Positions 1 to 64,000 of a stretch of 64,000 nt of DNA are shown piece by piece. The stretch's first letter is position 1, and each line of letters opens with the position of its first letter. Both the position numbers and the translations under genes were made by a program. Origin of the DNA: Sinomonas sp. P10A9 (GTDB taxonomy: Bacteria; Actinomycetota; Actinomycetes; Actinomycetales; Micrococcaceae); contig NZ_CP163302.1 in the NCBI RefSeq assembly GCF_041022165.1, forward strand, positions 1,426,001 to 1,490,000. Direction: 5' to 3'. The notes under the pieces were generated by a model. The model was not told the origin of the DNA. It saw nothing but the letters and a program-made list of their open reading frames with translations, and made no database searches.

Positions 1-25
1 TGCTCGGCACATGACGAGCCTCGGT

Positions 26-481
26 CTACTCCCGGTAGCGCTCGGGGACCCCTAAGCCCATTGCCTTGAGGAAACTGGCGGTCTTCACTTCGACGAAGAC
101 GTCTTCTCCGTTGCCATGGTCGGGTTCATCCGTATCGGGTTCGGAGTCATCGGCGAGGTAGGTCCTCGCCTGCGTGCGAAGCTGGGCTTCGTCGCCGTCG
201 ACGTAGTCGGCGACCCAAGCTGCGAGCCCTTCCGTCTCCGCTTGAAGGTTCGTCGGAGCGGACGCCGATTCATCATCGAAGTACACGCGTGGCGTCATCC
301 CGAGAAAGGCGATGCCGGTTCCGGCGCGGTTCGGCGCGTAGCGGATCGTGGCTATGTCGCTGTCGTAGATGTCCAGATGGAGCCATGGCCCGCTGCGGTC
401 GAGAGGCGGCTCATCCGCTCGTGCCCACAAACCGTTCTCGAACAACCAAGATCCGAAGTAGCCCACGTCTGCAGTATTCAC
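26..481 (-). CDS. Hypothetical acidic protein, 151 aa
   Basis: I do not recognise the family. The product is soluble, with no signal peptide or membrane segment. The first ~70 residues are rich in aromatics (WLFENGLW, WLHLDIYDSDIATIRY), and a strongly acidic stretch lies near residues 85-128. The overall look (small, acidic, single domain, aromatic-rich) resembles immunity or SMI1-like proteins, but no toxin gene is visible beside it, so this is only a guess. The start is GTG at 481 with a weak purine-rich stretch about 13 bases upstream. The stop is TAG at 26-28. It stands alone, facing the left edge of the window, and the DNA around it is somewhat less GC-rich than the housekeeping genes that follow. 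Confidence 0.6.
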   Translation of the reverse strand: MNTADVGYFGSWLFENGLWARADEPPLDRSGPWLHLDIYDSDIATIRYAPNRAGTGIAFLGMTPRVYFDDESASAPTNLQAETEGLAAWVADYVDGDEAQLRTQARTYLADDSEPDTDEPDHGNGEDVFVEVKTASFLKAMGLGVPERYRE

Positions 482-682
482 CGAAGGTGGGTGATCTTCC
501 TTGAGGGGGAGCGGCGTGGGTCATCCCACGCGGAGGCCCCGATGACGCTTCCGAACAACAAGCCCTTAGCCCAGCGAAGAACATTCACCTCGCTGTCACC
601 GTACGGGCACCGGCGGCCCCTAGGCTCGGGACCGTTGAGACCATGCCGACTGATCCAGATCGGCGCGCGGAAGGGGACACGC

Positions 683-880
683 ATGGGCGGCCGCAACGAT
701 GACTTCACACAGGTGGTGGCGGGGGACACCGTCACTGTCACCGCTCCGGGACGGCTCATGGTCACCGGCATAGTCGACGCCGTGGCGCCGGACGGCTCAG
801 TGCTGTGGGTCATGGAGGACGGCGGCCAGGGACGCCACATGGTGCACCGCACCGACATAGCCCACGTCGAGCTGCACTGA
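683..880 (+). CDS. Small conserved-type hypothetical protein, 65 aa
   Basis: A 65-residue protein starting at ATG 683, with a good purine-rich ribosome site (aagggga) about 7 bases upstream. The sequence reads like a small all-beta domain: alternating V/T strands (DTVTVTAPG, MVTGIVDAV), then a turn and a His-rich end (GRHMVHRTDIAHVELH). The frame stays open upstream to 116, but that extension is Arg-rich and lacks a ribosome site, so I reject it as the coding start. Function unknown. An RNA- or metal-binding small beta barrel is possible but unsupported. Confidence 0.6.
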   Translation: MGGRNDDFTQVVAGDTVTVTAPGRLMVTGIVDAVAPDGSVLWVMEDGGQGRHMVHRTDIAHVELH

Positions 881-921
881 CCGGGCCCCGCCGACTGGGC
901 CGCGCCGGGCACCATCCACTC

Positions 922-957
922 TGGCTGCTCCCAGACGCTGCGCCTACGATCGGCTAG
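922..957 (+). promoter_or_regulatory. Probable leaderless promoter of the DedA gene
   Basis: A good -10 hexamer TACGAT lies at 945-950, with a weak -35-like TGGCTG at 922-927 (17-base spacing). Only 7 bases separate the -10 from the GTG start codon at 958, so transcription would begin at or next to the start codon. No Shine-Dalgarno sequence is present, as expected for leaderless mRNA, which is common in actinobacteria. Confidence 0.45.
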
Positions 958-1617
958 GTGTCCTCTATCGTTGAATCCGTCCTGTCCATGCCGCCTCTGC
1001 TCGCGTACCTGTTCGTCGCAGCGCTGGTCTTTGCGGAGGACGCGATCTTCGTTGGCTTTGTGATCCCGGGCGAGACCGCGGCCGTGCTGGGCGGCGTGAT
1101 CGCGAATCAGGGCAAGGCGGACATCTGGGTCATGGTGCCGCTCGTGGTCGCCGCGGCGATCATCGGCGACACGGTCGGCTACGAGATTGGCAAGCACTTC
1201 GGGCCGCGGCTGCTTGGATTCAAGGTCTTCGATCGGCACCGCAAGCGGCTCGAGGACGCCCAAGCCTTCTTGCGCACGCGCGGCGGCTCCGCCGTGTTCT
1301 TGGGCCGCTTCGTCGCATTCTTCCGCGCGATGATGCCGGCTCTGGCGGGTGCATCTCAGATGCGCTATCGCCGTTTCGTTACCTTCAATGCGCTTGGCGG
1401 CCTCGTATGGGGCACCGGTTTCACGCTCCTGGGCTACGCGGCGGGAGCCTCGTACCAGGCGGTTGCAGGGACGGTGGGCAAGGACGTTGCCGCCGTCGTG
1501 CTCGTCATCGCCGTGGTCGCCGTCGTGGTGTGGCGCCTCCGTAAGGGCCGCTCCGACCGGCGCGACGAGCGGGCGTTCAGGAGCCGATCAGCTCCGGATC
1601 CTTCTGAAGGCCAGTGA
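958..1617 (+). CDS. DedA family (SNARE-associated Golgi) membrane protein
   Basis: A polytopic inner-membrane protein of 219 aa, usual size for the DedA/VTT family. DedA proteins support membrane homeostasis, and some act as lipid scramblases or transporters. Visible family marks are the re-entrant segment with an acidic residue (GFVIPGETAAVLGG, near residues 38-51), a second segment GDTVGYEIGKHFG, and the conserved Arg/Pro motif GRFVAFFRAMMPALAGAS near residues 118-135. A hydrophobic helix follows near residues 175-195, then a charged cytoplasmic tail. The start GTG 958 has no ribosome site but sits 8 bases after a -10 element, so translation is probably leaderless. The substrate cannot be told from sequence. 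Confidence 0.88.
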   Translation: MSSIVESVLSMPPLLAYLFVAALVFAEDAIFVGFVIPGETAAVLGGVIANQGKADIWVMVPLVVAAAIIGDTVGYEIGKHFGPRLLGFKVFDRHRKRLEDAQAFLRTRGGSAVFLGRFVAFFRAMMPALAGASQMRYRRFVTFNALGGLVWGTGFTLLGYAAGASYQAVAGTVGKDVAAVVLVIAVVAVVVWRLRKGRSDRRDERAFRSRSAPDPSEGQ

Positions 1618-1739
1618 GCCCGTTCCACGCGAGGTTCATGAGGTGCGCGGCGAACGCCGATCGGCGCGTGCCATCCTCAGGTGGCTATCCGTGGCAGAAT
1701 TGACCATTGTGCCGCGGCCCCAGGGCGACACGCGCGCAC

Positions 1740-1811
1740 TCCGCCCTGGTGTAATGGCAGCACGCCGGCCTTTGGAGCCGTGCAGTCTAGGTTCGAATCC
1801 TAGGGGCGGAA
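1740..1811 (+). tRNA. tRNA-Gln (anticodon UUG)
   Basis: Cloverleaf assembled by eye. The acceptor stem is TCCGCCC (1740-1746) with GGGCGGA (1804-1810), discriminator A at 1811. The D arm is GTG...CAC. The anticodon arm is CCGGC/GCCGT with loop CTTTGGA, giving anticodon TTG (Gln, codon CAA); the first stem pair C-T is mismatched. The T arm is CTAGG TTCGAAT CCTAG. CCA is not encoded. tRNA-Gln in front of glmU is a common arrangement in actinobacteria. Confidence 0.95.
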
Positions 1812-1878
1812 CGAGGCGTGGCTAGAATGGCCGTCAGCCCCACTCGCGCGAGCCGATCGATCAGGAGAGCCAGCGACA

Positions 1879-3438
1879 GTGAATGCGGATACCCCCGGAC
1901 AGAGCGCACCATCACAGCACTTCCAGGAGCCGCAGGGGCCGGCAGCCGTCGTGGTCCTCGCGGCTGGTGCCGGGACGCGCATGAAGTCCCGGACGCCCAA
2001 GATCCTCCATCTCCTCGGCGGCCGCTCGATGGTCACCCATGCGCTCGACGCCGCGCGGGGCCTCGCCCCGGGCCGGCTCGCCGTCGTCGTGCGTCACGAA
2101 CGCGACCGAGTGGCCGAGCACATCGTGGACCACGACCCGGCCGCCGTCATTGTGGACCAGGACGAGATTCCGGGGACGGGCCGCGCCGTCGAGGTCGCCC
2201 TTGAGGCCCTCGACGCCGATGCCTCGGGCGGCAGGGTCAGCGGGACCGTCGTCGTGACCTACGGCGACGTTCCCCTGCTCACCACCGCGCTCCTGAAGGA
2301 TCTCGTTGCCGAGCATGAGGCGGGCGGAAACGCCGCCACGGTGCTGACCGCGGTGCTCGACGACGCGACCGGCTACGGCCGCATCCTCCGCGACGAAGAC
2401 GGCACGGTCGCCGGGATCCGCGAGCACAAGGATGCGACCGACGAGGAACGTACCATCCGCGAAGTCAACTCCGGGATCTACGCGTTCGACGCGGATGTGC
2501 TGCGCGACGCGCTCAAGCAGGTCACGACCGACAATGCCCAGGGCGAGAAGTACCTCACAGACGTCCTCGCGATCGCCCGCGGAGCCGGCGGGAAGGTGTC
2601 GGCTCTCGCGACGACCGACCGCTGGCAGGTCGAGGGCGCCAACGACCGGATCCAGCTCCAGGCACTCGCCGCCGAGCACAACCGCCGCACGGTCGAGGCG
2701 TGGATGCGGGCGGGCGTCACGGTGATCGACCCAGCGACCACGTGGATCGACTCGACGGTGACGCTCGCGGAGGACGTCACGGTCAAGCCGAACACCCAGC
2801 TCCACGGCGCCACCGCCGTTGAGCGCGACGCGGTCGTCGGCCCCGATACGACCCTCACGGACTGCACGGTCGGCGAGGGCGCGACGGTCAAGCGCACTGA
2901 CGGGACGAAGGCCGAGATCGGCGCCGGCGCGACGGTCGGACCGTTCACCTACCTGCGCCCGGGCACCAAGCTCGGGGCCGAGGGCAAGATCGGCGCGTTC
3001 TACGAGACGAAGAACGCGGTGATCGGACGCGGCGCCAAGCTCTCGCACCTCGGGTACGCGGGCGACGCCGAGATCGGCGAGGGCGCCAACATCGGCTGCG
3101 GGAACATCACCGCCAACTACGACGGCGTCAACAAGCACCGAACGCAAATTGGCGCCCACGTGCGAACGGGCTCCAACACCGTGTTCGTGGCCCCAGTGAC
3201 GGTGGGCGACGGTGCCTACACGGCCGCCGGCGCGATCGTTCGCAAGGACGTGCCTGCTGGGGCCTTGGCGCTCACGGTCGCCCCGCAGCGCAACGCCGAG
3301 GGCTGGACCGAGGCGAACCGCGCGGGCTCGCCCTCTGCAGCGGCAGCTGCAGAACACCGGGCCCGGGCGGCACAGACCTCCCCCGCAACCCCCACGGCTT
3401 CCTCCGCAACCCCCACCGAGAAAGAAGAGGGCAAGTAG
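1879..3438 (+). CDS. glmU: Bifunctional GlmU: GlcN-1-P acetyltransferase / GlcNAc-1-P uridyltransferase
   Basis: Makes UDP-GlcNAc in two steps (acetylation of glucosamine-1-phosphate, then uridylyl transfer), feeding peptidoglycan and surface glycans. The N-terminal nucleotidyltransferase shows VVLAAGAGTRMKSRTPKILH at about residues 24-43 and the metal-site segment TYGDVPLL. The C-terminal half is a left-handed beta helix of hexapeptide repeats, with GYAGDAEIGEGANIGCGNIT and the NYDG segment of the acetyltransferase site. The length of 519 aa is slightly above the usual ~460-500 because of a low-complexity Ala/Pro/Thr tail of about 40 residues (also seen in mycobacterial GlmU). The GTG start at 1879 has AGGAGA upstream. 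The gene abuts prs (TAG directly followed by ATG), so the two are co-transcribed. Confidence 0.96.
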   Translation: MNADTPGQSAPSQHFQEPQGPAAVVVLAAGAGTRMKSRTPKILHLLGGRSMVTHALDAARGLAPGRLAVVVRHERDRVAEHIVDHDPAAVIVDQDEIPGTGRAVEVALEALDADASGGRVSGTVVVTYGDVPLLTTALLKDLVAEHEAGGNAATVLTAVLDDATGYGRILRDEDGTVAGIREHKDATDEERTIREVNSGIYAFDADVLRDALKQVTTDNAQGEKYLTDVLAIARGAGGKVSALATTDRWQVEGANDRIQLQALAAEHNRRTVEAWMRAGVTVIDPATTWIDSTVTLAEDVTVKPNTQLHGATAVERDAVVGPDTTLTDCTVGEGATVKRTDGTKAEIGAGATVGPFTYLRPGTKLGAEGKIGAFYETKNAVIGRGAKLSHLGYAGDAEIGEGANIGCGNITANYDGVNKHRTQIGAHVRTGSNTVFVAPVTVGDGAYTAAGAIVRKDVPAGALALTVAPQRNAEGWTEANRAGSPSAAAAAEHRARAAQTSPATPTASSATPTEKEEGK

Positions 3439-4419
3439 ATGTCCGAGATCACGGCCCACGGCGAGAAGCGACTGGTGCTCGCCTCCGGGCGAGCGCACCC
3501 TGAGCTCGCCCAGGAGATCGCCAAGGAGCTCGGCACCGAGCTGCTGCCAACCTCGGCCTACGACTTCGCCAACGGCGAGACGTACGTCCGCTTCGAGGAC
3601 AGCGTCCGCGGCACCGACGCGTTCGTGATCCAAGCGCACCCCGCGCCGATCAACAACTGGATCATGGAGCAGCTCATCATGATCGATTCGCTCAAGCGCG
3701 CGAGCGCCAAGCGGATCACGGTCGTGTCCCCGTTCTACCCCTACGCCCGGCAGGACAAGAAGCACCGCGGACGCGAGCCCATCTCAGCGCGGCTCATGGC
3801 GGACCTCTACAAGACCGCAGGCGCGGACCGGCTCATGAGCGTGGACCTGCACACCGCGCAGATCCAGGGCTTCTTCGACGGCCCGGTGGACCACCTCATG
3901 GCGATCCCGCTGCTGGCCGACTACGTGCGGACGCGGGTCGACCTCAACAAGGTCACCGTCGTCTCGCCGGACACGGGCCGCGTGCGGGTGGCTGAGCAGT
4001 GGGCCGATCGCCTCGGCGGCGCGCCGCTCGCGTTCGTCCACAAGTCGCGGGACGTCAACGTGCCGAACTCGGCTGTCTCCAAGACCGTGGTGGGCCAGAT
4101 CGAGGACCGCGACTGCGTGCTCATCGACGACATGATCGACACGGGCGGCACCATCTCGGGCGCTGTCTCTGTGCTCAAGAACGCAGGCGCCCGTTCCGTG
4201 ATCATCGCCGCGACCCATGCCGTGTTCTCGGATCCGGCCACGCAGCGGCTCGCTGAGTCAGGTGCCCGCGAAGTCGTCGTCACCAACACGCTTCCGATCC
4301 CCGCGGAGAAGCGCTTCGAGTCGCTCACGGTCCTCTCGATCGCGCCGCTCATCGCGCGCGCGATCCACGAGGTCTTCGACGATGGCTCGGTCACGAGCCT
4401 CTTCGACGGCCGCAGCTAG
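3439..4419 (+). CDS. prs: Ribose-phosphate pyrophosphokinase (PRPP synthetase)
   Basis: Transfers pyrophosphate from ATP to ribose-5-phosphate to make PRPP, the precursor for nucleotides, His, Trp and NAD. The 326 aa is typical of class I enzymes. Visible motifs are the flexible-loop segment RQDKKHRGREPISARL, the ATP/metal His in DLHTAQIQGFF, the VVSPDTGRVRVAEQWADRLG segment, and the PRPP-binding loop VLIDDMIDTGGTISG at residues 227-241. It starts immediately after the glmU stop, using a ribosome site embedded in the glmU tail (agaagagg). A strong hairpin follows at 4442-4486. Confidence 0.97.
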   Translation: MSEITAHGEKRLVLASGRAHPELAQEIAKELGTELLPTSAYDFANGETYVRFEDSVRGTDAFVIQAHPAPINNWIMEQLIMIDSLKRASAKRITVVSPFYPYARQDKKHRGREPISARLMADLYKTAGADRLMSVDLHTAQIQGFFDGPVDHLMAIPLLADYVRTRVDLNKVTVVSPDTGRVRVAEQWADRLGGAPLAFVHKSRDVNVPNSAVSKTVVGQIEDRDCVLIDDMIDTGGTISGAVSVLKNAGARSVIIAATHAVFSDPATQRLAESGAREVVVTNTLPIPAEKRFESLTVLSIAPLIARAIHEVFDDGSVTSLFDGRS

Positions 4420-4441
4420 AACGCTGCGGGCGGCAGAACCA

Positions 4442-4486
4442 GCACGACGGCGCGTGCCCGCCTCAGGTGGGCACGCGCCGTCGTGC
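4442..4486 (+). terminator. Strong hairpin terminator after prs
   Basis: Perfect 18-bp stem: left arm 4442-4459 (GCACGACGGCGCGTGCCC), 9-base loop, right arm 4469-4486. There is no T tract, as is usual in high-GC actinobacteria. It sits 23 bases after the prs stop and separates glmU-prs from rplY. Confidence 0.85.
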
Positions 4487-4666
4487 GTCACCACCTCTGA
4501 TACGATGGATGGCGAACCTTGGCGAGGGAGCGCCCGCAGTTCGTGCCAATGACTGCGGACGCCTCCGTTATCGACTGGGTCTGACAACTCCTTCGCAGCG
4601 CTCCAGCAGCCGGTCGGTGGAGGTCGTGCAGACCTCGCGCCAATGCACCGATACGAAGGAGACACC
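4487..4666 (+). promoter_or_regulatory. rplY promoter region and long 5' leader
   Basis: After the prs terminator a -10-like TACGAT occurs at 4501-4506. Transcription from there would give a leader of about 150 bases before the rplY ATG. The leader contains a small hairpin (CCGCAGT ... ACTGCGG, about 4533-4557). I recognise no known riboswitch or ribosomal-protein leader family. The only firm translation signal is the ribosome site gaagga just before 4667. Confidence 0.3.
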
Positions 4667-5269
4667 ATGAGCGAGAAGCTCGCAGCAGAAGTCCGCACCG
4701 AGTTCGGCAAGGGCTACGCCCGCCGCACGCGCGTTGCCGGCAAGATCCCGGCCGTCATCTACGGGCACGGCGCCGATCCGATCCACGTGGCTCTCCCGGC
4801 TCGCGCGACGACGCTTGCCCTGCGTGTCGCCAACGCGCTCCTCACGCTCGACATCGCGGGCGAGGAGCACCTTGCGATTGTCAAGGACATCCAGCGCAAC
4901 GCCGTGCGCCAGGAGATCGAGCATCTGGACCTCCTGACCGTCAAGCGCGGCGAGAAGGTCACCGTCGACGTCCCCGTCCACCTCACGGGTGAGGTCGCCG
5001 CGGGCGCCGTTGCGAACCAGGAGGCCATGACCGTCTCCATCGAGGCCGAGGCCACGCACCTGCCTACCGCGCTCGAGGTGAGCATCGAGGGCCGCGAGGC
5101 AGGGCAGCACGTCCACGCCTCCGACATCGAGCTCCCGAAGGGCTCCATCCTCCTGAGCGACCCCGAGACCCTCGTGGTCAACGTCTCCGAGCCGGTTGCC
5201 GAGGAGCCCGAGGCAGAGGCCGCCGAGGCTTCCACCGAGGCCCCCGCCGAGGCTCCTGCCGCAGAGTAA
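4667..5269 (+). CDS. rplY: 50S ribosomal protein L25 (Ctc/TL5 type)
   Basis: 5S rRNA-binding ribosomal protein of the general-stress (Ctc) subtype, 200 aa. The N-terminal L25 domain (about residues 1-95) has RTEFGKGYARRTRVAGKIPA and VIYGHG. The TL5 beta domain follows (about 96-180), then an acidic Ala/Glu tail (EEPEAEAAEASTEAPAEAPAAE-like) typical of actinobacterial versions. I set the start at ATG 4667 because gaagga precedes it by 7 bases; an in-frame ATG at 4643 has no such site. The order glmU-prs-ctc-pth matches the recurrent bacterial block. Confidence 0.95.
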   Translation: MSEKLAAEVRTEFGKGYARRTRVAGKIPAVIYGHGADPIHVALPARATTLALRVANALLTLDIAGEEHLAIVKDIQRNAVRQEIEHLDLLTVKRGEKVTVDVPVHLTGEVAAGAVANQEAMTVSIEAEATHLPTALEVSIEGREAGQHVHASDIELPKGSILLSDPETLVVNVSEPVAEEPEAEAAEASTEAPAEAPAAE

Positions 5270-5307
5270 TCCCCGCCGCAGAGTAGGCTCAGACGTCGAA
5301 GGACGTG

Positions 5308-5338
5308 AGGCGGCCCGCCCCACCGGGGTGGGCCGCCT
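5308..5338 (+). terminator. Hairpin terminator after rplY
   Basis: Inverted repeat AGGCGGCCCGCC / GGTGGGCCGCCT (12 bp with one G-T pair, 7-base loop), followed by a pyrimidine-rich run (cttctctgcgttccctgcc). It lies 38 bases after the rplY stop, between rplY and pth. Confidence 0.75.
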
Positions 5339-5396
5339 CTTCTCTGCGTTCCCTGCCTTCCCCGCCCGACGCCCCACCTGACTGAGGAGTGCATCC

Positions 5397-5984
5397 ATGA
5401 CCGAGACGTGGCTCATCGTGGGCCTGGGCAATCCGGGACCCGAGTACAGCGGCAACCGCCATAACGTCGGCCAAATGGTCCTCGACGAGCTGGCGTCCCG
5501 AATGGGAGCCAGGTTCGCCGCGCACAAGGGTGCACGCGCCGTCGTGCTCGAGGGTCGGCTCTGGGTCGGTGGGCCCCGTGCCGTGCTCGCCAAGCCGCTC
5601 ACCTACATGAACGTCTCGGGCGGGCCGACGTCATCGCTGGCGAAGTACTACGGGGTCGACCCCGCGCACGTCGTCGCTGTGCATGACGAGCTCGACATCC
5701 CGTTCAACACGGTCAGGCTCAAGCTGGGCGGGGGAGAGGGCGGCCACAATGGCCTCCGGGACATCTCCAAAGCCCTCGGCACCAAGGACTACCTTCGCGT
5801 GCGGGCCGGGGTGGGCCGACCGCCCGGCCGGATGGACGCCGCGGACTTCGTGCTCCGCGACTTCTCGGCCGCGGAGAAGAAGGACCTCCCCTTCCTTCTC
5901 GACGAGTCGGCCGACGCCGTCGAGGCGCTCGTGCGCGACGGCCTCGCCGCGGCGCAGCAGAAGTTCCATCCGGCCAAGGCGTAG
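5397..5984 (+). CDS. pth: Peptidyl-tRNA hydrolase
   Basis: Cleaves peptidyl-tRNAs released by stalled or drop-off translation, in the cytoplasm. The 195 aa is normal for bacterial Pth. The catalytic and substrate residues of the family are visible: N12 in GLGNPG, H22 in NRHNVG (general base), N72 in PLTYMN, D97 in VHDELD and N118 in [11 protein letters not shown] 5397 has gagga upstream. In many bacteria the next gene is mfd; here mfd lies 41.6 kb away. Confidence 0.96.
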
Positions 5985-6035
5985 TTGGCGCCCAGAATGT
6001 GACGTCGGCTCCTGCCCGGGCCCGTGGGACCGCGG

Positions 6036-6068
6036 TATCGTGTCCCCAGCAACGTTCCGAAGGAACGT
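6036..6068 (+). promoter_or_regulatory. Promoter with inverted-repeat operator candidate before LAL gene A1
   Basis: A -10-like TATCGT at 6036-6041 is followed, about where transcription would start, by a perfect 7-bp inverted repeat ACGTTCC-GAA-GGAACGT at 6052-6068. The start codon of the regulator gene is at 6096. Position and symmetry suggest a repressor or autoregulatory site. The same palindrome is not present before the paralogue at 13769. Confidence 0.45.
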
Positions 6069-6095
6069 ACCGACGCATGGGGGCGAAGGTCATAG

Positions 6096-8819
6096 ATGGG
6101 GATTCGATTGGGGCTGTCCGGGGACAGCCAGATCATCCACGACGCGCAGGCACGCCTCAGCGACAGGCTGGCGTGGGCCCGCGTAGTCCGTGCGAAGGAG
6201 ATCGCCACGGCCGAACAGGCCTTGGCTGATCCGTCGACGTACGGCGTCGTGGTCACCGGCGACGCGAGCTTCGGCAAGTCGGCGGTGGCCTCTGTGCTGC
6301 TCAACGACCTCGAGGCAGTCGCCTACACCGTGCGCCTGCGGAGCACAATCATGGGCACCGAGACACCGTACGGGGCGCTCAACGTGCTCCTCGCGCGGCT
6401 CCCCGAAGACGCCCAGGACGATCCGGGCACGATCATGCGCGGGATCCTGCAGCTGCTCGCCTCGGATGCGCGCGGCCGCGAGGCGGTCATGTCGCTCGAG
6501 ACCTCCCACAACCTCGACGAGCTGAGCACGGCGACGCTCGTGAACGTCATGGTCACCGGCACCGCGAAGCTCGTGATCGTCGCCGATCGGGCGAGCGAAC
6601 TGCCCACCGACTTCCACTGGATGCTCTCCGAGGAGCGCTTGCGGGAAGTGCCTTTGGCTGCACTTGATCCCGAGGACACGCTGACTGGCGTGCGCGAGCT
6701 CCTCGGGGCGCTCGTGCCGCAGACGGTCGCGCTCCAGCTTCACGGCCTCTCGCGCGGCAATCCGCAAGTACTGCTGTTGACGGTCTCCGAGCTCCTCCAG
6801 CGGGGCGCGCTGACGGTGGCCGACGGCGTGTGGACGCTTCCGCCCGACACTGACACGAGCGGGATCCGGCAGCTCGACGACCTCGTGAGGGCCCGCTTCC
6901 AGCGTCATCCCGCGCAGATCCAGGAGATCATCGAGGCGCTCGCGTGCGCCCGGCGCATCCCGCTCGTGCGGCTCGCGTCCACGTTCCGGGGCGAGGACCT
7001 CGCCCAGATGGAACGCGACGGGCTCCTCGCCATCGATGAGGGAGGCCGCCAGTCTGTCTCCCTCGCCGACGCGCTCATGGGCGACGTCGTGCGCGGCTGG
7101 CTCTCGGTGCCGCGGCGGCGCGAGCTGCGCGCCCTCCTCATGGCTGACGGTGAGCCGCCGCTCGACACCATCACGAACCTCGAGCTGCTCGGACTCGCGG
7201 CGTGGGCCCGTGAGTGCCACGCGCTGCTGCCCACGGGCCACGCTATCGCGGCGGCGGCCGAGTCGCTGCGCCTCTATGACGCGAAGTTCGCCCTCGAATG
7301 CCTCGACGGGGTCGAGCGGGACCCGAGCACATGGCCCACCGTCCAACGGCTGAGGGCCAGGGCGTTCCTCGTGCTCCAGCTGCCCCGGCAGTCGCTCGCT
7401 TGCCTCGATCAGGTGTCCGCGGCCGAACTGGACGCCGAGGGACCAGTCGAGATGGCCACGTTCGTGGCGATCAGAGCCGAGGCCCTGCGCTGGGTCCCGG
7501 AAGGTGCCCGGGCGACGCGGGACCTCCTCGCGGACGCGCGCGGTGAGCTCCTCATTCGTGCCGGGACGGGCGCCTCATCGGACGCGGAGAACGCCAGAGC
7601 CGCCGCACTGTTGGACCTCGCCGAGTTCGAGTACTGGGCCTTCCTCGGAGAGTTCGGGCGCATCGTGGGCCGCCTCGAGGCGACCGTGGCGGATCCCAAC
7701 CCTGTCGACGAGGAGACTCGCCTCATGGCCGCCTCCATACTCATGGAGGCCCGCACCGTACTCGGACGGGAGCAGGAAGGCCTTGCCCTCCTGCACGAGC
7801 TCACCGCGCAGATCAATCTGGGCAGCGGGCCGCTGCGGATGCGCCGGGCGTTCGCGACGAGGGCTTTCGACGTGCTCCTCCTCAACGGACACTGGCGCCA
7901 GGCCCTCGCCCTGCTCAAGGCCGCGCCGCAGTGGTCGCCCCACTACCTGAGTACGTCTGGGGCATCGGTCGAGCTGGCCGTGGGGCTGGCCTACGTCTAC
8001 GCGGGCCGAGGGCACGAGGCGATCGGCTCGCTCCTGTCAGCGACCGCACTGTTCGAGCGGACGCCGGCGAGCAGATGGCTCGGCCTCGCGTGCGCAGCCA
8101 CAGCCTTCGCCTATGCCCAGCAGGGTGATACGCCCTCGGCACGGAAATGGCTCAGCAGGCTCGAGGACTGTGAACCTGCCGCCGGGTATCGCACCGCGTC
8201 CTACATCGACTTCTGCTCCGCGATGGCCAGGCGGTGGATCGGCGAGCCACACGCTGCCGCGATGCTCGTCGAGTCCGCGCGTGAGGACATTGCCCACGGC
8301 CGCTGGAACCCGGCCGGAATCAAGCTCGTGGGGGCCACCGTGGAGGGCAGCGAGGACGACCTGCGCCTGCTTGAGGACGTCTGCGCCCATCGTCAAGGCC
8401 CGCTCGCCGAGATCGGTGAACGCCTCGCCCGCGGCACACGGACCGGAAGCCTCGATGACCTCGCTGCGGCCGCAGATCTTGCAGCCAGCCTCGAGCTCGA
8501 TGCCCTCGAATCGCGCTGCGCGGCGGTGGCCTTAGACGTGGCCCACGAAATCAACGAGGTCGTGGTGGCCCGATTCATGCAGGCACGCCTCGACACCCTC
8601 GCCGGTCGTGTCGTCATCCTGCCGGTCGTGCCCAGCCGGGCCCCGCGGGTACTCACGCAGCGGGAACGAGAGGTCGCCGCCCTTGCGGCGATGGGCGAGT
8701 CGAACAGGCGCATCGCGGAGGACCTCGGACTCTCGGTGCGCACGGTTGAGGGCCACCTCTACCAGGTGTTCAGCAAGCTCGCCGTCTCCACCCGCACCGA
8801 ACTGGCGGAGTTCCTGTGA
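6096..8819 (+). CDS. LAL/STAND-type LuxR regulator A1, 907 aa
   Basis: Large ATP-dependent transcription regulator: N-terminal P-loop domain, long helical repeat middle (TPR-like), C-terminal LuxR helix-turn-helix. The Walker A is GDASFGKS (residues 55-62). The Walker B position is degenerate, with ET at 135-136 where Asp-Asp is expected (VMSLETSHNLD). The HTH spans about residues 852-907 (LTQREREVAAL, NRRIAEDLGLSVRTVEGHLYQVF), ending the protein. It is clearly paralogous to the protein at 13769 (for example CARRIPLVRLASTF against AARRIPISGLAGLF). The B-type partner begins 23 bases after its stop, so the pair is probably one transcript. Targets and ligand are unknown. Confidence 0.85.
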   Translation: MGIRLGLSGDSQIIHDAQARLSDRLAWARVVRAKEIATAEQALADPSTYGVVVTGDASFGKSAVASVLLNDLEAVAYTVRLRSTIMGTETPYGALNVLLARLPEDAQDDPGTIMRGILQLLASDARGREAVMSLETSHNLDELSTATLVNVMVTGTAKLVIVADRASELPTDFHWMLSEERLREVPLAALDPEDTLTGVRELLGALVPQTVALQLHGLSRGNPQVLLLTVSELLQRGALTVADGVWTLPPDTDTSGIRQLDDLVRARFQRHPAQIQEIIEALACARRIPLVRLASTFRGEDLAQMERDGLLAIDEGGRQSVSLADALMGDVVRGWLSVPRRRELRALLMADGEPPLDTITNLELLGLAAWARECHALLPTGHAIAAAAESLRLYDAKFALECLDGVERDPSTWPTVQRLRARAFLVLQLPRQSLACLDQVSAAELDAEGPVEMATFVAIRAEALRWVPEGARATRDLLADARGELLIRAGTGASSDAENARAAALLDLAEFEYWAFLGEFGRIVGRLEATVADPNPVDEETRLMAASILMEARTVLGREQEGLALLHELTAQINLGSGPLRMRRAFATRAFDVLLLNGHWRQALALLKAAPQWSPHYLSTSGASVELAVGLAYVYAGRGHEAIGSLLSATALFERTPASRWLGLACAATAFAYAQQGDTPSARKWLSRLEDCEPAAGYRTASYIDFCSAMARRWIGEPHAAAMLVESAREDIAHGRWNPAGIKLVGATVEGSEDDLRLLEDVCAHRQGPLAEIGERLARGTRTGSLDDLAAAADLAASLELDALESRCAAVALDVAHEINEVVVARFMQARLDTLAGRVVILPVVPSRAPRVLTQREREVAALAAMGESNRRIAEDLGLSVRTVEGHLYQVFSKLAVSTRTELAEFL

Positions 8820-8841
8820 CCATTGGCGACTGGGACCGCCC

Positions 8842-11556
8842 GTGAACGAGGAGCCTCCCGGGCCGCACGTGCTCCCTACCACCGCGCGCGTCGTCGAGCT
8901 CGTCCAGCGGCCAGGAACGGCTGCTGTGCTCGTCCTCGGCGAGATGGGCGCGGGCAAGTCCGCGGTGCTCGACGGCGCGGCGAGGCTCCTCGACGGCGCG
9001 ATGGAACTTCTCCGCCTCCACGGCAGCCCCTCGCTCGCGAAGGTGCCCTACGGCGTGCTCGCGCCCTTCCTTGGCGCACTTCCCCCCGAGGGGGCCGGAT
9101 CGCGCGTCGAGGTGCTACGGGCGTTCTGGCGCGCCGTCGAAGCCCTCCGGCGGGATCGCAGAAGAGACCTCCTGCTCGTGATCGACGATGCACACGAGCT
9201 CGACCCCGCGTCGAGCGAGGTGGTCGCCGAGCTCGTTTCGGCCCGATGGACCAAGGCATTCGTCGCGGCGCCCAGCGGTGCAGCGCTGCCCCGGCCGCTC
9301 ATGGAGCTGTGGCTCGACGGCGGAGTCGAACGCGTGGACCTCGCTCCGCTGAGCGTCGACCAGGTCCGGGAGTTCATCGAGTCTGCCCTGGGCGGCCGCG
9401 TCCTGGCCTCGGTGCCGCGGCTCTTCTGGCAGGCATCGGAGGGCAATCCACTGGTGCTGGGCAGACTCGTCGATGAGGCCCGACGAGCCGGATCCCTCGC
9501 GCTGCGCGGGCAGACCTGGGTCATCACCGGCGAACTCCCGCATCAGGGCGTTGGACTGGTCGGCCTCGCACGGGCGCAGCTCGCGCGCCTGACGGCGGCC
9601 GAGCGGGAAGCACTGAGCCTGATTGTCGTTGCCGAGCCGGCACCGCTCGAATTGATCGAACGCGAATACGGCGCAGAGACCATCCAGCGTCTTGTCGCGA
9701 CCCGCCTCGTTCGTCCGCCCGAGGGGCCCGATGGAGTGCTCCGCCTGCGGCATCCCGTGTATGGCAACGCCCTCCTCTCGCTCATCCCGCGCACCACGTC
9801 GCTCGAGCTGAGGCAGCATGCGACCGAGTACGTGGCCCACCAGACGTCGACGGCGGAGGGCCTGCTGCGGGCCACCACCTGGGCTCTGGACTGCGGCTTC
9901 ACGATGGAGGACGCAACGCTCTTGGCCGCCGCCCAACTGGGGCTTCGCCTCTATGAGACCTCGCTCGCCGTGCGGGCTGCCCGCGCCGTCGGGGATCCCG
10001 AGCTGCGTCCGGCCGCCGATGAGGTGCTCGGCCAGGTCGCCTACAGTCGGGGCGAGTACGCTGAGGCCGCTGCGCTGCTGAGGCCGAGCGGAGGCCTCGA
10101 CGGCAGGACCCACGCCTGCCTCACGGGAGGTCTCGTGTGGATCTTCGCCCGCACCGCGTTGGGCCACTCGGCTGGGGCCATCCGCGACGACGTCGACCGA
10201 CTGGAGGATGGAGAGGTCAGGGAGGTCCTCGGCCTCGTGCTCGATTCACTCGTGGGTGACTCCGCCCGGGTCGCCGAGCGTCTGGCCCGGAGGCAGGCCG
10301 CACGTGCGCACGACGCTCGCGCGGACGACCTGGCAGAGATCGTCGTCCAGTCTGTCCGGGCTGAGCTCCTCGTCGGCGCGGGCCACCCAATACAGGCGCT
10401 CGCTGCCGTGCGAGGCCGGCTCACCCGGGCCGTGGAGGGCAACATCGTGACGCCGTTCGTCCAGTCCTTCGCGACGGCACGGCTGCTCATCGCAGATCTC
10501 ACTGCAGGGCAGTGGGACGCGGCCGACGCCGACGTCCAGCGATTCCTCATCGCCTCCAACGCCGGTCTGGTTGCAGACGGCGCCGCCGCTGAGACGGCGC
10601 GGGGCCTGAGCCTGCTGCGCAGAGGCATGTTCCGCGATGCCCTCGCCACGCTCACTCCGGCCGTCGACGCGCTGCGGGGACGCGATCCCCAGCATGTCGT
10701 CGGCCTCGCGGCGTCGACCGCTGCCTACGCAGGTGTGCGACTCGGGGAGTACGACGTCGCGCGCGGGCTCCTCATCGACGTTGAGAATCCCGCGAATCCC
10801 GGGGTTTCCCTTCTCCGGCCCTTGGTCGACCTCTTCGCCGCGGCCGCGAGAGCCGGGCTCGCCGGACCGGGCGCACCGCCGGTCGCCGAGGCTGGCCGGG
10901 ACCTCGAGGCAGTGCTGGAGAGGATGTCCGGCAGGGGTCGGCTCGACCTTGAGATCCAGGGCGAGATCCTCTGGCTCGAAGCCGGGCACCGTAGCCGGCT
11001 CGACCGGCTGCGGGACGTCGCGGAGAGGATCGAGGGGGCGTGGGCTGCGTCGGCTGCCCGCATGGCCTCGGCGCTCATCGACGGCTCCCCAGCGACGCTG
11101 CTTGAAGCAGCGGAGTCCCTCTTTGCGGCCGGTGCGGTGTGGAACTCACGGGAGTGCTTTGCGGATGCCTCGCGCGCCCTCGACAGGATGTTGCGCCGCA
11201 CCGACGCGCGCGAGGCCTGGGCGAGGAAGACGGACTGCGACGCCATCCTGGGGGACGAGGGCCCGGCGCTCGCCCCGCCGGAGGTGAAGCGCCTCACCCG
11301 CAGGGAACGCGAGGTCGTGGCCTTTGCCGTGTCCGGACTCAGCGACCGGGAGATCGCTCAGCGGCTCACGGTATCGGTGAGAACGGTGGAGGGGCACCTC
11401 TACAGGGCCTATGCGAAGCTCGATGTGACGAGCCGCGAACAGCTCACGTCTGCCGTGGGCAGGACACGCCGGAGCGCACACTCGGCGCGCGCAATCGAGT
11501 ACACCTCGAACGGGACCAAGTACTCTGTCTCCGACGGGGTACCGAAATACGAGTAG
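8842..11556 (+). CDS. LAL/STAND-type LuxR regulator B1, 904 aa
   Basis: Second member of the first regulator pair. It has intact nucleotide motifs: Walker A GEMGAGKS at residues 33-40 and Walker B LLLVIDDAHELD with D115-D116. The middle is a long Ala/Leu-rich helical region. The LuxR HTH (RLTRREREVVAFAVSGLSDREIAQRL, VRTVEGHLYRAYAKL) is followed by an unusual tail of about 30 residues (ending VSDGVPKYE) that the three sister proteins lack. The start is GTG 8842; the frame is open further upstream, but only through the end of the preceding gene and without a ribosome site. It pairs with A1 and is paralogous to the protein at 16517. Ligand and targets are unknown. Confidence 0.83.
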   Translation: MNEEPPGPHVLPTTARVVELVQRPGTAAVLVLGEMGAGKSAVLDGAARLLDGAMELLRLHGSPSLAKVPYGVLAPFLGALPPEGAGSRVEVLRAFWRAVEALRRDRRRDLLLVIDDAHELDPASSEVVAELVSARWTKAFVAAPSGAALPRPLMELWLDGGVERVDLAPLSVDQVREFIESALGGRVLASVPRLFWQASEGNPLVLGRLVDEARRAGSLALRGQTWVITGELPHQGVGLVGLARAQLARLTAAEREALSLIVVAEPAPLELIEREYGAETIQRLVATRLVRPPEGPDGVLRLRHPVYGNALLSLIPRTTSLELRQHATEYVAHQTSTAEGLLRATTWALDCGFTMEDATLLAAAQLGLRLYETSLAVRAARAVGDPELRPAADEVLGQVAYSRGEYAEAAALLRPSGGLDGRTHACLTGGLVWIFARTALGHSAGAIRDDVDRLEDGEVREVLGLVLDSLVGDSARVAERLARRQAARAHDARADDLAEIVVQSVRAELLVGAGHPIQALAAVRGRLTRAVEGNIVTPFVQSFATARLLIADLTAGQWDAADADVQRFLIASNAGLVADGAAAETARGLSLLRRGMFRDALATLTPAVDALRGRDPQHVVGLAASTAAYAGVRLGEYDVARGLLIDVENPANPGVSLLRPLVDLFAAAARAGLAGPGAPPVAEAGRDLEAVLERMSGRGRLDLEIQGEILWLEAGHRSRLDRLRDVAERIEGAWAASAARMASALIDGSPATLLEAAESLFAAGAVWNSRECFADASRALDRMLRRTDAREAWARKTDCDAILGDEGPALAPPEVKRLTRREREVVAFAVSGLSDREIAQRLTVSVRTVEGHLYRAYAKLDVTSREQLTSAVGRTRRSAHSARAIEYTSNGTKYSVSDGVPKYE

Positions 11557-11567
11557 CGGCTACGCAT

Positions 11568-11591
11568 GTGGCACTAAAGGCCCAGTGCCAC
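11568..11591 (+). terminator. Hairpin after regulator pair 1
   Basis: Inverted repeat GTGGCACT / AGTGCCAC (8 bp, 8-base loop) starting 12 bases after the B1 stop. There is no T tract. It is the best terminator candidate between the regulators and sufS. Confidence 0.5.
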
Positions 11592-13658
<2,067 letters not shown>

Positions 13659-13768
13659 ACACCCGGACTCGGTCAAAAGTCTCTATTCGAGGGCCGGGCC
13701 TCTGACGTACGCTAAGCCCTGATTTGGGCGGACGAGCTGTTGCCGCCTGGGCTGTGGGGTGACTTGGC

Positions 13769-16480
13769 ATGCAGAGAGATACCGCTGCATCGATGACCTT
13801 CGTCCACGCTGACGATGCACCGGCTGGATCAGCGGAACGCCAGGCCGATCGGCTTACGTGGGCGATGCTCGTCCGTCAGGAGGAACTCGCGCACGCGGTC
13901 CACGCATTCAGGGACCCGGCCTCACTGGGGGCGGTCGTGACCGGCCCGCCCGGCGTGGGGAAGTCATTCCTTGCGAGCGCGGTCCTCTCTGCCCTCGGCG
14001 CCGGGGTGTACCCACTGCGGATCCGGACCCCTTCCGTGCCGTCGGATGTGCACTTCGCGTCCCTGGGGCCCCTTCTCGCCCGTCTCCCGAGAGGTCTGGC
14101 CGACTCGCCCACCAAGCTCTTGGTCGCCGTCCAGGAGATCCTCCGTGGGGATGCCGGCGGGCTGCCGGTCGTCCTCGTCGTCGAGTTCGGCGCCCCGCTG
14201 GATGAAGGCACCGTCGGAGTGCTCCTCCACCTTCTCCACGGAGGGATGGCGAGGCTGCTCGCGATCGCCCCGCGCACCACCGACCTGCCGGCCGACTTCC
14301 TGCGTCTCGTCCGCGACGGCAGGCTCAGCGAGGTCGCCCTGCGCGGCATCAGCATCCGCGAGACCCGAAAGCTCGTCTCCGCCCTCATGGGTGGGCGCGT
14401 TTCAGCCTCGGCGGTGGTCGAAGTCCATCAGGCCTGCGGAGGCAATCCCTCGACGGTCCAGGGCATCGTGCGGCGCGAGCATGCGTCCGGCAATCTCCAT
14501 CGGAGAGGAGCGGTCTGGACCCTCGACGGTCCGGTCGAGGGTGAGGTCGGCGCGGGAACGGATGAGATCATCCGTGCGCGCTGGGCGCGCGAGCCCCAGG
14601 ATGTCCGTGAGGTGATTGAGCATCTCGCAGCGGCCCGGCGAATCCCGATTTCAGGGCTCGCCGGGCTTTTTGGTACCGAGGTCCTGGTTGACATGGAGGA
14701 GCGGCACCTCCTGGCCGTCGACGGGAGCCCGCGCCGGTGCGCGTACCTCCGGGAACCGCGGATGGCCGAGCTCGTGCGGGGGCGGCTTGGGCCCGACCGC
14801 CACCGGGAGCTCGCGTCGCTCGCGACGCGCAGCGGCGCCCCCGAGGAGGACGGGCTGGACGCGGAAGATCTCATCTCGTACGTCGAGTGGGCCTTCGCGA
14901 GCGGGGGATCCGTGGGCCCGGACCTTCTGACCCGTGCGGCACATGCCGCGATGGGACTCTTTGAACCGCAGCGGGCACTGGATCTCTTGGACCGCGGCGG
15001 GAGGCCGACTGGTCCTGCGGCCGTCGGGGAGACCCTCGCGAGGGCCGACGCGCTCTCGATCCTCGAACGGAGGGAGGAGGCGCTCGCGGTCATCACGCAC
15101 CTGCCGCCGGCCGCGCTCGACGGGGTCGGAGCGGTCGAGCGCGCGCGCGTCGCGGCCACGGAAAGCGAGCTGCTCACGTGGCTCCCCGAGCACGGCGACC
15201 CCCTCGGCCCACTCCGCACAGAACGGGCAGCGCTCGCGGCCGAGAGCCACGCGGGCCGGCACGTCCTGCGAGACGCGGCGGAGGTCCTCGACCTCGCCGA
15301 GTTCCGCGCCCACGCGTTCCGGGGCGAGTTCGTCCCGGTCCTCGACACGCTTGAGGAGGCCGCGCTGCGGGCAGACGCGAGCGAGGGGTTCCGCCATGAG
15401 ACTTCGCTCCTGCTCGCCCTCGCGTGGGCGGCCTGCGGACGGGAGCTGGATGCGGCCGCGCTCCTTGCCGCGGTCGAGTCGAGGGCGGCCCAGTGCTGCG
15501 AGGATGACTCCTTCATCTCCGCTGCCTGCTTCGTCTGGATTGTCAATGGCGACTGGAAGCGGTGCCTTGAGCGGCTCGAGACCTACATGGAGCGCGGTGG
15601 GCGGCGGCTCAGACTGCGCGGAGGTCTCCTCGAGCTCTGGGTGGGCCTCTCGCTCGTCATGGCGGGGCAGGGAGGACCTGCCCTCGAGCCGCTCCTGAAC
15701 GCGCTGGCCCAACTCGAGGAATTCCCCGCCGCCAATGCGGAGCGGGCCGCGTCGGCTGCGACGGCGCTCGCGTACGCCCAGATCGGGGACTCGGGCGAGG
15801 CCGCGCTGTACCTCGAGAGGGCGGCTGCCGCGGCCGGGCATACCCCGTGGCGGCTCGAGTTCTTCGCCGATTTCTGCGAGCTCCTGGCCCGTCGCTGGCT
15901 CGGGGAGGGCGCGGCCACCGAGCGGCTTCTCGCCCACGCGGCCCTCGACGAGGAGGCGGGGCGTGTCGCAGCGGCCGGATTGAGGGTCTTCGCGGCGTCC
16001 GTGCCCGGCACCGATAGCGAGTTCCTGTGGATCGAAAGGCTCGGGCAGCAGCGGCAGGGACCTCTCGCGCACCTCATGACGTCGGTGGCCGCCGCATCCC
16101 GCTGCCGTGAAGCCGAGGCGCTGCTCGCGGCGGCCGAGGAGGCGCACGCGATGAGCCTCGACAGCGTCGAGGCCCGATGCGCCGCTCTCGCGCTCGATGC
16201 TGCGCGCGACCACGGCGACGCAGGGGCCGCAGGCCGCGCCCAGACCAGGCTCGACCGCCTCACCCGGATCCTCCCGGTCCTTCCCCTCGTCCCGCAGGTG
16301 CCCGCGCCAGTGCTGACGAGCCGCGAGCGCCAGATCGCGGACATGGCCGCATCGGGGTCGTCGAACCGGGATATCGCGGAGGCGATCGGCGTCTCGGTGC
16401 GCACCGTCGAGGGGCACCTCTACCAGGTGTTCATGAAGCTCGGGGTGTCCTCGCGCAGCGGCCTCGAGGGGCTGGTCTGA
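13769..16480 (+). CDS. LAL/STAND-type LuxR regulator A2, 903 aa
   Basis: Paralogue of A1 (6096). The Walker A is canonical, GPPGVGKS at residues 59-66, but the Walker B position again lacks Asp-Asp: VLVVEFGAPLD, with E139-F140. The middle is long and helical. The C-terminal HTH (LTSRERQIADMAASGSSNRDIAEAIG, VRTVEGHLYQVFMKL) ends the protein. It starts at ATG 13769 after a short purine-rich site; a -10-like TACGCT lies at about 13709. It begins 110 bases after sufU and is followed after 36 bases by its B-type partner. Ligand and targets are unknown. Confidence 0.84.
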   Translation: MQRDTAASMTFVHADDAPAGSAERQADRLTWAMLVRQEELAHAVHAFRDPASLGAVVTGPPGVGKSFLASAVLSALGAGVYPLRIRTPSVPSDVHFASLGPLLARLPRGLADSPTKLLVAVQEILRGDAGGLPVVLVVEFGAPLDEGTVGVLLHLLHGGMARLLAIAPRTTDLPADFLRLVRDGRLSEVALRGISIRETRKLVSALMGGRVSASAVVEVHQACGGNPSTVQGIVRREHASGNLHRRGAVWTLDGPVEGEVGAGTDEIIRARWAREPQDVREVIEHLAAARRIPISGLAGLFGTEVLVDMEERHLLAVDGSPRRCAYLREPRMAELVRGRLGPDRHRELASLATRSGAPEEDGLDAEDLISYVEWAFASGGSVGPDLLTRAAHAAMGLFEPQRALDLLDRGGRPTGPAAVGETLARADALSILERREEALAVITHLPPAALDGVGAVERARVAATESELLTWLPEHGDPLGPLRTERAALAAESHAGRHVLRDAAEVLDLAEFRAHAFRGEFVPVLDTLEEAALRADASEGFRHETSLLLALAWAACGRELDAAALLAAVESRAAQCCEDDSFISAACFVWIVNGDWKRCLERLETYMERGGRRLRLRGGLLELWVGLSLVMAGQGGPALEPLLNALAQLEEFPAANAERAASAATALAYAQIGDSGEAALYLERAAAAAGHTPWRLEFFADFCELLARRWLGEGAATERLLAHAALDEEAGRVAAAGLRVFAASVPGTDSEFLWIERLGQQRQGPLAHLMTSVAAASRCREAEALLAAAEEAHAMSLDSVEARCAALALDAARDHGDAGAAGRAQTRLDRLTRILPVLPLVPQVPAPVLTSRERQIADMAASGSSNRDIAEAIGVSVRTVEGHLYQVFMKLGVSSRSGLEGLV

Positions 16481-16516
16481 GGTGCGGGGAGGGCCTGAGG
16501 CTATGGGGGATCGGGG

Positions 16517-19249
16517 GTGACGGGGCAGGCGGAGCTCCGACGGGAGACTGCGGCCGCAGGTGGGCCCACACGTCAGGGGATCGCGTCCGCGGCCGCGGAC
16601 CTGCTGCGCCGCGAGGGCCCGACCGCGGTGTTCATCGTCGGCGAGCTGGGATCAGGACGGTCGCATCTGCTCTACGCGATCCTGGCGGAGCTCGCGGGCG
16701 AAGTCACGCCGTTCCGCCTCTCGACGGGTCACAGTCTCCGCGACATCCCGTACGCCGCCCTCCTGGCGCGCCTCCCTCAGCTCACGGTCGACGACGTGCA
16801 GGACCGCGTCGGGGTCCTGCGCGCCCTGTGGTCCGAGCTGCGCCGCACGACGGGGGAGACCGGCCAGCCCATCCTCGTGGTCGTCGACGACGCCCAGGAC
16901 CTCGACGACGGATCGGCAGGCCTCATCGCGGAGGCGGTCGCGTCGTCGTGGGTACGGCTCCTCGCTGCAGGGACGGCGAGAAGCGGCCTCCCCGGCGACC
17001 TGCTCGAGATGTGGCATGACGGGATCGCTGAACGGATCGAGCTCCCGCCGCTGAGCCTTGCGGAAGCCAAAGGCCTCGTGGAAGGACGCCTCGGCGGCCG
17101 GCTGTCCGCCACCGCGGCCCGCGTGCTGCACAGCATCGCCGGCGGGAATCCGCTGCACCTCGTCTCCCTCCTGGACGAGGCGCTCGAGGGGAAGACGCTC
17201 GTGCGTCAGGACGGCCTCTGGCTCCTGACCGCACCCTTCCGCAGCCGCGGCGAAGCCCTCGCGGAATATGTGCGCAGCGGGATGGAGGCCCTCACGTCTG
17301 CGGAGCGCGAGGCGGTCATGCTGGTAGCGCTCACTGAGCCGCTGCCCAGGGCAGCCGCACGCGCCCTCATCATGCGCGACGTGCTCGACCGCCTCCTGGA
17401 ACTCGGCTGGCTCACCGAGACGGCGGGGGACGGGCTGCGTGTGCGGTCGAGACTCGAGGGCGATGCCGTGCGCCGGATGACGACGGCGACCCGCCGCCTC
17501 CACCTCTACCGGCGTGCCGAGGCCGCCGGCGACGACCTCCGGCAGCCCGCCAACGAACTCAGGCTCCTCGAACTGGCGCTCGGAACCGGCACGGTGCTGC
17601 CCGCAGCCGAGCTGCTCGCCCGCGCCTCGACGGCCGTGCGCCGCTTCGACAGCGAGCTCGGACTCAGGGCGGCGGCCATGATCGACGGCGACGCTGAGCG
17701 CTCCCTCGTCCGGGGCGTCGTCGCCCGAGCCCACCTCAATCTCGGGAGCCCGGAAGCGGCGCTCGCCGCCGTTGCCCGCGGCCCAGCAGATCCCAGCGAT
17801 GCGGCCGATGTGCTCGCTGGCTCCCTCGTGAAGTTCATGGTGCGGCTCGCCCTCGGCGACCTCGAGCGCGTGGAGGAGGACGCCGTCGCGCTTGAGAAGG
17901 CGGCGGCGAACGTCTCGCATGGCGACGCCCGGGTGATCGGGCCAGGAGCCAAGGAGGCCGTCCTGCGGCGCGCGCGGCTCCTGCGGGCGCTCGCCTCGGC
18001 GGAGCGTGCTGACTTCGGCGCGGTCGCCGCCGCGCTTGAAGAGGACGGACGGTCGGCCCGTGCCTCTGCGGCGCCTGAGATCGAGAAGTACCTCTGGATC
18101 CTCCTCGACTCGGAGGTCCAGCTCGCGGCGGGGCGTTACGAGAAGGCCGCACACTCGGCGGGCGTCGTGCTAGCAGGCAGAGTCATGGACGAGGAGCACT
18201 TCCCCCTCGCCGAGCACGGATTGGTGCGGTACCTGGCCGGGGCAGTGCTGGCGGGTGATTGGGAGGACATCGACGGTGTCCTTGGCTCCTCTGAGCGGGG
18301 ACACCTGCGCCCGGTCGTGGTGTACGGGCCTTGCCTGGACTGCGCGCGCTCGTATGTCCTCCTGCGCCAGGGGCGGGCCGAGGAGGCCGACGCCGTCCTT
18401 GCCGACGTCGTGCAGAACCTCGAGCTCCTCGATCCGCTCCGGCTGCGGGGCCTCGCGTGGTCGTTCGCTGCGTGGTCCGCAGCGGCGATTGCGCACCCCG
18501 ATGTAGCACGCGCCCGACTGGCCCGCGCCGAGCAGACAGCCGGCGTGGGCAGCGCAGCGATGCGCCACCTCGCTGCGATGCACCGTGCGGGCGCCCTCGA
18601 GATGCTCGACGCCGGGACCGGGCTTCCACTCCTGGCGGCCATGGCCGAGGAGGACCATGCGGCCTCTCGCCCGGGCTGGGAACTCGTGGCCCGCATCATC
18701 GGATTCGAACTCGGGGCCTCGGACGACGACGGGCGGGGCGCCGGGCTTGCCGCCGAGGCCGAGGGGTCCTGGGCACGTGCCTGGGCTGCCTGGGCCAGCG
18801 CCCAGACGGCCGAGGGTCCTGATGGACCCGCAGGTGCCGCGAACCCCGGATCTGGTGGCGCGGCCGAAGGCTACCTGGCTGCGGGAGAGCTCTTCCGCAG
18901 CCTCGGCATGCTCCGGCGTGCCCGGGCCGCCTTCGCGCGGGCAGCCGCATGCTCCGACTCCGCCGGGGACCGTGCCGCCGCGCGTCGCGCCGCGGCCGCC
19001 GCGGGCACCTGTGAGGGCCTGCCCGGATCGGGAGAGGCGGGCGAGCGGGAGGAGGCCGTCCTTGCCTCGCTGCGCCTGAGCCGCCGCGAGCAGGACGTCG
19101 TCGACCTTGCCCTCGATGGCCTGAGCGACCGGCAGATCGCGGACAGGCTCCACCTGTCCGTGCGGACCGTTGAGGGCCACCTCCACCGCAGCTACGCGAA
19201 GCTGGGCATCCGCAGCCGCGAGGAGCTACGCGCCGCCGTGCTCGGCTGA
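16517..19249 (+). CDS. LAL/STAND-type LuxR regulator B2, 910 aa, Walker A Lys replaced by Arg
   Basis: Paralogue of B1 (8842). The P-loop reads GELGSGRS (residues 42-49), so the catalytic Lys is Arg (R48), while Walker B is intact (ILVVVDDAQDLD, D124-D125). Such a change usually abolishes or strongly weakens nucleotide hydrolysis in P-loop proteins. The middle is long and Ala/Leu-rich. The C-terminal LuxR HTH is RLSRREQDVVDLALDGLSDRQIADRL, VRTVEGHLHRSYAKL. GTG 16517 was chosen as the first start after the A2 stop. It forms a pair with A2, probably co-transcribed. Ligand and targets are unknown. Confidence 0.83.
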   Translation: MTGQAELRRETAAAGGPTRQGIASAAADLLRREGPTAVFIVGELGSGRSHLLYAILAELAGEVTPFRLSTGHSLRDIPYAALLARLPQLTVDDVQDRVGVLRALWSELRRTTGETGQPILVVVDDAQDLDDGSAGLIAEAVASSWVRLLAAGTARSGLPGDLLEMWHDGIAERIELPPLSLAEAKGLVEGRLGGRLSATAARVLHSIAGGNPLHLVSLLDEALEGKTLVRQDGLWLLTAPFRSRGEALAEYVRSGMEALTSAEREAVMLVALTEPLPRAAARALIMRDVLDRLLELGWLTETAGDGLRVRSRLEGDAVRRMTTATRRLHLYRRAEAAGDDLRQPANELRLLELALGTGTVLPAAELLARASTAVRRFDSELGLRAAAMIDGDAERSLVRGVVARAHLNLGSPEAALAAVARGPADPSDAADVLAGSLVKFMVRLALGDLERVEEDAVALEKAAANVSHGDARVIGPGAKEAVLRRARLLRALASAERADFGAVAAALEEDGRSARASAAPEIEKYLWILLDSEVQLAAGRYEKAAHSAGVVLAGRVMDEEHFPLAEHGLVRYLAGAVLAGDWEDIDGVLGSSERGHLRPVVVYGPCLDCARSYVLLRQGRAEEADAVLADVVQNLELLDPLRLRGLAWSFAAWSAAAIAHPDVARARLARAEQTAGVGSAAMRHLAAMHRAGALEMLDAGTGLPLLAAMAEEDHAASRPGWELVARIIGFELGASDDDGRGAGLAAEAEGSWARAWAAWASAQTAEGPDGPAGAANPGSGGAAEGYLAAGELFRSLGMLRRARAAFARAAACSDSAGDRAAARRAAAAAGTCEGLPGSGEAGEREEAVLASLRLSRREQDVVDLALDGLSDRQIADRLHLSVRTVEGHLHRSYAKLGIRSREELRAAVLG

Positions 19250-19533
19250 ACGGGCGCCGCTACGGCGGCCTTTCCGCCGCCCTGCCGCGGGCTTCATGGC
19301 GACCTCCCCACCAGCGACCCGAGTAGTCGCCTGCCTCGGTGCGCACGTACGTGGATCGGGACACGTAGGGGAAAGGTGCCTGCCTGCGTACCCGCCAAGG
19401 GTTCGCCCGTGGGAAGCCTTCTCCAGCTCGGGTACCCACTACTGGTGACCCCCACAGGGCGCTCGCGCTGTACTGGTGGAGGTGAAGGGCCCGGGTTCGG
19501 TCGGGCCGCCATGGGGAAGCCGAGGAGCGTGTC
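19250..19533 (+). promoter_or_regulatory. Upstream region of the polysaccharide operon
   Basis: No gene seen. A small hairpin CGGCGG-CCTTT-CCGCCG (19263-19279) may end the regulator transcript. Further on are AGTAGTC (19322-19328), ACGTACGT (19345-19352), GGACACGTAGG (19359-19369) and CCTGCGTACC (19383-19392). The stretch 19365-19392 has a close match at 43271-43297, at almost the same distance from the next start codon. The promoter itself is not obvious. Confidence 0.4.
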
Positions 19534-21042
19534 ATGTCCGTTGGCGCCGAGCAGCATCCAGCAGCACGCACGGCCGCGTTCCGCGGCGGCATGAGGGTCT
19601 TGTCCGACCTGCATGGCCGGTCCCAGACCCGGATCGCCCGGTCCCTGCGGGCGCAGGCGTGGCCACGGCGATACGCAGGCTACCTCCGCGTCGCGGATGC
19701 CCTCGTGGTCCTCGCCGCCGCGGCGAGCGGGATCGCGTTCATCGACGGCACCCCGCGATCCGTCGCCTCGATGGCGGTGCTGGCAGCCGTCTGGCCGGTC
19801 GCGCTGGGCGTCTACGGGAGCCGCGACCACTCGGTCCTGGGGATCGGCGTCGAGGAGTACCGTCGGCTTGTCGCTGCGAGCGTGCACCTGTTCGCGGCGG
19901 TCGCGATCGGCGTCGTGATCCTTGACGGCTCGCTTCCGGCACGCGTCTTCGTGGCGGTCTTCGGCGCTGGAATCATGGGGCTCCTGGCCATGCGCTGGAC
20001 CAGTCGCCGCTGGCTCAATCGGCGGCGGCAGGAGGGGCTGTACCTCACGCCGGCCGTCGTGGTGGGGGAGCCCGAGGACGTCCGCTACGTGGTTCGCCGG
20101 ATCGCCGCGAGCGAGGGCGCGCCGTACGACGTCCTCGGTGCGATCCTCCCGGGCGGCCGACGTGGGCAGTCCCTCGCGGTGGACGATGAGCGGCTGCCGG
20201 TCCTGAGCTCGACGGACGACGTCGTCCGGACGGTCGCGCTCAAGAGGGCCGGTGCGGTGATCATCGCCGGCCCGGTCCCGGGTGGCAGCCAGTACCTGCG
20301 CGAGCTCGGCTGGAACCTCGAGGCGCATGACGCCGAGCTCGTCCTCGCGTCGTCCCTCACCAACGTTGCGGGTCCCCGCATCCACTGGCGGCCCGTTCAG
20401 GGGCTGCCCCTCATGGAAGTCGACCTCCCGCACTACTCAGGTGCCAAGCATGTGGTCAAGCGGGCCATGGACCTGGTCCTCGCCGCGGCCGCGCTCGTGG
20501 TCCTCGCGCCGGTCCTCGGCGTGCTGGCGCTCATCGTGCGGCTTGACTCGCCCGGGCCCGTCTTCTTCCGGCAGGAGCGGATCGGCAAGGGCGGTGAGCC
20601 GTTCGCCATGCTCAAGTTCCGCTCGATGGTGCGGGACGCCGAGGCAGGGCTGAGCGTCCTCGCCTCGCTGAACGAGGGTGCGGGCGTCCTGTTCAAGGTC
20701 AAGGACGATCCCCGCATCACCCGCTGCGGACGATGGATGCGTCGTTTCTCGCTCGACGAACTCCCGCAGTTCATCAATGTCCTCAAAGGCCAGATGAGCC
20801 TGGTCGGACCGAGGCCACCACTTGCGAAGGAGGTCGGCGAGTATGAGCGGTACACGCGCCGTCGGATGCTCATCAAGCCCGGCATCACGGGACTCTGGCA
20901 GATCAGCGGACGTTCCGACCTCCCGTGGGACGACGCCGTCCGGCTGGACCTCTACTACGTGGAGAACTGGTCGATCACGGGTGACCTCATGATCCTCTGG
21001 CGGACGCTCCGCGCCGTCTTCTCGAGCACCGGCGCCTACTGA
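19534..21042 (+). CDS. Polyprenyl phosphate sugar-1-phosphate transferase (initiating enzyme)
   Basis: Attaches the first sugar-1-phosphate to undecaprenyl phosphate at the membrane, starting assembly of the repeat unit. The 502 aa matches WbaP/CpsE-like enzymes. The N-terminal half has four or five hydrophobic helices and a CoA-binding-like domain (about 45-290). The C-terminal bacterial sugar transferase domain (about 310-500) has MDLVLAAAALVVLAPVLGVL, the catalytic region PGPVFFRQERIGKGG and KFRSMV, LPQFINVLKGQMSLVGPRPP, and KPGITGLWQISGRSD. ATG 19534 has gaggagcg upstream. It heads the coupled operon. The sugar transferred cannot be told from sequence. Confidence 0.92.
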   Translation: MSVGAEQHPAARTAAFRGGMRVLSDLHGRSQTRIARSLRAQAWPRRYAGYLRVADALVVLAAAASGIAFIDGTPRSVASMAVLAAVWPVALGVYGSRDHSVLGIGVEEYRRLVAASVHLFAAVAIGVVILDGSLPARVFVAVFGAGIMGLLAMRWTSRRWLNRRRQEGLYLTPAVVVGEPEDVRYVVRRIAASEGAPYDVLGAILPGGRRGQSLAVDDERLPVLSSTDDVVRTVALKRAGAVIIAGPVPGGSQYLRELGWNLEAHDAELVLASSLTNVAGPRIHWRPVQGLPLMEVDLPHYSGAKHVVKRAMDLVLAAAALVVLAPVLGVLALIVRLDSPGPVFFRQERIGKGGEPFAMLKFRSMVRDAEAGLSVLASLNEGAGVLFKVKDDPRITRCGRWMRRFSLDELPQFINVLKGQMSLVGPRPPLAKEVGEYERYTRRRMLIKPGITGLWQISGRSDLPWDDAVRLDLYYVENWSITGDLMILWRTLRAVFSSTGAY

Positions 21043-21090
21043 CGCCGGGCCCGCCCACTCGTCACGCACCCAAGGAAGAAGGGCCACCAG

Positions 21091-22245
21091 GTGGATTCCC
21101 AGAACTCCATCGTCCAACTCAAGGACCGCACCCCGCGGCCGCTCGGCGTCGCCGTTGTCGGCGCCGGGTACTGGGGGCCGAATCTGGCCCGGAACTTCGC
21201 CACGGCCCCGGACTGGGACCTCAAGGCCATCTGTGATCTCGACACCGAACGGGCCGCGGTGCTCGCGGCCCGGTTCAGGGTTCCGGCCGTGGGTTCGCTC
21301 GACGAGGCGCTCGACACCTTCGAGATCGACGCCGTCGCGATCGCGACTCCGGCACGTACCCACCACGGGATCGCGCTCACGGCGCTCGGCGCCGGCAAGC
21401 ATGTGCTTGTCGAGAAGCCGCTCGCCGACCACTGGGACAGGGGCGTCGACATGGTGACAGCCGCCGAGTCGCGCGGGCTCGTCCTCATGGCCGACCACAC
21501 ATACTGCTACACCCCGGCCGTGCAGAAGATGCGCGAGGTGCTCCACGACGGCGATCTCGGCGAGGTCCTCTACATCGACTCCGTGCGCATCAACCTCGGC
21601 CTCGTCCAGCCGGACGTCGACGTCTTCTGGGATCTCGCGCCCCATGATCTGGCCATCCTGGACTACATCCTCCCCGAGGGGCTCGCCCCGGAAACGATCT
21701 CCGCCCACGGCGCGGATCCCCTCGGCACCGGCCGGGATTGCGTCGGCCATTTGTCCTTCGACCTTCCGCTGGGAGGCATGGCCCACATCCACGTCAACTG
21801 GCTCAGCCCGACCAAGATCCGCCAGATGGTGGTGGGAGGGACCAAGCGGACTCTCGTCTGGGATGACCTCAACCCGCAGCAGCGGCTCAGTGTGTACGAC
21901 CGAGGCGTCCAGCTGCCTCCCCGCGGCGCACGGCGCGCCCTGGACCGCCGGGACGTCGCGATCTCGTACCGCCTCGGCGACACATGGTCGCCCGCCCTTC
22001 CCGAACGGGAGGCACTGGGCAGCATGGTGGCCGAGTTCGCGACGGCCATCCGGGACGCCCGCCCGTCGGTAACGAGCGGAGCGTCGGCGCTCCGCGTGCT
22101 CGGGGTCCTCGACGCGACGACGCGGAGCCTCCAGCTCGGAGGCGCCCAGGCCGCAGTCGCCGAGCCGCCCGTCGCGATCGCGACAGGCGGGTATGGACAG
22201 GAAACCGCAGGGGAGATCGGGATGAGCAGGGGGGCCGAGGCGTGA
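21091..22245 (+). CDS. Gfo/Idh/MocA oxidoreductase (WlbA/WbpB-like)
   Basis: NAD-dependent sugar-nucleotide dehydrogenase, 384 aa. The Rossmann motif is VAVVGAGYWGPNLARNF near residues 15-31, the conserved EKPLADHWDRG (Lys of the active site) is near residue 110, and the C-terminal alpha/beta domain follows. In the WlbA/WbpB branch the enzyme oxidises the 3-hydroxyl of UDP-GlcNAc-uronate before transamination and acetylation. The presence of two DegT aminotransferases and a WlbB-like acetyltransferase (42479) favours such a role, but the exact substrate is inference. GTG 21091 has a long AAGGAAGAAGG site. The stop overlaps the next start (GTGA). Confidence 0.8.
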   Translation: MDSQNSIVQLKDRTPRPLGVAVVGAGYWGPNLARNFATAPDWDLKAICDLDTERAAVLAARFRVPAVGSLDEALDTFEIDAVAIATPARTHHGIALTALGAGKHVLVEKPLADHWDRGVDMVTAAESRGLVLMADHTYCYTPAVQKMREVLHDGDLGEVLYIDSVRINLGLVQPDVDVFWDLAPHDLAILDYILPEGLAPETISAHGADPLGTGRDCVGHLSFDLPLGGMAHIHVNWLSPTKIRQMVVGGTKRTLVWDDLNPQQRLSVYDRGVQLPPRGARRALDRRDVAISYRLGDTWSPALPEREALGSMVAEFATAIRDARPSVTSGASALRVLGVLDATTRSLQLGGAQAAVAEPPVAIATGGYGQETAGEIGMSRGAEA

Positions 22246-23237
22246 GCGTGCTGGCAGGGGCGTGCGCCCTCGTGACGGGCGGGGCAGGGACCATCGGATC
22301 GACGGTCGTCGACCAGCTGCTCGACGCCGGCGTCGACCACGTGGACGTTCTGGACAATCTCACGCGGGGTCGGCTCGCGAACCTCGACCATGCGCTCGCG
22401 ACGGGTCGGGTGCGCCTCATCGACGGCGACCTCCGCAACCGCGACGTGGTCCACGATGCGACGGTAGGCAAGGACCTCGTGTTCCACGAGGCCGCGATCC
22501 GCATCACCCAGTGTGCCGAGCAACCTCGGCTCGCGCTCGAAGTGCTCGTCGACGGGACGTTCTCCGTCCTCGAAGCGGCAGCGCAGCACGGGGTGGACAA
22601 GGTGGTCCTCGCTTCGAGTGCGTCGGTGTACGGGGCAGCGGATGACTTCCCCACGGCGGAGCGCCACCACCACCACAACAACGACACGTTCTACGGCGCG
22701 GCAAAGAGCTTCAATGAGGGGATGGCGCGCAGCTTCCGCGCGATGCACGGGCTCGACTACGTGGCCCTGAGGTACTTCAACGTGTACGGGCCACGGATGG
22801 ACGTCCACGGGCTCTACACCGAGGTGCTCGTCCGCTGGATGGAGCGCATCGCGGACGGGCGCCCACCGCTCGTCTATGGCAACGGCGAGCAGACGATGGA
22901 CTTCGTCTACACCGCCGACGTCGCGCGGGCGAACATCCTCGCGGCCGAATCCTCGGTGCGGGAGGGCGTGTACAACGTTGCCAGCGGTTCGGAGACGAGC
23001 CTCCTCGCGCTCGCCGTAGCACTCCTGGAGGCCATGGACTCGAAGCTCTCGGTCGAGTTCGGTCCCGAGCGGACCGTCAACGCCGTGGCCCGTCGGCTCG
23101 CCGACACGACGGCCGCGGCGCGGGATCTCGGCTTCCGCGCGGAGATGCCGCTCGGGCTGGGGCTCCGCCGCCTGGTGTCGTGGTGGTCGCCGCTGCGCGA
23201 GCAGATCGCGGCCGCTCGGGTGGTGGCGGCGTCATGA
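22242..23237 (+). CDS. NAD-dependent epimerase/dehydratase (extended SDR)
   Basis: A 331-aa sugar-nucleotide epimerase or dehydratase. NAD motif TGGAGTIGSTVVDQL lies near residues 9-23, the Ser of the catalytic triad is in VVLASSASVYG, and the YxxxK pair is FYGAAKSFNEG. The later segment YFNVYGPRMDVHGLYTEVL is typical of UDP-glucose/UDP-GlcNAc 4-epimerase-like enzymes. GTG 22242 overlaps the preceding stop by four bases, and the gene itself overlaps the next one (ATGA). It probably supplies a hexose or hexosamine epimer for the repeat unit; the substrate is not determined. Confidence 0.85.
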   Translation: MSVLAGACALVTGGAGTIGSTVVDQLLDAGVDHVDVLDNLTRGRLANLDHALATGRVRLIDGDLRNRDVVHDATVGKDLVFHEAAIRITQCAEQPRLALEVLVDGTFSVLEAAAQHGVDKVVLASSASVYGAADDFPTAERHHHHNNDTFYGAAKSFNEGMARSFRAMHGLDYVALRYFNVYGPRMDVHGLYTEVLVRWMERIADGRPPLVYGNGEQTMDFVYTADVARANILAAESSVREGVYNVASGSETSLLALAVALLEAMDSKLSVEFGPERTVNAVARRLADTTAAARDLGFRAEMPLGLGLRRLVSWWSPLREQIAAARVVAAS

Positions 23238-24472
23238 ACCAGCAGGTGGAGCCCAGCGTGGAGCCCAGCACGGAGACGGGCGGCCGTCCCTCCGAAAACG
23301 GCGGGCGCATCAACGTCATGAAGCCGTGGGTGGGGGCGGAGGAGGCCCGCGCGGTCGCCGACGTGATCGCTTCCGGGTGGCTCGCGCAGGGGCCCCAGGT
23401 GGCGAAATTCGAGGACGCGTTCGCCGCGTCCCAGGGTGTGCGGCATGCCGTCGCGACGTCGAGCTGCACGACGGCGCTCCATCTTGCCCTGCTCGTCGCC
23501 GGGGTGCGAGCAGGGCAGGAGGTTGTCGTGCCGTCGCTGTCCTTCATCGCGACGGCGAATGCGCCGCGGTACGTGGGCGCGGACCCGGTCTTCGCGGATG
23601 TCGACCCCGTGACGGGGAACGTCACCGCCGAGACCGTGTCCGAGGTGCTGGGCCCACGGACCGCGGCCGTCGTCGTCGTCGATCAGGGCGGCCTGCCAGC
23701 CGACCTCGCACCCCTGCTGGCGGTGTGCCGCTCCCGGGGGATCCCACTCGTCGAGGACGCGGCCTGCGCCGCCGGGTCGACCTACCGCGGGCGACCCGTC
23801 GGGGCGGGTGCCGATATCGCGGCGTGGTCGTTCCACCCGCGCAAGCTCCTGACCACGGGCGAGGGCGGAATGCTCACGACCTCCAACGCCGAGTGGGTCG
23901 AGCGGGCACGACGTCTTCGGCAGCACTCGGCGAGCGTCTCCGCGGCCGAACGGCACGAGGCCGTGCGGGCCCCCGCCGAGCAGTACCTCGAGCTCGGATT
24001 CAACTACCGGATGACGGATGTGCAGGCAGCGATCGGTCTCGTCCAGCTGGGGCGCCTGCCCGAGATGGTGGCGCGGCGTCGCGAGCTGGCCGCGGCCTAC
24101 CGCGCCGCGCTCGACGACCTCCCCGGCTTTCGCCTCGTCGAAGACCCTCTCGACGGGACCACGAACTACCAGTCCCTGTGGGCCGAGATCGGCGACGAGT
24201 TCTACCTGGACCGGGACCGGCTGCTCGATGCGCTCGCCGCGGAGGGCATCTCGGCGCGGCCCGGGATCATGGCCGCGCACCTCGAGCCGGCGTTCGTCGG
24301 GACGGCGCGCGTCCCTCTGCCCGTCACCGAGCGGCTCACCCGGAGCACGATCATCTTGCCGCTGTACCACGAGCTGGGCCTCGATGGGGTGCAGCGCGTC
24401 GCCGCGGCCATCCACCGGGCGTCGGCTGCCGTTGGCTCGTCCAGTGCGCGCTCAGGGGCCAGACATGGCTGA
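23234..24472 (+). CDS. DegT/DnrJ/EryC1 sugar aminotransferase 1
   Basis: PLP enzyme that transaminates a keto-sugar nucleotide, 412 aa including an N-terminal extension of about 30 residues. The PLP lysine is K204 in WSFHPRKLLTTGEGGML. The N-terminal substrate loop GWLAQGPQVAKFEDAFA and the cofactor segment ATSSCTTALHLAL are visible. ATG 23234 overlaps the epimerase stop. It overlaps the next gene by eight bases. The pairing with the hexapeptide acyltransferase directly downstream resembles PglE-PglD (4-amino sugar formation and N-acetylation), although no PglF-type dehydratase is in the window. Confidence 0.88.
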   Translation: MNQQVEPSVEPSTETGGRPSENGGRINVMKPWVGAEEARAVADVIASGWLAQGPQVAKFEDAFAASQGVRHAVATSSCTTALHLALLVAGVRAGQEVVVPSLSFIATANAPRYVGADPVFADVDPVTGNVTAETVSEVLGPRTAAVVVVDQGGLPADLAPLLAVCRSRGIPLVEDAACAAGSTYRGRPVGAGADIAAWSFHPRKLLTTGEGGMLTTSNAEWVERARRLRQHSASVSAAERHEAVRAPAEQYLELGFNYRMTDVQAAIGLVQLGRLPEMVARRRELAAAYRAALDDLPGFRLVEDPLDGTTNYQSLWAEIGDEFYLDRDRLLDALAAEGISARPGIMAAHLEPAFVGTARVPLPVTERLTRSTIILPLYHELGLDGVQRVAAAIHRASAAVGSSSARSGARHG

Positions 24473-25127
24473 GCTGCTCCTCGTCGCCGCGAGCGGTCTG
24501 GCCCGCGAAGTGATGGCCCTCGTCCGCGCGAGCGACGACTTCGACGTCCTCGGCATCCTCGACGACGATCCGCTCCGCACGGGCAGCGTCCTGGACGGCG
24601 CACATGTCCTTGGCCCCCTCGCCGAGGTGCGCAGGCACCCGGGCGCCCGCGTCGTCGTGTGCGTGGGAAGCGGAGTGGTGCGCGCGGACATCGTGCGCAG
24701 GCTCGGGGCGATGGGTTTCCCTCCCGGCAGGTACGCCACCATCATGCATCCGAGCGTCCAGGTGCCCGAGGGGTGCAGCGTGGGGGAGGGGAGCATCCTG
24801 CTGGCGAACGTCGTCCTGACGGCCGCAGTGACCGTGGGGCGGCACGTCGTCGTGATGCCGGGCGCGGTGCTCACGCACGGAGACTTTGTGGACGACTACG
24901 CGACGTTCGCTGCGGGTGCAGCGCTCGGGGGGTCCGTCGTCGTCGGCCGGGCGGCCTATCTCGGGATGAACAGCAGCGTCCGGCAGCGCACCCGCGTCGG
25001 AGCGCGCGCGGTGATCGGGATGGGCGCGGCCGTGATCTCCGACATTCCCGACGGCCAGACGTGGGTTGGCGTCCCCGCCCGGCGGATGTCCCAGAGCCCG
25101 GACGACGCCCCCGAGGAGGAGTCATGA
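24465..25127 (+). CDS. NeuD/PglD-like sugar O/N-acyltransferase
   Basis: A 220-aa protein with an N-terminal Rossmann-like sugar-nucleotide domain (LLLVAASGLAREVMALVRAS) and a C-terminal left-handed beta helix of hexapeptide repeats from about residue 95 (HPSVQVPEGCSVGEGSILL onward). The catalytic His of the family is probably the one in VVMPGAVLTHGDFV. It ends with the common PDGQTWVGVPAR segment. It transfers acetyl from acetyl-CoA to an amino or hydroxyl group of a nucleotide sugar. ATG 24465 lies inside the end of the aminotransferase gene, so translation is coupled. Confidence 0.86.
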   Translation: MAELLLVAASGLAREVMALVRASDDFDVLGILDDDPLRTGSVLDGAHVLGPLAEVRRHPGARVVVCVGSGVVRADIVRRLGAMGFPPGRYATIMHPSVQVPEGCSVGEGSILLANVVLTAAVTVGRHVVVMPGAVLTHGDFVDDYATFAAGAALGGSVVVGRAAYLGMNSSVRQRTRVGARAVIGMGAAVISDIPDGQTWVGVPARRMSQSPDDAPEEES

Positions 25128-26278
25128 CTGCGGAGGTACAGGCCAACCGCCTGCAGGCGCCCCCGCTGCCGGTGCCGTTCGTGGACCTCGCGGCGCAGCA
25201 GGCGGAGATCAGCGCGGACGTTGTCCCCGAGGTGCTGCGGGCCCTCGAGACGGGCGACTTCATCGGCGGGCCGCACGTCGCGGCATTCGAGGCGGAGTAC
25301 GCCGAATTCGTCGGCACCCGCTCGTGCGTCGGGGTCGCGAACGGGACGGACGCGCTCGAGCTCGCGTTGCGCGCCGTCGGCGTCGGACCGGGCGGCGAGG
25401 TGATCCTGCCTGCGAACACCTTCGTTGCCACGGCCGAGGCGGTAGTTCGGGCCGGGGCGCGTCCGGTGCTGGTCGACGTCGACCCCGAGTCCCTCCTCAT
25501 CGACACGAGCTTGGTGGGCCGGGCGGTGGGTCCTAAGACGCAGGCCATCGTCCCGGTCCACCTATATGGCCAGACTGCGCCCGTGGAGGAACTGGTGCCG
25601 ATCGCGCTCGACGCCGGGGTAGCCGTGGTCGAGGACGCCGCCCAGGCGCAGGGCGCGCGCCGGTACGGCCGTGCCGCGGGGTCCCTCGGCGATATCGCCG
25701 CGACGAGCTTCTACCCGGGCAAGAATCTCGGCGCCGCGGGCGACGCTGGCGCTGTCACCACTGACGACTGCTCGCTCGCCGACCACGTGCGCCTTCTCGC
25801 GGCGCATGGGAGCCGGGTCAAGTACGTCCACGAGGTTGCCGGGTGGAACTCGCGGCTCGACGCCGTGCAGGCCGTGGTGCTGCGCGCCAAGCTTCGGCGC
25901 CTGGAGGTCTGGAACGCACGCCGCCGCGCGGCGGCTTCGCTCTACGGCTCGCTTCTCGAAGGGGTGCCCGGCCTAGTGGTGCCGCGTTCTCTGGACGGCA
26001 ACGAGGACGTGTGGCACCTGTACGTGGTGAGGATCCTCGGGCCGGGGCGGCGCGAGCGGGTGCAGGCGGCGCTCGCCGCCGCAGGGATCGGTTCGGGCAT
26101 CCACTATCCGACGCCCGTTCACCTCACCCCAGCCTTCCGATTCCTCGGCTACCGGGCCGGCAATTTCCCGGTAGCCGAGGCCGCCGCCGGGCAGATCCTT
26201 TCGCTGCCGATGTTCCCGCACATCACGCCGGAGCAGGTGGCGCGGGTCGCGGACGCGCTGCAGGGGGCGGTGGGGTGA
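25124..26278 (+). CDS. DegT/DnrJ/EryC1 sugar aminotransferase 2 (WlbC/WbpE-like)
   Basis: Second PLP sugar aminotransferase, 384 aa. The PLP lysine is K200 in TSFYPGKNLGAAGDAGA; VANGTDALELALRAVGVGPG and EDAAQAQGARRYGR are further family marks. This FYPGKNLGA form is the one found in 3-amino sugar enzymes such as WlbC/WbpE and FdtB/QdtB, so it is the likelier partner of the WlbA-like oxidoreductase. Start ATGA overlaps the acyltransferase stop, and the stop overlaps the flippase start (TGATG). Confidence 0.88.
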   Translation: MTAEVQANRLQAPPLPVPFVDLAAQQAEISADVVPEVLRALETGDFIGGPHVAAFEAEYAEFVGTRSCVGVANGTDALELALRAVGVGPGGEVILPANTFVATAEAVVRAGARPVLVDVDPESLLIDTSLVGRAVGPKTQAIVPVHLYGQTAPVEELVPIALDAGVAVVEDAAQAQGARRYGRAAGSLGDIAATSFYPGKNLGAAGDAGAVTTDDCSLADHVRLLAAHGSRVKYVHEVAGWNSRLDAVQAVVLRAKLRRLEVWNARRRAAASLYGSLLEGVPGLVVPRSLDGNEDVWHLYVVRILGPGRRERVQAALAAAGIGSGIHYPTPVHLTPAFRFLGYRAGNFPVAEAAAGQILSLPMFPHITPEQVARVADALQGAVG

Positions 26279-27750
26279 TGGGGAGGAGGGTGAGGTGGAA
26301 GCAGCGGAGGACGAGCGTCAGCGTTGGTTCCGGAGCCGTGTGGAGCGGGTTGAACACCATCGTCATGAAGGCCTCCAACATTGCGGTCACCGTGGTCGTA
26401 GTCCGGCTCGTCTCACCCCATGACTTCGGTGTCTTCACCGCCGCGCTTGTCGCCGGCACGATCGCAACGGCGATCTGCGAGCTCGGCGTCGCGTCCACCC
26501 TCATCCGCCGGGATCTAGACCTCGGCCGACTTGCGCCGACCGTCGTGGCGATCGCGTGGGTTTGGGCTGTCCTCCTCGCCGTGGTCATGGCCTCCGCCGC
26601 CGAACCCATCGGGATCGTTCTGGGGAGTTCCGAGGCCGCCGAGCCCATCCGGGTGCTCGCGCTGGGCGTTGCGCTTTCCGGATTCTCAGCGGTGCCTGGT
26701 TCATTGCTCGCTCGTGGATTCAAGCAAGGGTCGCTGTTCCTCGCGAGTGCTCTGGCCTTCGTTCCGTCCAGCGCGCTCCTGCTCTTCCTCGCGTCGGGCG
26801 GCGCCGGGGCGATGGCCTTCGCATGGTCGAAAGTCGTCGGCGGCCTGGTCTCGGCGACAGCGATGGCCATCTTCGCGAGGAGATGGTTCTGGCCGAGATT
26901 CGACCGTGTCGCCTTCGCTGAAGTCCTGAGGATTGGAATCCCCTTGGCAGGAGCGAATCTCATCGGCTACGTGCTGCTGAACGCCGATTTCGCCTTGGTT
27001 GGACACAGCCTCGGGCCCGCTCAGCTGGGGATCTACTCGGTCGCCTTCACCGTCTCGTCGCTGTCCGTCTCCGTGCTGTCCTCGGTGCTCAACTCAGTGG
27101 CGATGCCCGCGTTCTCCGAGCACGCGGGGGACCCGGCCGGGATACGTTCAAGCGTTGGGAAGTGGCTTCACGCGGTGTTTCTCATGGGGGCGCCGGTGTG
27201 TGGCCTCACCATGGCCTTCTCACATGAGATCATCTCAGTCCTCTACGGCACTTCCTGGGCTCCTGCCGCAGCCGTTGTCGGCATCCTCGCTCTCTATGGG
27301 ATCCCCATGCTTGTCGAGCTCATGATGTCGAACCTTCTCGTCGCCCTGGGGAAGACAGGGACCGTCCTGCTGGTCCAAGGGGTGTGGCTGGTGGTACTGG
27401 GCCTCGCGATGGCCGTCGGGCTGCAGCTCGTTGGTCTCACGGGAGTCGCGTGGGCACACGTGGCGGTTCTGCTGGGCGTTGTCCTCCCGCTTCAAGTGGG
27501 ACTGCTGACGAGGGCCTTGCCCCGGGTGCTCGCAGGCCTGTGGAAGCTTGCCATCCGCCCGATGGTCGCCACTGTTGCCGCCGCAGCGATCGGGACAGCC
27601 CTCGCGATTCCGATGCCTACCGACGCGTCGAGGCTGTTCGTGGGCGGTGCAGCCGCTGCTCTGGTCTACGCCGGCGGCCTCCGCCGCGAGTGGGCGGTGT
27701 ACCTTCCCGCGCTGCGTCCCGGGCGCTCCGCCCTTCGAGAGGAAGCCTGA
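26278..27750 (+). CDS. Polysaccharide flippase (Wzx/MATE-like), 490 aa
   Basis: Multispanning membrane protein with roughly 12-14 hydrophobic segments, of the oligosaccharide flippase family. Typical opening: VWSGLNTIVMKASNIAVTVVVVRLVSPHDFGVF, with the conserved Pro-Asp/His-Phe-Gly after TM1. It should move lipid-linked repeat units across the membrane. The longer open frame upstream (from 25843) is inside the aminotransferase gene and is rejected. ATG 26278 shares a base with the preceding TGA. The GC content drops a little here compared with the enzymes upstream. Confidence 0.86.
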   Translation: MGRRVRWKQRRTSVSVGSGAVWSGLNTIVMKASNIAVTVVVVRLVSPHDFGVFTAALVAGTIATAICELGVASTLIRRDLDLGRLAPTVVAIAWVWAVLLAVVMASAAEPIGIVLGSSEAAEPIRVLALGVALSGFSAVPGSLLARGFKQGSLFLASALAFVPSSALLLFLASGGAGAMAFAWSKVVGGLVSATAMAIFARRWFWPRFDRVAFAEVLRIGIPLAGANLIGYVLLNADFALVGHSLGPAQLGIYSVAFTVSSLSVSVLSSVLNSVAMPAFSEHAGDPAGIRSSVGKWLHAVFLMGAPVCGLTMAFSHEIISVLYGTSWAPAAAVVGILALYGIPMLVELMMSNLLVALGKTGTVLLVQGVWLVVLGLAMAVGLQLVGLTGVAWAHVAVLLGVVLPLQVGLLTRALPRVLAGLWKLAIRPMVATVAAAAIGTALAIPMPTDASRLFVGGAAAALVYAGGLRREWAVYLPALRPGRSALREEA

Positions 27751-28823
27751 TGCAGAAACTGAGAGCGCGTCCGCTGAACGGCCGACCCGTCGTCTCCGTG
27801 GTCATACCCTGCTACAACTACGGCGCATTCTTGCCGATGGCCGTCGACAGCGTGCTCGGTCAACCCGGAGTAGACGTAGAAGTCATCGTTGTGGACGACG
27901 CATCCTCGGATGGAAGCGGAGAGGTGGCTCGCTCCCTGGCACGACACCGGCGACAGGTGACGGCGGTGGTCCATGAAGTCAATATGGGCCACATCGCCAC
28001 CTACAACGACGGATTGGCACGCTGCACCGGTGACTATGTCGCGCTCCTCTCCGCTGACGATCTGCTCGCACCCGGATCATTGGCCCGCGCAGGTGCCGTG
28101 TTCGAGAGATTCCCCGGGGTGGGCCTCGTGTACGGCCATGCCCCGTCCTTCGAACGGGAACCGCCCCGGATGAGCGGGCGCGGCCCTGTCACGTGGTCGG
28201 TCTGGGCCGGGCACGAGTGGACATGGCGGGTATGCGCCGGGGGCGTCAACGTCATCAGCAACCCCGAGGCTGTCGTGAGACGGGCCGTGATCGAGGCGAT
28301 CGGAGGATACGAACGATTGCTGCCGCATACGGCCGACCTCCACTTCTGGCTGCGCGCCGCATCCGTCTCTGACGTGGCCAGGGTGAACGGACGGCATCAG
28401 GGCTACTACAGGATCCACGGCCAGAATATGCATTTCGAGTCTGATGATGTCCAGGACCTCATGGAGCGGTCTTCCATGTTCGAGTTCCTGTATGCGCCAC
28501 GGAATCCCGGAACGTCCCGGGCGGCGGAACTCTACGCGGCTTCGCGCCGAGCGATCGCGTCCGAGGCCCTCCTCCGGGCCGCGCGGGAGTACGATCACGG
28601 TCGGGGACATGGCATCGTCGCTGGGCGCTTCTGCTCGCTCGCGGCCGATCAGGGAGTCGATCTGAGCGTCCTTCCCGCGTGGGAGGTCCTCCGGAAGGAG
28701 AAGAGGCGCACCGGTCTCGGCCCAGCTGGCCGCGTGCTCTCCCTCGCATCCCGCGCAGGACGCCGAGTGAAGTACCACGTTCAGTATGAGCGCTGGCGGC
28801 GTACAGGAGTGTGGTCCTCGTGA
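27750..28823 (+). CDS. Family 2 glycosyltransferase
   Basis: A 357-aa GT-A fold glycosyltransferase. The nucleotide-binding start is VSVVIPCYNYGAFLPMAVDS (residues 15-34), VIVVDDASSDGS follows, and the metal-binding DXD-like site is SADD in YVALLSADDLLAPGS. The C-terminal part (about 230-357) is helical and unlike known domains I recall. It is cytoplasmic and presumably adds one sugar to the lipid-linked unit. ATG 27750 shares its A with the flippase stop. The donor sugar is not predictable. Confidence 0.88.
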   Translation: MQKLRARPLNGRPVVSVVIPCYNYGAFLPMAVDSVLGQPGVDVEVIVVDDASSDGSGEVARSLARHRRQVTAVVHEVNMGHIATYNDGLARCTGDYVALLSADDLLAPGSLARAGAVFERFPGVGLVYGHAPSFEREPPRMSGRGPVTWSVWAGHEWTWRVCAGGVNVISNPEAVVRRAVIEAIGGYERLLPHTADLHFWLRAASVSDVARVNGRHQGYYRIHGQNMHFESDDVQDLMERSSMFEFLYAPRNPGTSRAAELYAASRRAIASEALLRAAREYDHGRGHGIVAGRFCSLAADQGVDLSVLPAWEVLRKEKRRTGLGPAGRVLSLASRAGRRVKYHVQYERWRRTGVWSS

Positions 28824-30037
28824 TCTCGCAGCGGGCGGCCGGCGGTGATCTCGTGGTCCTGTCTGCTGCAAATCGTTGGGACGGCATCCGCTTGGCTGAC
28901 CAGCAGTTGGCGGTCGGACTCTCAAAGCTGGTGCCGGTCATGTACGTTGATCCGCCGGAATCACCGGCCGTGAGGGTCCGATCCGGGGGCTGGCGCGCGA
29001 TCGCCCGCCGAGAGCGAGTTCGATGGCTCAGCCCCACCCTCCTGCGCTTCACACCGGAGGGCATGCTCGGGGTGTCGAGGCCGAGGATAAGGGACGTGAA
29101 TGCAGTATGGTCTGCGCACCAGGTTCGCCGCGTCGTCGCCGGCCTCGGGGCCAGGGTCGTCGCGTCCCTTGAAGCGAATGTCCTCAGTCCCATCTCGGGG
29201 CGGATCGGCGAGGAGCTCAGGGTCTACTGGGCCCAGGACGATTTCGCCGGCATCGCTGCCCTGATAGGCGGCAGCGCTGAAGCGTACGCGCGCGCAGATG
29301 CGAGCCTTGCACGGGCCGCCGACATCGTGATCGCCGCGAACCCGCATGTTGCGGGTGAGCATGAAGCCAAGGGCGCCCGGCCCCGGACGATCCCCTTCGG
29401 ATGCGACGCAGATCACTTCGCTGCTGCCGCGGATTGCGCTCCGGCCCGGGACGTCATCCGACGTCGTCCGCTCGCAGTGTTCATGGGTCACCTAGGAGAC
29501 CGGATCGACGTGACGCTTCTCGAACGCCTCGTGCACGATGGTGTCGGCCTGCTTCTGGTCGGGCCGCGGCACTTCCGCGCCGACTTTGCGCGGTTCGACG
29601 CCCTCCTCGCGCATCCGAGCGTTCAATGGGTCGGAGAGCAGGCGTTCGATTCTCTGCCAGGCTACCTAGCGTGTGCCGATGTCGGCCTGGTGCCCTACAA
29701 CCACTCTCGCTTCAACATCGGCAGCTTCCCGCTCAAGACGCTCGAGTACCTCGCAGCGGGTCTGCCCGTCGTCTCGACGTCGCTGCCCGGTGTCGAGTGG
29801 ATTGGCTCCGAGGACATCACCTTCGCCGATGACCCGCAGAGTTTCTCATCCGCCGTCCGGAGCGTGGCGTCGGCCGGCAGGAGTGCCGCAACCGACCGTC
29901 GTCGGCGTGAGCTTGCGGCCAGACACAGCTGGGATGCCAGAGCACGCGATTTCGCATGCGTCATGGGCATCACGCAAGCCGCTCGCCACGACGGGGGCGC
30001 TCTGCGGAGGCCCCTCGGAAGGGTGGGAGAACCGTGA
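28820..30037 (+). CDS. Glycosyltransferase, GT-B fold (TuaH-like)
   Basis: A 405-aa glycosyltransferase with two Rossmann-like halves. The acceptor half has YWAQDDFAGIAALIGGS, a segment resembling the YxxxDD region of TuaH-type teichuronic acid enzymes. The donor half has IPFGCDADHF, VFMGHLGDRID and the C-terminal nucleotide-sugar site YNHSRFNIGSFPLKTLEYLA (EYLAAG). I chose GTG 28820, which overlaps the upstream stop (GTGA) and lies 11 bases after ACAGGAG. GTG 28811 in the same frame is possible but too close to that ribosome site. Confidence 0.82.
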   Translation: MISQRAAGGDLVVLSAANRWDGIRLADQQLAVGLSKLVPVMYVDPPESPAVRVRSGGWRAIARRERVRWLSPTLLRFTPEGMLGVSRPRIRDVNAVWSAHQVRRVVAGLGARVVASLEANVLSPISGRIGEELRVYWAQDDFAGIAALIGGSAEAYARADASLARAADIVIAANPHVAGEHEAKGARPRTIPFGCDADHFAAAADCAPARDVIRRRPLAVFMGHLGDRIDVTLLERLVHDGVGLLLVGPRHFRADFARFDALLAHPSVQWVGEQAFDSLPGYLACADVGLVPYNHSRFNIGSFPLKTLEYLAAGLPVVSTSLPGVEWIGSEDITFADDPQSFSSAVRSVASAGRSAATDRRRRELAARHSWDARARDFACVMGITQAARHDGGALRRPLGRVGEP

Positions 30038-30825
30038 GGCTGAGAACCGTTCTAAGGGCTCTGCTGCGCAGATGGTATGCGGTCATTGCAGGGCTTCTGG
30101 GTGTGGCAGGTTTGTGCGCCTACCTCTACGGCGTGGTCCCTGCGGACTACAAGACCTCCGGATCCGTGGTCCTCCTTCCCTCCTCCGAGGCGGTAGGTCC
30201 CGGCGGGAACCCGTACTTGTACCTCAACGGGCTCGGGCAGGCGATGGACGTGCTTACTCGCAGGCTTTCGGCACCTGATGCGGTTGAGCGCCTCACCCAA
30301 GGACATCCGATGGCGTCCTATGTTGCAGCAGCCGACATCACCTCAGGCAGCTCCATCCTTGTTGTTGCGGTCAAGAGCAGGTCGGCGAACGAAAGTGCCG
30401 ATTTGGTCCAGGCCATCCTCGCTGACGTTCCGTCCGAGCTCGCCTCGATGCAGGACGAGCTCAGGGTCCCTGCACAGTCCCGTATCTCCTCAGTGAGAGT
30501 CGCGCCGCCGCCGGCTCCGGTGATCGATTCGAAAACACGGATCCAAGCCGTAGCCGCTGCGGGCGTGGGGAGTCTCCTTGCGCTTGTGCTCCTCATCGCG
30601 ATGCTTGACAGTCTGCTGTTGCGGTATGCACGACGTCGGTCCGCACGGGCGCGCATCGAACCGACCGGCGCGGGCACGGGTGGGACGGTACCCCTCTCGA
30701 CCGACGCCCTTGTGCTCGTTCCTGTGCCGGCGGGCGAGGCCCGGATCGAGGAGGAGATGCGGGGCCTGGAACCCAATACTGCCCCGCGGAGGCGAGATCG
30801 GCGGGCATTCGGTGTCCAGCGCTGA
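30034..30825 (+). CDS. Wzz-like chain-length/tyrosine-kinase-modulator protein 1
   Basis: A 263-aa protein with two membrane helices (about residues 12-34 and 172-192) enclosing an extracytoplasmic domain, followed by a basic cytoplasmic tail. This is the layout of Wzz/CapA polysaccharide co-polymerases. Opening RTVLRALLRRWYAVIAGLLGVAG resembles other actinobacterial Wzz-like openings. No BY-kinase Walker motifs are present, and no separate kinase gene is visible nearby. GTG 30034 overlaps the preceding stop. It probably sets chain length together with the next gene product, with which it shares the RRWY-then-helix start. Confidence 0.72.
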   Translation: MRLRTVLRALLRRWYAVIAGLLGVAGLCAYLYGVVPADYKTSGSVVLLPSSEAVGPGGNPYLYLNGLGQAMDVLTRRLSAPDAVERLTQGHPMASYVAAADITSGSSILVVAVKSRSANESADLVQAILADVPSELASMQDELRVPAQSRISSVRVAPPPAPVIDSKTRIQAVAAAGVGSLLALVLLIAMLDSLLLRYARRRSARARIEPTGAGTGGTVPLSTDALVLVPVPAGEARIEEEMRGLEPNTAPRRRDRRAFGVQR

Positions 30826-31513
30826 CGTTCTCATGTCTCTCAGGCGCCGCTGGTACGTAGCGCTCGTTGGCCTCATGCTGACGACCGTGGGGTGGCTGGT
30901 GCTCTCACCAGGACAGCACGTCTACTCGGCGCGTGTCACTGTGACGTTCCTTCCGCCGGGTCAAGGGCCCGTCTCCCAGTCGGATGACTCCAAGATCCCC
31001 ACCCTCGTCAACTTCGCCGCCATGGTGCGCCTGGCCTTGCCGTCAGACACGGGAAGCGCCGCAGACCGTGAATCCTTCGGGGGCTCGCTCGTCGGCGCAG
31101 GAGTCAGGAAGGGCTTCGCGGTTCTGCTTCCCAATGCAGGAGGCCAATGGTCCAAGTGGTACAACCAGCCTGTACTCAGCGTTGAGGCCGTCGATGCTAC
31201 GCCGCAGGACGCCGAGAGCCAGGTGCGCCAGCTCACGGGCCAGATCGTCGAGGCCTCGGCTGATCTCCAGACGAGACTCCAGATCCCCCCCGCGTCGCGG
31301 GTGACAACCTCATTGAGTGCGGTCGAAGTGGTCGATGGCGGAGTGAGGCCGTCCACGCGGGCGCGGGGTGCCTCGGGCCTGATGGGGCTGGGGGCATTTC
31401 TCTCTGTTCTGGGCGCTGTGTCCGTCGACCGGTGTGCGCGGTGGGCGGCCATTCGCCGGCTCGCGAGATCACCGATCCCCTCGACCTCCAACCTCACGGG
31501 CGCGAGGCGATGA
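30812..31513 (+). CDS. Wzz-like chain-length protein 2
   Basis: A 233-aa protein with the same two-helix design as its upstream neighbour: MSLRRRWYVALVGLMLTTVGWLVL near the N-terminus and GASGLMGLGAFLSVLGAV near residues 193-210. Between them lies an extracytoplasmic domain of about 160 residues. GTG 30812 (14-base overlap with the previous gene) is preferred. ATG 30833 in frame would shorten it by 7 residues and has no better ribosome site. It probably forms a complex with protein 1; the function is inferred from topology and position only. Confidence 0.68.
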   Translation: MSSADVLMSLRRRWYVALVGLMLTTVGWLVLSPGQHVYSARVTVTFLPPGQGPVSQSDDSKIPTLVNFAAMVRLALPSDTGSAADRESFGGSLVGAGVRKGFAVLLPNAGGQWSKWYNQPVLSVEAVDATPQDAESQVRQLTGQIVEASADLQTRLQIPPASRVTTSLSAVEVVDGGVRPSTRARGASGLMGLGAFLSVLGAVSVDRCARWAAIRRLARSPIPSTSNLTGARR

Positions 31514-32841
31514 ACATGCGCGGTTTCGCAGCACTGCGTCAGCACCTCGATGCGGTGAGCATGCTCACCCTGTTCCTCCTTGCGTGCGCCGTGCCCTCCT
31601 ATCTGTCGTTCACCGTGATCGGGTCAGTCGGCAGGCCCAGCGTCCTCGTATGCCTGCTCATGTTCGCATGGTGGCTCGCCCATCAGCTTCAGCGGCCGTT
31701 TGCCGGCCACATCGAGCTGCAACCGGTGCGTTGGATGCTCCTGCCTTTCGTCGGTGTTGTTCTTGCAAGCTACATCGGCGCGATGTTCAGGGGCCTCCCG
31801 GAGGCGGAGGTGAGCCCTGCGGACAACGGGCTGCTCAGGGTCCTTGCGTGGTGTGGCCTCTTCCTCGTTGCCCATGATGGTCTGCGTACGTGGGAGCACA
31901 TTGTCGTGTTGGTTCGGCGCGTCGCGTTGGCGGGTGGCCTGATGGCGCTCTTGGGCCTTCTGCAGTTTGGGACGAAGAGATCGCTCCTGTCGTGGCTGGT
32001 CATCCCGTGGATGAGCGGTGACTACGGTGGGGTCGATCAGCGGGCGGGATTCGTCCGCGCCGCAGGCACGGCTACGCACCCCTTAGAGTATGGTGCGGTT
32101 CTCTCCATCACCCTGCCGCTCGCGGTCGCGCTTGCTGTAGCGGATACAAAGCGCGGTCCCGTCCTGCGCTGGGGACCCGCCGTCCTCATCGCCAGCGCAT
32201 CAATTCTCTCGGTGTCGCGCTCAGCGCTCATCGCCGTGGTCATTGCCACTGCGGTGCTCGCGGCGTCCTGGACGGCGAGGCAGCGTGTGATCGTTGCCGG
32301 AGTGGGAACAGGCCTCTTCGCTGCCGTCTATTTCCTGGTCCCGGGGATGGCCGGAACAATTGTCGGGATGTTCAGCGGTGCAGCCGACGACTCAAGCGTG
32401 GCATCGCGTGTCAATGGGTATGACGTCGCGTTCGGGATGGTCCAGCGGCTTCCACTCTTCGGGCGTGGGTTCGGCACCTTGATGCCGAGCTATGTGTACT
32501 TGGACAACCAGTACATCGGCGTCGTCGTGGAGCTGGGCCTCTTCGGCCTTGCAGCCGTGCTGGCCTTGATCATCGCAGGAATTGTGACGCCGTGGCGGGC
32601 GCGGAGGTTCTCCCCCGATCGCCTCACGGAGCAGATTGGGGCGGGGGTTGTTGCCAGCGTTTCGGCGGGCGCGGTGACTTTGACTTTCTTTGACGGACTC
32701 GCCTTTCCATTGTCCTCTGGATTCCTCTTCCTCGTCCTGGGGGCGGCGGGGGCCTATCGCCGCATTTCACGGGCTGGCCGAGCGTGGCATGCGGTGGGCG
32801 GCTCTAAGGCAGCCGCCCACCCTGCGGAAGAGATGCCATGA
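31510..32841 (+). CDS. O-antigen ligase/polymerase (WaaL/Wzy family) membrane protein
   Basis: A 443-aa protein with about 10-12 membrane helices and the Wzy_C domain signature around RAAGTATHPLEYGAVLSITL (about residues 182-201) and SVSRSALIAVV. The large loop RVNGYDVAFGMVQRLPLFGRGFG is the usual C-terminal periplasmic segment of this family. It should polymerise repeat units or ligate the finished chain to an acceptor. In a Gram-positive the former, or transfer to the wall, is more likely. ATG 31510 overlaps the previous stop (ATGA). Its own stop overlaps the start of a gene remnant. Confidence 0.87.
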   Translation: MNMRGFAALRQHLDAVSMLTLFLLACAVPSYLSFTVIGSVGRPSVLVCLLMFAWWLAHQLQRPFAGHIELQPVRWMLLPFVGVVLASYIGAMFRGLPEAEVSPADNGLLRVLAWCGLFLVAHDGLRTWEHIVVLVRRVALAGGLMALLGLLQFGTKRSLLSWLVIPWMSGDYGGVDQRAGFVRAAGTATHPLEYGAVLSITLPLAVALAVADTKRGPVLRWGPAVLIASASILSVSRSALIAVVIATAVLAASWTARQRVIVAGVGTGLFAAVYFLVPGMAGTIVGMFSGAADDSSVASRVNGYDVAFGMVQRLPLFGRGFGTLMPSYVYLDNQYIGVVVELGLFGLAAVLALIIAGIVTPWRARRFSPDRLTEQIGAGVVASVSAGAVTLTFFDGLAFPLSSGFLFLVLGAAGAYRRISRAGRAWHAVGGSKAAAHPAEEMP

Positions 32842-33071
32842 CTTGGCTCATTGACGTGATCGTCACCCATCCTGGAGGGTTGGGCTCTCCTGGCACGGCT
32901 CGCCGGGCGCGGGTCACGGGTGCTCGATGCGCGGCCGCTTAATACGGCGCCTCTTTGAAGGTATGCCGTTTCCGATCGGGTCCACGAATCCGCCTATACG
33001 CACACGACCTCGATGTGCCGTCGCCCGTGCTGGAGGACCAGCTTGCACTCCTGGGATCTGATGCGGACTGA
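32838..33071 (+). pseudogene. Remnant of the last gene of the polysaccharide operon
   Basis: ATG 32838 overlaps the ligase stop (ATGA), exactly as at the other junctions of this operon. The frame opens with MTWLIDVIVTHPGGLG and stops at TAA 32940 after 34 codons. The same frame then runs on to TGA 33069-33071 and ends with a protein-like segment HDLDVPSPVLEDQLALLG. In another frame at about 32910, GSRVLDARPLNTAPL also looks coding. I read this as a once intact gene reduced by an internal deletion and frameshifts. The original function cannot be told. It ends 15 bases before the convergent operon. Confidence 0.5.
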
Positions 33072-33086
33072 TGGGGGTTCGGGATC

Positions 33087-34598
33087 TCAGGGAAGGGATG
33101 CCTTCAGCCAGAAGATGTCGTTAGCCGGAACCGAAATGGCCAGGCCCCCGCCTCGCACGGACGGGATGGCCGCATGTGCCACGGCGGAGTCCGGGCCGAG
33201 AAGGGCCAGCTCGGCGCCGTGCAGCTGTGCGCCACCCGCCGTCACAACGAATCGCTGCGCCGACCGGGTGGGGTTTGCTCCCACGATGTTGACCTGTCCG
33301 CTCGGTTCGTCCAGGAATGCTTGGACTTCGAGTGCGGGTGCTCCACTCGCGCCCACATGCACCGTGCCTGATGGTAGTGCCCTGATGAACAGAGAGAGGA
33401 CCGAGAAGGCGCTTCGGGGGGAATAGGTGCCCGAACCGGGATCATACTTCAGCGCACCCCAGTACCCCATCGCTCCGTGGTGCTCATAGTAGCCGTCCCA
33501 GGCGTCGTACATCTGCGCCCCGTTGACGCCCTGGCCGACGAGGCTCAGCAGCATGCGGGCCATGCCGAAGGCTTGGTCCCAGGTGTCGGCCGGCGCGGCA
33601 CCCGAGTCGCAGCCGTCGCACCACGCGTTGAACTCAGTGGCCCATACGCCTGCACCTGCGGCGGCGCCTTTCGACACGGCGTCCGGGACAGATGCCGCAT
33701 CGCCGGAATACGTATGGATGCCGATGCGCGCAATCTTGCCTGAGACGTACGTGTCTGCAACGAGCGCGGGGACATAATCGTCCCGCGCGCCTTGAGCGCT
33801 GGACGTGTCCGGGACCACGAACCGGACGTCTCCCATTCCGAGGGCATCGAGTCGGCGTCCGAGCTTCCCCAAGAGCTCCGTCATCTGGGAAGGCCCCACG
33901 TTGGGGCCTTCGATTCCGTTGGTATCGGGCTCGTTGAGCGGGCTCACTAGGGAGAGCGTGAGCCCTCTCTGCCTCCTCCCGTAGTCGAGGAGCGATGCAA
34001 TCATGCGCACCCAGAAGTCCTCCTTCTCGGGGAGGACCTGTGTTCCACCCATCCACGGCGAGACGGCCCCCATGACACTCAGCGAAACCGTCTGGCCCTT
34101 GGAGGACTCGATATAGGCAATGGTGTCCCAGAGGTCTCTCATCTTCGGCGTCTCGTAGATCCGGCGGTAGTAGCTGTCATCGATCACGTCGGCAGGGCCG
34201 ATTTCGGTCGGCTCCCAGTCGGCCTTCTCGATGATGACTCGCCAGACCATAGGTCCGAGTGCTGTGTACCGGTCGATCGCTGCTTTGAGCTGCCCGCCTT
34301 TCCAACTGTGGACGTTCGCGTCGACCCCGAGTCCAGTCAGAGGCTGGAGCTTGTGAGACAGATCAACGGTGAGCGGTCCCGTCGTGGACGGTTCACCGTC
34401 GTCGGCGGAGGAAGACGATGGCTGCACGGTGGGCAAGGTGTCGGTCGGGAGGACCTGCGGCGCCGTTGGAGGCGGCGACGCCGACGAGGGCGACTCCGGA
34501 CCAGGCGCTGGTCCATGACAGCTGCTCAGGAGGAGGAGCCCCAGTACCGCCACCGCGAGAGCATGCCGTCGCACGCTGCTGTGTGCGTTCCGAGTCAT
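33087..34598 (-). CDS. Secreted lipoprotein glycoside hydrolase (clan A, GH30-like)
   Basis: A 503-aa protein with a lipoprotein signal peptide ending in the lipobox LLSSC (Cys about residue 27). A Pro/Ser/Thr linker follows to about residue 75, then a (beta/alpha)8 barrel. Likely acid/base Glu in SLVSPLNEPDTNG and nucleophile Glu in VWATEFNAWCDG fit clan GH-A, and the C-terminal beta-rich region (about 410-503) fits GH30. It should cut or trim a polysaccharide at the cell surface. Its start overlaps the stop of the 1578-aa gene upstream (ATGA on the minus strand). The exact GH family is inferred from motif spacing only. Confidence 0.75.
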   Translation of the reverse strand: MTRNAHSSVRRHALAVAVLGLLLLSSCHGPAPGPESPSSASPPPTAPQVLPTDTLPTVQPSSSSADDGEPSTTGPLTVDLSHKLQPLTGLGVDANVHSWKGGQLKAAIDRYTALGPMVWRVIIEKADWEPTEIGPADVIDDSYYRRIYETPKMRDLWDTIAYIESSKGQTVSLSVMGAVSPWMGGTQVLPEKEDFWVRMIASLLDYGRRQRGLTLSLVSPLNEPDTNGIEGPNVGPSQMTELLGKLGRRLDALGMGDVRFVVPDTSSAQGARDDYVPALVADTYVSGKIARIGIHTYSGDAASVPDAVSKGAAAGAGVWATEFNAWCDGCDSGAAPADTWDQAFGMARMLLSLVGQGVNGAQMYDAWDGYYEHHGAMGYWGALKYDPGSGTYSPRSAFSVLSLFIRALPSGTVHVGASGAPALEVQAFLDEPSGQVNIVGANPTRSAQRFVVTAGGAQLHGAELALLGPDSAVAHAAIPSVRGGGLAISVPANDIFWLKASLP

Positions 34599-37500
34599 GG
34601 AGTGTTCAAGACCAGGTCGACCCAGTAGTTCGTCGCGTTGTAGCTGCTTGTCGGGAACCCGGACGTTCCGTACTTATACAGGCCGTTGAGGTGGCTCGCG
34701 GTGCTCGCAAGCCCGTGCAGTGGCGGCGCATCCGCCGATGTCGCGAAGTAGTTCCCAGTGGCCGAGTAGAAGCCGTTCGGTGCGTAGTACGAGACCACGT
34801 AGGCAGTGTTCGCCGAGATCGCGACCGGGCCTGAGAGCGTAGCGGTCTGCCAGCCGCTCGAGGTCTCGCCACTGAAGGTCACTGTTGCGAGCAGTGTGCC
34901 TCCCGCCGTCCAGAGGTGCCCGATGTGTGTCCCCGTATTCTGGGAGCCCTTGTAGAACTTGATAGCGGTGACCGACCCGGCGACATCGGATGTGAATTGT
35001 GTACCGAGCTCGACCGCATTCGCGTCGTTGACGTTGACCGTGGAGGGAAGGGACGAGGAACTGAAGATGCTGCATGGGCAGCTGTACACCGTGGCTCCAG
35101 TCGTGAAGCTCCAGGAGTACGCGGACGTCATAGTCTGGCCGGTTGCGCTCTTCACCCCGGACACGGCGGCGGTGTAGGTCGTGTTCGCCGCGAGCGCTGC
35201 ACTCGGGGTGAGGGTGTACGTCCCTGTGGCGGAGAGGTTGCCGGTGCTGCCCGCGACCGCGGTGCCGCCGCTGGGCGTGAGCGTGAACGAGGCGGACGAT
35301 GTGTCGACGGCCTGGTCAAAGGTGGCTGAGACTGGGGAACCCGTCTGGACCCCGGTGACTCCCTGAGACGGTGCGGTGCTCAGGACGACGGGCGCGGCTG
35401 GGGAACCCGGATTGAGGACGGCGTCGACCCAGTAGTTGGTCGAGTTGTACGTCCCGTTCGGGAAGCTCGAGGCCGAGCCGTAGGCATAGACCCCGTTGCC
35501 GCCGCTCGAACCGCTGGCAAGTCCTACGATGGGCGTCGCCCCCAGCTGGGTAGAGAATCCGTTGCCGGTGTCGGAGTAGTTGCCGTTCGGGGCGTAGTAC
35601 GAGACCACGTAGGTCGTATTTGCTGTCACCGCAACCGGGGCGGAGAAATAGGCCTGCTGCCACCCTGATGCCGATTCATTCACGAAAGTCACTGTCGCGA
35701 GCTTTGTGCCGCCAGCTGACCAGAGGTTGCCGACGTGCGTTCCGGTGTTCTGGTTGCCCTTGTAGAAGCGGACGCCCGTGATCTGCCCATCGATCGTGGT
35801 CTGGAACTTCATGCCGAGCTCGACCCCGCTTGTGTCGCCGGAGTTCGCCGTGGCGGGCGTCGCGCTGGACGGGAACACGGTGCACGGGCAGCTGTATCCC
35901 GGAACAGTGGTGAAGCTCCAGCTGTAGGGAGACATGGTCTGGCCTGTCGAATTGGTTGCCCCGCTCACCGACGCCGTGTACTGGGTGTTGTTCGCGAGGG
36001 GAGCCGACGGGGTGAAGGTCGCCGTCGTCGTCGTGCTCGAGTAGGACATCGAGCCGGGGATGCTCGCTCCGGACGCGTCCTTGAGGACGAACTGGATCGA
36101 GGAGGACGATACATCCTGACTGAAGGTCGCGGTCACAGCCGACGTCACGGCGACGCCTGTTGCGCCGGGGGGCGGATTCGTCGAGGAGACACTTGGGGCT
36201 GGCGGCGCGCTGGCCGTCGTGAAGGTCCACGAGTATGGGCTGGCCATGGTCTGCCCCGTGGAGTTCGTTGCGCCGCTCACGGTCGCCGAGTAGGTCACGC
36301 TGTAGGCAAGCGCGGTGGACGGTGTGAAAGTCGCCGTGGTCCCATCACTGCTCAGCGCCGTTGTACCCGACACCGAGGCCCCGCCGCCGTCTTTGAGGGT
36401 GAACGTCACCGAGGATGCTGTCACCGCCTGATTGAACGTCGCGCTCGGCGTGATGGCAACTGCGATGCCTGTCGCCCCCGACGCCGGCGCAGTCGACGTG
36501 ACTGCGGGGGCAGGGGGCGGCGCCATGGTCGTGAAGGTCCAGGTATAGGGACTGGCCATGGCTTGTCCGGTCGAGTTGGTGGCTCCGCTCACGGTGGCGG
36601 TGTACTGGGTGCTGTACGAGAGGGCGGACGACGGCGTGAAGGTCGCTACGGTTCCGTTGCTCCCCAGCGCCGTAGTTCCAGAGACGGCTGCGCCGCCCGC
36701 GTCCTTGACCGTGAAGGTCACCGAGGACGCTGTGACGGCCTGATTGAACGTTGCGCTCGGCGCGGTACCGATCGCCACGTTGGTCGCACCCGCGGCCGGC
36801 GCGGTCTGCGTGATAGCCGGTGCTGCGGTCGCCGAAGGCGTGAAGACGGGGTCCACCCAGTAGTTCTCGGCATTGTAGATCTGGTTGGGGAAGCTCGAAC
36901 TCGGGCCGTAGTTGTAGAACCCATTGGGCGATCCCGGGACGCTCCGGGTGAAATGCAAGGGTGCGGAGTCAACCGAGTCGCCACCAGCGGGCTGCGGAGA
37001 CGGGTTGTTGTAGAACCAGCCCAAGTCCTCGGAGTAGTGGCCCTTGGGGGCGTAGTAGGACACGATGTAGCGCGTGCCAGCGGTGACTGTCACTGGCTTG
37101 GAGAACGTGACCGACTGCCAGCCGGAGGCCGTTTCTCCCGTGAAGGTCGCGCTGGCGAGGAGTGCCCCAGCCGTGGTCCACAGGTTGCCGACATGGGTCC
37201 CCGCGTTGGTGCCAGCCTTGTAGAACCGGACGCCGGTCACCGTGCCGGTGACGTCGGAGTAGAACTGCGAGCCGAGCTCCACCCCGCTCGGGTCGCCCGC
37301 GTCGGCGACTGCGGGCTTCATGCCAGTCCCAAGGATCGAGCAGGGGCACCCCACACTCACGGAGCGTCCCGACCCGGGCGTCTCGAGGTTGCCGCTGTCG
37401 TCCACTGCGCGCGTCTGGAGAGTGGTCGACGGGCTGCCGTGGGCTACCCACGAATAGGTCCAGTTCGTCGTGCCCGTGGCGGGGTGCCACGAGGTTCCGC

Positions 37501-39331
37501 CATCGGTAGACACTTCCACTCCCGCGACCACGCCGCCGCCCGTATCGCTGGCGGTTCCCGAGACGGTCACCGTGGTGCCGTCGGCCACGGAGGCGCCCGA
37601 TGTCGGAGAAGTGATGGTCGATGTCGGCGCCGTTGCGTCCGTCGACCCCGCGGCGGCCTTGATGCCGGGCAGCGGGGTGACGGGCTGGGAAGCCATGTCC
37701 GCCAGCAGGTTCACCGTGGCCTGCTGCATATTGAGGTCGGTGTTTCCGTTGGTCGTGAAGTTGTCCAGCCCCCAGGACCATTGCACCGTTCCTGCCCCAA
37801 AGACGAGCGCGCCGCTCTTGGCCCGGTATTCCGTGAGGCTGTGGGTGGCGGTCTTTCCGGTAGCCGTTGTGCTTCCGTAGTCCGTGAAGACTTCCGCGTT
37901 GGTGTTGGTGGTCGAGGACAGCGCGAACAGGCCAGCTGGCCGGGAGCCGTTGTCGGCGTAGATGTCCCACTCGTATCCAAGCGTTCCGAGCCCAGATCCG
38001 AGGGTCGCGGTCTGGCTTCCGGTGAGTGATGAGATGGTTGTGTTGCGCCACATCCGCAGGCTGGCGTATTTGGCAGGGACCGTGATGTCGGTCGTCCCGG
38101 AATTCACGTTGTAGAACTGGCCCGTCAAGGCATTCTGGGGATTGCCCCCACCGCCTGAGGTTCCGAACCGGGGGTCAGCGTAGGTTCCGGTCCACGTCAC
38201 AGGGTCTGTGGGCGCGTTGAAGTGGGTGTCCTTGTAGGTGACCAAGGTCCGCCCGGCCGTCGTGGTGCCGGCCTGGCTGGACTCCCATCGGGTGCGCCAG
38301 AACAGCTCGTTGCCCGAGAACATGGCCAGGTTGACGCCATGGTCTCGGGCCGCCTCGAGGTTGGTCCGCTGGTCGTACGAGACGTACTCATCGTGCCCAG
38401 AGGTGACAATCGTCTTGTGGTTGAGCAGAAGGGATCCGCGTGAGGCCGTGTCAATGCCCGCCATGTAGCTCATGTCGTAGCCATTGGCCTCGAGGAATCG
38501 GATCATCGGCAGTTCCGTATAGGTCAGCCAGCTACGTCCCTGATCGTCCAAGCCTGTGTGGAAAGGACGGTTGTACGAGACCTTGAACGCGGCCTTGTAT
38601 GCAAGGGGGTTCCCGGGCGGGCAGGCGACATTGCACTGGTAGAGGCTGTTCCCGCCGTAGGTGTTGTAGGCCTGCCAAGTCTCATCCGAGGTCTGGAACG
38701 CGATAGCGGTGGTTGCCGCGTCGTTTCGTACGACGAACGTGATCCAACTGCTGCCACCAGTGTCATTTCGGATGAGATGGGCGATGTAGACGCCCGAAAC
38801 AGCTGTGGTGGGAACGGTCCACGAGGCGGAGACGGCCCAGTTCCCGCAGTCGACAAGGCCGGTGTCGGAGAACGTCTGGCACGCGGGCTGGCTCTGCGGC
38901 AGTGTGGCGCTCGGGAGAAGGTTGGCGGCAACCTTGCGCGCGCCGTTGCCCTGGTAGTAGCCGAGCCGGAGGACATCGAAGTGGTAGGCCTTGGCATTGG
39001 TGCTGACCTTGAACTGGACCGTTTCGCCCACGTTCACGCTCATCTGCGTCGCGTAGCCCTGGATGGTCGAGTCGCCCGCGCCGGAGATCATCCAGTCGCT
39101 CTGCGGGGTTCCACTCTGGGTGTTCTCGCAGGCGACGGCGCTGGCTACCGGGGCGGTGCACGGATTGGAGGCCGCCTGAGCTGTAGGTGCCGAGACGACC
39201 GGCTCAATCCCGACGAGCAGGGCCGAGACGAGCAGCGCGGGCAGCCAAGCGGCGGCCGCCCGATGCACGGTCCGCCACAGGTGCCCCCGGAGCGTGCGGT
39301 GGTGTGAACGGACTGCTACTGGCTTGCCCAC
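34595..39331 (-). CDS. Secreted 1578-aa multidomain protein (dimethylformamidase-like core, Ig-like and DUF4082 repeats)
   Basis: Signal peptide with a hydrophobic core at about residues 28-45 and cleavage near AQAAS (54). Residues ~60-560 resemble the N,N-dimethylformamidase large-subunit domain (AYHFDVLRLGYYQGNGARKV, TSGHDEYVS). An Ig-like domain follows (~570-655), then a DUF4082 module (~660-827), three Big_5-type Ig repeats (~832-1142), DUF4082 two (~1146-1308), a fourth Big_5 (~1310-1413) and DUF4082 three (~1418-1578). The DUF4082 modules start CPCS/CPCT and carry GTHVGNLW and SYYAP. There is no sortase motif. The start is GTG 39331, with GAGGAG 5 bases upstream. The role is unknown; an extracellular enzyme or adhesin acting on the glycan fits its operon position. 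Confidence 0.8.
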   Translation of the reverse strand: MGKPVAVRSHHRTLRGHLWRTVHRAAAAWLPALLVSALLVGIEPVVSAPTAQAASNPCTAPVASAVACENTQSGTPQSDWMISGAGDSTIQGYATQMSVNVGETVQFKVSTNAKAYHFDVLRLGYYQGNGARKVAANLLPSATLPQSQPACQTFSDTGLVDCGNWAVSASWTVPTTAVSGVYIAHLIRNDTGGSSWITFVVRNDAATTAIAFQTSDETWQAYNTYGGNSLYQCNVACPPGNPLAYKAAFKVSYNRPFHTGLDDQGRSWLTYTELPMIRFLEANGYDMSYMAGIDTASRGSLLLNHKTIVTSGHDEYVSYDQRTNLEAARDHGVNLAMFSGNELFWRTRWESSQAGTTTAGRTLVTYKDTHFNAPTDPVTWTGTYADPRFGTSGGGGNPQNALTGQFYNVNSGTTDITVPAKYASLRMWRNTTISSLTGSQTATLGSGLGTLGYEWDIYADNGSRPAGLFALSSTTNTNAEVFTDYGSTTATGKTATHSLTEYRAKSGALVFGAGTVQWSWGLDNFTTNGNTDLNMQQATVNLLADMASQPVTPLPGIKAAAGSTDATAPTSTITSPTSGASVADGTTVTVSGTASDTGGGVVAGVEVSTDGGTSWHPATGTTNWTYSWVAHGSPSTTLQTRAVDDSGNLETPGSGRSVSVGCPCSILGTGMKPAVADAGDPSGVELGSQFYSDVTGTVTGVRFYKAGTNAGTHVGNLWTTAGALLASATFTGETASGWQSVTFSKPVTVTAGTRYIVSYYAPKGHYSEDLGWFYNNPSPQPAGGDSVDSAPLHFTRSVPGSPNGFYNYGPSSSFPNQIYNAENYWVDPVFTPSATAAPAITQTAPAAGATNVAIGTAPSATFNQAVTASSVTFTVKDAGGAAVSGTTALGSNGTVATFTPSSALSYSTQYTATVSGATNSTGQAMASPYTWTFTTMAPPPAPAVTSTAPASGATGIAVAITPSATFNQAVTASSVTFTLKDGGGASVSGTTALSSDGTTATFTPSTALAYSVTYSATVSGATNSTGQTMASPYSWTFTTASAPPAPSVSSTNPPPGATGVAVTSAVTATFSQDVSSSSIQFVLKDASGASIPGSMSYSSTTTTATFTPSAPLANNTQYTASVSGATNSTGQTMSPYSWSFTTVPGYSCPCTVFPSSATPATANSGDTSGVELGMKFQTTIDGQITGVRFYKGNQNTGTHVGNLWSAGGTKLATVTFVNESASGWQQAYFSAPVAVTANTTYVVSYYAPNGNYSDTGNGFSTQLGATPIVGLASGSSGGNGVYAYGSASSFPNGTYNSTNYWVDAVLNPGSPAAPVVLSTAPSQGVTGVQTGSPVSATFDQAVDTSSASFTLTPSGGTAVAGSTGNLSATGTYTLTPSAALAANTTYTAAVSGVKSATGQTMTSAYSWSFTTGATVYSCPCSIFSSSSLPSTVNVNDANAVELGTQFTSDVAGSVTAIKFYKGSQNTGTHIGHLWTAGGTLLATVTFSGETSSGWQTATLSGPVAISANTAYVVSYYAPNGFYSATGNYFATSADAPPLHGLASTASHLNGLYKYGTSGFPTSSYNATNYWVDLVLNTP

Positions 39332-39774
39332 GGTGACTCCTCATAGGACCGGGTGGAGCTCTCTGGCACATGGCGGCTCGAACCCGCAGGACGAGCCAAT
39401 CGGCGGGGTCCCAGCACCCGCAGCCAAACGATGAACGTGAGCATGCCGATGATGCCTCCCGTCGTGTTCGTGACGACGTCCCGTACGTTGCCCGAGCGTT
39501 CGGAAAGGAAGAAAGTCTGGACGGTCTCGATGGTTGCGGACACCCCGCAGCAGATCACGACGGCAAGCCAGCGCCTCCCGCGTGGCAGGAGCTGCGCGAT
39601 GAGGAAGCCAACAGGAACGAAGATGGCCACATTGGCCGCGGCATCGATGGCACTCGCATGCAGCCACCCAGGGAGCGGAATCCCCTTGAAGCTCGGCCCG
39701 ACGGGCGCGAAGACGACCGCGGCCACCGCCAGACCGTACACCGCAAGCGCCCACCAGGCCGTCCGCCGCCTCAT
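39316..39774 (-). CDS. VanZ family membrane protein
   Basis: A 152-aa protein with four hydrophobic helices and the VanZ-like core (GLAVAAVVFAPVG, IDAAANVAIFVPVGFLI, SATIETVQTFFLSERSGNVRDVVTNTTGGIIG). VanZ-like proteins occur in glycopeptide-resistance loci and very often in polysaccharide loci; their biochemical role is unclear. I chose ATG 39774 because it overlaps the preceding stop (ATGA). A TTG 27 bases upstream is open but lacks support. The 3' end overlaps the start of the 1578-aa gene by 16 bases. Confidence 0.85.
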   Translation of the reverse strand: MRRRTAWWALAVYGLAVAAVVFAPVGPSFKGIPLPGWLHASAIDAAANVAIFVPVGFLIAQLLPRGRRWLAVVICCGVSATIETVQTFFLSERSGNVRDVVTNTTGGIIGMLTFIVWLRVLGPRRLARPAGSSRHVPESSTRSYEESPWASQ

Positions 39775-42482
39775 CGCCGGCTGCTCTCGTCGCGTTCCCA
39801 AGGGTGCGCGCCGCGTGAGCTGATCCCGCCGGGCTGCCGCCGCCCTGCGAGGGCGAACATCGCGTACACAGCGGCATCGATGGCCGACGCCGGCCCCCGC
39901 ACCGAGGCGAGGAGCCCACCCAGGGTGCGCCCCGGCGTCGAACGTCCCCCAGAGGCGGAGGGCGCCCGGTAGACCCGATGCAGGGTGGAGACAAGCGAGC
40001 CCGCCGTGCGAGGGGGGCGCACCACGACGGGCTCGCAGCTGATGAAGGTCTTCTGATCGGGTTCGAACACGGTGTCGACGAAGTAGTCGTCCGCGGCGTC
40101 GTAAGGAAACGCGCCGAAGGCCGCATGCCCCGCCTCAGTCATCGCGTAGCAGCCGGCGCCCCAGAGCGCGGCACGGTTCGAGGGGACTCGGACCCGCGCA
40201 CGGTAGTACGCGGCGACGAGCGGCTTGCATGCCGAGGTGTCGTACCGGAAGTCCGGACGACCGGCCAGGTACCGCCCGCGGCCCAGTTCGGTTAGCACGC
40301 TCTTCAGGGCCGCGGACGGAATCTCGATGTCTGCGTCGAGGTAGACGCGGGGCCAGCGCGTTGCGATGGCATCGGCCGCGTTGAGGGCACGAGCCTTGCC
40401 AGGCTCGGCAAGATCGAGCACGCGCACGCCGGGGAAGCCAGCAGCGATCTGTGCGGTCCGGTCCGTGCACGCGTTGCACGCGACGATCACCTCGACCTGG
40501 CCGCTCGCGAGCGCGGGGCGGAGGCCTTCGAGCGTCCGCGTGATGACGCGCCCCTCGTTGTGCGCCGGGATGATGACGCACCCCTCCGGATGTCCACCGT
40601 CGTGCGGGCTCGGGTACGGTTCTGCGTGCGGCAGCCCGCTCCATCGGCCAGGCCGAAGGATGACGCCGAGCGTGTGCCGGTGCCCGGCGTCAGCGGCCCG
40701 GAGCGTCTCGCGCATGACGACGGCGGCCGTCGCCAGGGCGGTGGGCAGCCCTGGGTGGTTCTTGCGCATGTAGCGGATCCTGTTGACGGCCATGAGGTCG
40801 GCGAGTCCGCGCGACGAACCGCTTCCGGCCCCGGAGTGCATGACCCGCGCGCCCGGCTCGAACCAGACGTCGAAGCCGCGCTCGCGCAGCGCCCGGCAAT
40901 AGTCCGTCTCCTCCGAGTACATGAAGTACCGCTCGTCCCACGGCCCGACGGCGCGCGCGGCCTCCGCGGATACCATGAGCGCCGCGCCGGTGGCCCAGTC
41001 CACCATGTGGGCGTGGGCATAGCTCTCCGGGTCGTAGTCGGTTTCAGCACTCCACTGAGGACGACGGGGGAGCCGGGCCCCGAAGAGCGCGTCGCCCCAG
41101 GCCCGTGCCGCGGTCGGTTCGCGGCGAAGCGACGGGTGGGGCGCGCCGTCGTTCCCCAGCATGAGCGGCACCACGGCGCCAGCCCCGGCCCGCAGCCGCG
41201 CAAGCATCGCATCGACGGCCCCGGGCAGGACGGTCGTGTCGGGGTTGAGTACGAGGTACCCCCCGGCGTCGCCTGCGGCGGCCATCGCGGCATTGATCCC
41301 GCCGGCGTACCCGAGGTTGCCGCCGGTCTGGAACGCGACGACGTCCGTGAAGGCCTCGCTGCCGTGGGCGAGCGCGTCGAGCGTCTGGGAATCCGGGGAG
41401 TTGTCGGCGACGACCACGCGCAGCCGGACGCTGCGCGCCGCGCTGCGCAGAGAGTCCAGGAGCGGCCCGATCGAGTCGGCGTTGTTGTATGTCACGACGA
41501 GCGCGGCGACGTCGGCCGGCTCGTCTGCGGGGACGAATCCGCCGTCGGGACGGGTCCGTGGGTGGAGGGGTTCGCGCCCTCGGCTGGCTGGATGGGCGGC
41601 CAGAGCCGCCGTGCGTGCAGCCGAGGCGCGTGCTGCGTCCGAGAGCGCGACTCGCGTGCCAGCAGCCGAAGCGCTGTTCCGCCGCAGTCGTGTGTAGGCC
41701 TCGGGCCCCTGGACGAGATACCGCTCCGAGAGCCGGCCCGGCTCGAGGGCGAGCCTCCACGCCCACTCGAGCCCGTGCTCCGCGACCCACGACGGCGCCC
41801 TCCGGACCCGCTCGGCGAGGAAGTCGACCACAGCTCCGAAGGCGAGCAGCACTCGCGCACCGGTCTCGCTGCCGTGCTCGGCGATCCAGAGCTCCTGGCG
41901 GGGCTTACCGAGACCCACCACGAGCAGGTCTGTCCTGGCGTCGGCGATCGAGCGGGCGACGGCGCGTGACATCTCCGGGTCCTCGAGTTCGCCGCGGCTG
42001 GGGGTCCAGAAGCCTGCGACGCGCAGGGCCGGGCGGCGCTCGGCCAGGCGTCCGCGGAGGAGGATGTGGGACTCAGGGCTCCCGCCGAGGAACCCGACTC
42101 TCAGCCTGTCCTCCTCGGCCCGGTCAAGGATGGGCTCGATGAGGTCGCTGCCCGCGAGCCGCGGCCACGGCCGCCCGGTGATCCGCTCAGCTTCAGCGGC
42201 GAGCGGCGCGCCGTCGAGCAGCGTGAGCCACTCGAGGTCAGCGGCGCCCTCAAGGCAGTGCTCCCAGCGCCCACCCGAGCCGAAGTGGTACACGTGGTCA
42301 AGGTTGGCGGAGACGACTCCGAGGGGAACCCGCCCGTCGAGGCACCCTCCGAGGATCGCCTCGACGGCATCTTCGGCATCCAGGAGCGTCACCGTGGTGC
42401 CGCCGAGCACGACGGTCCCGCCGGGCACGACTGCGCGGTCCCCGTCTTGTGTGGTCCGGCCCGGCTGGACCTCCGCGCTCAC
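39771..42482 (-). CDS. Three-domain glycosyltransferase fusion (GT26 + GT2 + GT2), 903 aa
   Basis: Three glycosyltransferase domains in one chain. Residues ~25-260 are WecG/TagA/CpsF (GT26): VVSANLDHVYHF, GLGKPRQELWIAEHG, RAPSWVAEHGLEWAWRL. Residues ~324-610 are a rhamnosyltransferase-like GT2: VAALVVTYNNADSIG, NLGYAGGINAAM, NPDT, MYSEETDYCRALRERG. Residues ~634-830 are a second GT2: CVIIPAHNEGRVITRTLEGL, CNACTDRT, LDADIEIPS. An Ala/Arg-rich linker (~270-322) joins the first two. GTG 42482 overlaps the acetyltransferase stop (GTGA). It would allow three consecutive additions, or one addition on an N-acetylmannosamine-type acceptor plus two extensions. Acceptors and donors are not predictable. 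Confidence 0.87.
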   Translation of the reverse strand: MSAEVQPGRTTQDGDRAVVPGGTVVLGGTTVTLLDAEDAVEAILGGCLDGRVPLGVVSANLDHVYHFGSGGRWEHCLEGAADLEWLTLLDGAPLAAEAERITGRPWPRLAGSDLIEPILDRAEEDRLRVGFLGGSPESHILLRGRLAERRPALRVAGFWTPSRGELEDPEMSRAVARSIADARTDLLVVGLGKPRQELWIAEHGSETGARVLLAFGAVVDFLAERVRRAPSWVAEHGLEWAWRLALEPGRLSERYLVQGPEAYTRLRRNSASAAGTRVALSDAARASAARTAALAAHPASRGREPLHPRTRPDGGFVPADEPADVAALVVTYNNADSIGPLLDSLRSAARSVRLRVVVADNSPDSQTLDALAHGSEAFTDVVAFQTGGNLGYAGGINAAMAAAGDAGGYLVLNPDTTVLPGAVDAMLARLRAGAGAVVPLMLGNDGAPHPSLRREPTAARAWGDALFGARLPRRPQWSAETDYDPESYAHAHMVDWATGAALMVSAEAARAVGPWDERYFMYSEETDYCRALRERGFDVWFEPGARVMHSGAGSGSSRGLADLMAVNRIRYMRKNHPGLPTALATAAVVMRETLRAADAGHRHTLGVILRPGRWSGLPHAEPYPSPHDGGHPEGCVIIPAHNEGRVITRTLEGLRPALASGQVEVIVACNACTDRTAQIAAGFPGVRVLDLAEPGKARALNAADAIATRWPRVYLDADIEIPSAALKSVLTELGRGRYLAGRPDFRYDTSACKPLVAAYYRARVRVPSNRAALWGAGCYAMTEAGHAAFGAFPYDAADDYFVDTVFEPDQKTFISCEPVVVRPPRTAGSLVSTLHRVYRAPSASGGRSTPGRTLGGLLASVRGPASAIDAAVYAMFALAGRRQPGGISSRGAHPWERDESSRR

Positions 42483-43084
42483 GGCCCGACCCTCCGCAGG
42501 TGTCCGTCCGTCTCCTCATACCGGACCCCGGTGGCAGGGCACAGATAGGCCGAGCCGCGCTCGGTGGGGCCCTCCTCCTTGAGCCGCTGCCCTGCCTCGC
42601 CGACCCAGCCGATCCGGCGTGCCGGCACGCCCGCGACGAGCGCGTAGTCCGGGACGTCCTTCACGACGACGGCGCCGGCGGCAACCATGGCCCACGCACC
42701 AATCTGCAAGGGAGCGACGCACACCGCCCGCGCGCCCACGGAAGCGCCCCGGCCGAGATGGACGCCCACCGACGTCCAGTCGTCGGTGTCCTTGAGCGTC
42801 CCGTCGGGGTTCACCGCGCGCGGGGTGAGGTCGTTGGTGAAGATCGCACCCGGCCCAAGGAACGCCCCGTCCTCGATCACGGCGGGCTCATAGACGAGTG
42901 CGTAGTTCTGGATCTTGCAGCGGTTTCCTATCCGAACGCACGGGCCCACGTAGACCCCGCGGCCCAGGATGCATTCGGCACCGACCTCGGCGGCCTCTCG
43001 GACGTGGGCGTACTGCCACACCACGGTGTCGTTGCCGATAGCAGCGGTCTCCGCGACCTCTGCCGTCGGGTGGATCCGGGCCAT
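42479..43084 (-). CDS. WlbB/WbpD-like UDP-sugar 3-N-acetyltransferase
   Basis: A 201-aa left-handed beta-helix acetyltransferase. The opening IHPTAEVAETAAIGNDTVVWQYAHV and the segments GRGVYVGPCVRIGNRCKIQN, GAIFTNDLTPRA and AGAVVVKDVPDYALVAGVPARRIGWV match the WlbB/WbpD family, which acetylates the 3-amino group of UDP-GlcNAc3N-uronate. A C-terminal extension of about 25 residues contains CPATGVRYE. Together with the WlbA-like (21091) and WlbC-like (25124) genes it suggests a 2,3-diacetamido sugar, although these genes lie in the opposite operon. ATG 43084 has GGAGGGG 6 bases upstream. Confidence 0.85.
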   Translation of the reverse strand: MARIHPTAEVAETAAIGNDTVVWQYAHVREAAEVGAECILGRGVYVGPCVRIGNRCKIQNYALVYEPAVIEDGAFLGPGAIFTNDLTPRAVNPDGTLKDTDDWTSVGVHLGRGASVGARAVCVAPLQIGAWAMVAAGAVVVKDVPDYALVAGVPARRIGWVGEAGQRLKEEGPTERGSAYLCPATGVRYEETDGHLRRVGP

Positions 43085-43431
43085 GGCGCCCCTCCAATGC
43101 CGGTCTCATGGGAGGTCTCTGCCCTCCCGTATCCACGGTCCGAGGCCGGAACCGGGGCGGACAAGGAGGTGCGGGTGAAACGCGTCCTTCCGGAGCGGGA
43201 ATCGCGTGGTGGCCGCCCCCGGATCCCTGCGCGGACAAGTAGGAAGCCGTGCATGTCCAAGTAGTCACGCGTAGCCGTGTGCGCTGCCCTGCGTACCGGA
43301 GGCGGAGGGCGCCACGGGGGGGCGCCGAAGAAACCGTAGAGGCCATTCCAATTGCCTGTGTCGCCTCCTATCCTGATCGAGTCCCACATCGTGGCTCCGA
43401 AGTCGAGCCGCCGCGCGGAGGGGGTCGCTTG
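43085..43431. promoter_or_regulatory. Divergent upstream region with motif shared with the 19.4-kb region
   Basis: No gene seen in these 347 bases, which separate the minus-strand operon from the GT39-like gene. They carry GGACAAGTAGG (43233-43243), AAGTAGTC (43259-43266) and the module GTAG...CCTGCGTACC (43271-43297), a near copy of 19365-19392. A -10-like TATCCT lies at 43369-43374 on the plus strand. The ribosome sites of both flanking genes are clear (GGAGGGG on the minus strand, GGAGGGGG on the plus strand). Confidence 0.4.
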
Positions 43432-44976
43432 GTGACGGCTCGCGTCATTCAGACACCGGAACGTCGGATTCAACTCCGTTCAGCGTGGCCGGTCCTTGTG
43501 ATCCTCGCTGCCGCGGCCGCTCTGCGGTTCTGGCAGCTGGGCAGCCAGCCGCTGTGGATGGATGAGGTTGCGTCCCTGCGCAATGCGGAAGCACTGACGT
43601 CCTCGGGCCTGTCTGGTTTCGCCGCACAGGACCACGTGGCTCCCCTCTCGGCTGTCTTCGACAGCGCCTCAATTGCTATCGGTGGAACCGGGGAGTTCTG
43701 GATGCGGCTGCCGGCGGCAATGGCCGGAACCTTGGCGGCAGGGGCGACATACGTTGTCTCGCGGCGGATCCTCGGGGACCCGGGCATCGCATTCGGGGCC
43801 GGATTGTTCGCGGCCGTCGCGCCCTTCGCCGTCTGGTTCGGCCAGGAGGCGCGCATGTACTCGCTGCTCCTGCTCATTGCCAATGCGTACGTGTGGGCCT
43901 GCTGGGGGCTCATTGACGGAAACATCCGGCGCTGGGATTGGGCCCTGATGGCTCTTACCGCGGGCTTGGGCTTGTGGACCCATCACTACATGGCCCTGCT
44001 CATCACCGCATTCGGCGTGTTCATCCTTGCGCGGCGGGGATTCCGCAATCGAAGCCTTTGGACGTGGGCGGCGACCCAGGCCGTCGCCCTGGCCGCCTTC
44101 GTGCCATGGCTGGTACTCACCGGTGGTCAGGGCAACGCGACGGGCTTTGAGAAATCGGGACAGTTGTTCTGGCTGCCCTACACGCTCTTCTCGGACGTGG
44201 CGGGAATGAGCCTTGGCCCCTCGACGCGTGATCTGCGGCTCAGCGGCACGGCTCAAGTGATCATGCAGAACGCCCCGTCCATCGCGTTGGTGAGTGCCGT
44301 CCTTGCGGCGATTGCGGTTGCCGGCGTGCCTGTCCTCTGGCGGCGCAGCAGGGCCGCGGCGGCCTGGATTCTCTGCTGGGGCTTGCTTCCGCCGACCCTT
44401 GCCATCGCGCTGACCTTCGTCGCTGACGTCAGCTACAACAGCCGCTACGCCATCACCTCTTTCCCTGCAGTGGCCATTCTCGTTGGTGCCGCGGGCTCAC
44501 GCCTTACCACCGTCTGGTCTGCTCGGGTCGCGGTCGCGCTGACCGCCTGCGTCGTGGCCTGGTCGCTCTCGAACTGGTACACGGACCCCCACTATGCGAA
44601 GGACGATCTCCGATCACCGGCCGTGACGCTCGCACAGCAGATGGGGCCGAACGATGTCCTGGTGGTGGACAACATGCACGCCCTGCCCTCGCTCGAGTAC
44701 TACGGCTGGCGCTGCAGGCCGTCGGATGTGGTGGTGAGCTCTCCCGAGGGCACGAAGGCGGCTGCCCGGGACCTGTCGACCCACATGGAGCCTCGCACTA
44801 CATGGCTTCTGGTCTTCCGACCCTGGGAACTCGATCCTCAGGGGTCGCTGCTGGCTGCGCTGGGCGAGGGGCGAGGCGTCGTCGCCGGCGCGTGGCCGGG
44901 CAGCACCCTCATCCGGTACGCAGGGAGCGGCCCGGTGTCGGCGGCCAGCGGGCTAACCGTTGGTTGCCTTGACTGA
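43432..44976 (+). CDS. Membrane glycosyltransferase, GT39/PMT-like
   Basis: A 514-aa protein with about 10-12 membrane helices of the ArnT/PMT (GT-C) fold. The first external loop carries the catalytic-type acidic pair WMDEVASL (about residues 42-49). QEARMYSLLLLIANAY is the other typical family motif, and a C-terminal globular extracytoplasmic part follows. It should use a polyprenyl-phosphate sugar on the outer face to glycosylate a glycan, lipid or protein. GTG 43432 follows GGAGGGGG by 6 bases; the frame is open to 43249, but that part is non-hydrophobic and Arg-rich. It is transcribed alone and convergent with nhaA. Confidence 0.85.
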   Translation: MTARVIQTPERRIQLRSAWPVLVILAAAAALRFWQLGSQPLWMDEVASLRNAEALTSSGLSGFAAQDHVAPLSAVFDSASIAIGGTGEFWMRLPAAMAGTLAAGATYVVSRRILGDPGIAFGAGLFAAVAPFAVWFGQEARMYSLLLLIANAYVWACWGLIDGNIRRWDWALMALTAGLGLWTHHYMALLITAFGVFILARRGFRNRSLWTWAATQAVALAAFVPWLVLTGGQGNATGFEKSGQLFWLPYTLFSDVAGMSLGPSTRDLRLSGTAQVIMQNAPSIALVSAVLAAIAVAGVPVLWRRSRAAAAWILCWGLLPPTLAIALTFVADVSYNSRYAITSFPAVAILVGAAGSRLTTVWSARVAVALTACVVAWSLSNWYTDPHYAKDDLRSPAVTLAQQMGPNDVLVVDNMHALPSLEYYGWRCRPSDVVVSSPEGTKAAARDLSTHMEPRTTWLLVFRPWELDPQGSLLAALGEGRGVVAGAWPGSTLIRYAGSGPVSAASGLTVGCLD

Positions 44977-45062
44977 AGGGATCCGAAGGGTGCGGCGCTC
45001 TCGACCTGCTGCTCCCGACCGGCCCCTTCGCCGGCGCTAGCCGCCCGGTTTCTGGATCGGCG
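44977..45062. other. Short convergent intergenic with imperfect repeat
   Basis: Between two convergent genes. CGGCGCTAGCCG (about 45032-45043) recurs as CGGCGTTAGCCG (about 45058-45069) with one mismatch, the second copy running into the nhaA stop region. A distant GAAGGG/CCCTTC pair may form a weak hairpin. No strong terminator was found. Confidence 0.3.
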
Positions 45063-46424
45063 TTAGCCGTCCGCCTCCCGCTCGAACGCATCCGGCACGC
45101 CGTCGCCGTCGGCGTCGCCTGCTTCGACCGACTCGAGCTGCTGGACGCGCCGGAAGTGCCGGTTGCGGGCGCGGAGCACGACGGCGGCGAGCAGCGCCGC
45201 GGTCAGGGAACCGGCGAGGATCGCGGCCTTGGCGTGTTCCCGGTGGGCCGACGCCTCGTCGAAGGAGAGCTCAGCGATGAGGAGCGAGACCGTGAAGCCG
45301 ACGCCCGCGAGCAGGGCCAGCCCGAGCACATCGACCCAGGCTAGGTCGGGGTCCAGATCGGCGTGCCGGGTCTTGGTCACGAGTAAGGTAGACCCGAACA
45401 CCCCCACGGCCTTGCCGACCACGAGGGCCGCCGCGATGCCGATCGCCACGGGGTCCCGCACGGCCGAGGCCACGCCGTCCCACCCCCCGAGGGCCACACC
45501 CGCGGAGAAGAAAGCGAAGACTGGCACCGCAATGCCGGCGGAGAGCGGCCGCAGGCGTCTCTCGAGGTGCTCGGCGAGGCCGGGCCCGGCGTCGGGACCA
45601 CCGGCCTCCTCACTGCGCAGCACCGGTACCGTGAACGCGAGGAGCACCCCGGCCACCGTCGCGTGCACGCCGGAAGCATGCACGAGCCCCCACGTTGCGA
45701 GTGCGAGCGGCAGAAGCAGGTACCACGAGCGGATCCGCCGCTGGACGAGGACCGCGAACCCACCGAGTGGTACCAGCGCCAGCGCGAGGTAGAGGGGCTC
45801 GAGGCCGGAGGAGTAGAAGAAGGCGATGATGCCGATCGCGATGAGGTCGTCCACCACGGCGAGCGTGAGCAGGAACGTCCGCAGCGCCGCCGGCAGGTGC
45901 GTGCTGATCACCGCGAGCACGGCGAGCGCGAAGGCGATGTCTGTGGCTGTGGGGATTGCCCAGCCCCTGAGCCCGTCCAGTCCCTGCCCGGCTGCGCCGG
46001 CGCCCAGGCTGACGCCGATGTAGATGAGTGCGGGAACTGCCACGCCGCCGCACGCCGCGACGATCGGCACGATGGCCTTGGCTGGCCGCCGCAGGTCTCC
46101 GGCCACGAACTCCCGCTTGAGCTCGAGCCCTGCGACGAAGAAGAAGAGCGCGAGCAGCCCGTCCGCGGCCCAGGCTCCGAGACTCAGGTCCAAATGCCAG
46201 GGCGCGTAGCCGAAGCGCAGGTCCCGCACGGCCGCGTAGGCGCCACCCGCAGGGGAATTGGCCCATACGAGCGCGGCGACGGTGGCGATGAGGAGGAGTG
46301 CACCGCCGACGGTCTCCTTCTGCAGGATCTCGGCGATGCGGCGGTACTCGGGGTAGCTTCCGCGGGTCAGTATGCGGGCGGACGGACGACGGCGCGCGGC
46401 CGGGTGGTTCATGCCTGGTCCCAT
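45063..46424 (-). CDS. nhaA: Na+/H+ antiporter NhaA
   Basis: Exchanges protons for sodium across the membrane and takes part in pH and salt tolerance. About 453 aa with 11-12 helices. Family marks: [38 protein letters not shown] (the Asp of the Asp133-Thr region), [18 protein letters not shown] (the paired Asp163-Asp164 sodium site), and a conserved Lys region near the C-terminus ([15 protein letters not shown]). The C-terminal cytoplasmic tail carries [12 protein letters not shown], a calcium-loop-like sequence foreign to the family. I chose ATG 46424; ATG 46412 or the GTG at 46484 are alternatives. A -10-like TAGAAT lies upstream on the minus strand. Confidence 0.93.
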
Positions 46425-46511
46425 CGGTCGGGGGTTTCCTCGCGGGGAGGACGAATCACACGCCGACCAGACTTCCCGGCACACCTGACAATGATTCTAT
46501 CGCCAGATACG

Positions 46512-46553
46512 CAGGATGCTCCGGCCACCGCACGCGGCGGCCGGAGCATCCTG
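46512..46553 (-). terminator. Strong hairpin between nhaA and the small membrane protein gene
   Basis: Perfect 15-bp inverted repeat CAGGATGCTCCGGCC (46512-46526) / GGCCGGAGCATCCTG (46539-46553), 12-base loop. It lies 77 bases after the stop of the 46630 gene on the minus strand, and upstream of nhaA, so it most likely ends the 46630-47354 transcript. Confidence 0.8.
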
Positions 46554-46629
46554 TTCGCCTTCGGCATCGTCCCGGACGTCCCCCGCCCCGGAACAGCCGT
46601 CTCTCTCCGAGCAAACCCCTCAGGGTGGG

Positions 46630-46851
46630 TCAGGAGAAGAGCGTCCTGACGCCCACCACGGCCACCGCGACACCCAACGTCACGGAGACCGACACGAGCA
46701 GCAGGTGGACGGTCAGGAACCGCGTTGCGCGGCCCTGCTCATCCTTGGCCCGCGGATCCTTCATGATCCGGCGGAGGAACTGCGGCCACACCACAAGGTT
46801 CCACACGCCGGCCACGATGAGCAGCCAGGACAGGGCGACGGGGAGCTGCAT
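46630..46851 (-). CDS. SCO4848-family small membrane protein, 73 aa
   Basis: Two hydrophobic helices (about residues 4-22 and 48-70) separated by a charged loop RRIMKDPRAKDEQGRATRF. The shape WLLIVAGVWNLVVWPQFLRRI and HLLLVSVSVTLGV matches the small actinobacterial membrane protein family named after SCO4848, of unknown role. ATG 46851 shares a base with the stop of the DUF2505 gene (TGATG), so the two are coupled. Confidence 0.75.
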   Translation of the reverse strand: MQLPVALSWLLIVAGVWNLVVWPQFLRRIMKDPRAKDEQGRATRFLTVHLLLVSVSVTLGVAVAVVGVRTLFS

Positions 46852-47354
46852 CAGCCGATCTCCCCGGCGAGCCAGGCCTCGGCCTGCGTCGCCTGGAGGT
46901 TGAGGGCCTTGCCGACCATCGGCTCGGCCGCGGAGGCGATCTTGCCGCCGAGCAGCGGCACGGAGGAGGTCACGGTGCCGTTGAGCTCGATGCGGGTTGC
47001 CGCACCTTCGGCCGCGAGGCGCTGGACGGCGGCAACGTCGACCGGGGCGCCGGCGACCTTGACCTTGATGTCGGCCTGACGGGAACCGTCGGCCTCGGGT
47101 GCGCCCCAGGTCTCGGTCTGCGTGACGTTGAGGAACTCGCCGACCACCTTGCGGGCGATCTCGGGCAGGCGCTGGGTGGGGAGCTTGCGAACGACCGTCG
47201 CGGTGAACGCGCCGGCCACGTCGCCGTCGACCGAGAACGACTCGAGGCGGCCGCCCACGAGCTCGCTCACGTGGCGCTGGAATGCCTCGTCGGCGAACAC
47301 CGCCGCAACGCGTTCGACGGAGAAGTTGAGGGTCTGGCTGGCTGACAGTGCCAA
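46851..47354 (-). CDS. DUF2505 domain protein
   Basis: A 167-aa protein of the actinobacterial DUF2505 family, probably a START/SRPBCC-like fold that binds a hydrophobic ligand. Visible features: MALSASQTLNFSVERVAAVFADEAFQRHVSE at the N-terminus, and near the C-terminus SSVPLLGGKIASAAEPMVG. The start is TTG 47354, supported by GGAAGGA 5 bases upstream; no ATG or GTG fits better. It is divergent from mfd and first of a two-gene operon. Function unknown. Confidence 0.8.
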   Translation of the reverse strand: MALSASQTLNFSVERVAAVFADEAFQRHVSELVGGRLESFSVDGDVAGAFTATVVRKLPTQRLPEIARKVVGEFLNVTQTETWGAPEADGSRQADIKVKVAGAPVDVAAVQRLAAEGAATRIELNGTVTSSVPLLGGKIASAAEPMVGKALNLQATQAEAWLAGEIG

Positions 47355-47601
47355 GGGGGTCCTTCCGTAGCATGGGGTGTTCCGGAGGTGATCCGGGGTG
47401 GGCGCGGGGGCGCGCCGAAGACCATCCTAGGGTGCCCAGCGCGCCCTCCCGGACCCCGTGACCGGCAGGGCCGGACCAGTGGCGGCCGCATTGGCTAAGC
47501 TGGAACCGCCCCCGCCACTCACGCCAGTGCCGTTCTCCCGTGGCGGGGTTGTCGTGTTGTCACCTGCGCGGACCGCATCCCGTGCGAGTTGAGGAGCCAA
47601 A

Positions 47602-50600
47602 GTGTCTGTTGACGTCGTGCGCCCAGCGAGCCGTGAGGGCGCGCCCATCCTCGAGGGGCTGCGGCGCGCCGTCGCCGAGGACCCGAGCATCGCGCGGCTG
47701 CAGGGGTACGCGTCGAAGCCCGGGGCGAGGCGGAGCCAGGACCTCCAGATCGTGGCTCCCACGGGTCTGCGGCCCGTGGTCCTGGCCGACGTGGTCGAGG
47801 CTGTCCCGGAGCCGGGCGCCGTCGTGCTCGCCGTGACGGCGACGGAGCGCGAGGCGGAGGATCTGGTCTCGGCCCTCGGCGCCTACCTGCCCGCGGGATC
47901 AGTCGCGCTGTTCCCGAGCTGGGAGACCCTTCCGCATGAGCGGCTCTCGCCGCGGTCCGACACGGTGGGCCGGCGGCTGGCCGTCCTGCGCCGCCTCGCG
48001 CATCCGGAAGACGACGCCGCGCACAGCACACCCCAGCAGCTCCGGGTTGTCGTTGCACCCGTGCGGGCGGTTCTCCAGCCGCTCGTCGCCGGTCTGGGCG
48101 ACCTCGTGCCCGTCTCCCTCGCGGTGGGCCAGGAGGCACCGTTCGACGACGTGGTGCGCGCGCTCGCGGATGCTGCCTACGCCCGGGTCGACATGGTGAG
48201 CCACCGGGGCGAGTTCGCCGTGCGGGGCGGCATCATCGACGTCTTCCCACCCACCGAGGACCACCCGGTGCGCGTCGAATTCTTCGGCGACGAGGTCGAG
48301 CAGATGCGCCTCTTCGCTGTGGCGGACCAGCGCTCGCTGACGGGCCCGAACGTCCACCACCCCGCCGTCCTGTTCGCGCCACCGTGCCGCGAGCTGCTCA
48401 TCACCCCGGCCGTCATGAGCCGTGCGGCGAAGCTCAAGGACCGCCTGCCCGCCGCGGCGGACATGCTCGAGAAGATCGCCGGCGGGATCGCCGTCGAGGG
48501 CATGGAGTCGCTCGCGCCGTTGCTCGTGGACCGCATGGTGCCGTTCATCGGCCAGCTTCCGGAGGGCTCGCTCGCGTTGGTCATGGAGCCCGAGAAGGTG
48601 CGTTCCCGCGCCCACGATCTCGCGGCGACCAACGAGGAGTTCCTGGCCGCGGCGTGGGCCACGGCGTCCGACGGCGGCGCCGCGCCCCTCGACGTGACGC
48701 TCGCCGCGGCGGCCGGGGACGGCCAGGACGCCGCCGAGCATGCCGGCCGACTCGAGGACGCAAGCTTCGCGACCCTGGGGGAAGTCCGGGCGGAGGCCCA
48801 GGAGCGCGGCGTCACGTGGTGGTCCCTGACGTCCCTCGGCGTCGATGCCGAGACGGTCCTCGATGTCGACGTGGTGACGGTGGCCGCCCGCGAGCCGCGC
48901 GGCTACCAGGGCGATGTGGCCGAGATGATGGACTTCATCGGCGGGCGTGTGCGGGACGAGTGGCGGATCGTCGTCGCGACCGACGGCCCCGGCCCGGCGC
49001 AGCGTCTCGCCGAGCTCTTCCACGATGCGGGCATCCCGTGCAGCCGCGTCGACGGCCTCGAGCGGGTCCCTGATCCGGGCATCATCGAGATCACGACGGC
49101 GCCTGCGGGCCACGGCTTCGTCCTCGACGGGCTCAAGCTCGGGCTGCTCACGGAGACGGACCTGCTCGGGCGGGCGAGCGCTGCGGGGACCCGCGACATG
49201 CGGAAGATGCCCTCCCGGCGGCGCAACGCCGTCGACCCCCTCTCGCTCCACACGGGTGACTTCGTGGTCCACGAGCAGCATGGGATCGGGAAGTTCGTGG
49301 AGCTCGTGCAGCGCAGGATAGCCGGCGGCGGGCACAGTGGCGGCCACAGCGGGGCGGCCGGCTCGAGCGCGACGCGCGACTACATGGTGCTCGAGTACGC
49401 CCCGTCCAAGCGCGGGGCGCCCGGCGACAGGCTCTTCGTCCCGACTGACCAGCTCGACCAGGTGACCCGCTACGTGGGCGGGGACACGCCGTCGCTCTCC
49501 AAGATGGGCGGAGCGGACTGGGCCTCGACCAAGTCCAAGGCCAAGAAGGCCGTCAAGCAGATTGCGGGGGAGCTCATTCGGCTCTACTCGGCGCGGATGG
49601 CGTCCAAGGGCCACGCCTTCGGGCCGGACACGCCGTGGCAGCGCGAGCTTGAGGAGGCATTCCCTTACGTCGAGACGCCGGACCAGCTCGTGACCATCAA
49701 CGAGGTCAAGGCGGACATGGAGCGCGAGGTGCCCATGGACCGGCTCGTGTCCGGGGACGTGGGCTACGGCAAGACGGAGATCGCGGTGCGGGCCGCCTTC
49801 AAGGCCGTGCAGGACGGCAAGCAGGTGGCGGTCCTCGTGCCCACCACTCTGCTCGCGCAGCAGCACTTCGAGACGTTCTCGGAGCGCTTCTCGGGCTTCC
49901 CCGTGCGCGTCCGGGCGCTCTCCCGGTTCCAGAGCTCAGCGGAGTCGAAGGACACGCTCGAGGGGCTCAAGAGCGGCTCCGTGGACGTTGTGATCGGCAC
50001 GCACCGACTGCTCTCCAAGGAGGTCCAGTTCAAGGACCTCGGCCTCGTGATCATCGATGAGGAGCAGCGGTTCGGGGTCGAGCACAAGGAGGAGCTCAAG
50101 AAGCTGCGCACCAACGTGGACGTCCTCGCGATGTCCGCAACGCCGATTCCGCGAACGCTCGAAATGTCCCTGACCGGGATCCGCGAGACCTCCACGCTCG
50201 CAACCCCTCCCGAAGAGCGCCATCCCGTCTTGACGTACGTGGGCCCGTACACCGACAGGCAGGTCTCGGCCGCGATCCGGCGCGAGCTCATGCGGGAGGG
50301 CCAGGTCTTCTTCGTCCACAACCGCGTCTCGACGATCGAGAAGCAGGCGGCCGACATCCGCGAGCTCGTGCCCGAGGCGCGTGTCGAAGTCGCGCACGGC
50401 CAGATGTCCGAGTCGCGGCTTGAGCAGATCATCGTGGACTTCTGGGAGAAGCGCTTCGATGTGCTCGTGTGCACCACGATCATCGAGACCGGCCTGGACA
50501 TCTCCAACGCCAACACGCTCATCATCGACCGCGCTGACTCGTACGGACTCTCCCAGCTGCACCAGCTGCGTGGGCGCGTCGGCCGCGGCCGCGAGCGGGC

Positions 50601-51327
50601 CTACGCCTACTTCCTGTACCCGGCGGAGAAGCCGCTCGGCGAGGTGGCGCTCGAGCGGCTCAAAGCTGTCGCCGCGCACAACGAGCTCGGAGCGGGCATG
50701 CAGCTCGCGATGAAGGACCTCGAGATCCGCGGCGCAGGCAACCTGCTCGGCGGGGAGCAGTCGGGCCACATCCAGGGCGTCGGCTTCGACCTCTACATCC
50801 GGCTCGTGGGGGAGGCCGTGGCCGACTTCCGCGGCGAGGCCGAGGAGAAGGTGGCCGACATGAAGATCGAGCTGCCCGTCAACGCCCACCTCCCGCACGA
50901 CTACGTGCCGGGGGAGAGGCTCCGGCTCGAGGCCTACCGCAAGCTAGCGGCCGCGACCGATGACGCCGGGATCGATGCGGTCATGGAGGAGCTCACGGAC
51001 CGGTACGGCGAGCCGCCGGCGCCCGTGCAGAACCTCGCCGCCGTGGCCCGCTTCCGGGTCCGTGCCCGCGCGGCGGGCCTGACGGACGTCGCGCTCCAGG
51101 GCAACATGGTGCGCTTCGCGCCCGCCGATCTTCCGGAGTCGAGGCAGATGCGGCTCACCCGCATGTACAAGGGCGCGCAGTACAAGCCCACACTCAACGC
51201 GGTGCTCATCCCGAAGCCCAAGACCGCGCCCGTGGGCGGACGCGATCTGGTGGACGGCGACATCCTCGCGTGGGCGGATCAGGTCATGGAGGCGATCTTC
51301 GCCCCCACACCGGCCCCGGCCGCCTGA
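47602..51327 (+). CDS. mfd: Transcription-repair coupling factor Mfd
   Basis: Removes RNA polymerase stalled at DNA damage and recruits UvrA. The 1241 aa is normal length. Order: UvrB-homology region (about 1-350), RNA-polymerase-interacting domain with GDFVVHEQHGIGKF (about 550-640), helicase motor with Walker A GDVGYGKTE (about residue 719) and DEEQ box IIDEEQRFG (about residue 819), RGRVGRGRERAYAYF (motif VI), and a C-terminal TRCF domain. A Gly/His/Ser-rich insertion near residue 575 is unusual but within a loop. GTG 47602 has gaggag upstream. It is followed by a strong bidirectional terminator. Confidence 0.97.
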   Translation: MSVDVVRPASREGAPILEGLRRAVAEDPSIARLQGYASKPGARRSQDLQIVAPTGLRPVVLADVVEAVPEPGAVVLAVTATEREAEDLVSALGAYLPAGSVALFPSWETLPHERLSPRSDTVGRRLAVLRRLAHPEDDAAHSTPQQLRVVVAPVRAVLQPLVAGLGDLVPVSLAVGQEAPFDDVVRALADAAYARVDMVSHRGEFAVRGGIIDVFPPTEDHPVRVEFFGDEVEQMRLFAVADQRSLTGPNVHHPAVLFAPPCRELLITPAVMSRAAKLKDRLPAAADMLEKIAGGIAVEGMESLAPLLVDRMVPFIGQLPEGSLALVMEPEKVRSRAHDLAATNEEFLAAAWATASDGGAAPLDVTLAAAAGDGQDAAEHAGRLEDASFATLGEVRAEAQERGVTWWSLTSLGVDAETVLDVDVVTVAAREPRGYQGDVAEMMDFIGGRVRDEWRIVVATDGPGPAQRLAELFHDAGIPCSRVDGLERVPDPGIIEITTAPAGHGFVLDGLKLGLLTETDLLGRASAAGTRDMRKMPSRRRNAVDPLSLHTGDFVVHEQHGIGKFVELVQRRIAGGGHSGGHSGAAGSSATRDYMVLEYAPSKRGAPGDRLFVPTDQLDQVTRYVGGDTPSLSKMGGADWASTKSKAKKAVKQIAGELIRLYSARMASKGHAFGPDTPWQRELEEAFPYVETPDQLVTINEVKADMEREVPMDRLVSGDVGYGKTEIAVRAAFKAVQDGKQVAVLVPTTLLAQQHFETFSERFSGFPVRVRALSRFQSSAESKDTLEGLKSGSVDVVIGTHRLLSKEVQFKDLGLVIIDEEQRFGVEHKEELKKLRTNVDVLAMSATPIPRTLEMSLTGIRETSTLATPPEERHPVLTYVGPYTDRQVSAAIRRELMREGQVFFVHNRVSTIEKQAADIRELVPEARVEVAHGQMSESRLEQIIVDFWEKRFDVLVCTTIIETGLDISNANTLIIDRADSYGLSQLHQLRGRVGRGRERAYAYFLYPAEKPLGEVALERLKAVAAHNELGAGMQLAMKDLEIRGAGNLLGGEQSGHIQGVGFDLYIRLVGEAVADFRGEAEEKVADMKIELPVNAHLPHDYVPGERLRLEAYRKLAAATDDAGIDAVMEELTDRYGEPPAPVQNLAAVARFRVRARAAGLTDVALQGNMVRFAPADLPESRQMRLTRMYKGAQYKPTLNAVLIPKPKTAPVGGRDLVDGDILAWADQVMEAIFAPTPAPAA

Positions 51328-51364
51328 CCCCCGCTTCACTGAGGCCGGGTGAGATCGCACAGAA

Positions 51365-51404
51365 ACGCCCGCCGGCCCCTCACGGAGAGGAGGCCGGCGG
51401 GCGT
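51365..51404. terminator. Bidirectional hairpin terminator between mfd and the small membrane protein gene
   Basis: Inverted repeat ACGCCCGCCGGCC / GGCCGGCGGGCGT, 13 bp, 14-base loop, at the point where the plus-strand mfd and the minus-strand gene at 51424 converge. Confidence 0.85.
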
Positions 51405-51423
51405 CAGGCTGCGGCGGCGGCGG

Positions 51424-51654
51424 TCAGCGGCGGTGCTCGTCGCCCGCGTTGTTGTGGGCGAAGAACGTCATCGGGATGCCGAAGGTCGCGGCGAACAGGA
51501 AGATGAGCACAGCCATGGGCCACACCGTCGTGAAGTCGAGGAACTGCACCACGTACAGCCCGACCAGGAAGATGACCATGAAGATCACGAAGAGGATGAT
51601 GCTGCCGCCCAGGGGGTTCGGCTCAAGAGGGCGGTTGTACTGTTCGTCGGACAT
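51424..51654 (-). CDS. Small membrane protein, 76 aa
   Basis: Two hydrophobic helices (about residues 17-38 and 45-65) with the polar N-terminus MSDEQYNRPLEPNPLGG and the C-terminus NNAGDEHRR. I start it at ATG 51654, which follows GAGGAGA by 5 bases; an upstream ATG at 51768 lies inside deoC. It probably follows deoC in one transcript (34-base gap). Function unknown; similar small proteins are usually annotated only as membrane proteins. Confidence 0.75.
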   Translation of the reverse strand: MSDEQYNRPLEPNPLGGSIILFVIFMVIFLVGLYVVQFLDFTTVWPMAVLIFLFAATFGIPMTFFAHNNAGDEHRR

Positions 51655-51688
51655 GTCTCTCCTCAACGCTTTGTCTAGTAGCCGGCTG

Positions 51689-52384
51689 TCAGTATCCGGC
51701 TGCGCCGGAGCCACCGGTAACAATGGCCACCCCGGAGCTCGCGCCGATCCGGGTGGCACCTGCTGCAATCATAGCCCGCGCATCCTCGACGCTCCGCACC
51801 CCGCCGGAAGCCTTGACTCCGATGTCGGGACCCACCGTGGCACGCATGAGGGCGACGTCCTCGACGGTCGCCCCGCCCCCGTTGAACCCGGTCGATGTCT
51901 TGACGAAATCCGCGCCAGCCTCGACGGCTGCCTCGCAGGCGAGGACCTTCTGCTCATCGGTCAGGAGCGAGGTCTCGATGATGACCTTGAGGATCGAGGA
52001 ACTGCCGTGCACGGCCTCGGCGACGGCCTGGATGTCTTCCACCAGCGTCCCGCGGTCGTTGGCCCGTGCGGCGGCGATGTTGATGACCATGTCCACCTCG
52101 TCCGCGCCGTCGAGCGTGGCCCCGCGTGCCTCGAAGACCTTCACATCGGTCGGCGTCGCGCCGAGCGGGAAGCCCGCCACAGCGCACGTGAGCACGCCCG
52201 AGCCGCGCAGGGCCTTGGTCACGGTCTTGACCCACACGGGGTTCACGCACACCGACTTGAACCCGTACTGCACGGCCTCGCTGCACACCGCAAGGATGTC
52301 CGCCTCGCTCGCCTCCGGCTTGAGGAGGGTGTGGTCGATGTAGCCGGCAAGGTCCGCGGCAGGCAGTGCGGGCTCGGTAGACAC
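51689..52384 (-). CDS. deoC: Deoxyribose-phosphate aldolase
   Basis: Class I aldolase that splits 2-deoxyribose-5-phosphate into glyceraldehyde-3-phosphate and acetaldehyde, in deoxynucleoside catabolism. The 231 aa is typical. The Schiff-base Lys is in [10 protein letters not shown], the second active-site Lys in [12 protein letters not shown], and the catalytic Asp in [13 protein letters not shown] 52384 has AAAGGA upstream. In other genomes it sits near purine nucleoside phosphorylase, which is also in this window (60951). Confidence 0.96.
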
Positions 52385-52474
52385 GTCGGCGTCCTTTCGC
52401 TTGGGTCATCCCATACTGGCACATCCCCACGCGCGGACCCCGGCGACATTCGCCCAGGACATGATTGCCACGCC

Positions 52475-53656
52475 TCAGGGAGTGTTGACCCGCAGACGAT
52501 AGCCGCGCTTCACCACGGTCTGGATCAGATCCGCCGACGGAAGAGCGCTGCGCAGCCGGTTGACGGCCATGTCGAGAGCGTGGTCGGACGCCGAACTGGA
52601 CACGAGTCGGGCGAGCGTCTCCCTCGAGACGACCGCGCCTCCAGCATCGAACAGGGCCTTGAAGAGGAGCATCCCGGTGGGGGCGACCTGGAGGCTGCGC
52701 CCGTCGATCGCCATCGTCCGGCCCCGCAGCTCGACCACGCCCTCCGGGGTCTCGAGCCGCGCGACCTGCCGCAGGGAGAGATGATCGGTCACGAGCTTGA
52801 TGAGGGCGCCCATGCGGAAGCGGTCAGGCACCCAGGGACGGAGGCCCGCGGCCACGAGGGGAGCGGCCGTGACTGGACCGACCGCTGCTGTCGCGACGCG
52901 CTGCCGGAGCGCGGTGATGAGCCGCGGATAGACTCCCAGCTCGTGCGCCGTGCTGAAGAAGGCGTCGACGGCGGGAGCGCTCGTGAACGTCACGACGTCC
53001 AGCTCGCCTTCGCACACGGCCTCGATGAGGCCCTGGAGCCGATCGGCACCCTCAGGCCGCACCCAGCGGTATGGCGTGACCGTGATGAGCTCGGCACCCG
53101 CATCGCGCAGCCGGTCGAGCTGGACCCTGTCGGTGTAGCCATGGAGCTGCATGACGACGCGCTTGCCTTCCAGGACGCGGCCCTCGAGCCCGCTGCCGTC
53201 AATCCCGCTGCCCTCGAGCCGCCCGCCCGCGTCGTGCAGCACGAGGTCCACGAGCTTCGCGGTCGTCTCGTCGGAGGAGATCCCGACATCCGTGAGCCCC
53301 GCCGCGCGCACGGCTCCGCGCGCCTTGGGCCCGCGCACATAGATGCGGGATGCGCCCAGCGCGTCCTGGAGGTCCTCGCCGAGGCCCGCCGCGTCGGCGA
53401 CCTCGAGCCAGCGGCGCATGCCGTAGGCGGTCGTCACGATGGTCAGATCGGGCCGGGACGCGATCGTGAGGCGTGTGTCGTCGAGAACCGCGAGGTCCTG
53501 GCCGACCGGTGCGATCGTGAGGACCGGGGCATGCATCACCTCCGCACCACGGCGCTCGAGCGCCTCGATGAGGTCCTGCGAGCGCCGGTGGGACGTGACG
53601 CCCACGCGGAACCCCGCGAGCATCGTGCCGAGCTCGGGATCGGGTGACTGTGCCAT
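52475..53656 (-). CDS. hemD: Uroporphyrinogen-III synthase fused to OmpR-type winged helix
   Basis: A 393-aa protein. Residues ~15-290 form a HemD domain (FRVGVTSHRRSQDLIEALERRGAEV, VTFTSAPAVDAFFSTA, VATAAVGPVTAAPL) that closes hydroxymethylbilane into uroporphyrinogen III. Residues ~305-393 form an OmpR/PhoB winged helix (LFKALFDAGGAVVSRETLARLV, HALDMAVNRLRSAL, IQTVVKRGYRLRV). This fusion is known in actinobacteria, often in nitrite/nitrate gene clusters. ATG 53656 has GAGGGAAG upstream; the open frame runs on to 55450, but that is a shadow of nirB/SUMT. It is last in the nirB operon, 29 bases from SUMT. Confidence 0.88.
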   Translation of the reverse strand: MAQSPDPELGTMLAGFRVGVTSHRRSQDLIEALERRGAEVMHAPVLTIAPVGQDLAVLDDTRLTIASRPDLTIVTTAYGMRRWLEVADAAGLGEDLQDALGASRIYVRGPKARGAVRAAGLTDVGISSDETTAKLVDLVLHDAGGRLEGSGIDGSGLEGRVLEGKRVVMQLHGYTDRVQLDRLRDAGAELITVTPYRWVRPEGADRLQGLIEAVCEGELDVVTFTSAPAVDAFFSTAHELGVYPRLITALRQRVATAAVGPVTAAPLVAAGLRPWVPDRFRMGALIKLVTDHLSLRQVARLETPEGVVELRGRTMAIDGRSLQVAPTGMLLFKALFDAGGAVVSRETLARLVSSSASDHALDMAVNRLRSALPSADLIQTVVKRGYRLRVNTP

Positions 53657-53685
53657 GCGCGTTGCTTCCCTCGGAGGCGTAGACG

Positions 53686-54786
53686 TCAAGGGGTGACTCC
53701 CCCTGACTCCATCATGAACGCAGCGGCCATCCCGCGCAGCTGGCCGGCAGCTGCCTCGTCCGCCGTGCTTCCGCTCCCCGCGAGCCGGACCACCTCGCCG
53801 ATCACGATGACGGCGGGGTTCGCGCACCCGGCCGTGTCCGCCTCCGCGCTTCCGAGGGCGGTGACGGTGGTGCGCTGGCCCGCAAGGTGGCCGCGTTCGA
53901 CGACGGCGAGCGGCATCTGCGCGGACAGCCCGGACCGTCGCAGCCCGGCGGCGAGGTGGGGCAGGTTCGCAATGCCCATGAGCACGACGACGGTGCCTCC
54001 TTCCGCCGCAAGCCCGGCGAGGTGGAGGTGCTCCGCGTCGGTGAGCGGGGCGTGCCCCGAGATGACGGTGAAGGAGTGGCTCACGTTGCGGTGCGTCACC
54101 GGGATGCCGGCCGCCGCCGGGACCGCGATCGAGCTCGAGATCCCTGACACGATCCGCACGGGGACCCCGGCCTCGGCACACGCTGCCGCCTCCTCGGCCC
54201 CCCGGCCGAACACGAACGGGTCCCCGCCCTTGAGCCGCACCACGTTGGCGGGGCGCCCGTTGACGCCGACCAAGGCATACTCGACGATGAGCCTGTTGAT
54301 CTCCCCTTGCGGCACCTTGTGGTGGCCGGGGAGCTTGCCGACGTCGACGAGGCGCGCTGTCGTGAGCTCCTCGAGTTCGCGCCACGGGGCGAGCCGGTCG
54401 AACAGGACGATGTCCGCGTCGCGCAGGGCCTCGACGGCGTCGACCGTGAGGAGGCCGCGCGAGCCGGGGCCGCCGCCCACGAGGGCAACGTGCCCGCGGA
54501 GGCCCGCGGGCGGTTCCGTGACGAGTGGCACCCCGAGCCTGCGGTAGTGGTCCAGCACAGTCGACCACGCGCCGTCGTGCGCGGCGTGGCTCCTGGGGGA
54601 CCGGCCGACGACGGCGACGAGCGCGGGCCTCGGCGGGACTGCCGCTGAGCTCATGTAGGACTCGGGCGAGTCGAAGAACGTGATGTGTGCGCCGGCCTTC
54701 CGGTAGCGCGCGAGGACCTGACGGGATTCGTCGGCGTCGCCGAGGACGACGACGGGAAGGCCCTCGAGTGACAGGGTGAGCTCCAT
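53686..54786 (-). CDS. cobA: Uroporphyrinogen-III C-methyltransferase (SUMT) with degenerate CysG-like N-terminus
   Basis: A 366-aa protein. Residues ~98-340 are a full SAM-dependent methyltransferase: VALVGGGPGSRGLLTVDAVE, IVLFDRLAPWREL, GKLPGHHKVPQGEIN, VRLKGGDPFVFGRG, GISSSIAVPAAAGIPVTHR. It makes precorrin-2, the siroheme precursor for NirB. Residues 1-95 look like the Rossmann half of CysG/Met8 (PVVVLGDADESRQVLARYRKAGAHITFF), but the glycine motif is lost, so dehydrogenase activity is unlikely. A length of about 270 aa is usual for SUMT alone. ATG 54786 begins 2 bases after the nirB stop region. Confidence 0.92.
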   Translation of the reverse strand: MELTLSLEGLPVVVLGDADESRQVLARYRKAGAHITFFDSPESYMSSAAVPPRPALVAVVGRSPRSHAAHDGAWSTVLDHYRRLGVPLVTEPPAGLRGHVALVGGGPGSRGLLTVDAVEALRDADIVLFDRLAPWRELEELTTARLVDVGKLPGHHKVPQGEINRLIVEYALVGVNGRPANVVRLKGGDPFVFGRGAEEAAACAEAGVPVRIVSGISSSIAVPAAAGIPVTHRNVSHSFTVISGHAPLTDAEHLHLAGLAAEGGTVVVLMGIANLPHLAAGLRRSGLSAQMPLAVVERGHLAGQRTTVTALGSAEADTAGCANPAVIVIGEVVRLAGSGSTADEAAAGQLRGMAAAFMMESGGVTP

Positions 54787-54788
54787 GG

Positions 54789-57542
54789 TCAGACTCCTTC
54801 GCCGAGGGCCGCAGCGCGGACCGGGATCGACGCGCCGAGGGATACCCGCGCGCCCTCCCTCTCTGCCTGCGTCGCGGGGCGGATCTGGTCGCGTTCGGGG
54901 ACGTGGACGATCGAGTCGTCCTGTTCCTGCGGGGCGTTGACGAAGGAGCGGAACCGGCGCAGGCGCTCGGGGTCCGCCAGGGTCGCGGCCCACTCGTCCT
55001 CGTAGTGCTCCACATGCGTGGCCATCGCGGCCTCGAGTTCGGCGGCGATCCCGAGGGAGTCCTCGACGACGACCTGGCGCACATGCTCGAGTCCGCCATC
55101 GAGCTCTTCCTGCCAGCGTGCGGTGCGCTGGAGGCGGTCCGCGGTGCGGATGTAGTACATGAAGTAGCGGTCGATGTAGGCGATGAGCGTCTCGTCGTCC
55201 AGGTCCTTCGCGAGGAGCTGGGCGTGGGCCGGGGTCGCGCCGCCGTTTCCGCCCACGTACAGGTTCCAGCCGTCGGCAGTGGCGATGACGCCGACGTCCT
55301 TGCCCCGGGCCTCCGCGCACTCGCGGGCGCAGCCAGAGACGCCGAGCTTGAGCTTGTGGGGGCTGCGGAGGCCGCGGTAGCGCAGCTCGAGCTGGATCGC
55401 CATCCCCACGGAGTCCTGCTGGCCGTAGCGGCACCAGGTCGAGCCGACACAGCTCTTCACGGTGCGCAGGCTCTTGCCGTAGGCCTGCCCGGACTCCATG
55501 CCCGCGGCGATGAGCTCGGCCCAGATGTCGGGGAGCTGCTCGAGGCGCGCCCCGAACATGTCGATGCGCTGGCCACCCGTGATCTTCGTGTACAGGCCGT
55601 ACTTCTGGGCAACGGCTGCGATCACGCCGAGCTTCTCCGGCGTGATCTCGCCGCCCGGAATGCGCGGGACCACGGAGTACGTGCCGTCCTTCTGCATGTT
55701 CGCGAGCGCGCGGTCGTTGGTGTCCTGGAGGGTGCCGCGGCCGGCGTCGAGCACGTAGGCCGAGGTCTGGGAGGCGAGGATCGAGGCGATGGTGGGCTTG
55801 CAGATGTCGCACCCGGCGCCCGTCCCGTACCGGGACATGATGTCCTCGAACGAGGTCAGCTGCAGGACGCGGATCGCGTCGAACAGCTCCTGGCGCGAGA
55901 GGGAGATGTGCTCGCAGAGCGCCTTGCTGACGGTCACGCCGGACTTGGTCAGCTCGGCCTCGAGGAGCTTCTTGATCATGGGCACACACGAGCCGCACTG
56001 GGTCCCGGCGCGGGTGCAGGCCTTGAGGCCCGCGACGTCCTGGACTGGATCCTTGCCTTCGCAGGTCCCGCAGGCGTTCACCGCGTCGCGCAGCGTCCCC
56101 GCGGCGACGTTGTTGCACGAGCAGAGGATGGCGTCGTCGGGGAGCTCGGTCTCGGGAGCCTCTCCGCCCTCTGCGCCAGCAGTTGACGCAGTGAGGAAGG
56201 CGCCGGGCTCGGCCGGGAGCTCGCGGCCGAGGAGCGGGCGCAACGCCATGTACGGGGACGCGTCGCCGACGAAGATGCCGCCGAGGAGTGTGCGCGCGTC
56301 GTCGGTCGTGACGATCTTCTGGTACACGCCGCGGGCGGGATCCGCGTAGACGATCTCGAGTGCGCCGGGCTCCGCTGCGAACGCGTCGCCGAAGCTCGCG
56401 ACGTCCACGCCCGAGAGCTTGAGCTTCGTCGCCGTGTCGAAGCCGGGGAACGTCGCATCGCCGCCGTGGAGGCGGTCTGCCACGATCTCGGCCATCGTGT
56501 TCGCTGGGGCCACGAGGCCTAGGCACATGCCGCCGAAGCTCGCGACCTCGCCGATGGCCCACACATTCGGCGCCCCGGTGGCGCACGCCTCGTCGATCAC
56601 GACGCCGCCGCGCGGGCCGAGCTCGAGGCCGGCGCTGCCGGAGTTATCGGTGCTGTTCGCCCGGCCCGCGTTGCCCGTCTCGGCGGCCGCATCGACCGCC
56701 GCGCGGATGAGCTCGTCGCGGGGGCGGACGCCGATCGCGACGACGACGAGGTCAGCGTCGATGACGCGTTCGTCGGCCATGACGACGCCGGTGACCCGGC
56801 CGGCGTCGTCCGTCTGGACCTCGGAGGGGAACACGCCGCCGTGGATCGTGAAGCCCTTGGCCCCGATGAGGCGGGTGAGTGCCTGGCCTGCGCCCTCGTC
56901 GAGCTGCCTGTTCATGGGCCACGGCGAGCCGTCGATGATGATGGACTCGGCGCCTAGGGACTGCGCGCCCGCCGCGGCCTCGATGCCGAGGAGGCCTCCG
57001 CCGATCACGGCGACGACGGGCGTGCGGCCCAGATCCTCGGCCAGGCGGCCGATCTCGGCGCGGAGGAACCAGACGTCCTCGAGCGTCCGGTACACGTATG
57101 ACTTGTCGGCGCCGGGGATGGGGAGCCGGGCCGCATTCGAGCCGGTCGCGAGCACGAGCTCGTCGTACGCGTGCCGGTCGGTCTGGCCGCGGCCGTCCTC
57201 CGTGTAGACGATGCGGGCGTCGGTGTCGATGCGCACGGCGCGGGCCCCGGTGCGGAGCGTCACGCCCGCCAGATCCCACATGGTGGGGTCGCCGAGCGTG
57301 AGGTCGACGTCGGCCGGGTCCCCGGTGAGGGCCTTGGAGAGCGCCACGCGGTCATAGGGGAGGTGCGCCTCCTCGGCGATCGCGGTGACCTCGAAGCCGT
57401 CGAGGCCGCGGGCGGCCATCGCGTCCACGAAGCGGTGCGCGGCGGGACCGCCGCCGATCACGACGACGCGTCGCGGAGCTGGGCGTGCGCCAGCCTCCGG
57501 GGCCGGGGAGGGTGCGTTCTCGGGCTGAAGGGGAATGCTCAC
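54789..57542 (-). CDS. nirB: Nitrite reductase (NADH) large subunit NirB
   Basis: Assimilatory or ammonia-forming nitrite reductase, cytoplasmic, 917 aa. Order: FAD/NAD oxidoreductase (RRVVVIGGGPAAHRFVDAM near residue 25; VVAVIGGGLLGIEAAAGAQ), then BFD-like [2Fe-2S] domain (CSCNN and TQCGSC). The nitrite/sulfite reductase ferredoxin half follows, then the siroheme/[4Fe-4S] site TVKSCVGSTWCRYG and GVSGCARECAEARG. GTG 57542 has GGAAGG 8 bases upstream; the longer frame to 57665 would cross the GlnR-like array and is rejected. Followed by SUMT and HemD for its siroheme. The nirD gene is divergent. Confidence 0.96.
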   Translation of the reverse strand: MSIPLQPENAPSPAPEAGARPAPRRVVVIGGGPAAHRFVDAMAARGLDGFEVTAIAEEAHLPYDRVALSKALTGDPADVDLTLGDPTMWDLAGVTLRTGARAVRIDTDARIVYTEDGRGQTDRHAYDELVLATGSNAARLPIPGADKSYVYRTLEDVWFLRAEIGRLAEDLGRTPVVAVIGGGLLGIEAAAGAQSLGAESIIIDGSPWPMNRQLDEGAGQALTRLIGAKGFTIHGGVFPSEVQTDDAGRVTGVVMADERVIDADLVVVAIGVRPRDELIRAAVDAAAETGNAGRANSTDNSGSAGLELGPRGGVVIDEACATGAPNVWAIGEVASFGGMCLGLVAPANTMAEIVADRLHGGDATFPGFDTATKLKLSGVDVASFGDAFAAEPGALEIVYADPARGVYQKIVTTDDARTLLGGIFVGDASPYMALRPLLGRELPAEPGAFLTASTAGAEGGEAPETELPDDAILCSCNNVAAGTLRDAVNACGTCEGKDPVQDVAGLKACTRAGTQCGSCVPMIKKLLEAELTKSGVTVSKALCEHISLSRQELFDAIRVLQLTSFEDIMSRYGTGAGCDICKPTIASILASQTSAYVLDAGRGTLQDTNDRALANMQKDGTYSVVPRIPGGEITPEKLGVIAAVAQKYGLYTKITGGQRIDMFGARLEQLPDIWAELIAAGMESGQAYGKSLRTVKSCVGSTWCRYGQQDSVGMAIQLELRYRGLRSPHKLKLGVSGCARECAEARGKDVGVIATADGWNLYVGGNGGATPAHAQLLAKDLDDETLIAYIDRYFMYYIRTADRLQRTARWQEELDGGLEHVRQVVVEDSLGIAAELEAAMATHVEHYEDEWAATLADPERLRRFRSFVNAPQEQDDSIVHVPERDQIRPATQAEREGARVSLGASIPVRAAALGEGV

Positions 57543-57638
57543 GTGCGGGGCCTTCCGTCGAAGTGGGCGCCGACAAGGCGCCGGCGAAACGATTTCCTCC
57601 AGCGTAGGAACCCGCAGTTTCGGACCAGTTGCCCGTGT

Positions 57639-57676
57639 GTAACGGCCGATTAACTTCGCTGTCACGAGGATGTTTC
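57639..57676. promoter_or_regulatory. GlnR-like binding array between nirB and nirD
   Basis: Four pentamers at exact 11-base spacing: GTAAC (57639), TTAAC (57650), GTCAC (57661), GTTTC (57672). This matches the actinobacterial GlnR pattern (gTnAC-n6-GaAAC repeated) in spacing and in both gTnAC positions, less well in the second and fourth boxes. GlnR controls nirB in other actinobacteria. A weaker similar pair can be read on the minus strand around 57696-57711. Confidence 0.5.
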
Positions 57677-57755
57677 GGTTGGTGTGAGGGCGGTTTTACG
57701 TGGCTGTGACACAGACTCAACCCCGCCGAAATCGCCTACTCCGTAGCGTTGAGGC

Positions 57756-58145
57756 ATGACGATCACCGCAGACTCACCAGCCCCCGCCGCCCCAACGGAC
57801 GACGCCGCCCTCGCCCTTCCGGCGGGCGCGTGGCACAGCGTCTGCAACCTCACTGACCTTGAGCCCAACTGGGGCGAGGCGGCGCTCATCGGTGGACGGC
57901 AGATCGCCGTCTTCCGTCTCGCGACGGACGAGGTCTTCGCCGTCGAGCAGCGCGATCCCGCGACCGAGGCCCATGTCATGGCGCGCGGCATCGTGGGCTC
58001 GCGCGGCGAGCGCCGCACGATCGCCTCCCCACTGCACAAGCAGGTCTACGACCTGGCGACGGGGGAGCGGCTCGACGCGCCCGGCACGTCCATCGCTGCC
58101 TTCCCGACCCGCGTAGTCAACGGCATCGTGCAGATCGCGGCCTGA
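57756..58145 (+). CDS. nirD: Nitrite reductase (NADH) small subunit NirD
   Basis: A 129-aa Rieske-fold protein without cluster ligands, as usual for NirD: the positions of Cys and His are replaced (VEQRDPATEAHVMARG, TIASPLHKQVYDLATGE). It stabilises NirB. Here it is transcribed divergently from nirB instead of following it. ATG 57756 sits 6 bases after TAGCGT (57744-57749), which could serve as a -10 for a near-leaderless mRNA; alternatively gttgagg acts as ribosome site. Confidence 0.93.
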   Translation: MTITADSPAPAAPTDDAALALPAGAWHSVCNLTDLEPNWGEAALIGGRQIAVFRLATDEVFAVEQRDPATEAHVMARGIVGSRGERRTIASPLHKQVYDLATGERLDAPGTSIAAFPTRVVNGIVQIAA

Positions 58146-58167
58146 GTACTCCCAGCGCAAGCTGTTC

Positions 58168-58216
58168 CTGTCAGTTTGCATTGACACGGCCTACCTGTCA
58201 GTCTAGATTGACAGGT
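58168..58216 (+). promoter_or_regulatory. Leaderless promoter with two tandem palindromic operators
   Basis: A -35 TTGACA (58181-58186), 17-base spacer and -10 TAGATT (58204-58209) put transcription start at the ATG (58217), 7 bases after the -10. Two inverted repeats overlay it: CTGTCA-N8-TGACAC (58168-58187), covering the -35, and CTGTCA-N8-TGACAG (58195-58214), covering the -10. Centres are 27 bases apart. It is a very likely repressor-controlled promoter. Confidence 0.75.
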
Positions 58217-58426
58217 ATGGAGGAACAGCAGATCTCACACTCCCTGCAATCCGAGGACCCCGCGGTGGGCCTGCGCGCCGTCGGCGCGCTCCATCGACTC
58301 GCCGAGTCCACGGAGACGCGCTACGTGGCGCTCGCCCGCGAGCGCGGCTGGACCTGGGAGCAGATCGGGGACGCCCTCGGGGTGTCCCGCCAGTCCGTCC
58401 ATACCAAGCACGGCAAGGTGCGCTGA
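58217..58426 (+). CDS. Small helix-turn-helix protein, 69 aa
   Basis: A short protein whose C-terminal half is a helix-turn-helix (VALARERGWTWEQIGDALGV SRQSVHTKHG, about residues 36-66), preceded by a helix with LQSEDPAVGLRAVGALHRLAE. No other domain. It starts at ATG 58217, which is probably leaderless. It is 32 bases upstream of the Clp-N-domain gene, a recurring actinobacterial pair. It probably binds the two palindromes in its own promoter; that is inference from position. Confidence 0.8.
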   Translation: MEEQQISHSLQSEDPAVGLRAVGALHRLAESTETRYVALARERGWTWEQIGDALGVSRQSVHTKHGKVR

Positions 58427-58458
58427 GGCGCGCCCTGTCCATCTGAAGGGCGGATGAC

Positions 58459-58914
58459 ATGTTCGAACGATTCGCAGCCGCGGCACGCACCACCGTGACC
58501 GAGGGGATGCACGAGGCCGAGCGCCGGGGAGACCGGCGCATCGGCACGCAGCACCTCCTGCTCGGCCTCCTCCACGACCCCGACAGTGCCGCGATCCTCG
58601 GCACCGGACTCGAGGATGCACGCGCCGCCGAGGAGGCCCTCGACCGTGAGGCGCTCGCCGCCGTCGGCATCGATCCGGGGCCGGGACTGCTCGCCCAGGT
58701 CCCGGGGAGGGTGGGGCGCCTGCCCTTCGCGTCGGGGGCGAAGGGCGTCCTTTCCCGCTCTGTCGGGTACGCGGCTTCCGAGAAGTCCCGCACGATCACA
58801 GGGCGGCACCTGATCCTCGCGCTCCTGGACGCACCGGAGCCCGACCCCGCGGCATCGCTCCTCGCGCGCTTGGGCGTTGACCCGCGCACGGTCCGCGCGC
58901 GGCTCGCTGCATGA
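58459..58914 (+). CDS. Clp N-terminal domain protein, 151 aa
   Basis: Two Clp_N repeats (about residues 1-70 and 80-148), each with the typical helix pattern: MFERFAAAARTTVTEGMHEAERRGDRRIGTQHLLLGLLHD, and later GVLSRSVGYAASEKSRTITGRHLILALL. No AAA+ domain follows, so it is not a ClpC/ClpB ATPase. It could act as an adaptor or decoy that docks with Clp chaperones or substrates. Co-transcribed with the small HTH protein. Confidence 0.85.
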   Translation: MFERFAAAARTTVTEGMHEAERRGDRRIGTQHLLLGLLHDPDSAAILGTGLEDARAAEEALDREALAAVGIDPGPGLLAQVPGRVGRLPFASGAKGVLSRSVGYAASEKSRTITGRHLILALLDAPEPDPAASLLARLGVDPRTVRARLAA

Positions 58915-58936
58915 ACGCACGGGTCGTTCATTTGCG

Positions 58937-59054
58937 GATGACCGCCCTTGGGCGAGATGACCGTCCCTGGGCGGCATAACCGTTGTTGCCGCGGGCCGGT
59001 TATGCCCGCGAGCGACGTCGTGCCCGGGCGGGAGTGTTTTGCCCGCGAGCGACG
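58937..59054. repeat. Repeat cluster with hairpin between convergent genes
   Basis: Tandem GATGACCG(C/T)CC(T)TGGGCG units at 58937 and 58956 (19-base period). A perfect 10-bp hairpin GGCATAACCG (58973-58982) / CGGTTATGCC (58997-59006) follows. Then come two copies of TGCCCGCGAGCGACG (59003-59017 and 59040-59054). It lies between the Clp-N gene (plus) and the phosphohexomutase gene (minus), so the hairpin may be a shared terminator. Confidence 0.7.
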
Positions 59055-59080
59055 GCGCCCGCGGACGTAGCGCCGCCCGG

Positions 59081-60937
59081 TCAGAGCCCGAGGGCTTCGC
59101 GCACGTCGTCGATCGCCGCGTCCAGCGCGTGCCGCGCTGCCTGGCGTGCCTCGCCGAGCTCCGCCGAGTTGTCCACGGGACGGATCACCTCGAGATAGCA
59201 CTTGAGCTTCGGCTCGGTGCCGCTCGGGCGGATGATGACTCTCGTCGCGTCCCGCGTCACCCATTGGAGCCCCTCGGTGGGAGGCAACTCCTCGGAACCG
59301 GTCGAGAGGTCCAGGGCCGTCTCGACGGGGGAGTCGGCGAAGGAGGCCGGTGGGTCGTGCCGCAGGCGCGTCATCATTGCGTCCAGCAGGCCGAGGTCCG
59401 CCACGCGAACGCTCAGCTGGTCGGTCAGATGCACGCCGTGCAGCACGTGCAGCGCATCGAGCCGGTCGAAGACGGTCTGGCCGTGGGCCTTCGCGTCCGC
59501 GGCCAGCTCGGCGACGAGCAGGGCCGCGGAGATGCCGTCCTTGTCCCTCACGAGACCGGGTGCGACGCAATAGCCGAGGGCCTCCTCGTATCCGTACACG
59601 AGGCCCGGCACGCGGGAGATCCACTTGAAGCCGGTGAGGGTCTCGCGGTGGCCCAGACCGGCCGACGCCGCGATCCTGGCCAACAGTCGGGACGAGACGA
59701 TCGAGTTCGCGAAGACGGGCGCGGCTTCTGAGGCCGCGAGATCCCCGTCCGCCGCTGCCAGAGGATCGGCGGCGGGTGAGCCGTCGGCGGCCGGCAGGGG
59801 GACGTCGTCGTCCGTCAGGCCCTGGGCCCGCCCGAGGCGGCGCGCCACGTGCGAGCCCAGGAGTGCGCCTACCTCGTCGCCGCGCAGCATGCGCCACTCG
59901 CCGGTCGCCGGGTCCGGGGCGGCCACGGCGCAGCGGTCGGCGTCGGGATCATTGGCGATCACGAGGTCCGCGCCGGCGGACTTCGCGGCGTAGATGGCCA
60001 GGTCCAGAGCACCGGCCTCTTCGGGGTTCGGGAAGGCGACCGTCGGGAACGCGGGGTCGGGCTGCGCCTGCTCGGGGACGAGCGAGACGTCGGTGAATCC
60101 GGCCGCCGTCAGCACGCTGATGGCCGTCTCGCCGCCCACACCGTGCATGGGCGTGAGGACTACCCTGAGGTCCCGCGCGGGGAACATCTCCGGCTTGGCG
60201 AGACGCACGACGGCGTCGCGGTAGTCCGCGGCGATGCTCGCCGGGAGCACGGTCCAGCCGCTCTCGGCCAGGGCGATGTCCCCGACCGGACCGACGCTCC
60301 CGATGAGCTCGGAGATCTCCGCGTCGATCGGGGCGACGATCTGTGCGCCGCGCCCGGCCTCCTCCACAGCGCGGCCGCCGAGGTAGACCTTGTAGCCGTT
60401 GTCCTGCGGCGGGTTGTGGCTCGCAGTGACCATGACACCCGCATCGCAGCCGAGGGCCCGCAGCGCGTACGCCAGAACGGGCGTGGGCAGCGCCGACGGC
60501 AGGAGGCAGGCGTCGATCCCGGCCGCGGTGAAGATCGCCGCCGTCTCGGCCGCGAAGACGTCGGAGTTGGTGCGCGCGTCGTAGCCGACGACCGCGCGCG
60601 GCGGGGCGCCGTCGTCGTCCGCCGCAGAGACCCGGCGCGTCAGGAAAGCCGCGATCCCGGCCGCGGCCCGGCGCACCGTGACACGGTTCATCCGGTTCGG
60701 CCCGGGCCCGAGCGCAGCGCGCAGGCCGGCGGTGCCGAACTCGAGCGTCCCCGAGAAGGCGTCCGAGAGCTCCTGGACGGCCGCATCGCGGGCGGGCGAG
60801 GGATCCGCCTCGGAGGCCCGCGCGAGGGTCTCGCGCAGCTGCGCGGCCGTCTCGGGGTCGGGGTCTGTTGCCGCCCAGGCCTCTGCCAGCGGGGCGAGTT
60901 CGGCGAGGTCGGGCGTTCCAGGGGGGAGCGTGCTCAT
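59081..60937 (-). CDS. Phospho-sugar mutase (phosphomannomutase/phosphoglucomutase, PmmB type)
   Basis: A 618-aa alpha-D-phosphohexomutase, longer than the usual ~560-580. It moves phosphate between C1 and C6 of hexose (or C1/C5 of pentose) phosphates. Visible sites: the phosphoserine loop VTASHNPPQDNGYKVY, the metal loop NDPDADRCA, the sugar loop YEEALGY, and the phosphate-binding loop RPSGTEPKLKCY. An inserted Ala/Asp/Pro-rich stretch (LPAADGSPAADPLAAADGD) near residue 380 accounts for part of the extra length. It probably follows pnp in one transcript (13-base gap). The pairing with purine nucleoside phosphorylase suggests a role in pentose-1-phosphate use. Confidence 0.9.
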   Translation of the reverse strand: MSTLPPGTPDLAELAPLAEAWAATDPDPETAAQLRETLARASEADPSPARDAAVQELSDAFSGTLEFGTAGLRAALGPGPNRMNRVTVRRAAAGIAAFLTRRVSAADDDGAPPRAVVGYDARTNSDVFAAETAAIFTAAGIDACLLPSALPTPVLAYALRALGCDAGVMVTASHNPPQDNGYKVYLGGRAVEEAGRGAQIVAPIDAEISELIGSVGPVGDIALAESGWTVLPASIAADYRDAVVRLAKPEMFPARDLRVVLTPMHGVGGETAISVLTAAGFTDVSLVPEQAQPDPAFPTVAFPNPEEAGALDLAIYAAKSAGADLVIANDPDADRCAVAAPDPATGEWRMLRGDEVGALLGSHVARRLGRAQGLTDDDVPLPAADGSPAADPLAAADGDLAASEAAPVFANSIVSSRLLARIAASAGLGHRETLTGFKWISRVPGLVYGYEEALGYCVAPGLVRDKDGISAALLVAELAADAKAHGQTVFDRLDALHVLHGVHLTDQLSVRVADLGLLDAMMTRLRHDPPASFADSPVETALDLSTGSEELPPTEGLQWVTRDATRVIIRPSGTEPKLKCYLEVIRPVDNSAELGEARQAARHALDAAIDDVREALGL

Positions 60938-60950
60938 GGGGTGCAGTCCT

Positions 60951-61748
60951 TCAGATCGCGGCGATGACGTCGGCGAGGAGGCGTGAGATGCGCGGTCCCG
61001 CGGCGCGGCCCGCCTCGAGGACTTCCTCGTGGCTCAGCGGTTCGGTGCCGATGCCTGCCGCGAGATTGGTCACAAGCGAGATTCCGAAGACCTCGAGCCC
61101 GGCATGGCGTGCGGCGATCGCCTCGAGTGCCGTGGACATGCCGACGAGGTCCGCTCCGATCCGCTTGGCGTACTGGACTTCCGCCGGCGTCTCGTAGTGC
61201 GGCCCGGTGAACTGGGCATAGACGCCCTCGGCGAGGCTCGGGTCCACGGAACGTGCCACGGCCCTCAGCCGCGCGGAGTACAGGTCCGTGAGGTCCACGA
61301 AGGTCGCGCCCTCGAGGGGGGAGGCGGCCGTGAGGTTGATGTGGTCGCTGATGAGCACTGGGGTGCCCGGCGCCCAGTCCGCATTGAGCCCGCCGCACCC
61401 GTTGGTCAGGACCACGACCCGGCAGCCGGCAGCCGCGGCCGTGCGCACACCGTGTGCGACCGCGCGCACGCCCTTGCCCTCGTAGTAGTGGGTCCGGGCT
61501 CCGAGGACGAGGGCGCGCTTGCCGTCCGGGGTGAGCGCCGAGCGGATGGTCGCTACGTGCCCCTCGACGGCCGGCGCCGAGAATCCGGGGATTTCGGACG
61601 CCTCGAGCGTTGCCGTGGTCTCGCCGACGAGATCCGCCGCGCCGCCCCAGCCGGAGCCGAGGACCAGCGCGATGTGGTGCTGCTGAACGCCGGTTGCCCG
61701 CGCAATGTGGTCTGCCGCGGCATGGGCCAGTTCGAAGGGACTGTCCAT
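60951..61748 (-). CDS. Purine-nucleoside phosphorylase
   Basis: Trimeric-type PNP, about 265 aa: cleaves purine nucleosides with phosphate to base plus (deoxy)ribose-1-phosphate. Visible: VLGSGWGGAADLVG (phosphate loop), GRTHYYEGKG-like GARTHYYEGKGVRAVAHGV, VLTNGCGGLNADW, and the base site YAQFTGPHYETPAEVQYAK with GMSTALEAIAARH. I chose ATG 61748, which has GAGGA about 9 bases upstream. GTG 61775 (+9 residues) is possible and sits just after TAGGTT as a leaderless start. Same family as mycobacterial PunA. Confidence 0.93.
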   Translation of the reverse strand: MDSPFELAHAAADHIARATGVQQHHIALVLGSGWGGAADLVGETTATLEASEIPGFSAPAVEGHVATIRSALTPDGKRALVLGARTHYYEGKGVRAVAHGVRTAAAAGCRVVVLTNGCGGLNADWAPGTPVLISDHINLTAASPLEGATFVDLTDLYSARLRAVARSVDPSLAEGVYAQFTGPHYETPAEVQYAKRIGADLVGMSTALEAIAARHAGLEVFGISLVTNLAAGIGTEPLSHEEVLEAGRAAGPRISRLLADVIAAI

Positions 61749-61867
61749 GATCGCCGTCCTCGCCGTTGTCGTCACAGGAAGAACCTACCAATCTGCACGA
61801 CCCGGAGCACGCGCGTACGCGGGGCGGGAATGGCCCACAGCGCGCAGCCGGGGCAGAATGGGTGTCC

Positions 61868-63292
61868 GTGACGATGAATCCTGACTTCGCGGCTCCTCAT
61901 ATCGCAATCCTCGGCGGCGGCCCGGGCGGCTACGAGGCGGCATCGGTCGCGGCCTCGCTCGGCGCCAGGGTGACGATCGTCGAGCGTGCCGGCCTCGGCG
62001 GCTCGGCGGTGCTGACCGACGTGGTCCCCTCCAAGACCCTCATCGCCACCGCAGACCTCATGACCCGCGTCGAGGAGGCCTCTTCGGCGCTGGGCCTGCG
62101 CCTCGCCTCGGAGGGGGGCGGACCGCTCCAGCGCTCCGACCTCCACGCCGACCTCCGCATCGTCAATGACCGGCTGCTCGGGCTCGCGAGGCAGCAGTCC
62201 GAAGACATCCGGGCGGGGCTGGCGGCCCAGGGCGTGCGGATCGTCATGGGCTCCGGTCGGCTCGTCGACGGCAGCGTGATCGAGGCCACGACGGTGGACG
62301 GCGTCGAGCGCATCGAGTCCGATGCCGTGATCCTCGCCGTGGGCGCACACCCCCGGGAACTGCCTACGGCCCGCCCCGACGGCGAGCGCATCCTCAACTG
62401 GGCCCAGATCTACAGCCTCGAGGAGATCCCCGAGGAACTCATCGTGGTGGGCTCGGGCGTGACCGGCGCCGAGTTCGCCTCGGCGTACAACGGCCTCGGC
62501 TCCAACGTCACCCTCATCTCGTCCCGCGACCGGGTCCTCCCCGGCTCCGACACGAACGGGGCCGAGGTGCTCGAGAAGGTCTTCGCCCGCCGCGGCGTCC
62601 GCGTCCTGTCCCGGTCCCGCGCTGAGGCGGTCGAGCGGACCGGCGACGGCGTGGCCGTGACCCTCGGCGACGGCACCAAGGTGACGGGCACCCACTGCCT
62701 CCTGTGCGTGGGATCCATCCCCAACACCGACGGGATCGGCCTCGCGCAGGCCGGCGTTGCGGTCACCGAGAGCGGCCACATCAAGGTCGACGGCGTCTCC
62801 CGCACCACCGCGACCAACGTCTACGCCGCGGGGGACTGCACGGGTGTCCTGGCGCTGGCCTCGGTGGCCGCGATGCAGGGCCGCATCGCCGTAGCGCACA
62901 TCCTCGGCGACCAGGTCACCCCGCTCAACCTCAACCACGTCGCGTCCAACATCTTCACCTCGCCCGAGATCGCCTCGGTGGGCGTCTCGGAGGAGGATGT
63001 CACGAGCGGTCGGGTCGCCGGCGACGTCGTGATGCTGCGGCTCAAGAGCAACCCTCGGGCCAAAATGCGCAACACGACAGACGGCTTCATCAAGGTCATC
63101 TCGCGCAAGGGCTCGGGGACGCTCATCGGCGCGGTGGTCATGGGCTCGAACGCCTCGGAGCTCATCTTCGGGCTCGCGATGGCCGTCGAGCAGAAGCTCC
63201 ATGTGGACGACGTGGCGAACACCTACGCCGTGTACCCGTCCCTGACCGGTTCGATCGCCGAGGCCGCCCGCCGCCTGCACGTGCACATGTAG
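61868..63292 (+). CDS. lpdA: LpdA-type NAD(P)H quinone dehydrogenase without redox Cys pair
   Basis: Flavoprotein disulfide reductase family member, about 474 aa. FAD motif HIAILGGGPGGYEAASVAAS; NAD motif ELIVVGSGVTGAEFAS; the C-terminal dimerisation domain carries the segment MRNTTDGFIKVISRKG. The usual CxxxxC active site is absent: the segment reads GGSAVLTDVVPSKTL. This matches mycobacterial LpdA (Rv3303c), a quinone reductase, not a true lipoamide dehydrogenase. Start uncertain: GTG 61862, GTG 61868 or ATG 61874; CAGAAT at 61854-61859 could be a -10 for a leaderless start at 61868. It is divergent from pnp. Confidence 0.9.
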   Translation: MTMNPDFAAPHIAILGGGPGGYEAASVAASLGARVTIVERAGLGGSAVLTDVVPSKTLIATADLMTRVEEASSALGLRLASEGGGPLQRSDLHADLRIVNDRLLGLARQQSEDIRAGLAAQGVRIVMGSGRLVDGSVIEATTVDGVERIESDAVILAVGAHPRELPTARPDGERILNWAQIYSLEEIPEELIVVGSGVTGAEFASAYNGLGSNVTLISSRDRVLPGSDTNGAEVLEKVFARRGVRVLSRSRAEAVERTGDGVAVTLGDGTKVTGTHCLLCVGSIPNTDGIGLAQAGVAVTESGHIKVDGVSRTTATNVYAAGDCTGVLALASVAAMQGRIAVAHILGDQVTPLNLNHVASNIFTSPEIASVGVSEEDVTSGRVAGDVVMLRLKSNPRAKMRNTTDGFIKVISRKGSGTLIGAVVMGSNASELIFGLAMAVEQKLHVDDVANTYAVYPSLTGSIAEAARRLHVHM

Positions 63293-63302
63293 CAGAGGCC
63301 CT

Positions 63303-63326
63303 CCACGGAGGTCTTCGGGTCCGTGG
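63303..63326 (+). terminator. Hairpin after lpdA
   Basis: Inverted repeat CCACGGA / TCCGTGG (7 bp, 10-base loop) 11 bases after the lpdA stop, followed by TCCCTTG. A modest terminator candidate. Confidence 0.5.
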
Positions 63327-63366
63327 TCCCTTGAGGACTGTCGGTGGTGCGCGGGACGATGGCGGC

Positions 63367-63888
63367 ATGGCACACACCGATGATGGACACGCGCACTCCC
63401 ACTCCCACGCGCATTCGCACAGCGCGTTCGACAACGACAAGGATGCCCTGGCAGCCATCGAGGAGCACCACACCCACATGCTGCACCGGGTGACGGCGCT
63501 GTCCGATGCCCTGATCGCCGCCGTCGCCGGGGGAGACGGCGGCACCGCGTACGACGAGCATGCCAACCTCGTTGCCTGGTGCGAGGACGAGCTCATTCCG
63601 CACGCCGTGGCCGAGGAAGGGCCGCTGTACGGCCCGGCGCGAGAGACGCCGGAGGGCCGGCTCCTGGTGGAGGGCATGCTCCTGGACCACCGGACGATCA
63701 TCGGCCTCGTCGAGGAGCTCCGGCCCGCCGAGGGTGCGCGGGCTGCTGCGCTGGGCCTCGTGATCACCCGTGCGTTCGCGCTCCACCTCCGCAAGGAGAA
63801 CGAGCTGCTCTTCCCCTACATCGCGCGGAACCCGGACCTCTCGCTCGCCAAGGCGGTGGCTGGGCTCGAGGAGGTCGTCGGGCAGTAG
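63367..63888 (+). CDS. Hemerythrin HHE domain protein with His-rich N-terminus
   Basis: A 173-aa protein. Residues 1-19 are a His/Ser/Ala stretch (HTDDGHAHSHSHAHSHS), which may bind metal. Then comes a hemerythrin-like four-helix bundle with candidate iron ligands in EEHHTHMLHRV, YDEHANLVAWCEDELIPHAVAEE, MLLDHRTIIGLVEEL and FALHLRKENELLFPYI. It may sense or scavenge oxygen or nitric oxide, or act in iron handling. No ribosome site is evident before ATG 63367. Confidence 0.85.
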   Translation: MAHTDDGHAHSHSHAHSHSAFDNDKDALAAIEEHHTHMLHRVTALSDALIAAVAGGDGGTAYDEHANLVAWCEDELIPHAVAEEGPLYGPARETPEGRLLVEGMLLDHRTIIGLVEELRPAEGARAAALGLVITRAFALHLRKENELLFPYIARNPDLSLAKAVAGLEEVVGQ

Positions 63889-63993
63889 GCCCGTGGCCCC
63901 CTCGGATTGAGACGCACGGAGTTTCGGCCCATATCCGCCCTCTGAGCTACCGTGGCCTCCGTCACAGGCAAGGTCGCAGCGCGAGGAGGGACC

Positions 63994-64000
63994 ATGACCA
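63994..64000 (+). CDS. Start of a further gene, cut by the window edge
   Basis: ATG 63994 is preceded by a very good ribosome site GAGGAGGG (63983-63990) and a -10-like TACCGT about 45 bases upstream. Only the first two codons (M T) are inside the window, so nothing can be said of the product. Confidence 0.5.

Follow-up and report, generated by a model that had tools for sequence, protein, structure and literature searches.

Regulators of the LAL/STAND class have mostly been studied as single proteins, and Arthrobacter sp. UMCV2, the source of AirR (see below), belongs to the same bacterial family as the Sinomonas locus described here. MalT, the maltose activator of E. coli, is one protein of ~900 aa consisting of a STAND module, a TPR-like sensor and a C-terminal LuxR HTH. 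As outlined in the accessible parts of the respective reports, MalT undergoes ADP/ATP switching into multimers and controls the maltose system (PMC4381067, PMC10427625); IniR is a mycobacterial signal transduction ATPase and regulator of envelope stress (PMC5760070); GdmRI and GdmRII are LAL regulators, both of which are required for geldanamycin synthesis (PMC7105598); and the AirR proteins are LuxR-type regulators, some of them large and clustering with an ATPase-bearing LAL protein, and are induced by a lipid-like compound (PMC9659744).

The locus of Sinomonas sp. P10A9 was analysed in a window, i.e. the whole stretch of 64,000 nucleotides from contig NZ_CP163302.1, and its features are collected in Table 1. 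The initial annotation had described four LAL-type regulators arranged as A1-B1 and A2-B2 around sufS-sufU, and this arrangement was confirmed. The link to polysaccharide genes, the operator-like dyad and the structured RNA were absent from that first reading and are added by the present analysis. The polysaccharide cluster encodes a Bac_transf sugar transferase, a GFO_IDH_MocA protein, an epimerase, two DegT aminotransferases and a hexapeptide transferase, together with a Polysacc_synt_3 (flippase-like) protein, glycosyltransferases and Wzy_C. A candidate short hairpin (ACGTTCC-GAA-GGAACGT, at ~6052-6070) lies between pth and A1, with similar ones in the leaders of three more Sinomonas loci (L050, L051 and L052); it plays no part in the proposal made below.

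Table 1. Features of the Sinomonas sp. P10A9 locus, in positions of the window.
Feature	Position	Strand	Basis and remarks
pth, which we take from its sequence to encode peptidyl-tRNA hydrolase	5397..5984	+	tblastn with the window gene; upstream of A in many loci
A1, A-type STAND/LAL regulator	6096..8819	+	Profile matches, residue reading, AlphaFold model
B1, B-type STAND/LAL regulator	8842..11556	+	Profile matches, residue reading, predicted model
Operator-like dyad GAGTAGCGGCTACGCATG, degenerate (2 mismatches)	11551..11568	+	Overlaps the B1 stop codon
Structured RNA element: P1, P2, CGAGACC-bearing loop, 3′ internal loop CCCCCCAGC	11642..11710	+	Model R1, covariation, fold
sufS, cysteine desulfurase	11860..13206	+	Aminotran_5
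sufU	13203..13658	+	NifU_N
A2, A-type regulator	13769..16480	+	Profile matches, residue reading
B2, B-type regulator	16517..19249	+	Profile matches, residue reading
Half site CGAGTAGT, 5′ of the 19430 dyad	19320..19327	+	Read from sequence; CGAGTA is the top-ranked 6-mer
Operator-like dyad GGGTACCCACTACTGGTG	19430..19447	+	Between B2 and the polysaccharide cluster
Candidate -10 TGTACT, ~21 nt 3′ of the dyad	19469..19474	+	Read from sequence; TANNNT not matched; phasing as at other sites
Polysaccharide cluster	19534..32841	+	Domain matches, see text

Two sets of loci were compared, the first consisting of 60 loci chosen among the A/B matches and the second of the best 76 loci of a scan for A1 relatives; the sets overlap in several genomes (L125, L138, L139, L148 and L149 vs G018, G096, G078, G076 and G084). 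The proposed correspondence of A1 with A2 and of B1 with B2 holds, with identities of 36% and 34%, respectively, compared with 26-30% between A and B proteins. In a protein tree of 149 ORFs, from which ORFs of <700 aa or with a BLAST score of <60 were left out, the A clade is supported by a UFBoot value of 100 and the distance A1-A2 is 1.81 vs 3.77 for A1-B1, so that A1 is not nearer to B1 than to A2. Neither are the orthologues routinely single: among the loci fetched, a B gene lies directly downstream of 62 A genes, 15 A and 3 B genes being unpaired among the 142 proteins of the first set classed as A or B, and the second set yields 101 more pairs and 12 lone genes. Parallel branching of separately built A and B trees, which had been predicted for co-evolving pairs, was found (Mantel r 0.903, matched by 0/5000 free permutations and 0/5000 within-genome partner swaps; best tree partner identical to the own neighbour in 30/31), and, A and B being adjacent genes, this co-inheritance may stem from linkage alone. 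Calculated with gene starts estimated from BLAST, the intergenic gap of 61 of the 62 couples ranges from about -76 to about +73 nt, and that of the remaining one is 514 nt. Among couples <120 nt apart in the fetched loci, the sole exception to A-then-B occurs in L035; as a pair is defined as A then B, the order is partly definitional and the real test is this single other close couple. Five loci (L033, L034, L077, L080 and L081) have A followed by A at a distance of 129-279 nt. The view that the pair is the unit of retention and duplication is supported, and the close A-then-B couple has been kept through repeated duplications. Arthrobacter-related soil bacteria mostly inherit and duplicate A and B together, which suggests a two-part control system.

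All four regulators of the window have LAL size and carry the LuxR HTH (PF00196, 46-55 bits vs a cut-off of 23.5); AAA_16 stays below its cut-off in all of them, and AAA_22 exceeds its own in B1 and B2. No NCBIfam equivalog was reached, the best being AbsR2 (98 vs 850 bits), and MalT and IniR are treated below. A1 has an intact Walker A (GDASFGKS), E-T and not D-D at the Walker-B position and Q890 in the HTH, and A2 likewise has an intact Walker A (GPPGVGKS) with E-F at the Walker-B position. In B1 both motifs are intact (GEMGAGKS at Walker A, DD at Walker B) and the HTH residue is R855, and B2 combines DD with a Walker A in which R replaces the lysine (GELGSGRS). This asymmetry recurs throughout the families: the second Walker-B acid is present in 59/61 B vs 13/61 A proteins of the first set and in 100/101 vs 20/101 of the second, counts that are clade-level and so not independent of each other. 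The HTH residue is R in B (61/62 and 99/101 in the first and second sets, respectively) and Q in A (42/62 and 101/101). Some A proteins retain D-D, and some B proteins lack the Walker-A lysine (13/61 and 20/101). The AlphaFold model of A1 (pLDDT 91.1) has 6mfv, a STAND-TPR structure, as its top PDB match, and the B1 model (pLDDT 88.0) matches 6mfv best and also MalT 8bob; both are predicted to have a STAND-TPR fold of the MalT type, with low whole-length TM-scores of 0.22-0.23. A role in anti-phage defence was rejected, because PADLOC yields no full-length match, its matches being confined to the HTH region of two CARF3 models.

A Bac_transf gene is found on the same strand within 10 kb downstream of 37/62 pairs, including the present one, several of the linked pairs sharing one locus. 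The search for Bac_transf covered 46 genomes, among them the pairless G036, and left out the pair-bearing G029; its 34 linked copies denote linkage to any member of the A/B family.

GRGTA-N5-TACTSGTG is a recurrent dyad, found 3′ of B as well as ahead of other polysaccharide and regulator genes. The 19430 site is its sole exact match in the 4.29-Mb Sinomonas genome, and 162 places fit with up to two mismatches, so that the copy at the 3′ end of B1 is argued from its position, not from its match. Autoregulation of A1 or A2 through the dyad was rejected, because no dyad was found upstream of either gene, by eye or among the listed places with up to two mismatches. With up to one mismatch the dyad occurs in 79/163 B 3′ flanks (20/62 in the first set and 59/101 in the second) vs 16/1630 random windows, the pattern having been derived from some of the loci so counted; 44/163 B flanks have none within two mismatches. 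Exact dyads number 45 in 169 Mb from 44 pair-bearing genomes, 21 of which have none, vs 4 in 134 Mb from 47 genomes without a pair, all four overlapping open frames; the latter genomes exclude six with an RNA match but without an A/B match, two of which (G050 and G075) have A/B-type genes beside the RNA. The exact dyad is also absent from G104, which bears a pair and belongs to another family. In the 44 pair-bearing genomes a control with the pattern reversed occurs as often as the dyad (48 vs 45; 59 over all 50 genomes), whereas in genomes without pairs it outnumbers the dyad by 33 to 4. Therefore, raw counts were dropped as evidence, and the argument is carried by location and by the contrast with pairless genomes. 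Outside B flanks lie 30/45 exact sites, 20 of which were read, and 18 of these 20 are intergenic according to a codon-based gene caller (at L218 and L219 the next same-strand called gene is at least 2 kb away); two of the 20, the L231 and L234 sites, share a contig with their pair and lie inside the polysaccharide region. TANNNT follows the dyad at an offset of 20-21 in 13/20 sites, compared with 0.4% per position elsewhere, the offset having been noticed and then tested on the same sites; this set omits two gene-internal sites and adds the mutually similar SARP sites L202 and L203. The L201 site has a spacer of 6 and does not match the pattern. From these features A and B probably bind the dyad, which other regulators could bind as well.

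At E 0.001, model R1 has the structured RNA 3′ of B1 as its sole match in the Sinomonas genome (E 2.4e-12 and 5.3e-13). Compensatory changes occur at 17/20 base pairs of the alignment, whose copies had been preselected for GAGACC followed by CCCC and for a good fold, so that their constant loop results from the choice of copies, which also favours pairing. The RNA tracks A/B, being found in 43/47 genomes with an A/B match vs 6/53 without, as tested after the two match lists had been overlapped by hand; the training copies of R1 lay next to pairs, partly in genomes later searched. For 28/62 pairs no RNA lies 3′ of B (L048 was left out of the search). Rfam 15 gave nothing but a tRNA above the gathering cut-off in six RNA-bearing loci, a tRNA and one sub-threshold match away from the RNA in window positions 1-34000 (to E 1), and seven matches, all far below cut-offs, in positions 15300-15850 of L094 (to E 5). 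The RNA may take part in the circuit as a cis leader or a small RNA. LoaP-like antitermination and ANTAR were also considered for it, and the literature on them yielded general papers.

We consider it on balance probable, if not strongly so, that A and B are two co-evolving STAND/LAL subunits of one activator system, which acts from the dyad on polysaccharide and regulatory genes and has the RNA in its circuit. In each subunit a nucleotide-binding module at the N-terminus would be followed by a long helical sensor of the TPR-like kind and, at the C-terminus, by the LuxR/GerE HTH. The two subunits, made from adjacent and almost overlapping genes, would sense an envelope or carbohydrate-related signal and co-assemble. 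B would supply the normal Walker-B acids, and A, usually without the second acid, would bind ATP and hydrolyse it poorly, which would favour the active state. The A-B assembly would occupy GRGTA-N5-TACTSGTG over the -35 position, ~20 nt before the -10, and activate the unit that follows. Applied to Sinomonas, A2-B2 would use the 19430 site to drive the polysaccharide cluster next to it, and A1-B1 would act at the weaker site on its own 3′ end, ahead of the RNA and sufSU. The contact between A and B, activation rather than repression and the nature of the signal are what we infer from sequence. A more far-reaching form holds that A and B make a family-wide obligate hetero-oligomer, in which hydrolysis-impaired A holds the ATP state and hydrolysing B resets it, that one dyad serves polysaccharide and regulator promoters, and that a new RNA family forms a second, RNA-level layer of the circuit, most of its copies having a GAGACC loop able to base-pair with GGUCUC close to start codons; we rate this as unlikely, and slightly more so given that a part of the copies lacks the constant loop.

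Alternatively, A and B might be independent regulators kept together by a shared transcript, each forming a homo-oligomer on its own sites. Adjacency would indeed give them a shared history through linkage, LAL-like proteins occur in 73/296 genomes of the class, many with one match, six of the seven relatives outside both clades stand without another family member in the stretch fetched, and 15 A genes are unpaired. However, the survival of the close couple through repeated duplications, the clade-wide A/B differences in ATPase site and HTH and the one main dyad type downstream argue against such independence, which is possible but doubtful. It is very unlikely that the pair is a local element controlling only the transcript 3′ of B and that the polysaccharide link reflects a shared pth/sufSU insertion hotspot and not function. 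The common occurrence of pth-A-B-sufSU without a polysaccharide gene within the stretch read, and of the dyad between pairs in some two-pair loci, would fit a local element, but the link also holds where the stretch fetched contains no pth (L030, L032, L034, L036 and L039), a dyad precedes a sugar-transferase gene in G063, ~1 Mb away from the pair, and another a glycosyltransferase-like gene in G039, and G037 has neither A2-B2 nor a polysaccharide cluster within 20 kb after sufU.

As for the RNA, it might simply terminate the A-B transcript as an intrinsic terminator of the usual kind, with no regulatory part: its stem 3′ of B is GC-rich, at least 4 T lie within the next 12 nt in 25/50 copies, and the GAGACC loop is missing in 15 of these 50 copies found by the model. 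This alternative seems rather unlikely, because copies also lie upstream of A (7/62 pairs) and ahead of SARP/BTAD, ANTAR and other genes, the C-rich internal loop is conserved (in copies that had been picked for CCCC), and the consensus scan of window positions 5980-19600 detected no standard terminator, nor any standard promoter. In addition, GGT[CT]TC, the loop complement, occurs upstream of 20/35 copies with the GAGACC loop and 0/15 without, a contrast that may reflect kinship, since the copies lacking both are partly those upstream of A.

For the proposed two-subunit system with dyad and RNA, no description was found among titles and abstract beginnings in the open-licence literature. If true, a clade-wide two-subunit version with steady ATPase-site differences would open the role of ATP hydrolysis in STAND switches to natural comparison, and the polysaccharide genes (biofilm, desiccation) of Arthrobacter-like soil bacteria would gain a regulator together with its operator and an RNA. 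The AirR proteins are termed 'solo' LuxR proteins, and the accessible part of their report mentions no pairing, dyad or RNA (PMC9659744). GdmRI and GdmRII resemble the present pair as two LAL regulators of one pathway, but belong to an antibiotic cluster, and the accessible part of their description, with which the comparison is made, contains nothing on a heteromer, a family-wide pair, a dyad or an RNA (PMC7105598). IniR is likewise a STAND-type regulator from an actinobacterium and has a link to the cell envelope, as far as the accessible part of its report goes (PMC5760070), but its model is listed for B1 only, at 35 vs 750 bits, with the best stretch in the C-terminal region (728-874). With MalT the pair has the STAND architecture in common, and the B1 model matches the MalT structure; the difference is that the NCBIfam MalT model scores 25-29 vs 537 bits, and that two paralogous subunits are here kept as a pair.

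The four large regulators A1, B1, A2 and B2, their order and the position of sufSU in between, as described by the initial annotation, were borne out on re-examination of the window. Its matching of A1 with A2 and of B1 with B2 also stands, as these are the closest combinations (36% and 34% identity, respectively), whereas A-B comparisons give 26–30% over the full length. With A1 and B1 as queries, no further full-length family members were seen in the one-contig genome of 4.29 Mb. An A1 with 100% identity occurs in Sinomonas sp. ASV486, among the named relatives listed. Of 100 sampled genomes of the same family, 47 gave an A2 match (E 1e-15 or better), and 60 loci selected from A2-type matches were fetched, the window being added for the tree. 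In the tree of 149 proteins, from ORFs no shorter than 700 aa, a single split with support of 1.0 sets apart 77 A proteins; 65 others are B and seven fall outside both classes. The A clade has 100% support in a smaller IQ-TREE set (58 sequences), in which the B proteins form no exact split, for the B of G104, which belongs to another family, clusters with one of the proteins outside both classes. B stands behind A for 62 A genes, with a gap of about -76 to +73 nt in 61 and of 514 nt in the other, and the sole other couple less than 120 nt apart in the fetched loci joins an A to an outside protein (locus L035). Unpaired genes in these loci are 15 A and three B, some at contig ends and some being a surplus A adjacent to a pair; in five loci two A genes stand in succession, 129–279 nt apart. 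An additional A-type gene without B adjoins a complete pair (e.g., A-B-A-A-B) in loci L077, L080, L081, L060, L065 and L066. The named set, the best 76 loci listed (mostly Sinomonas, Arthrobacter, Pseudarthrobacter and Paenarthrobacter, with one contig labelled Sporosarcina), shares some genomes with the family sample; it has family genes in 75 of the 76 loci, giving 101 A-B pairs and 12 lone genes.

The initial annotation also proposed that the pair is the duplicated unit, and separate trees of A and B agree with this. Branching is parallel (62 A, 62 B), with distances correlated at r 0.903, a value reached by 0/5000 permutations. Species history was removed by confining partner swaps to the 15 genomes with more than one pair; again 0/5000 reach the observed r (swap mean 0.787, maximum 0.892), and the best partner is the own neighbor in 30 of 31 cases. 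Pairs have therefore been duplicated repeatedly as pairs. Since A2 and B2 each group in IQ-TREE with the genes of L053, a locus judged to be Paenarthrobacter, rather than with A1 and B1, the duplication in the window looks older than the genus on these trees; FastTree agrees for A2, not for B2. G037, a genome of the same genus (locus L052), has A1-B1 alone without A2-B2, and no polysaccharide gene was found in the 20 kb after its sufU.

A and B appear from their residues to be different parts. In P-loop ATPases, loss of the second Walker-B acid slows hydrolysis. This acid (D or E) is present in 59/61 B but 13/61 A of the family sample, where N is the commonest residue in A, and in 100/101 B but 20/101 A of the named set. 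At one residue of the third HTH helix, placed in the models, B has R (61/62 and 99/101) and A usually Q (42/62 and 101/101). The structure models are confident (mean pLDDT 91 for A1 and 88 for B1) and comprise an N-terminal portion resembling an ATPase, an extended helical array and the HTH. Their top PDB match is the STAND-TPR protein 6mfv, with low whole-length TM-scores; the B1 model additionally matches MalT (8bob).

Features of the window and further RNA copies
Feature	Position	Strand	Remark
Short hairpin	6052-6070		between pth and A1; three other Sinomonas leaders seem to show compensating changes
A1			Walker-B position E-T
B1			ATPase site intact
Dyad, 2 mismatches			overlaps B1 stop
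RNA	11642-11710		between B1 and the next gene
A2			Walker-B position E-F
B2			Walker-A lysine gone, R in place
Dyad, exact	19430-19447		before polysaccharide cluster; only exact one in the genome
1557-aa protein	34595-39268	-	DUF4082 repeats, DMFA2_C and bacterial Ig-like domains; within polysaccharide region
RNA copy, locus L196	G039:C1:62281-62346		about 40 nt upstream of ANTAR-domain protein gene
RNA copy, locus L064	L064:9838-9903		tied, with L071 and others, to A-B pair and polysaccharide leaders
RNA copy, locus L071	L071:9269-9334		as L064

The polysaccharide cluster downstream of B2 begins with a Bac_transf sugar-transferase gene. For 37/62 pairs (31 genomes) such a gene is found no more than 10 kb downstream, in the same orientation, and of the 63 Bac_transf copies that a search of 46 genomes gave, 34 are likewise placed behind a family member. 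The other common setting is pth-A-B-sufSU, and in Sinomonas the two settings follow one another (pth-A1-B1-sufSU-A2-B2-polysaccharide).

CGAGTA/ACTACTC k-mers are shared, far above shuffles, by 12 stretches (one per genus) that separate B from the sugar-transferase gene, and reading of these stretches yielded the dyad GRGTA-N5-TACTSGTG. With at most one mismatch it is found in 79/163 B 3′ flanks (20/62 family-sample, 59/101 named) versus 16/1630 random windows, and with at most two in 119/163 versus 44/1630. There are 45 exact dyads across 44 family genomes that bear the pair (23 of these genomes have one) and four in 47 genomes without A/B or RNA match. A backward-pattern control yields 48 and 33 for these two groups, so the dyad as such is no frequent sequence, yet its frequency is unusually high where the pair is present. 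Of 20 dyads examined among the 30 outside B flanks, 18 are intergenic. In genome G063 one precedes a sugar-transferase gene whose cluster is some 1 Mb away from the pair; others precede, for example, genes named by sequence reading as glycosyltransferase-like (genome G039), an epimerase, a second glycosyltransferase and a SARP/BTAD regulator. In 13/20 sites a TANNNT box begins 20 or 21 nt past the dyad, against 0.4% per position elsewhere. Such fixed phasing, with the dyad over the -35, would suit an activator and suggests activation.

The hairpin element between B and the next gene is, taken by itself, a candidate new family of RNA. In 40 aligned copies, chosen for GAGACC + CCCC and good folding, 17 of 20 base pairs have compensatory changes; pairing cells reach 98.3% versus 90.7% in shuffles (0/500 reach this), and shifting the partner abolishes pairing. 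The GAGACC loop is present in 35 of 50 listed copies, the model also having recovered copies without it. No match was found in Rfam 15 at family cut-offs. The RNA is located 3′ of B, at a distance of up to 1 kb, in 34/62 pairs, and upstream of A in 7/62. A search of 34 of the 76 named loci found it in 31, with the same orientation as the pair except for three weaker mirror matches at the same places; it was found in 0/6 short loci of distant single regulators. Of the 100 sampled genomes 49 carry it, namely 43/47 with an A/B match and 6/53 others, at least two of these six carrying A/B-type genes. Class-wide (296 genomes), it was found in three of the window's family, window genome included, and marginally in one other. 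The contig labelled Sporosarcina (locus L151, NZ_JADHDY010000011.1) bears pair, RNA and polysaccharide gene, which may reflect mislabelling or contamination of the assembly. GGT[CT]TC, the loop complement, occurs in the 220 nt upstream of 20/35 copies with the loop and 0/15 without (background 12.6%); by reading, it also stands directly ahead of the start of some second-pair A genes. Reading of 20 copies at other places showed some of them ahead of SARP/BTAD genes, an ANTAR protein gene and others; for the three at SARP/BTAD genes, a dyad lies about 170–180 nt ahead of the RNA. In genome G018, dyad and RNA stand ahead of three SARP/BTAD regulator genes (loci L201, L202 and L203), which suggests a small regulon with daughter regulators. 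The ANTAR domain, as at L196, is of the RNA-binding antiterminator type.

These findings would be most simply explained by a STAND/LAL activator of two subunits that uses one dyad as its site and targets polysaccharide and regulator genes, the same transcripts carrying an additional RNA layer. No description of such a pair, dyad or RNA circuit was found among the open-licence papers that literature searches listed. A census of actinobacterial LuxR proteins has been published (PMC3466318); in the parts seen of this paper and of the five cited below, the A-B pair, dyad and RNA are absent. As far as the portions seen of those five tell, several known systems are near in part: MalT and IniR are each a single STAND regulator (PMC4381067, PMC10427625, PMC5760070), the LuxR-type 'solo' proteins of Arthrobacter are a further partial likeness (PMC9659744), and GdmRI/GdmRII are two LAL regulators, both of which are required for one pathway (PMC7105598).
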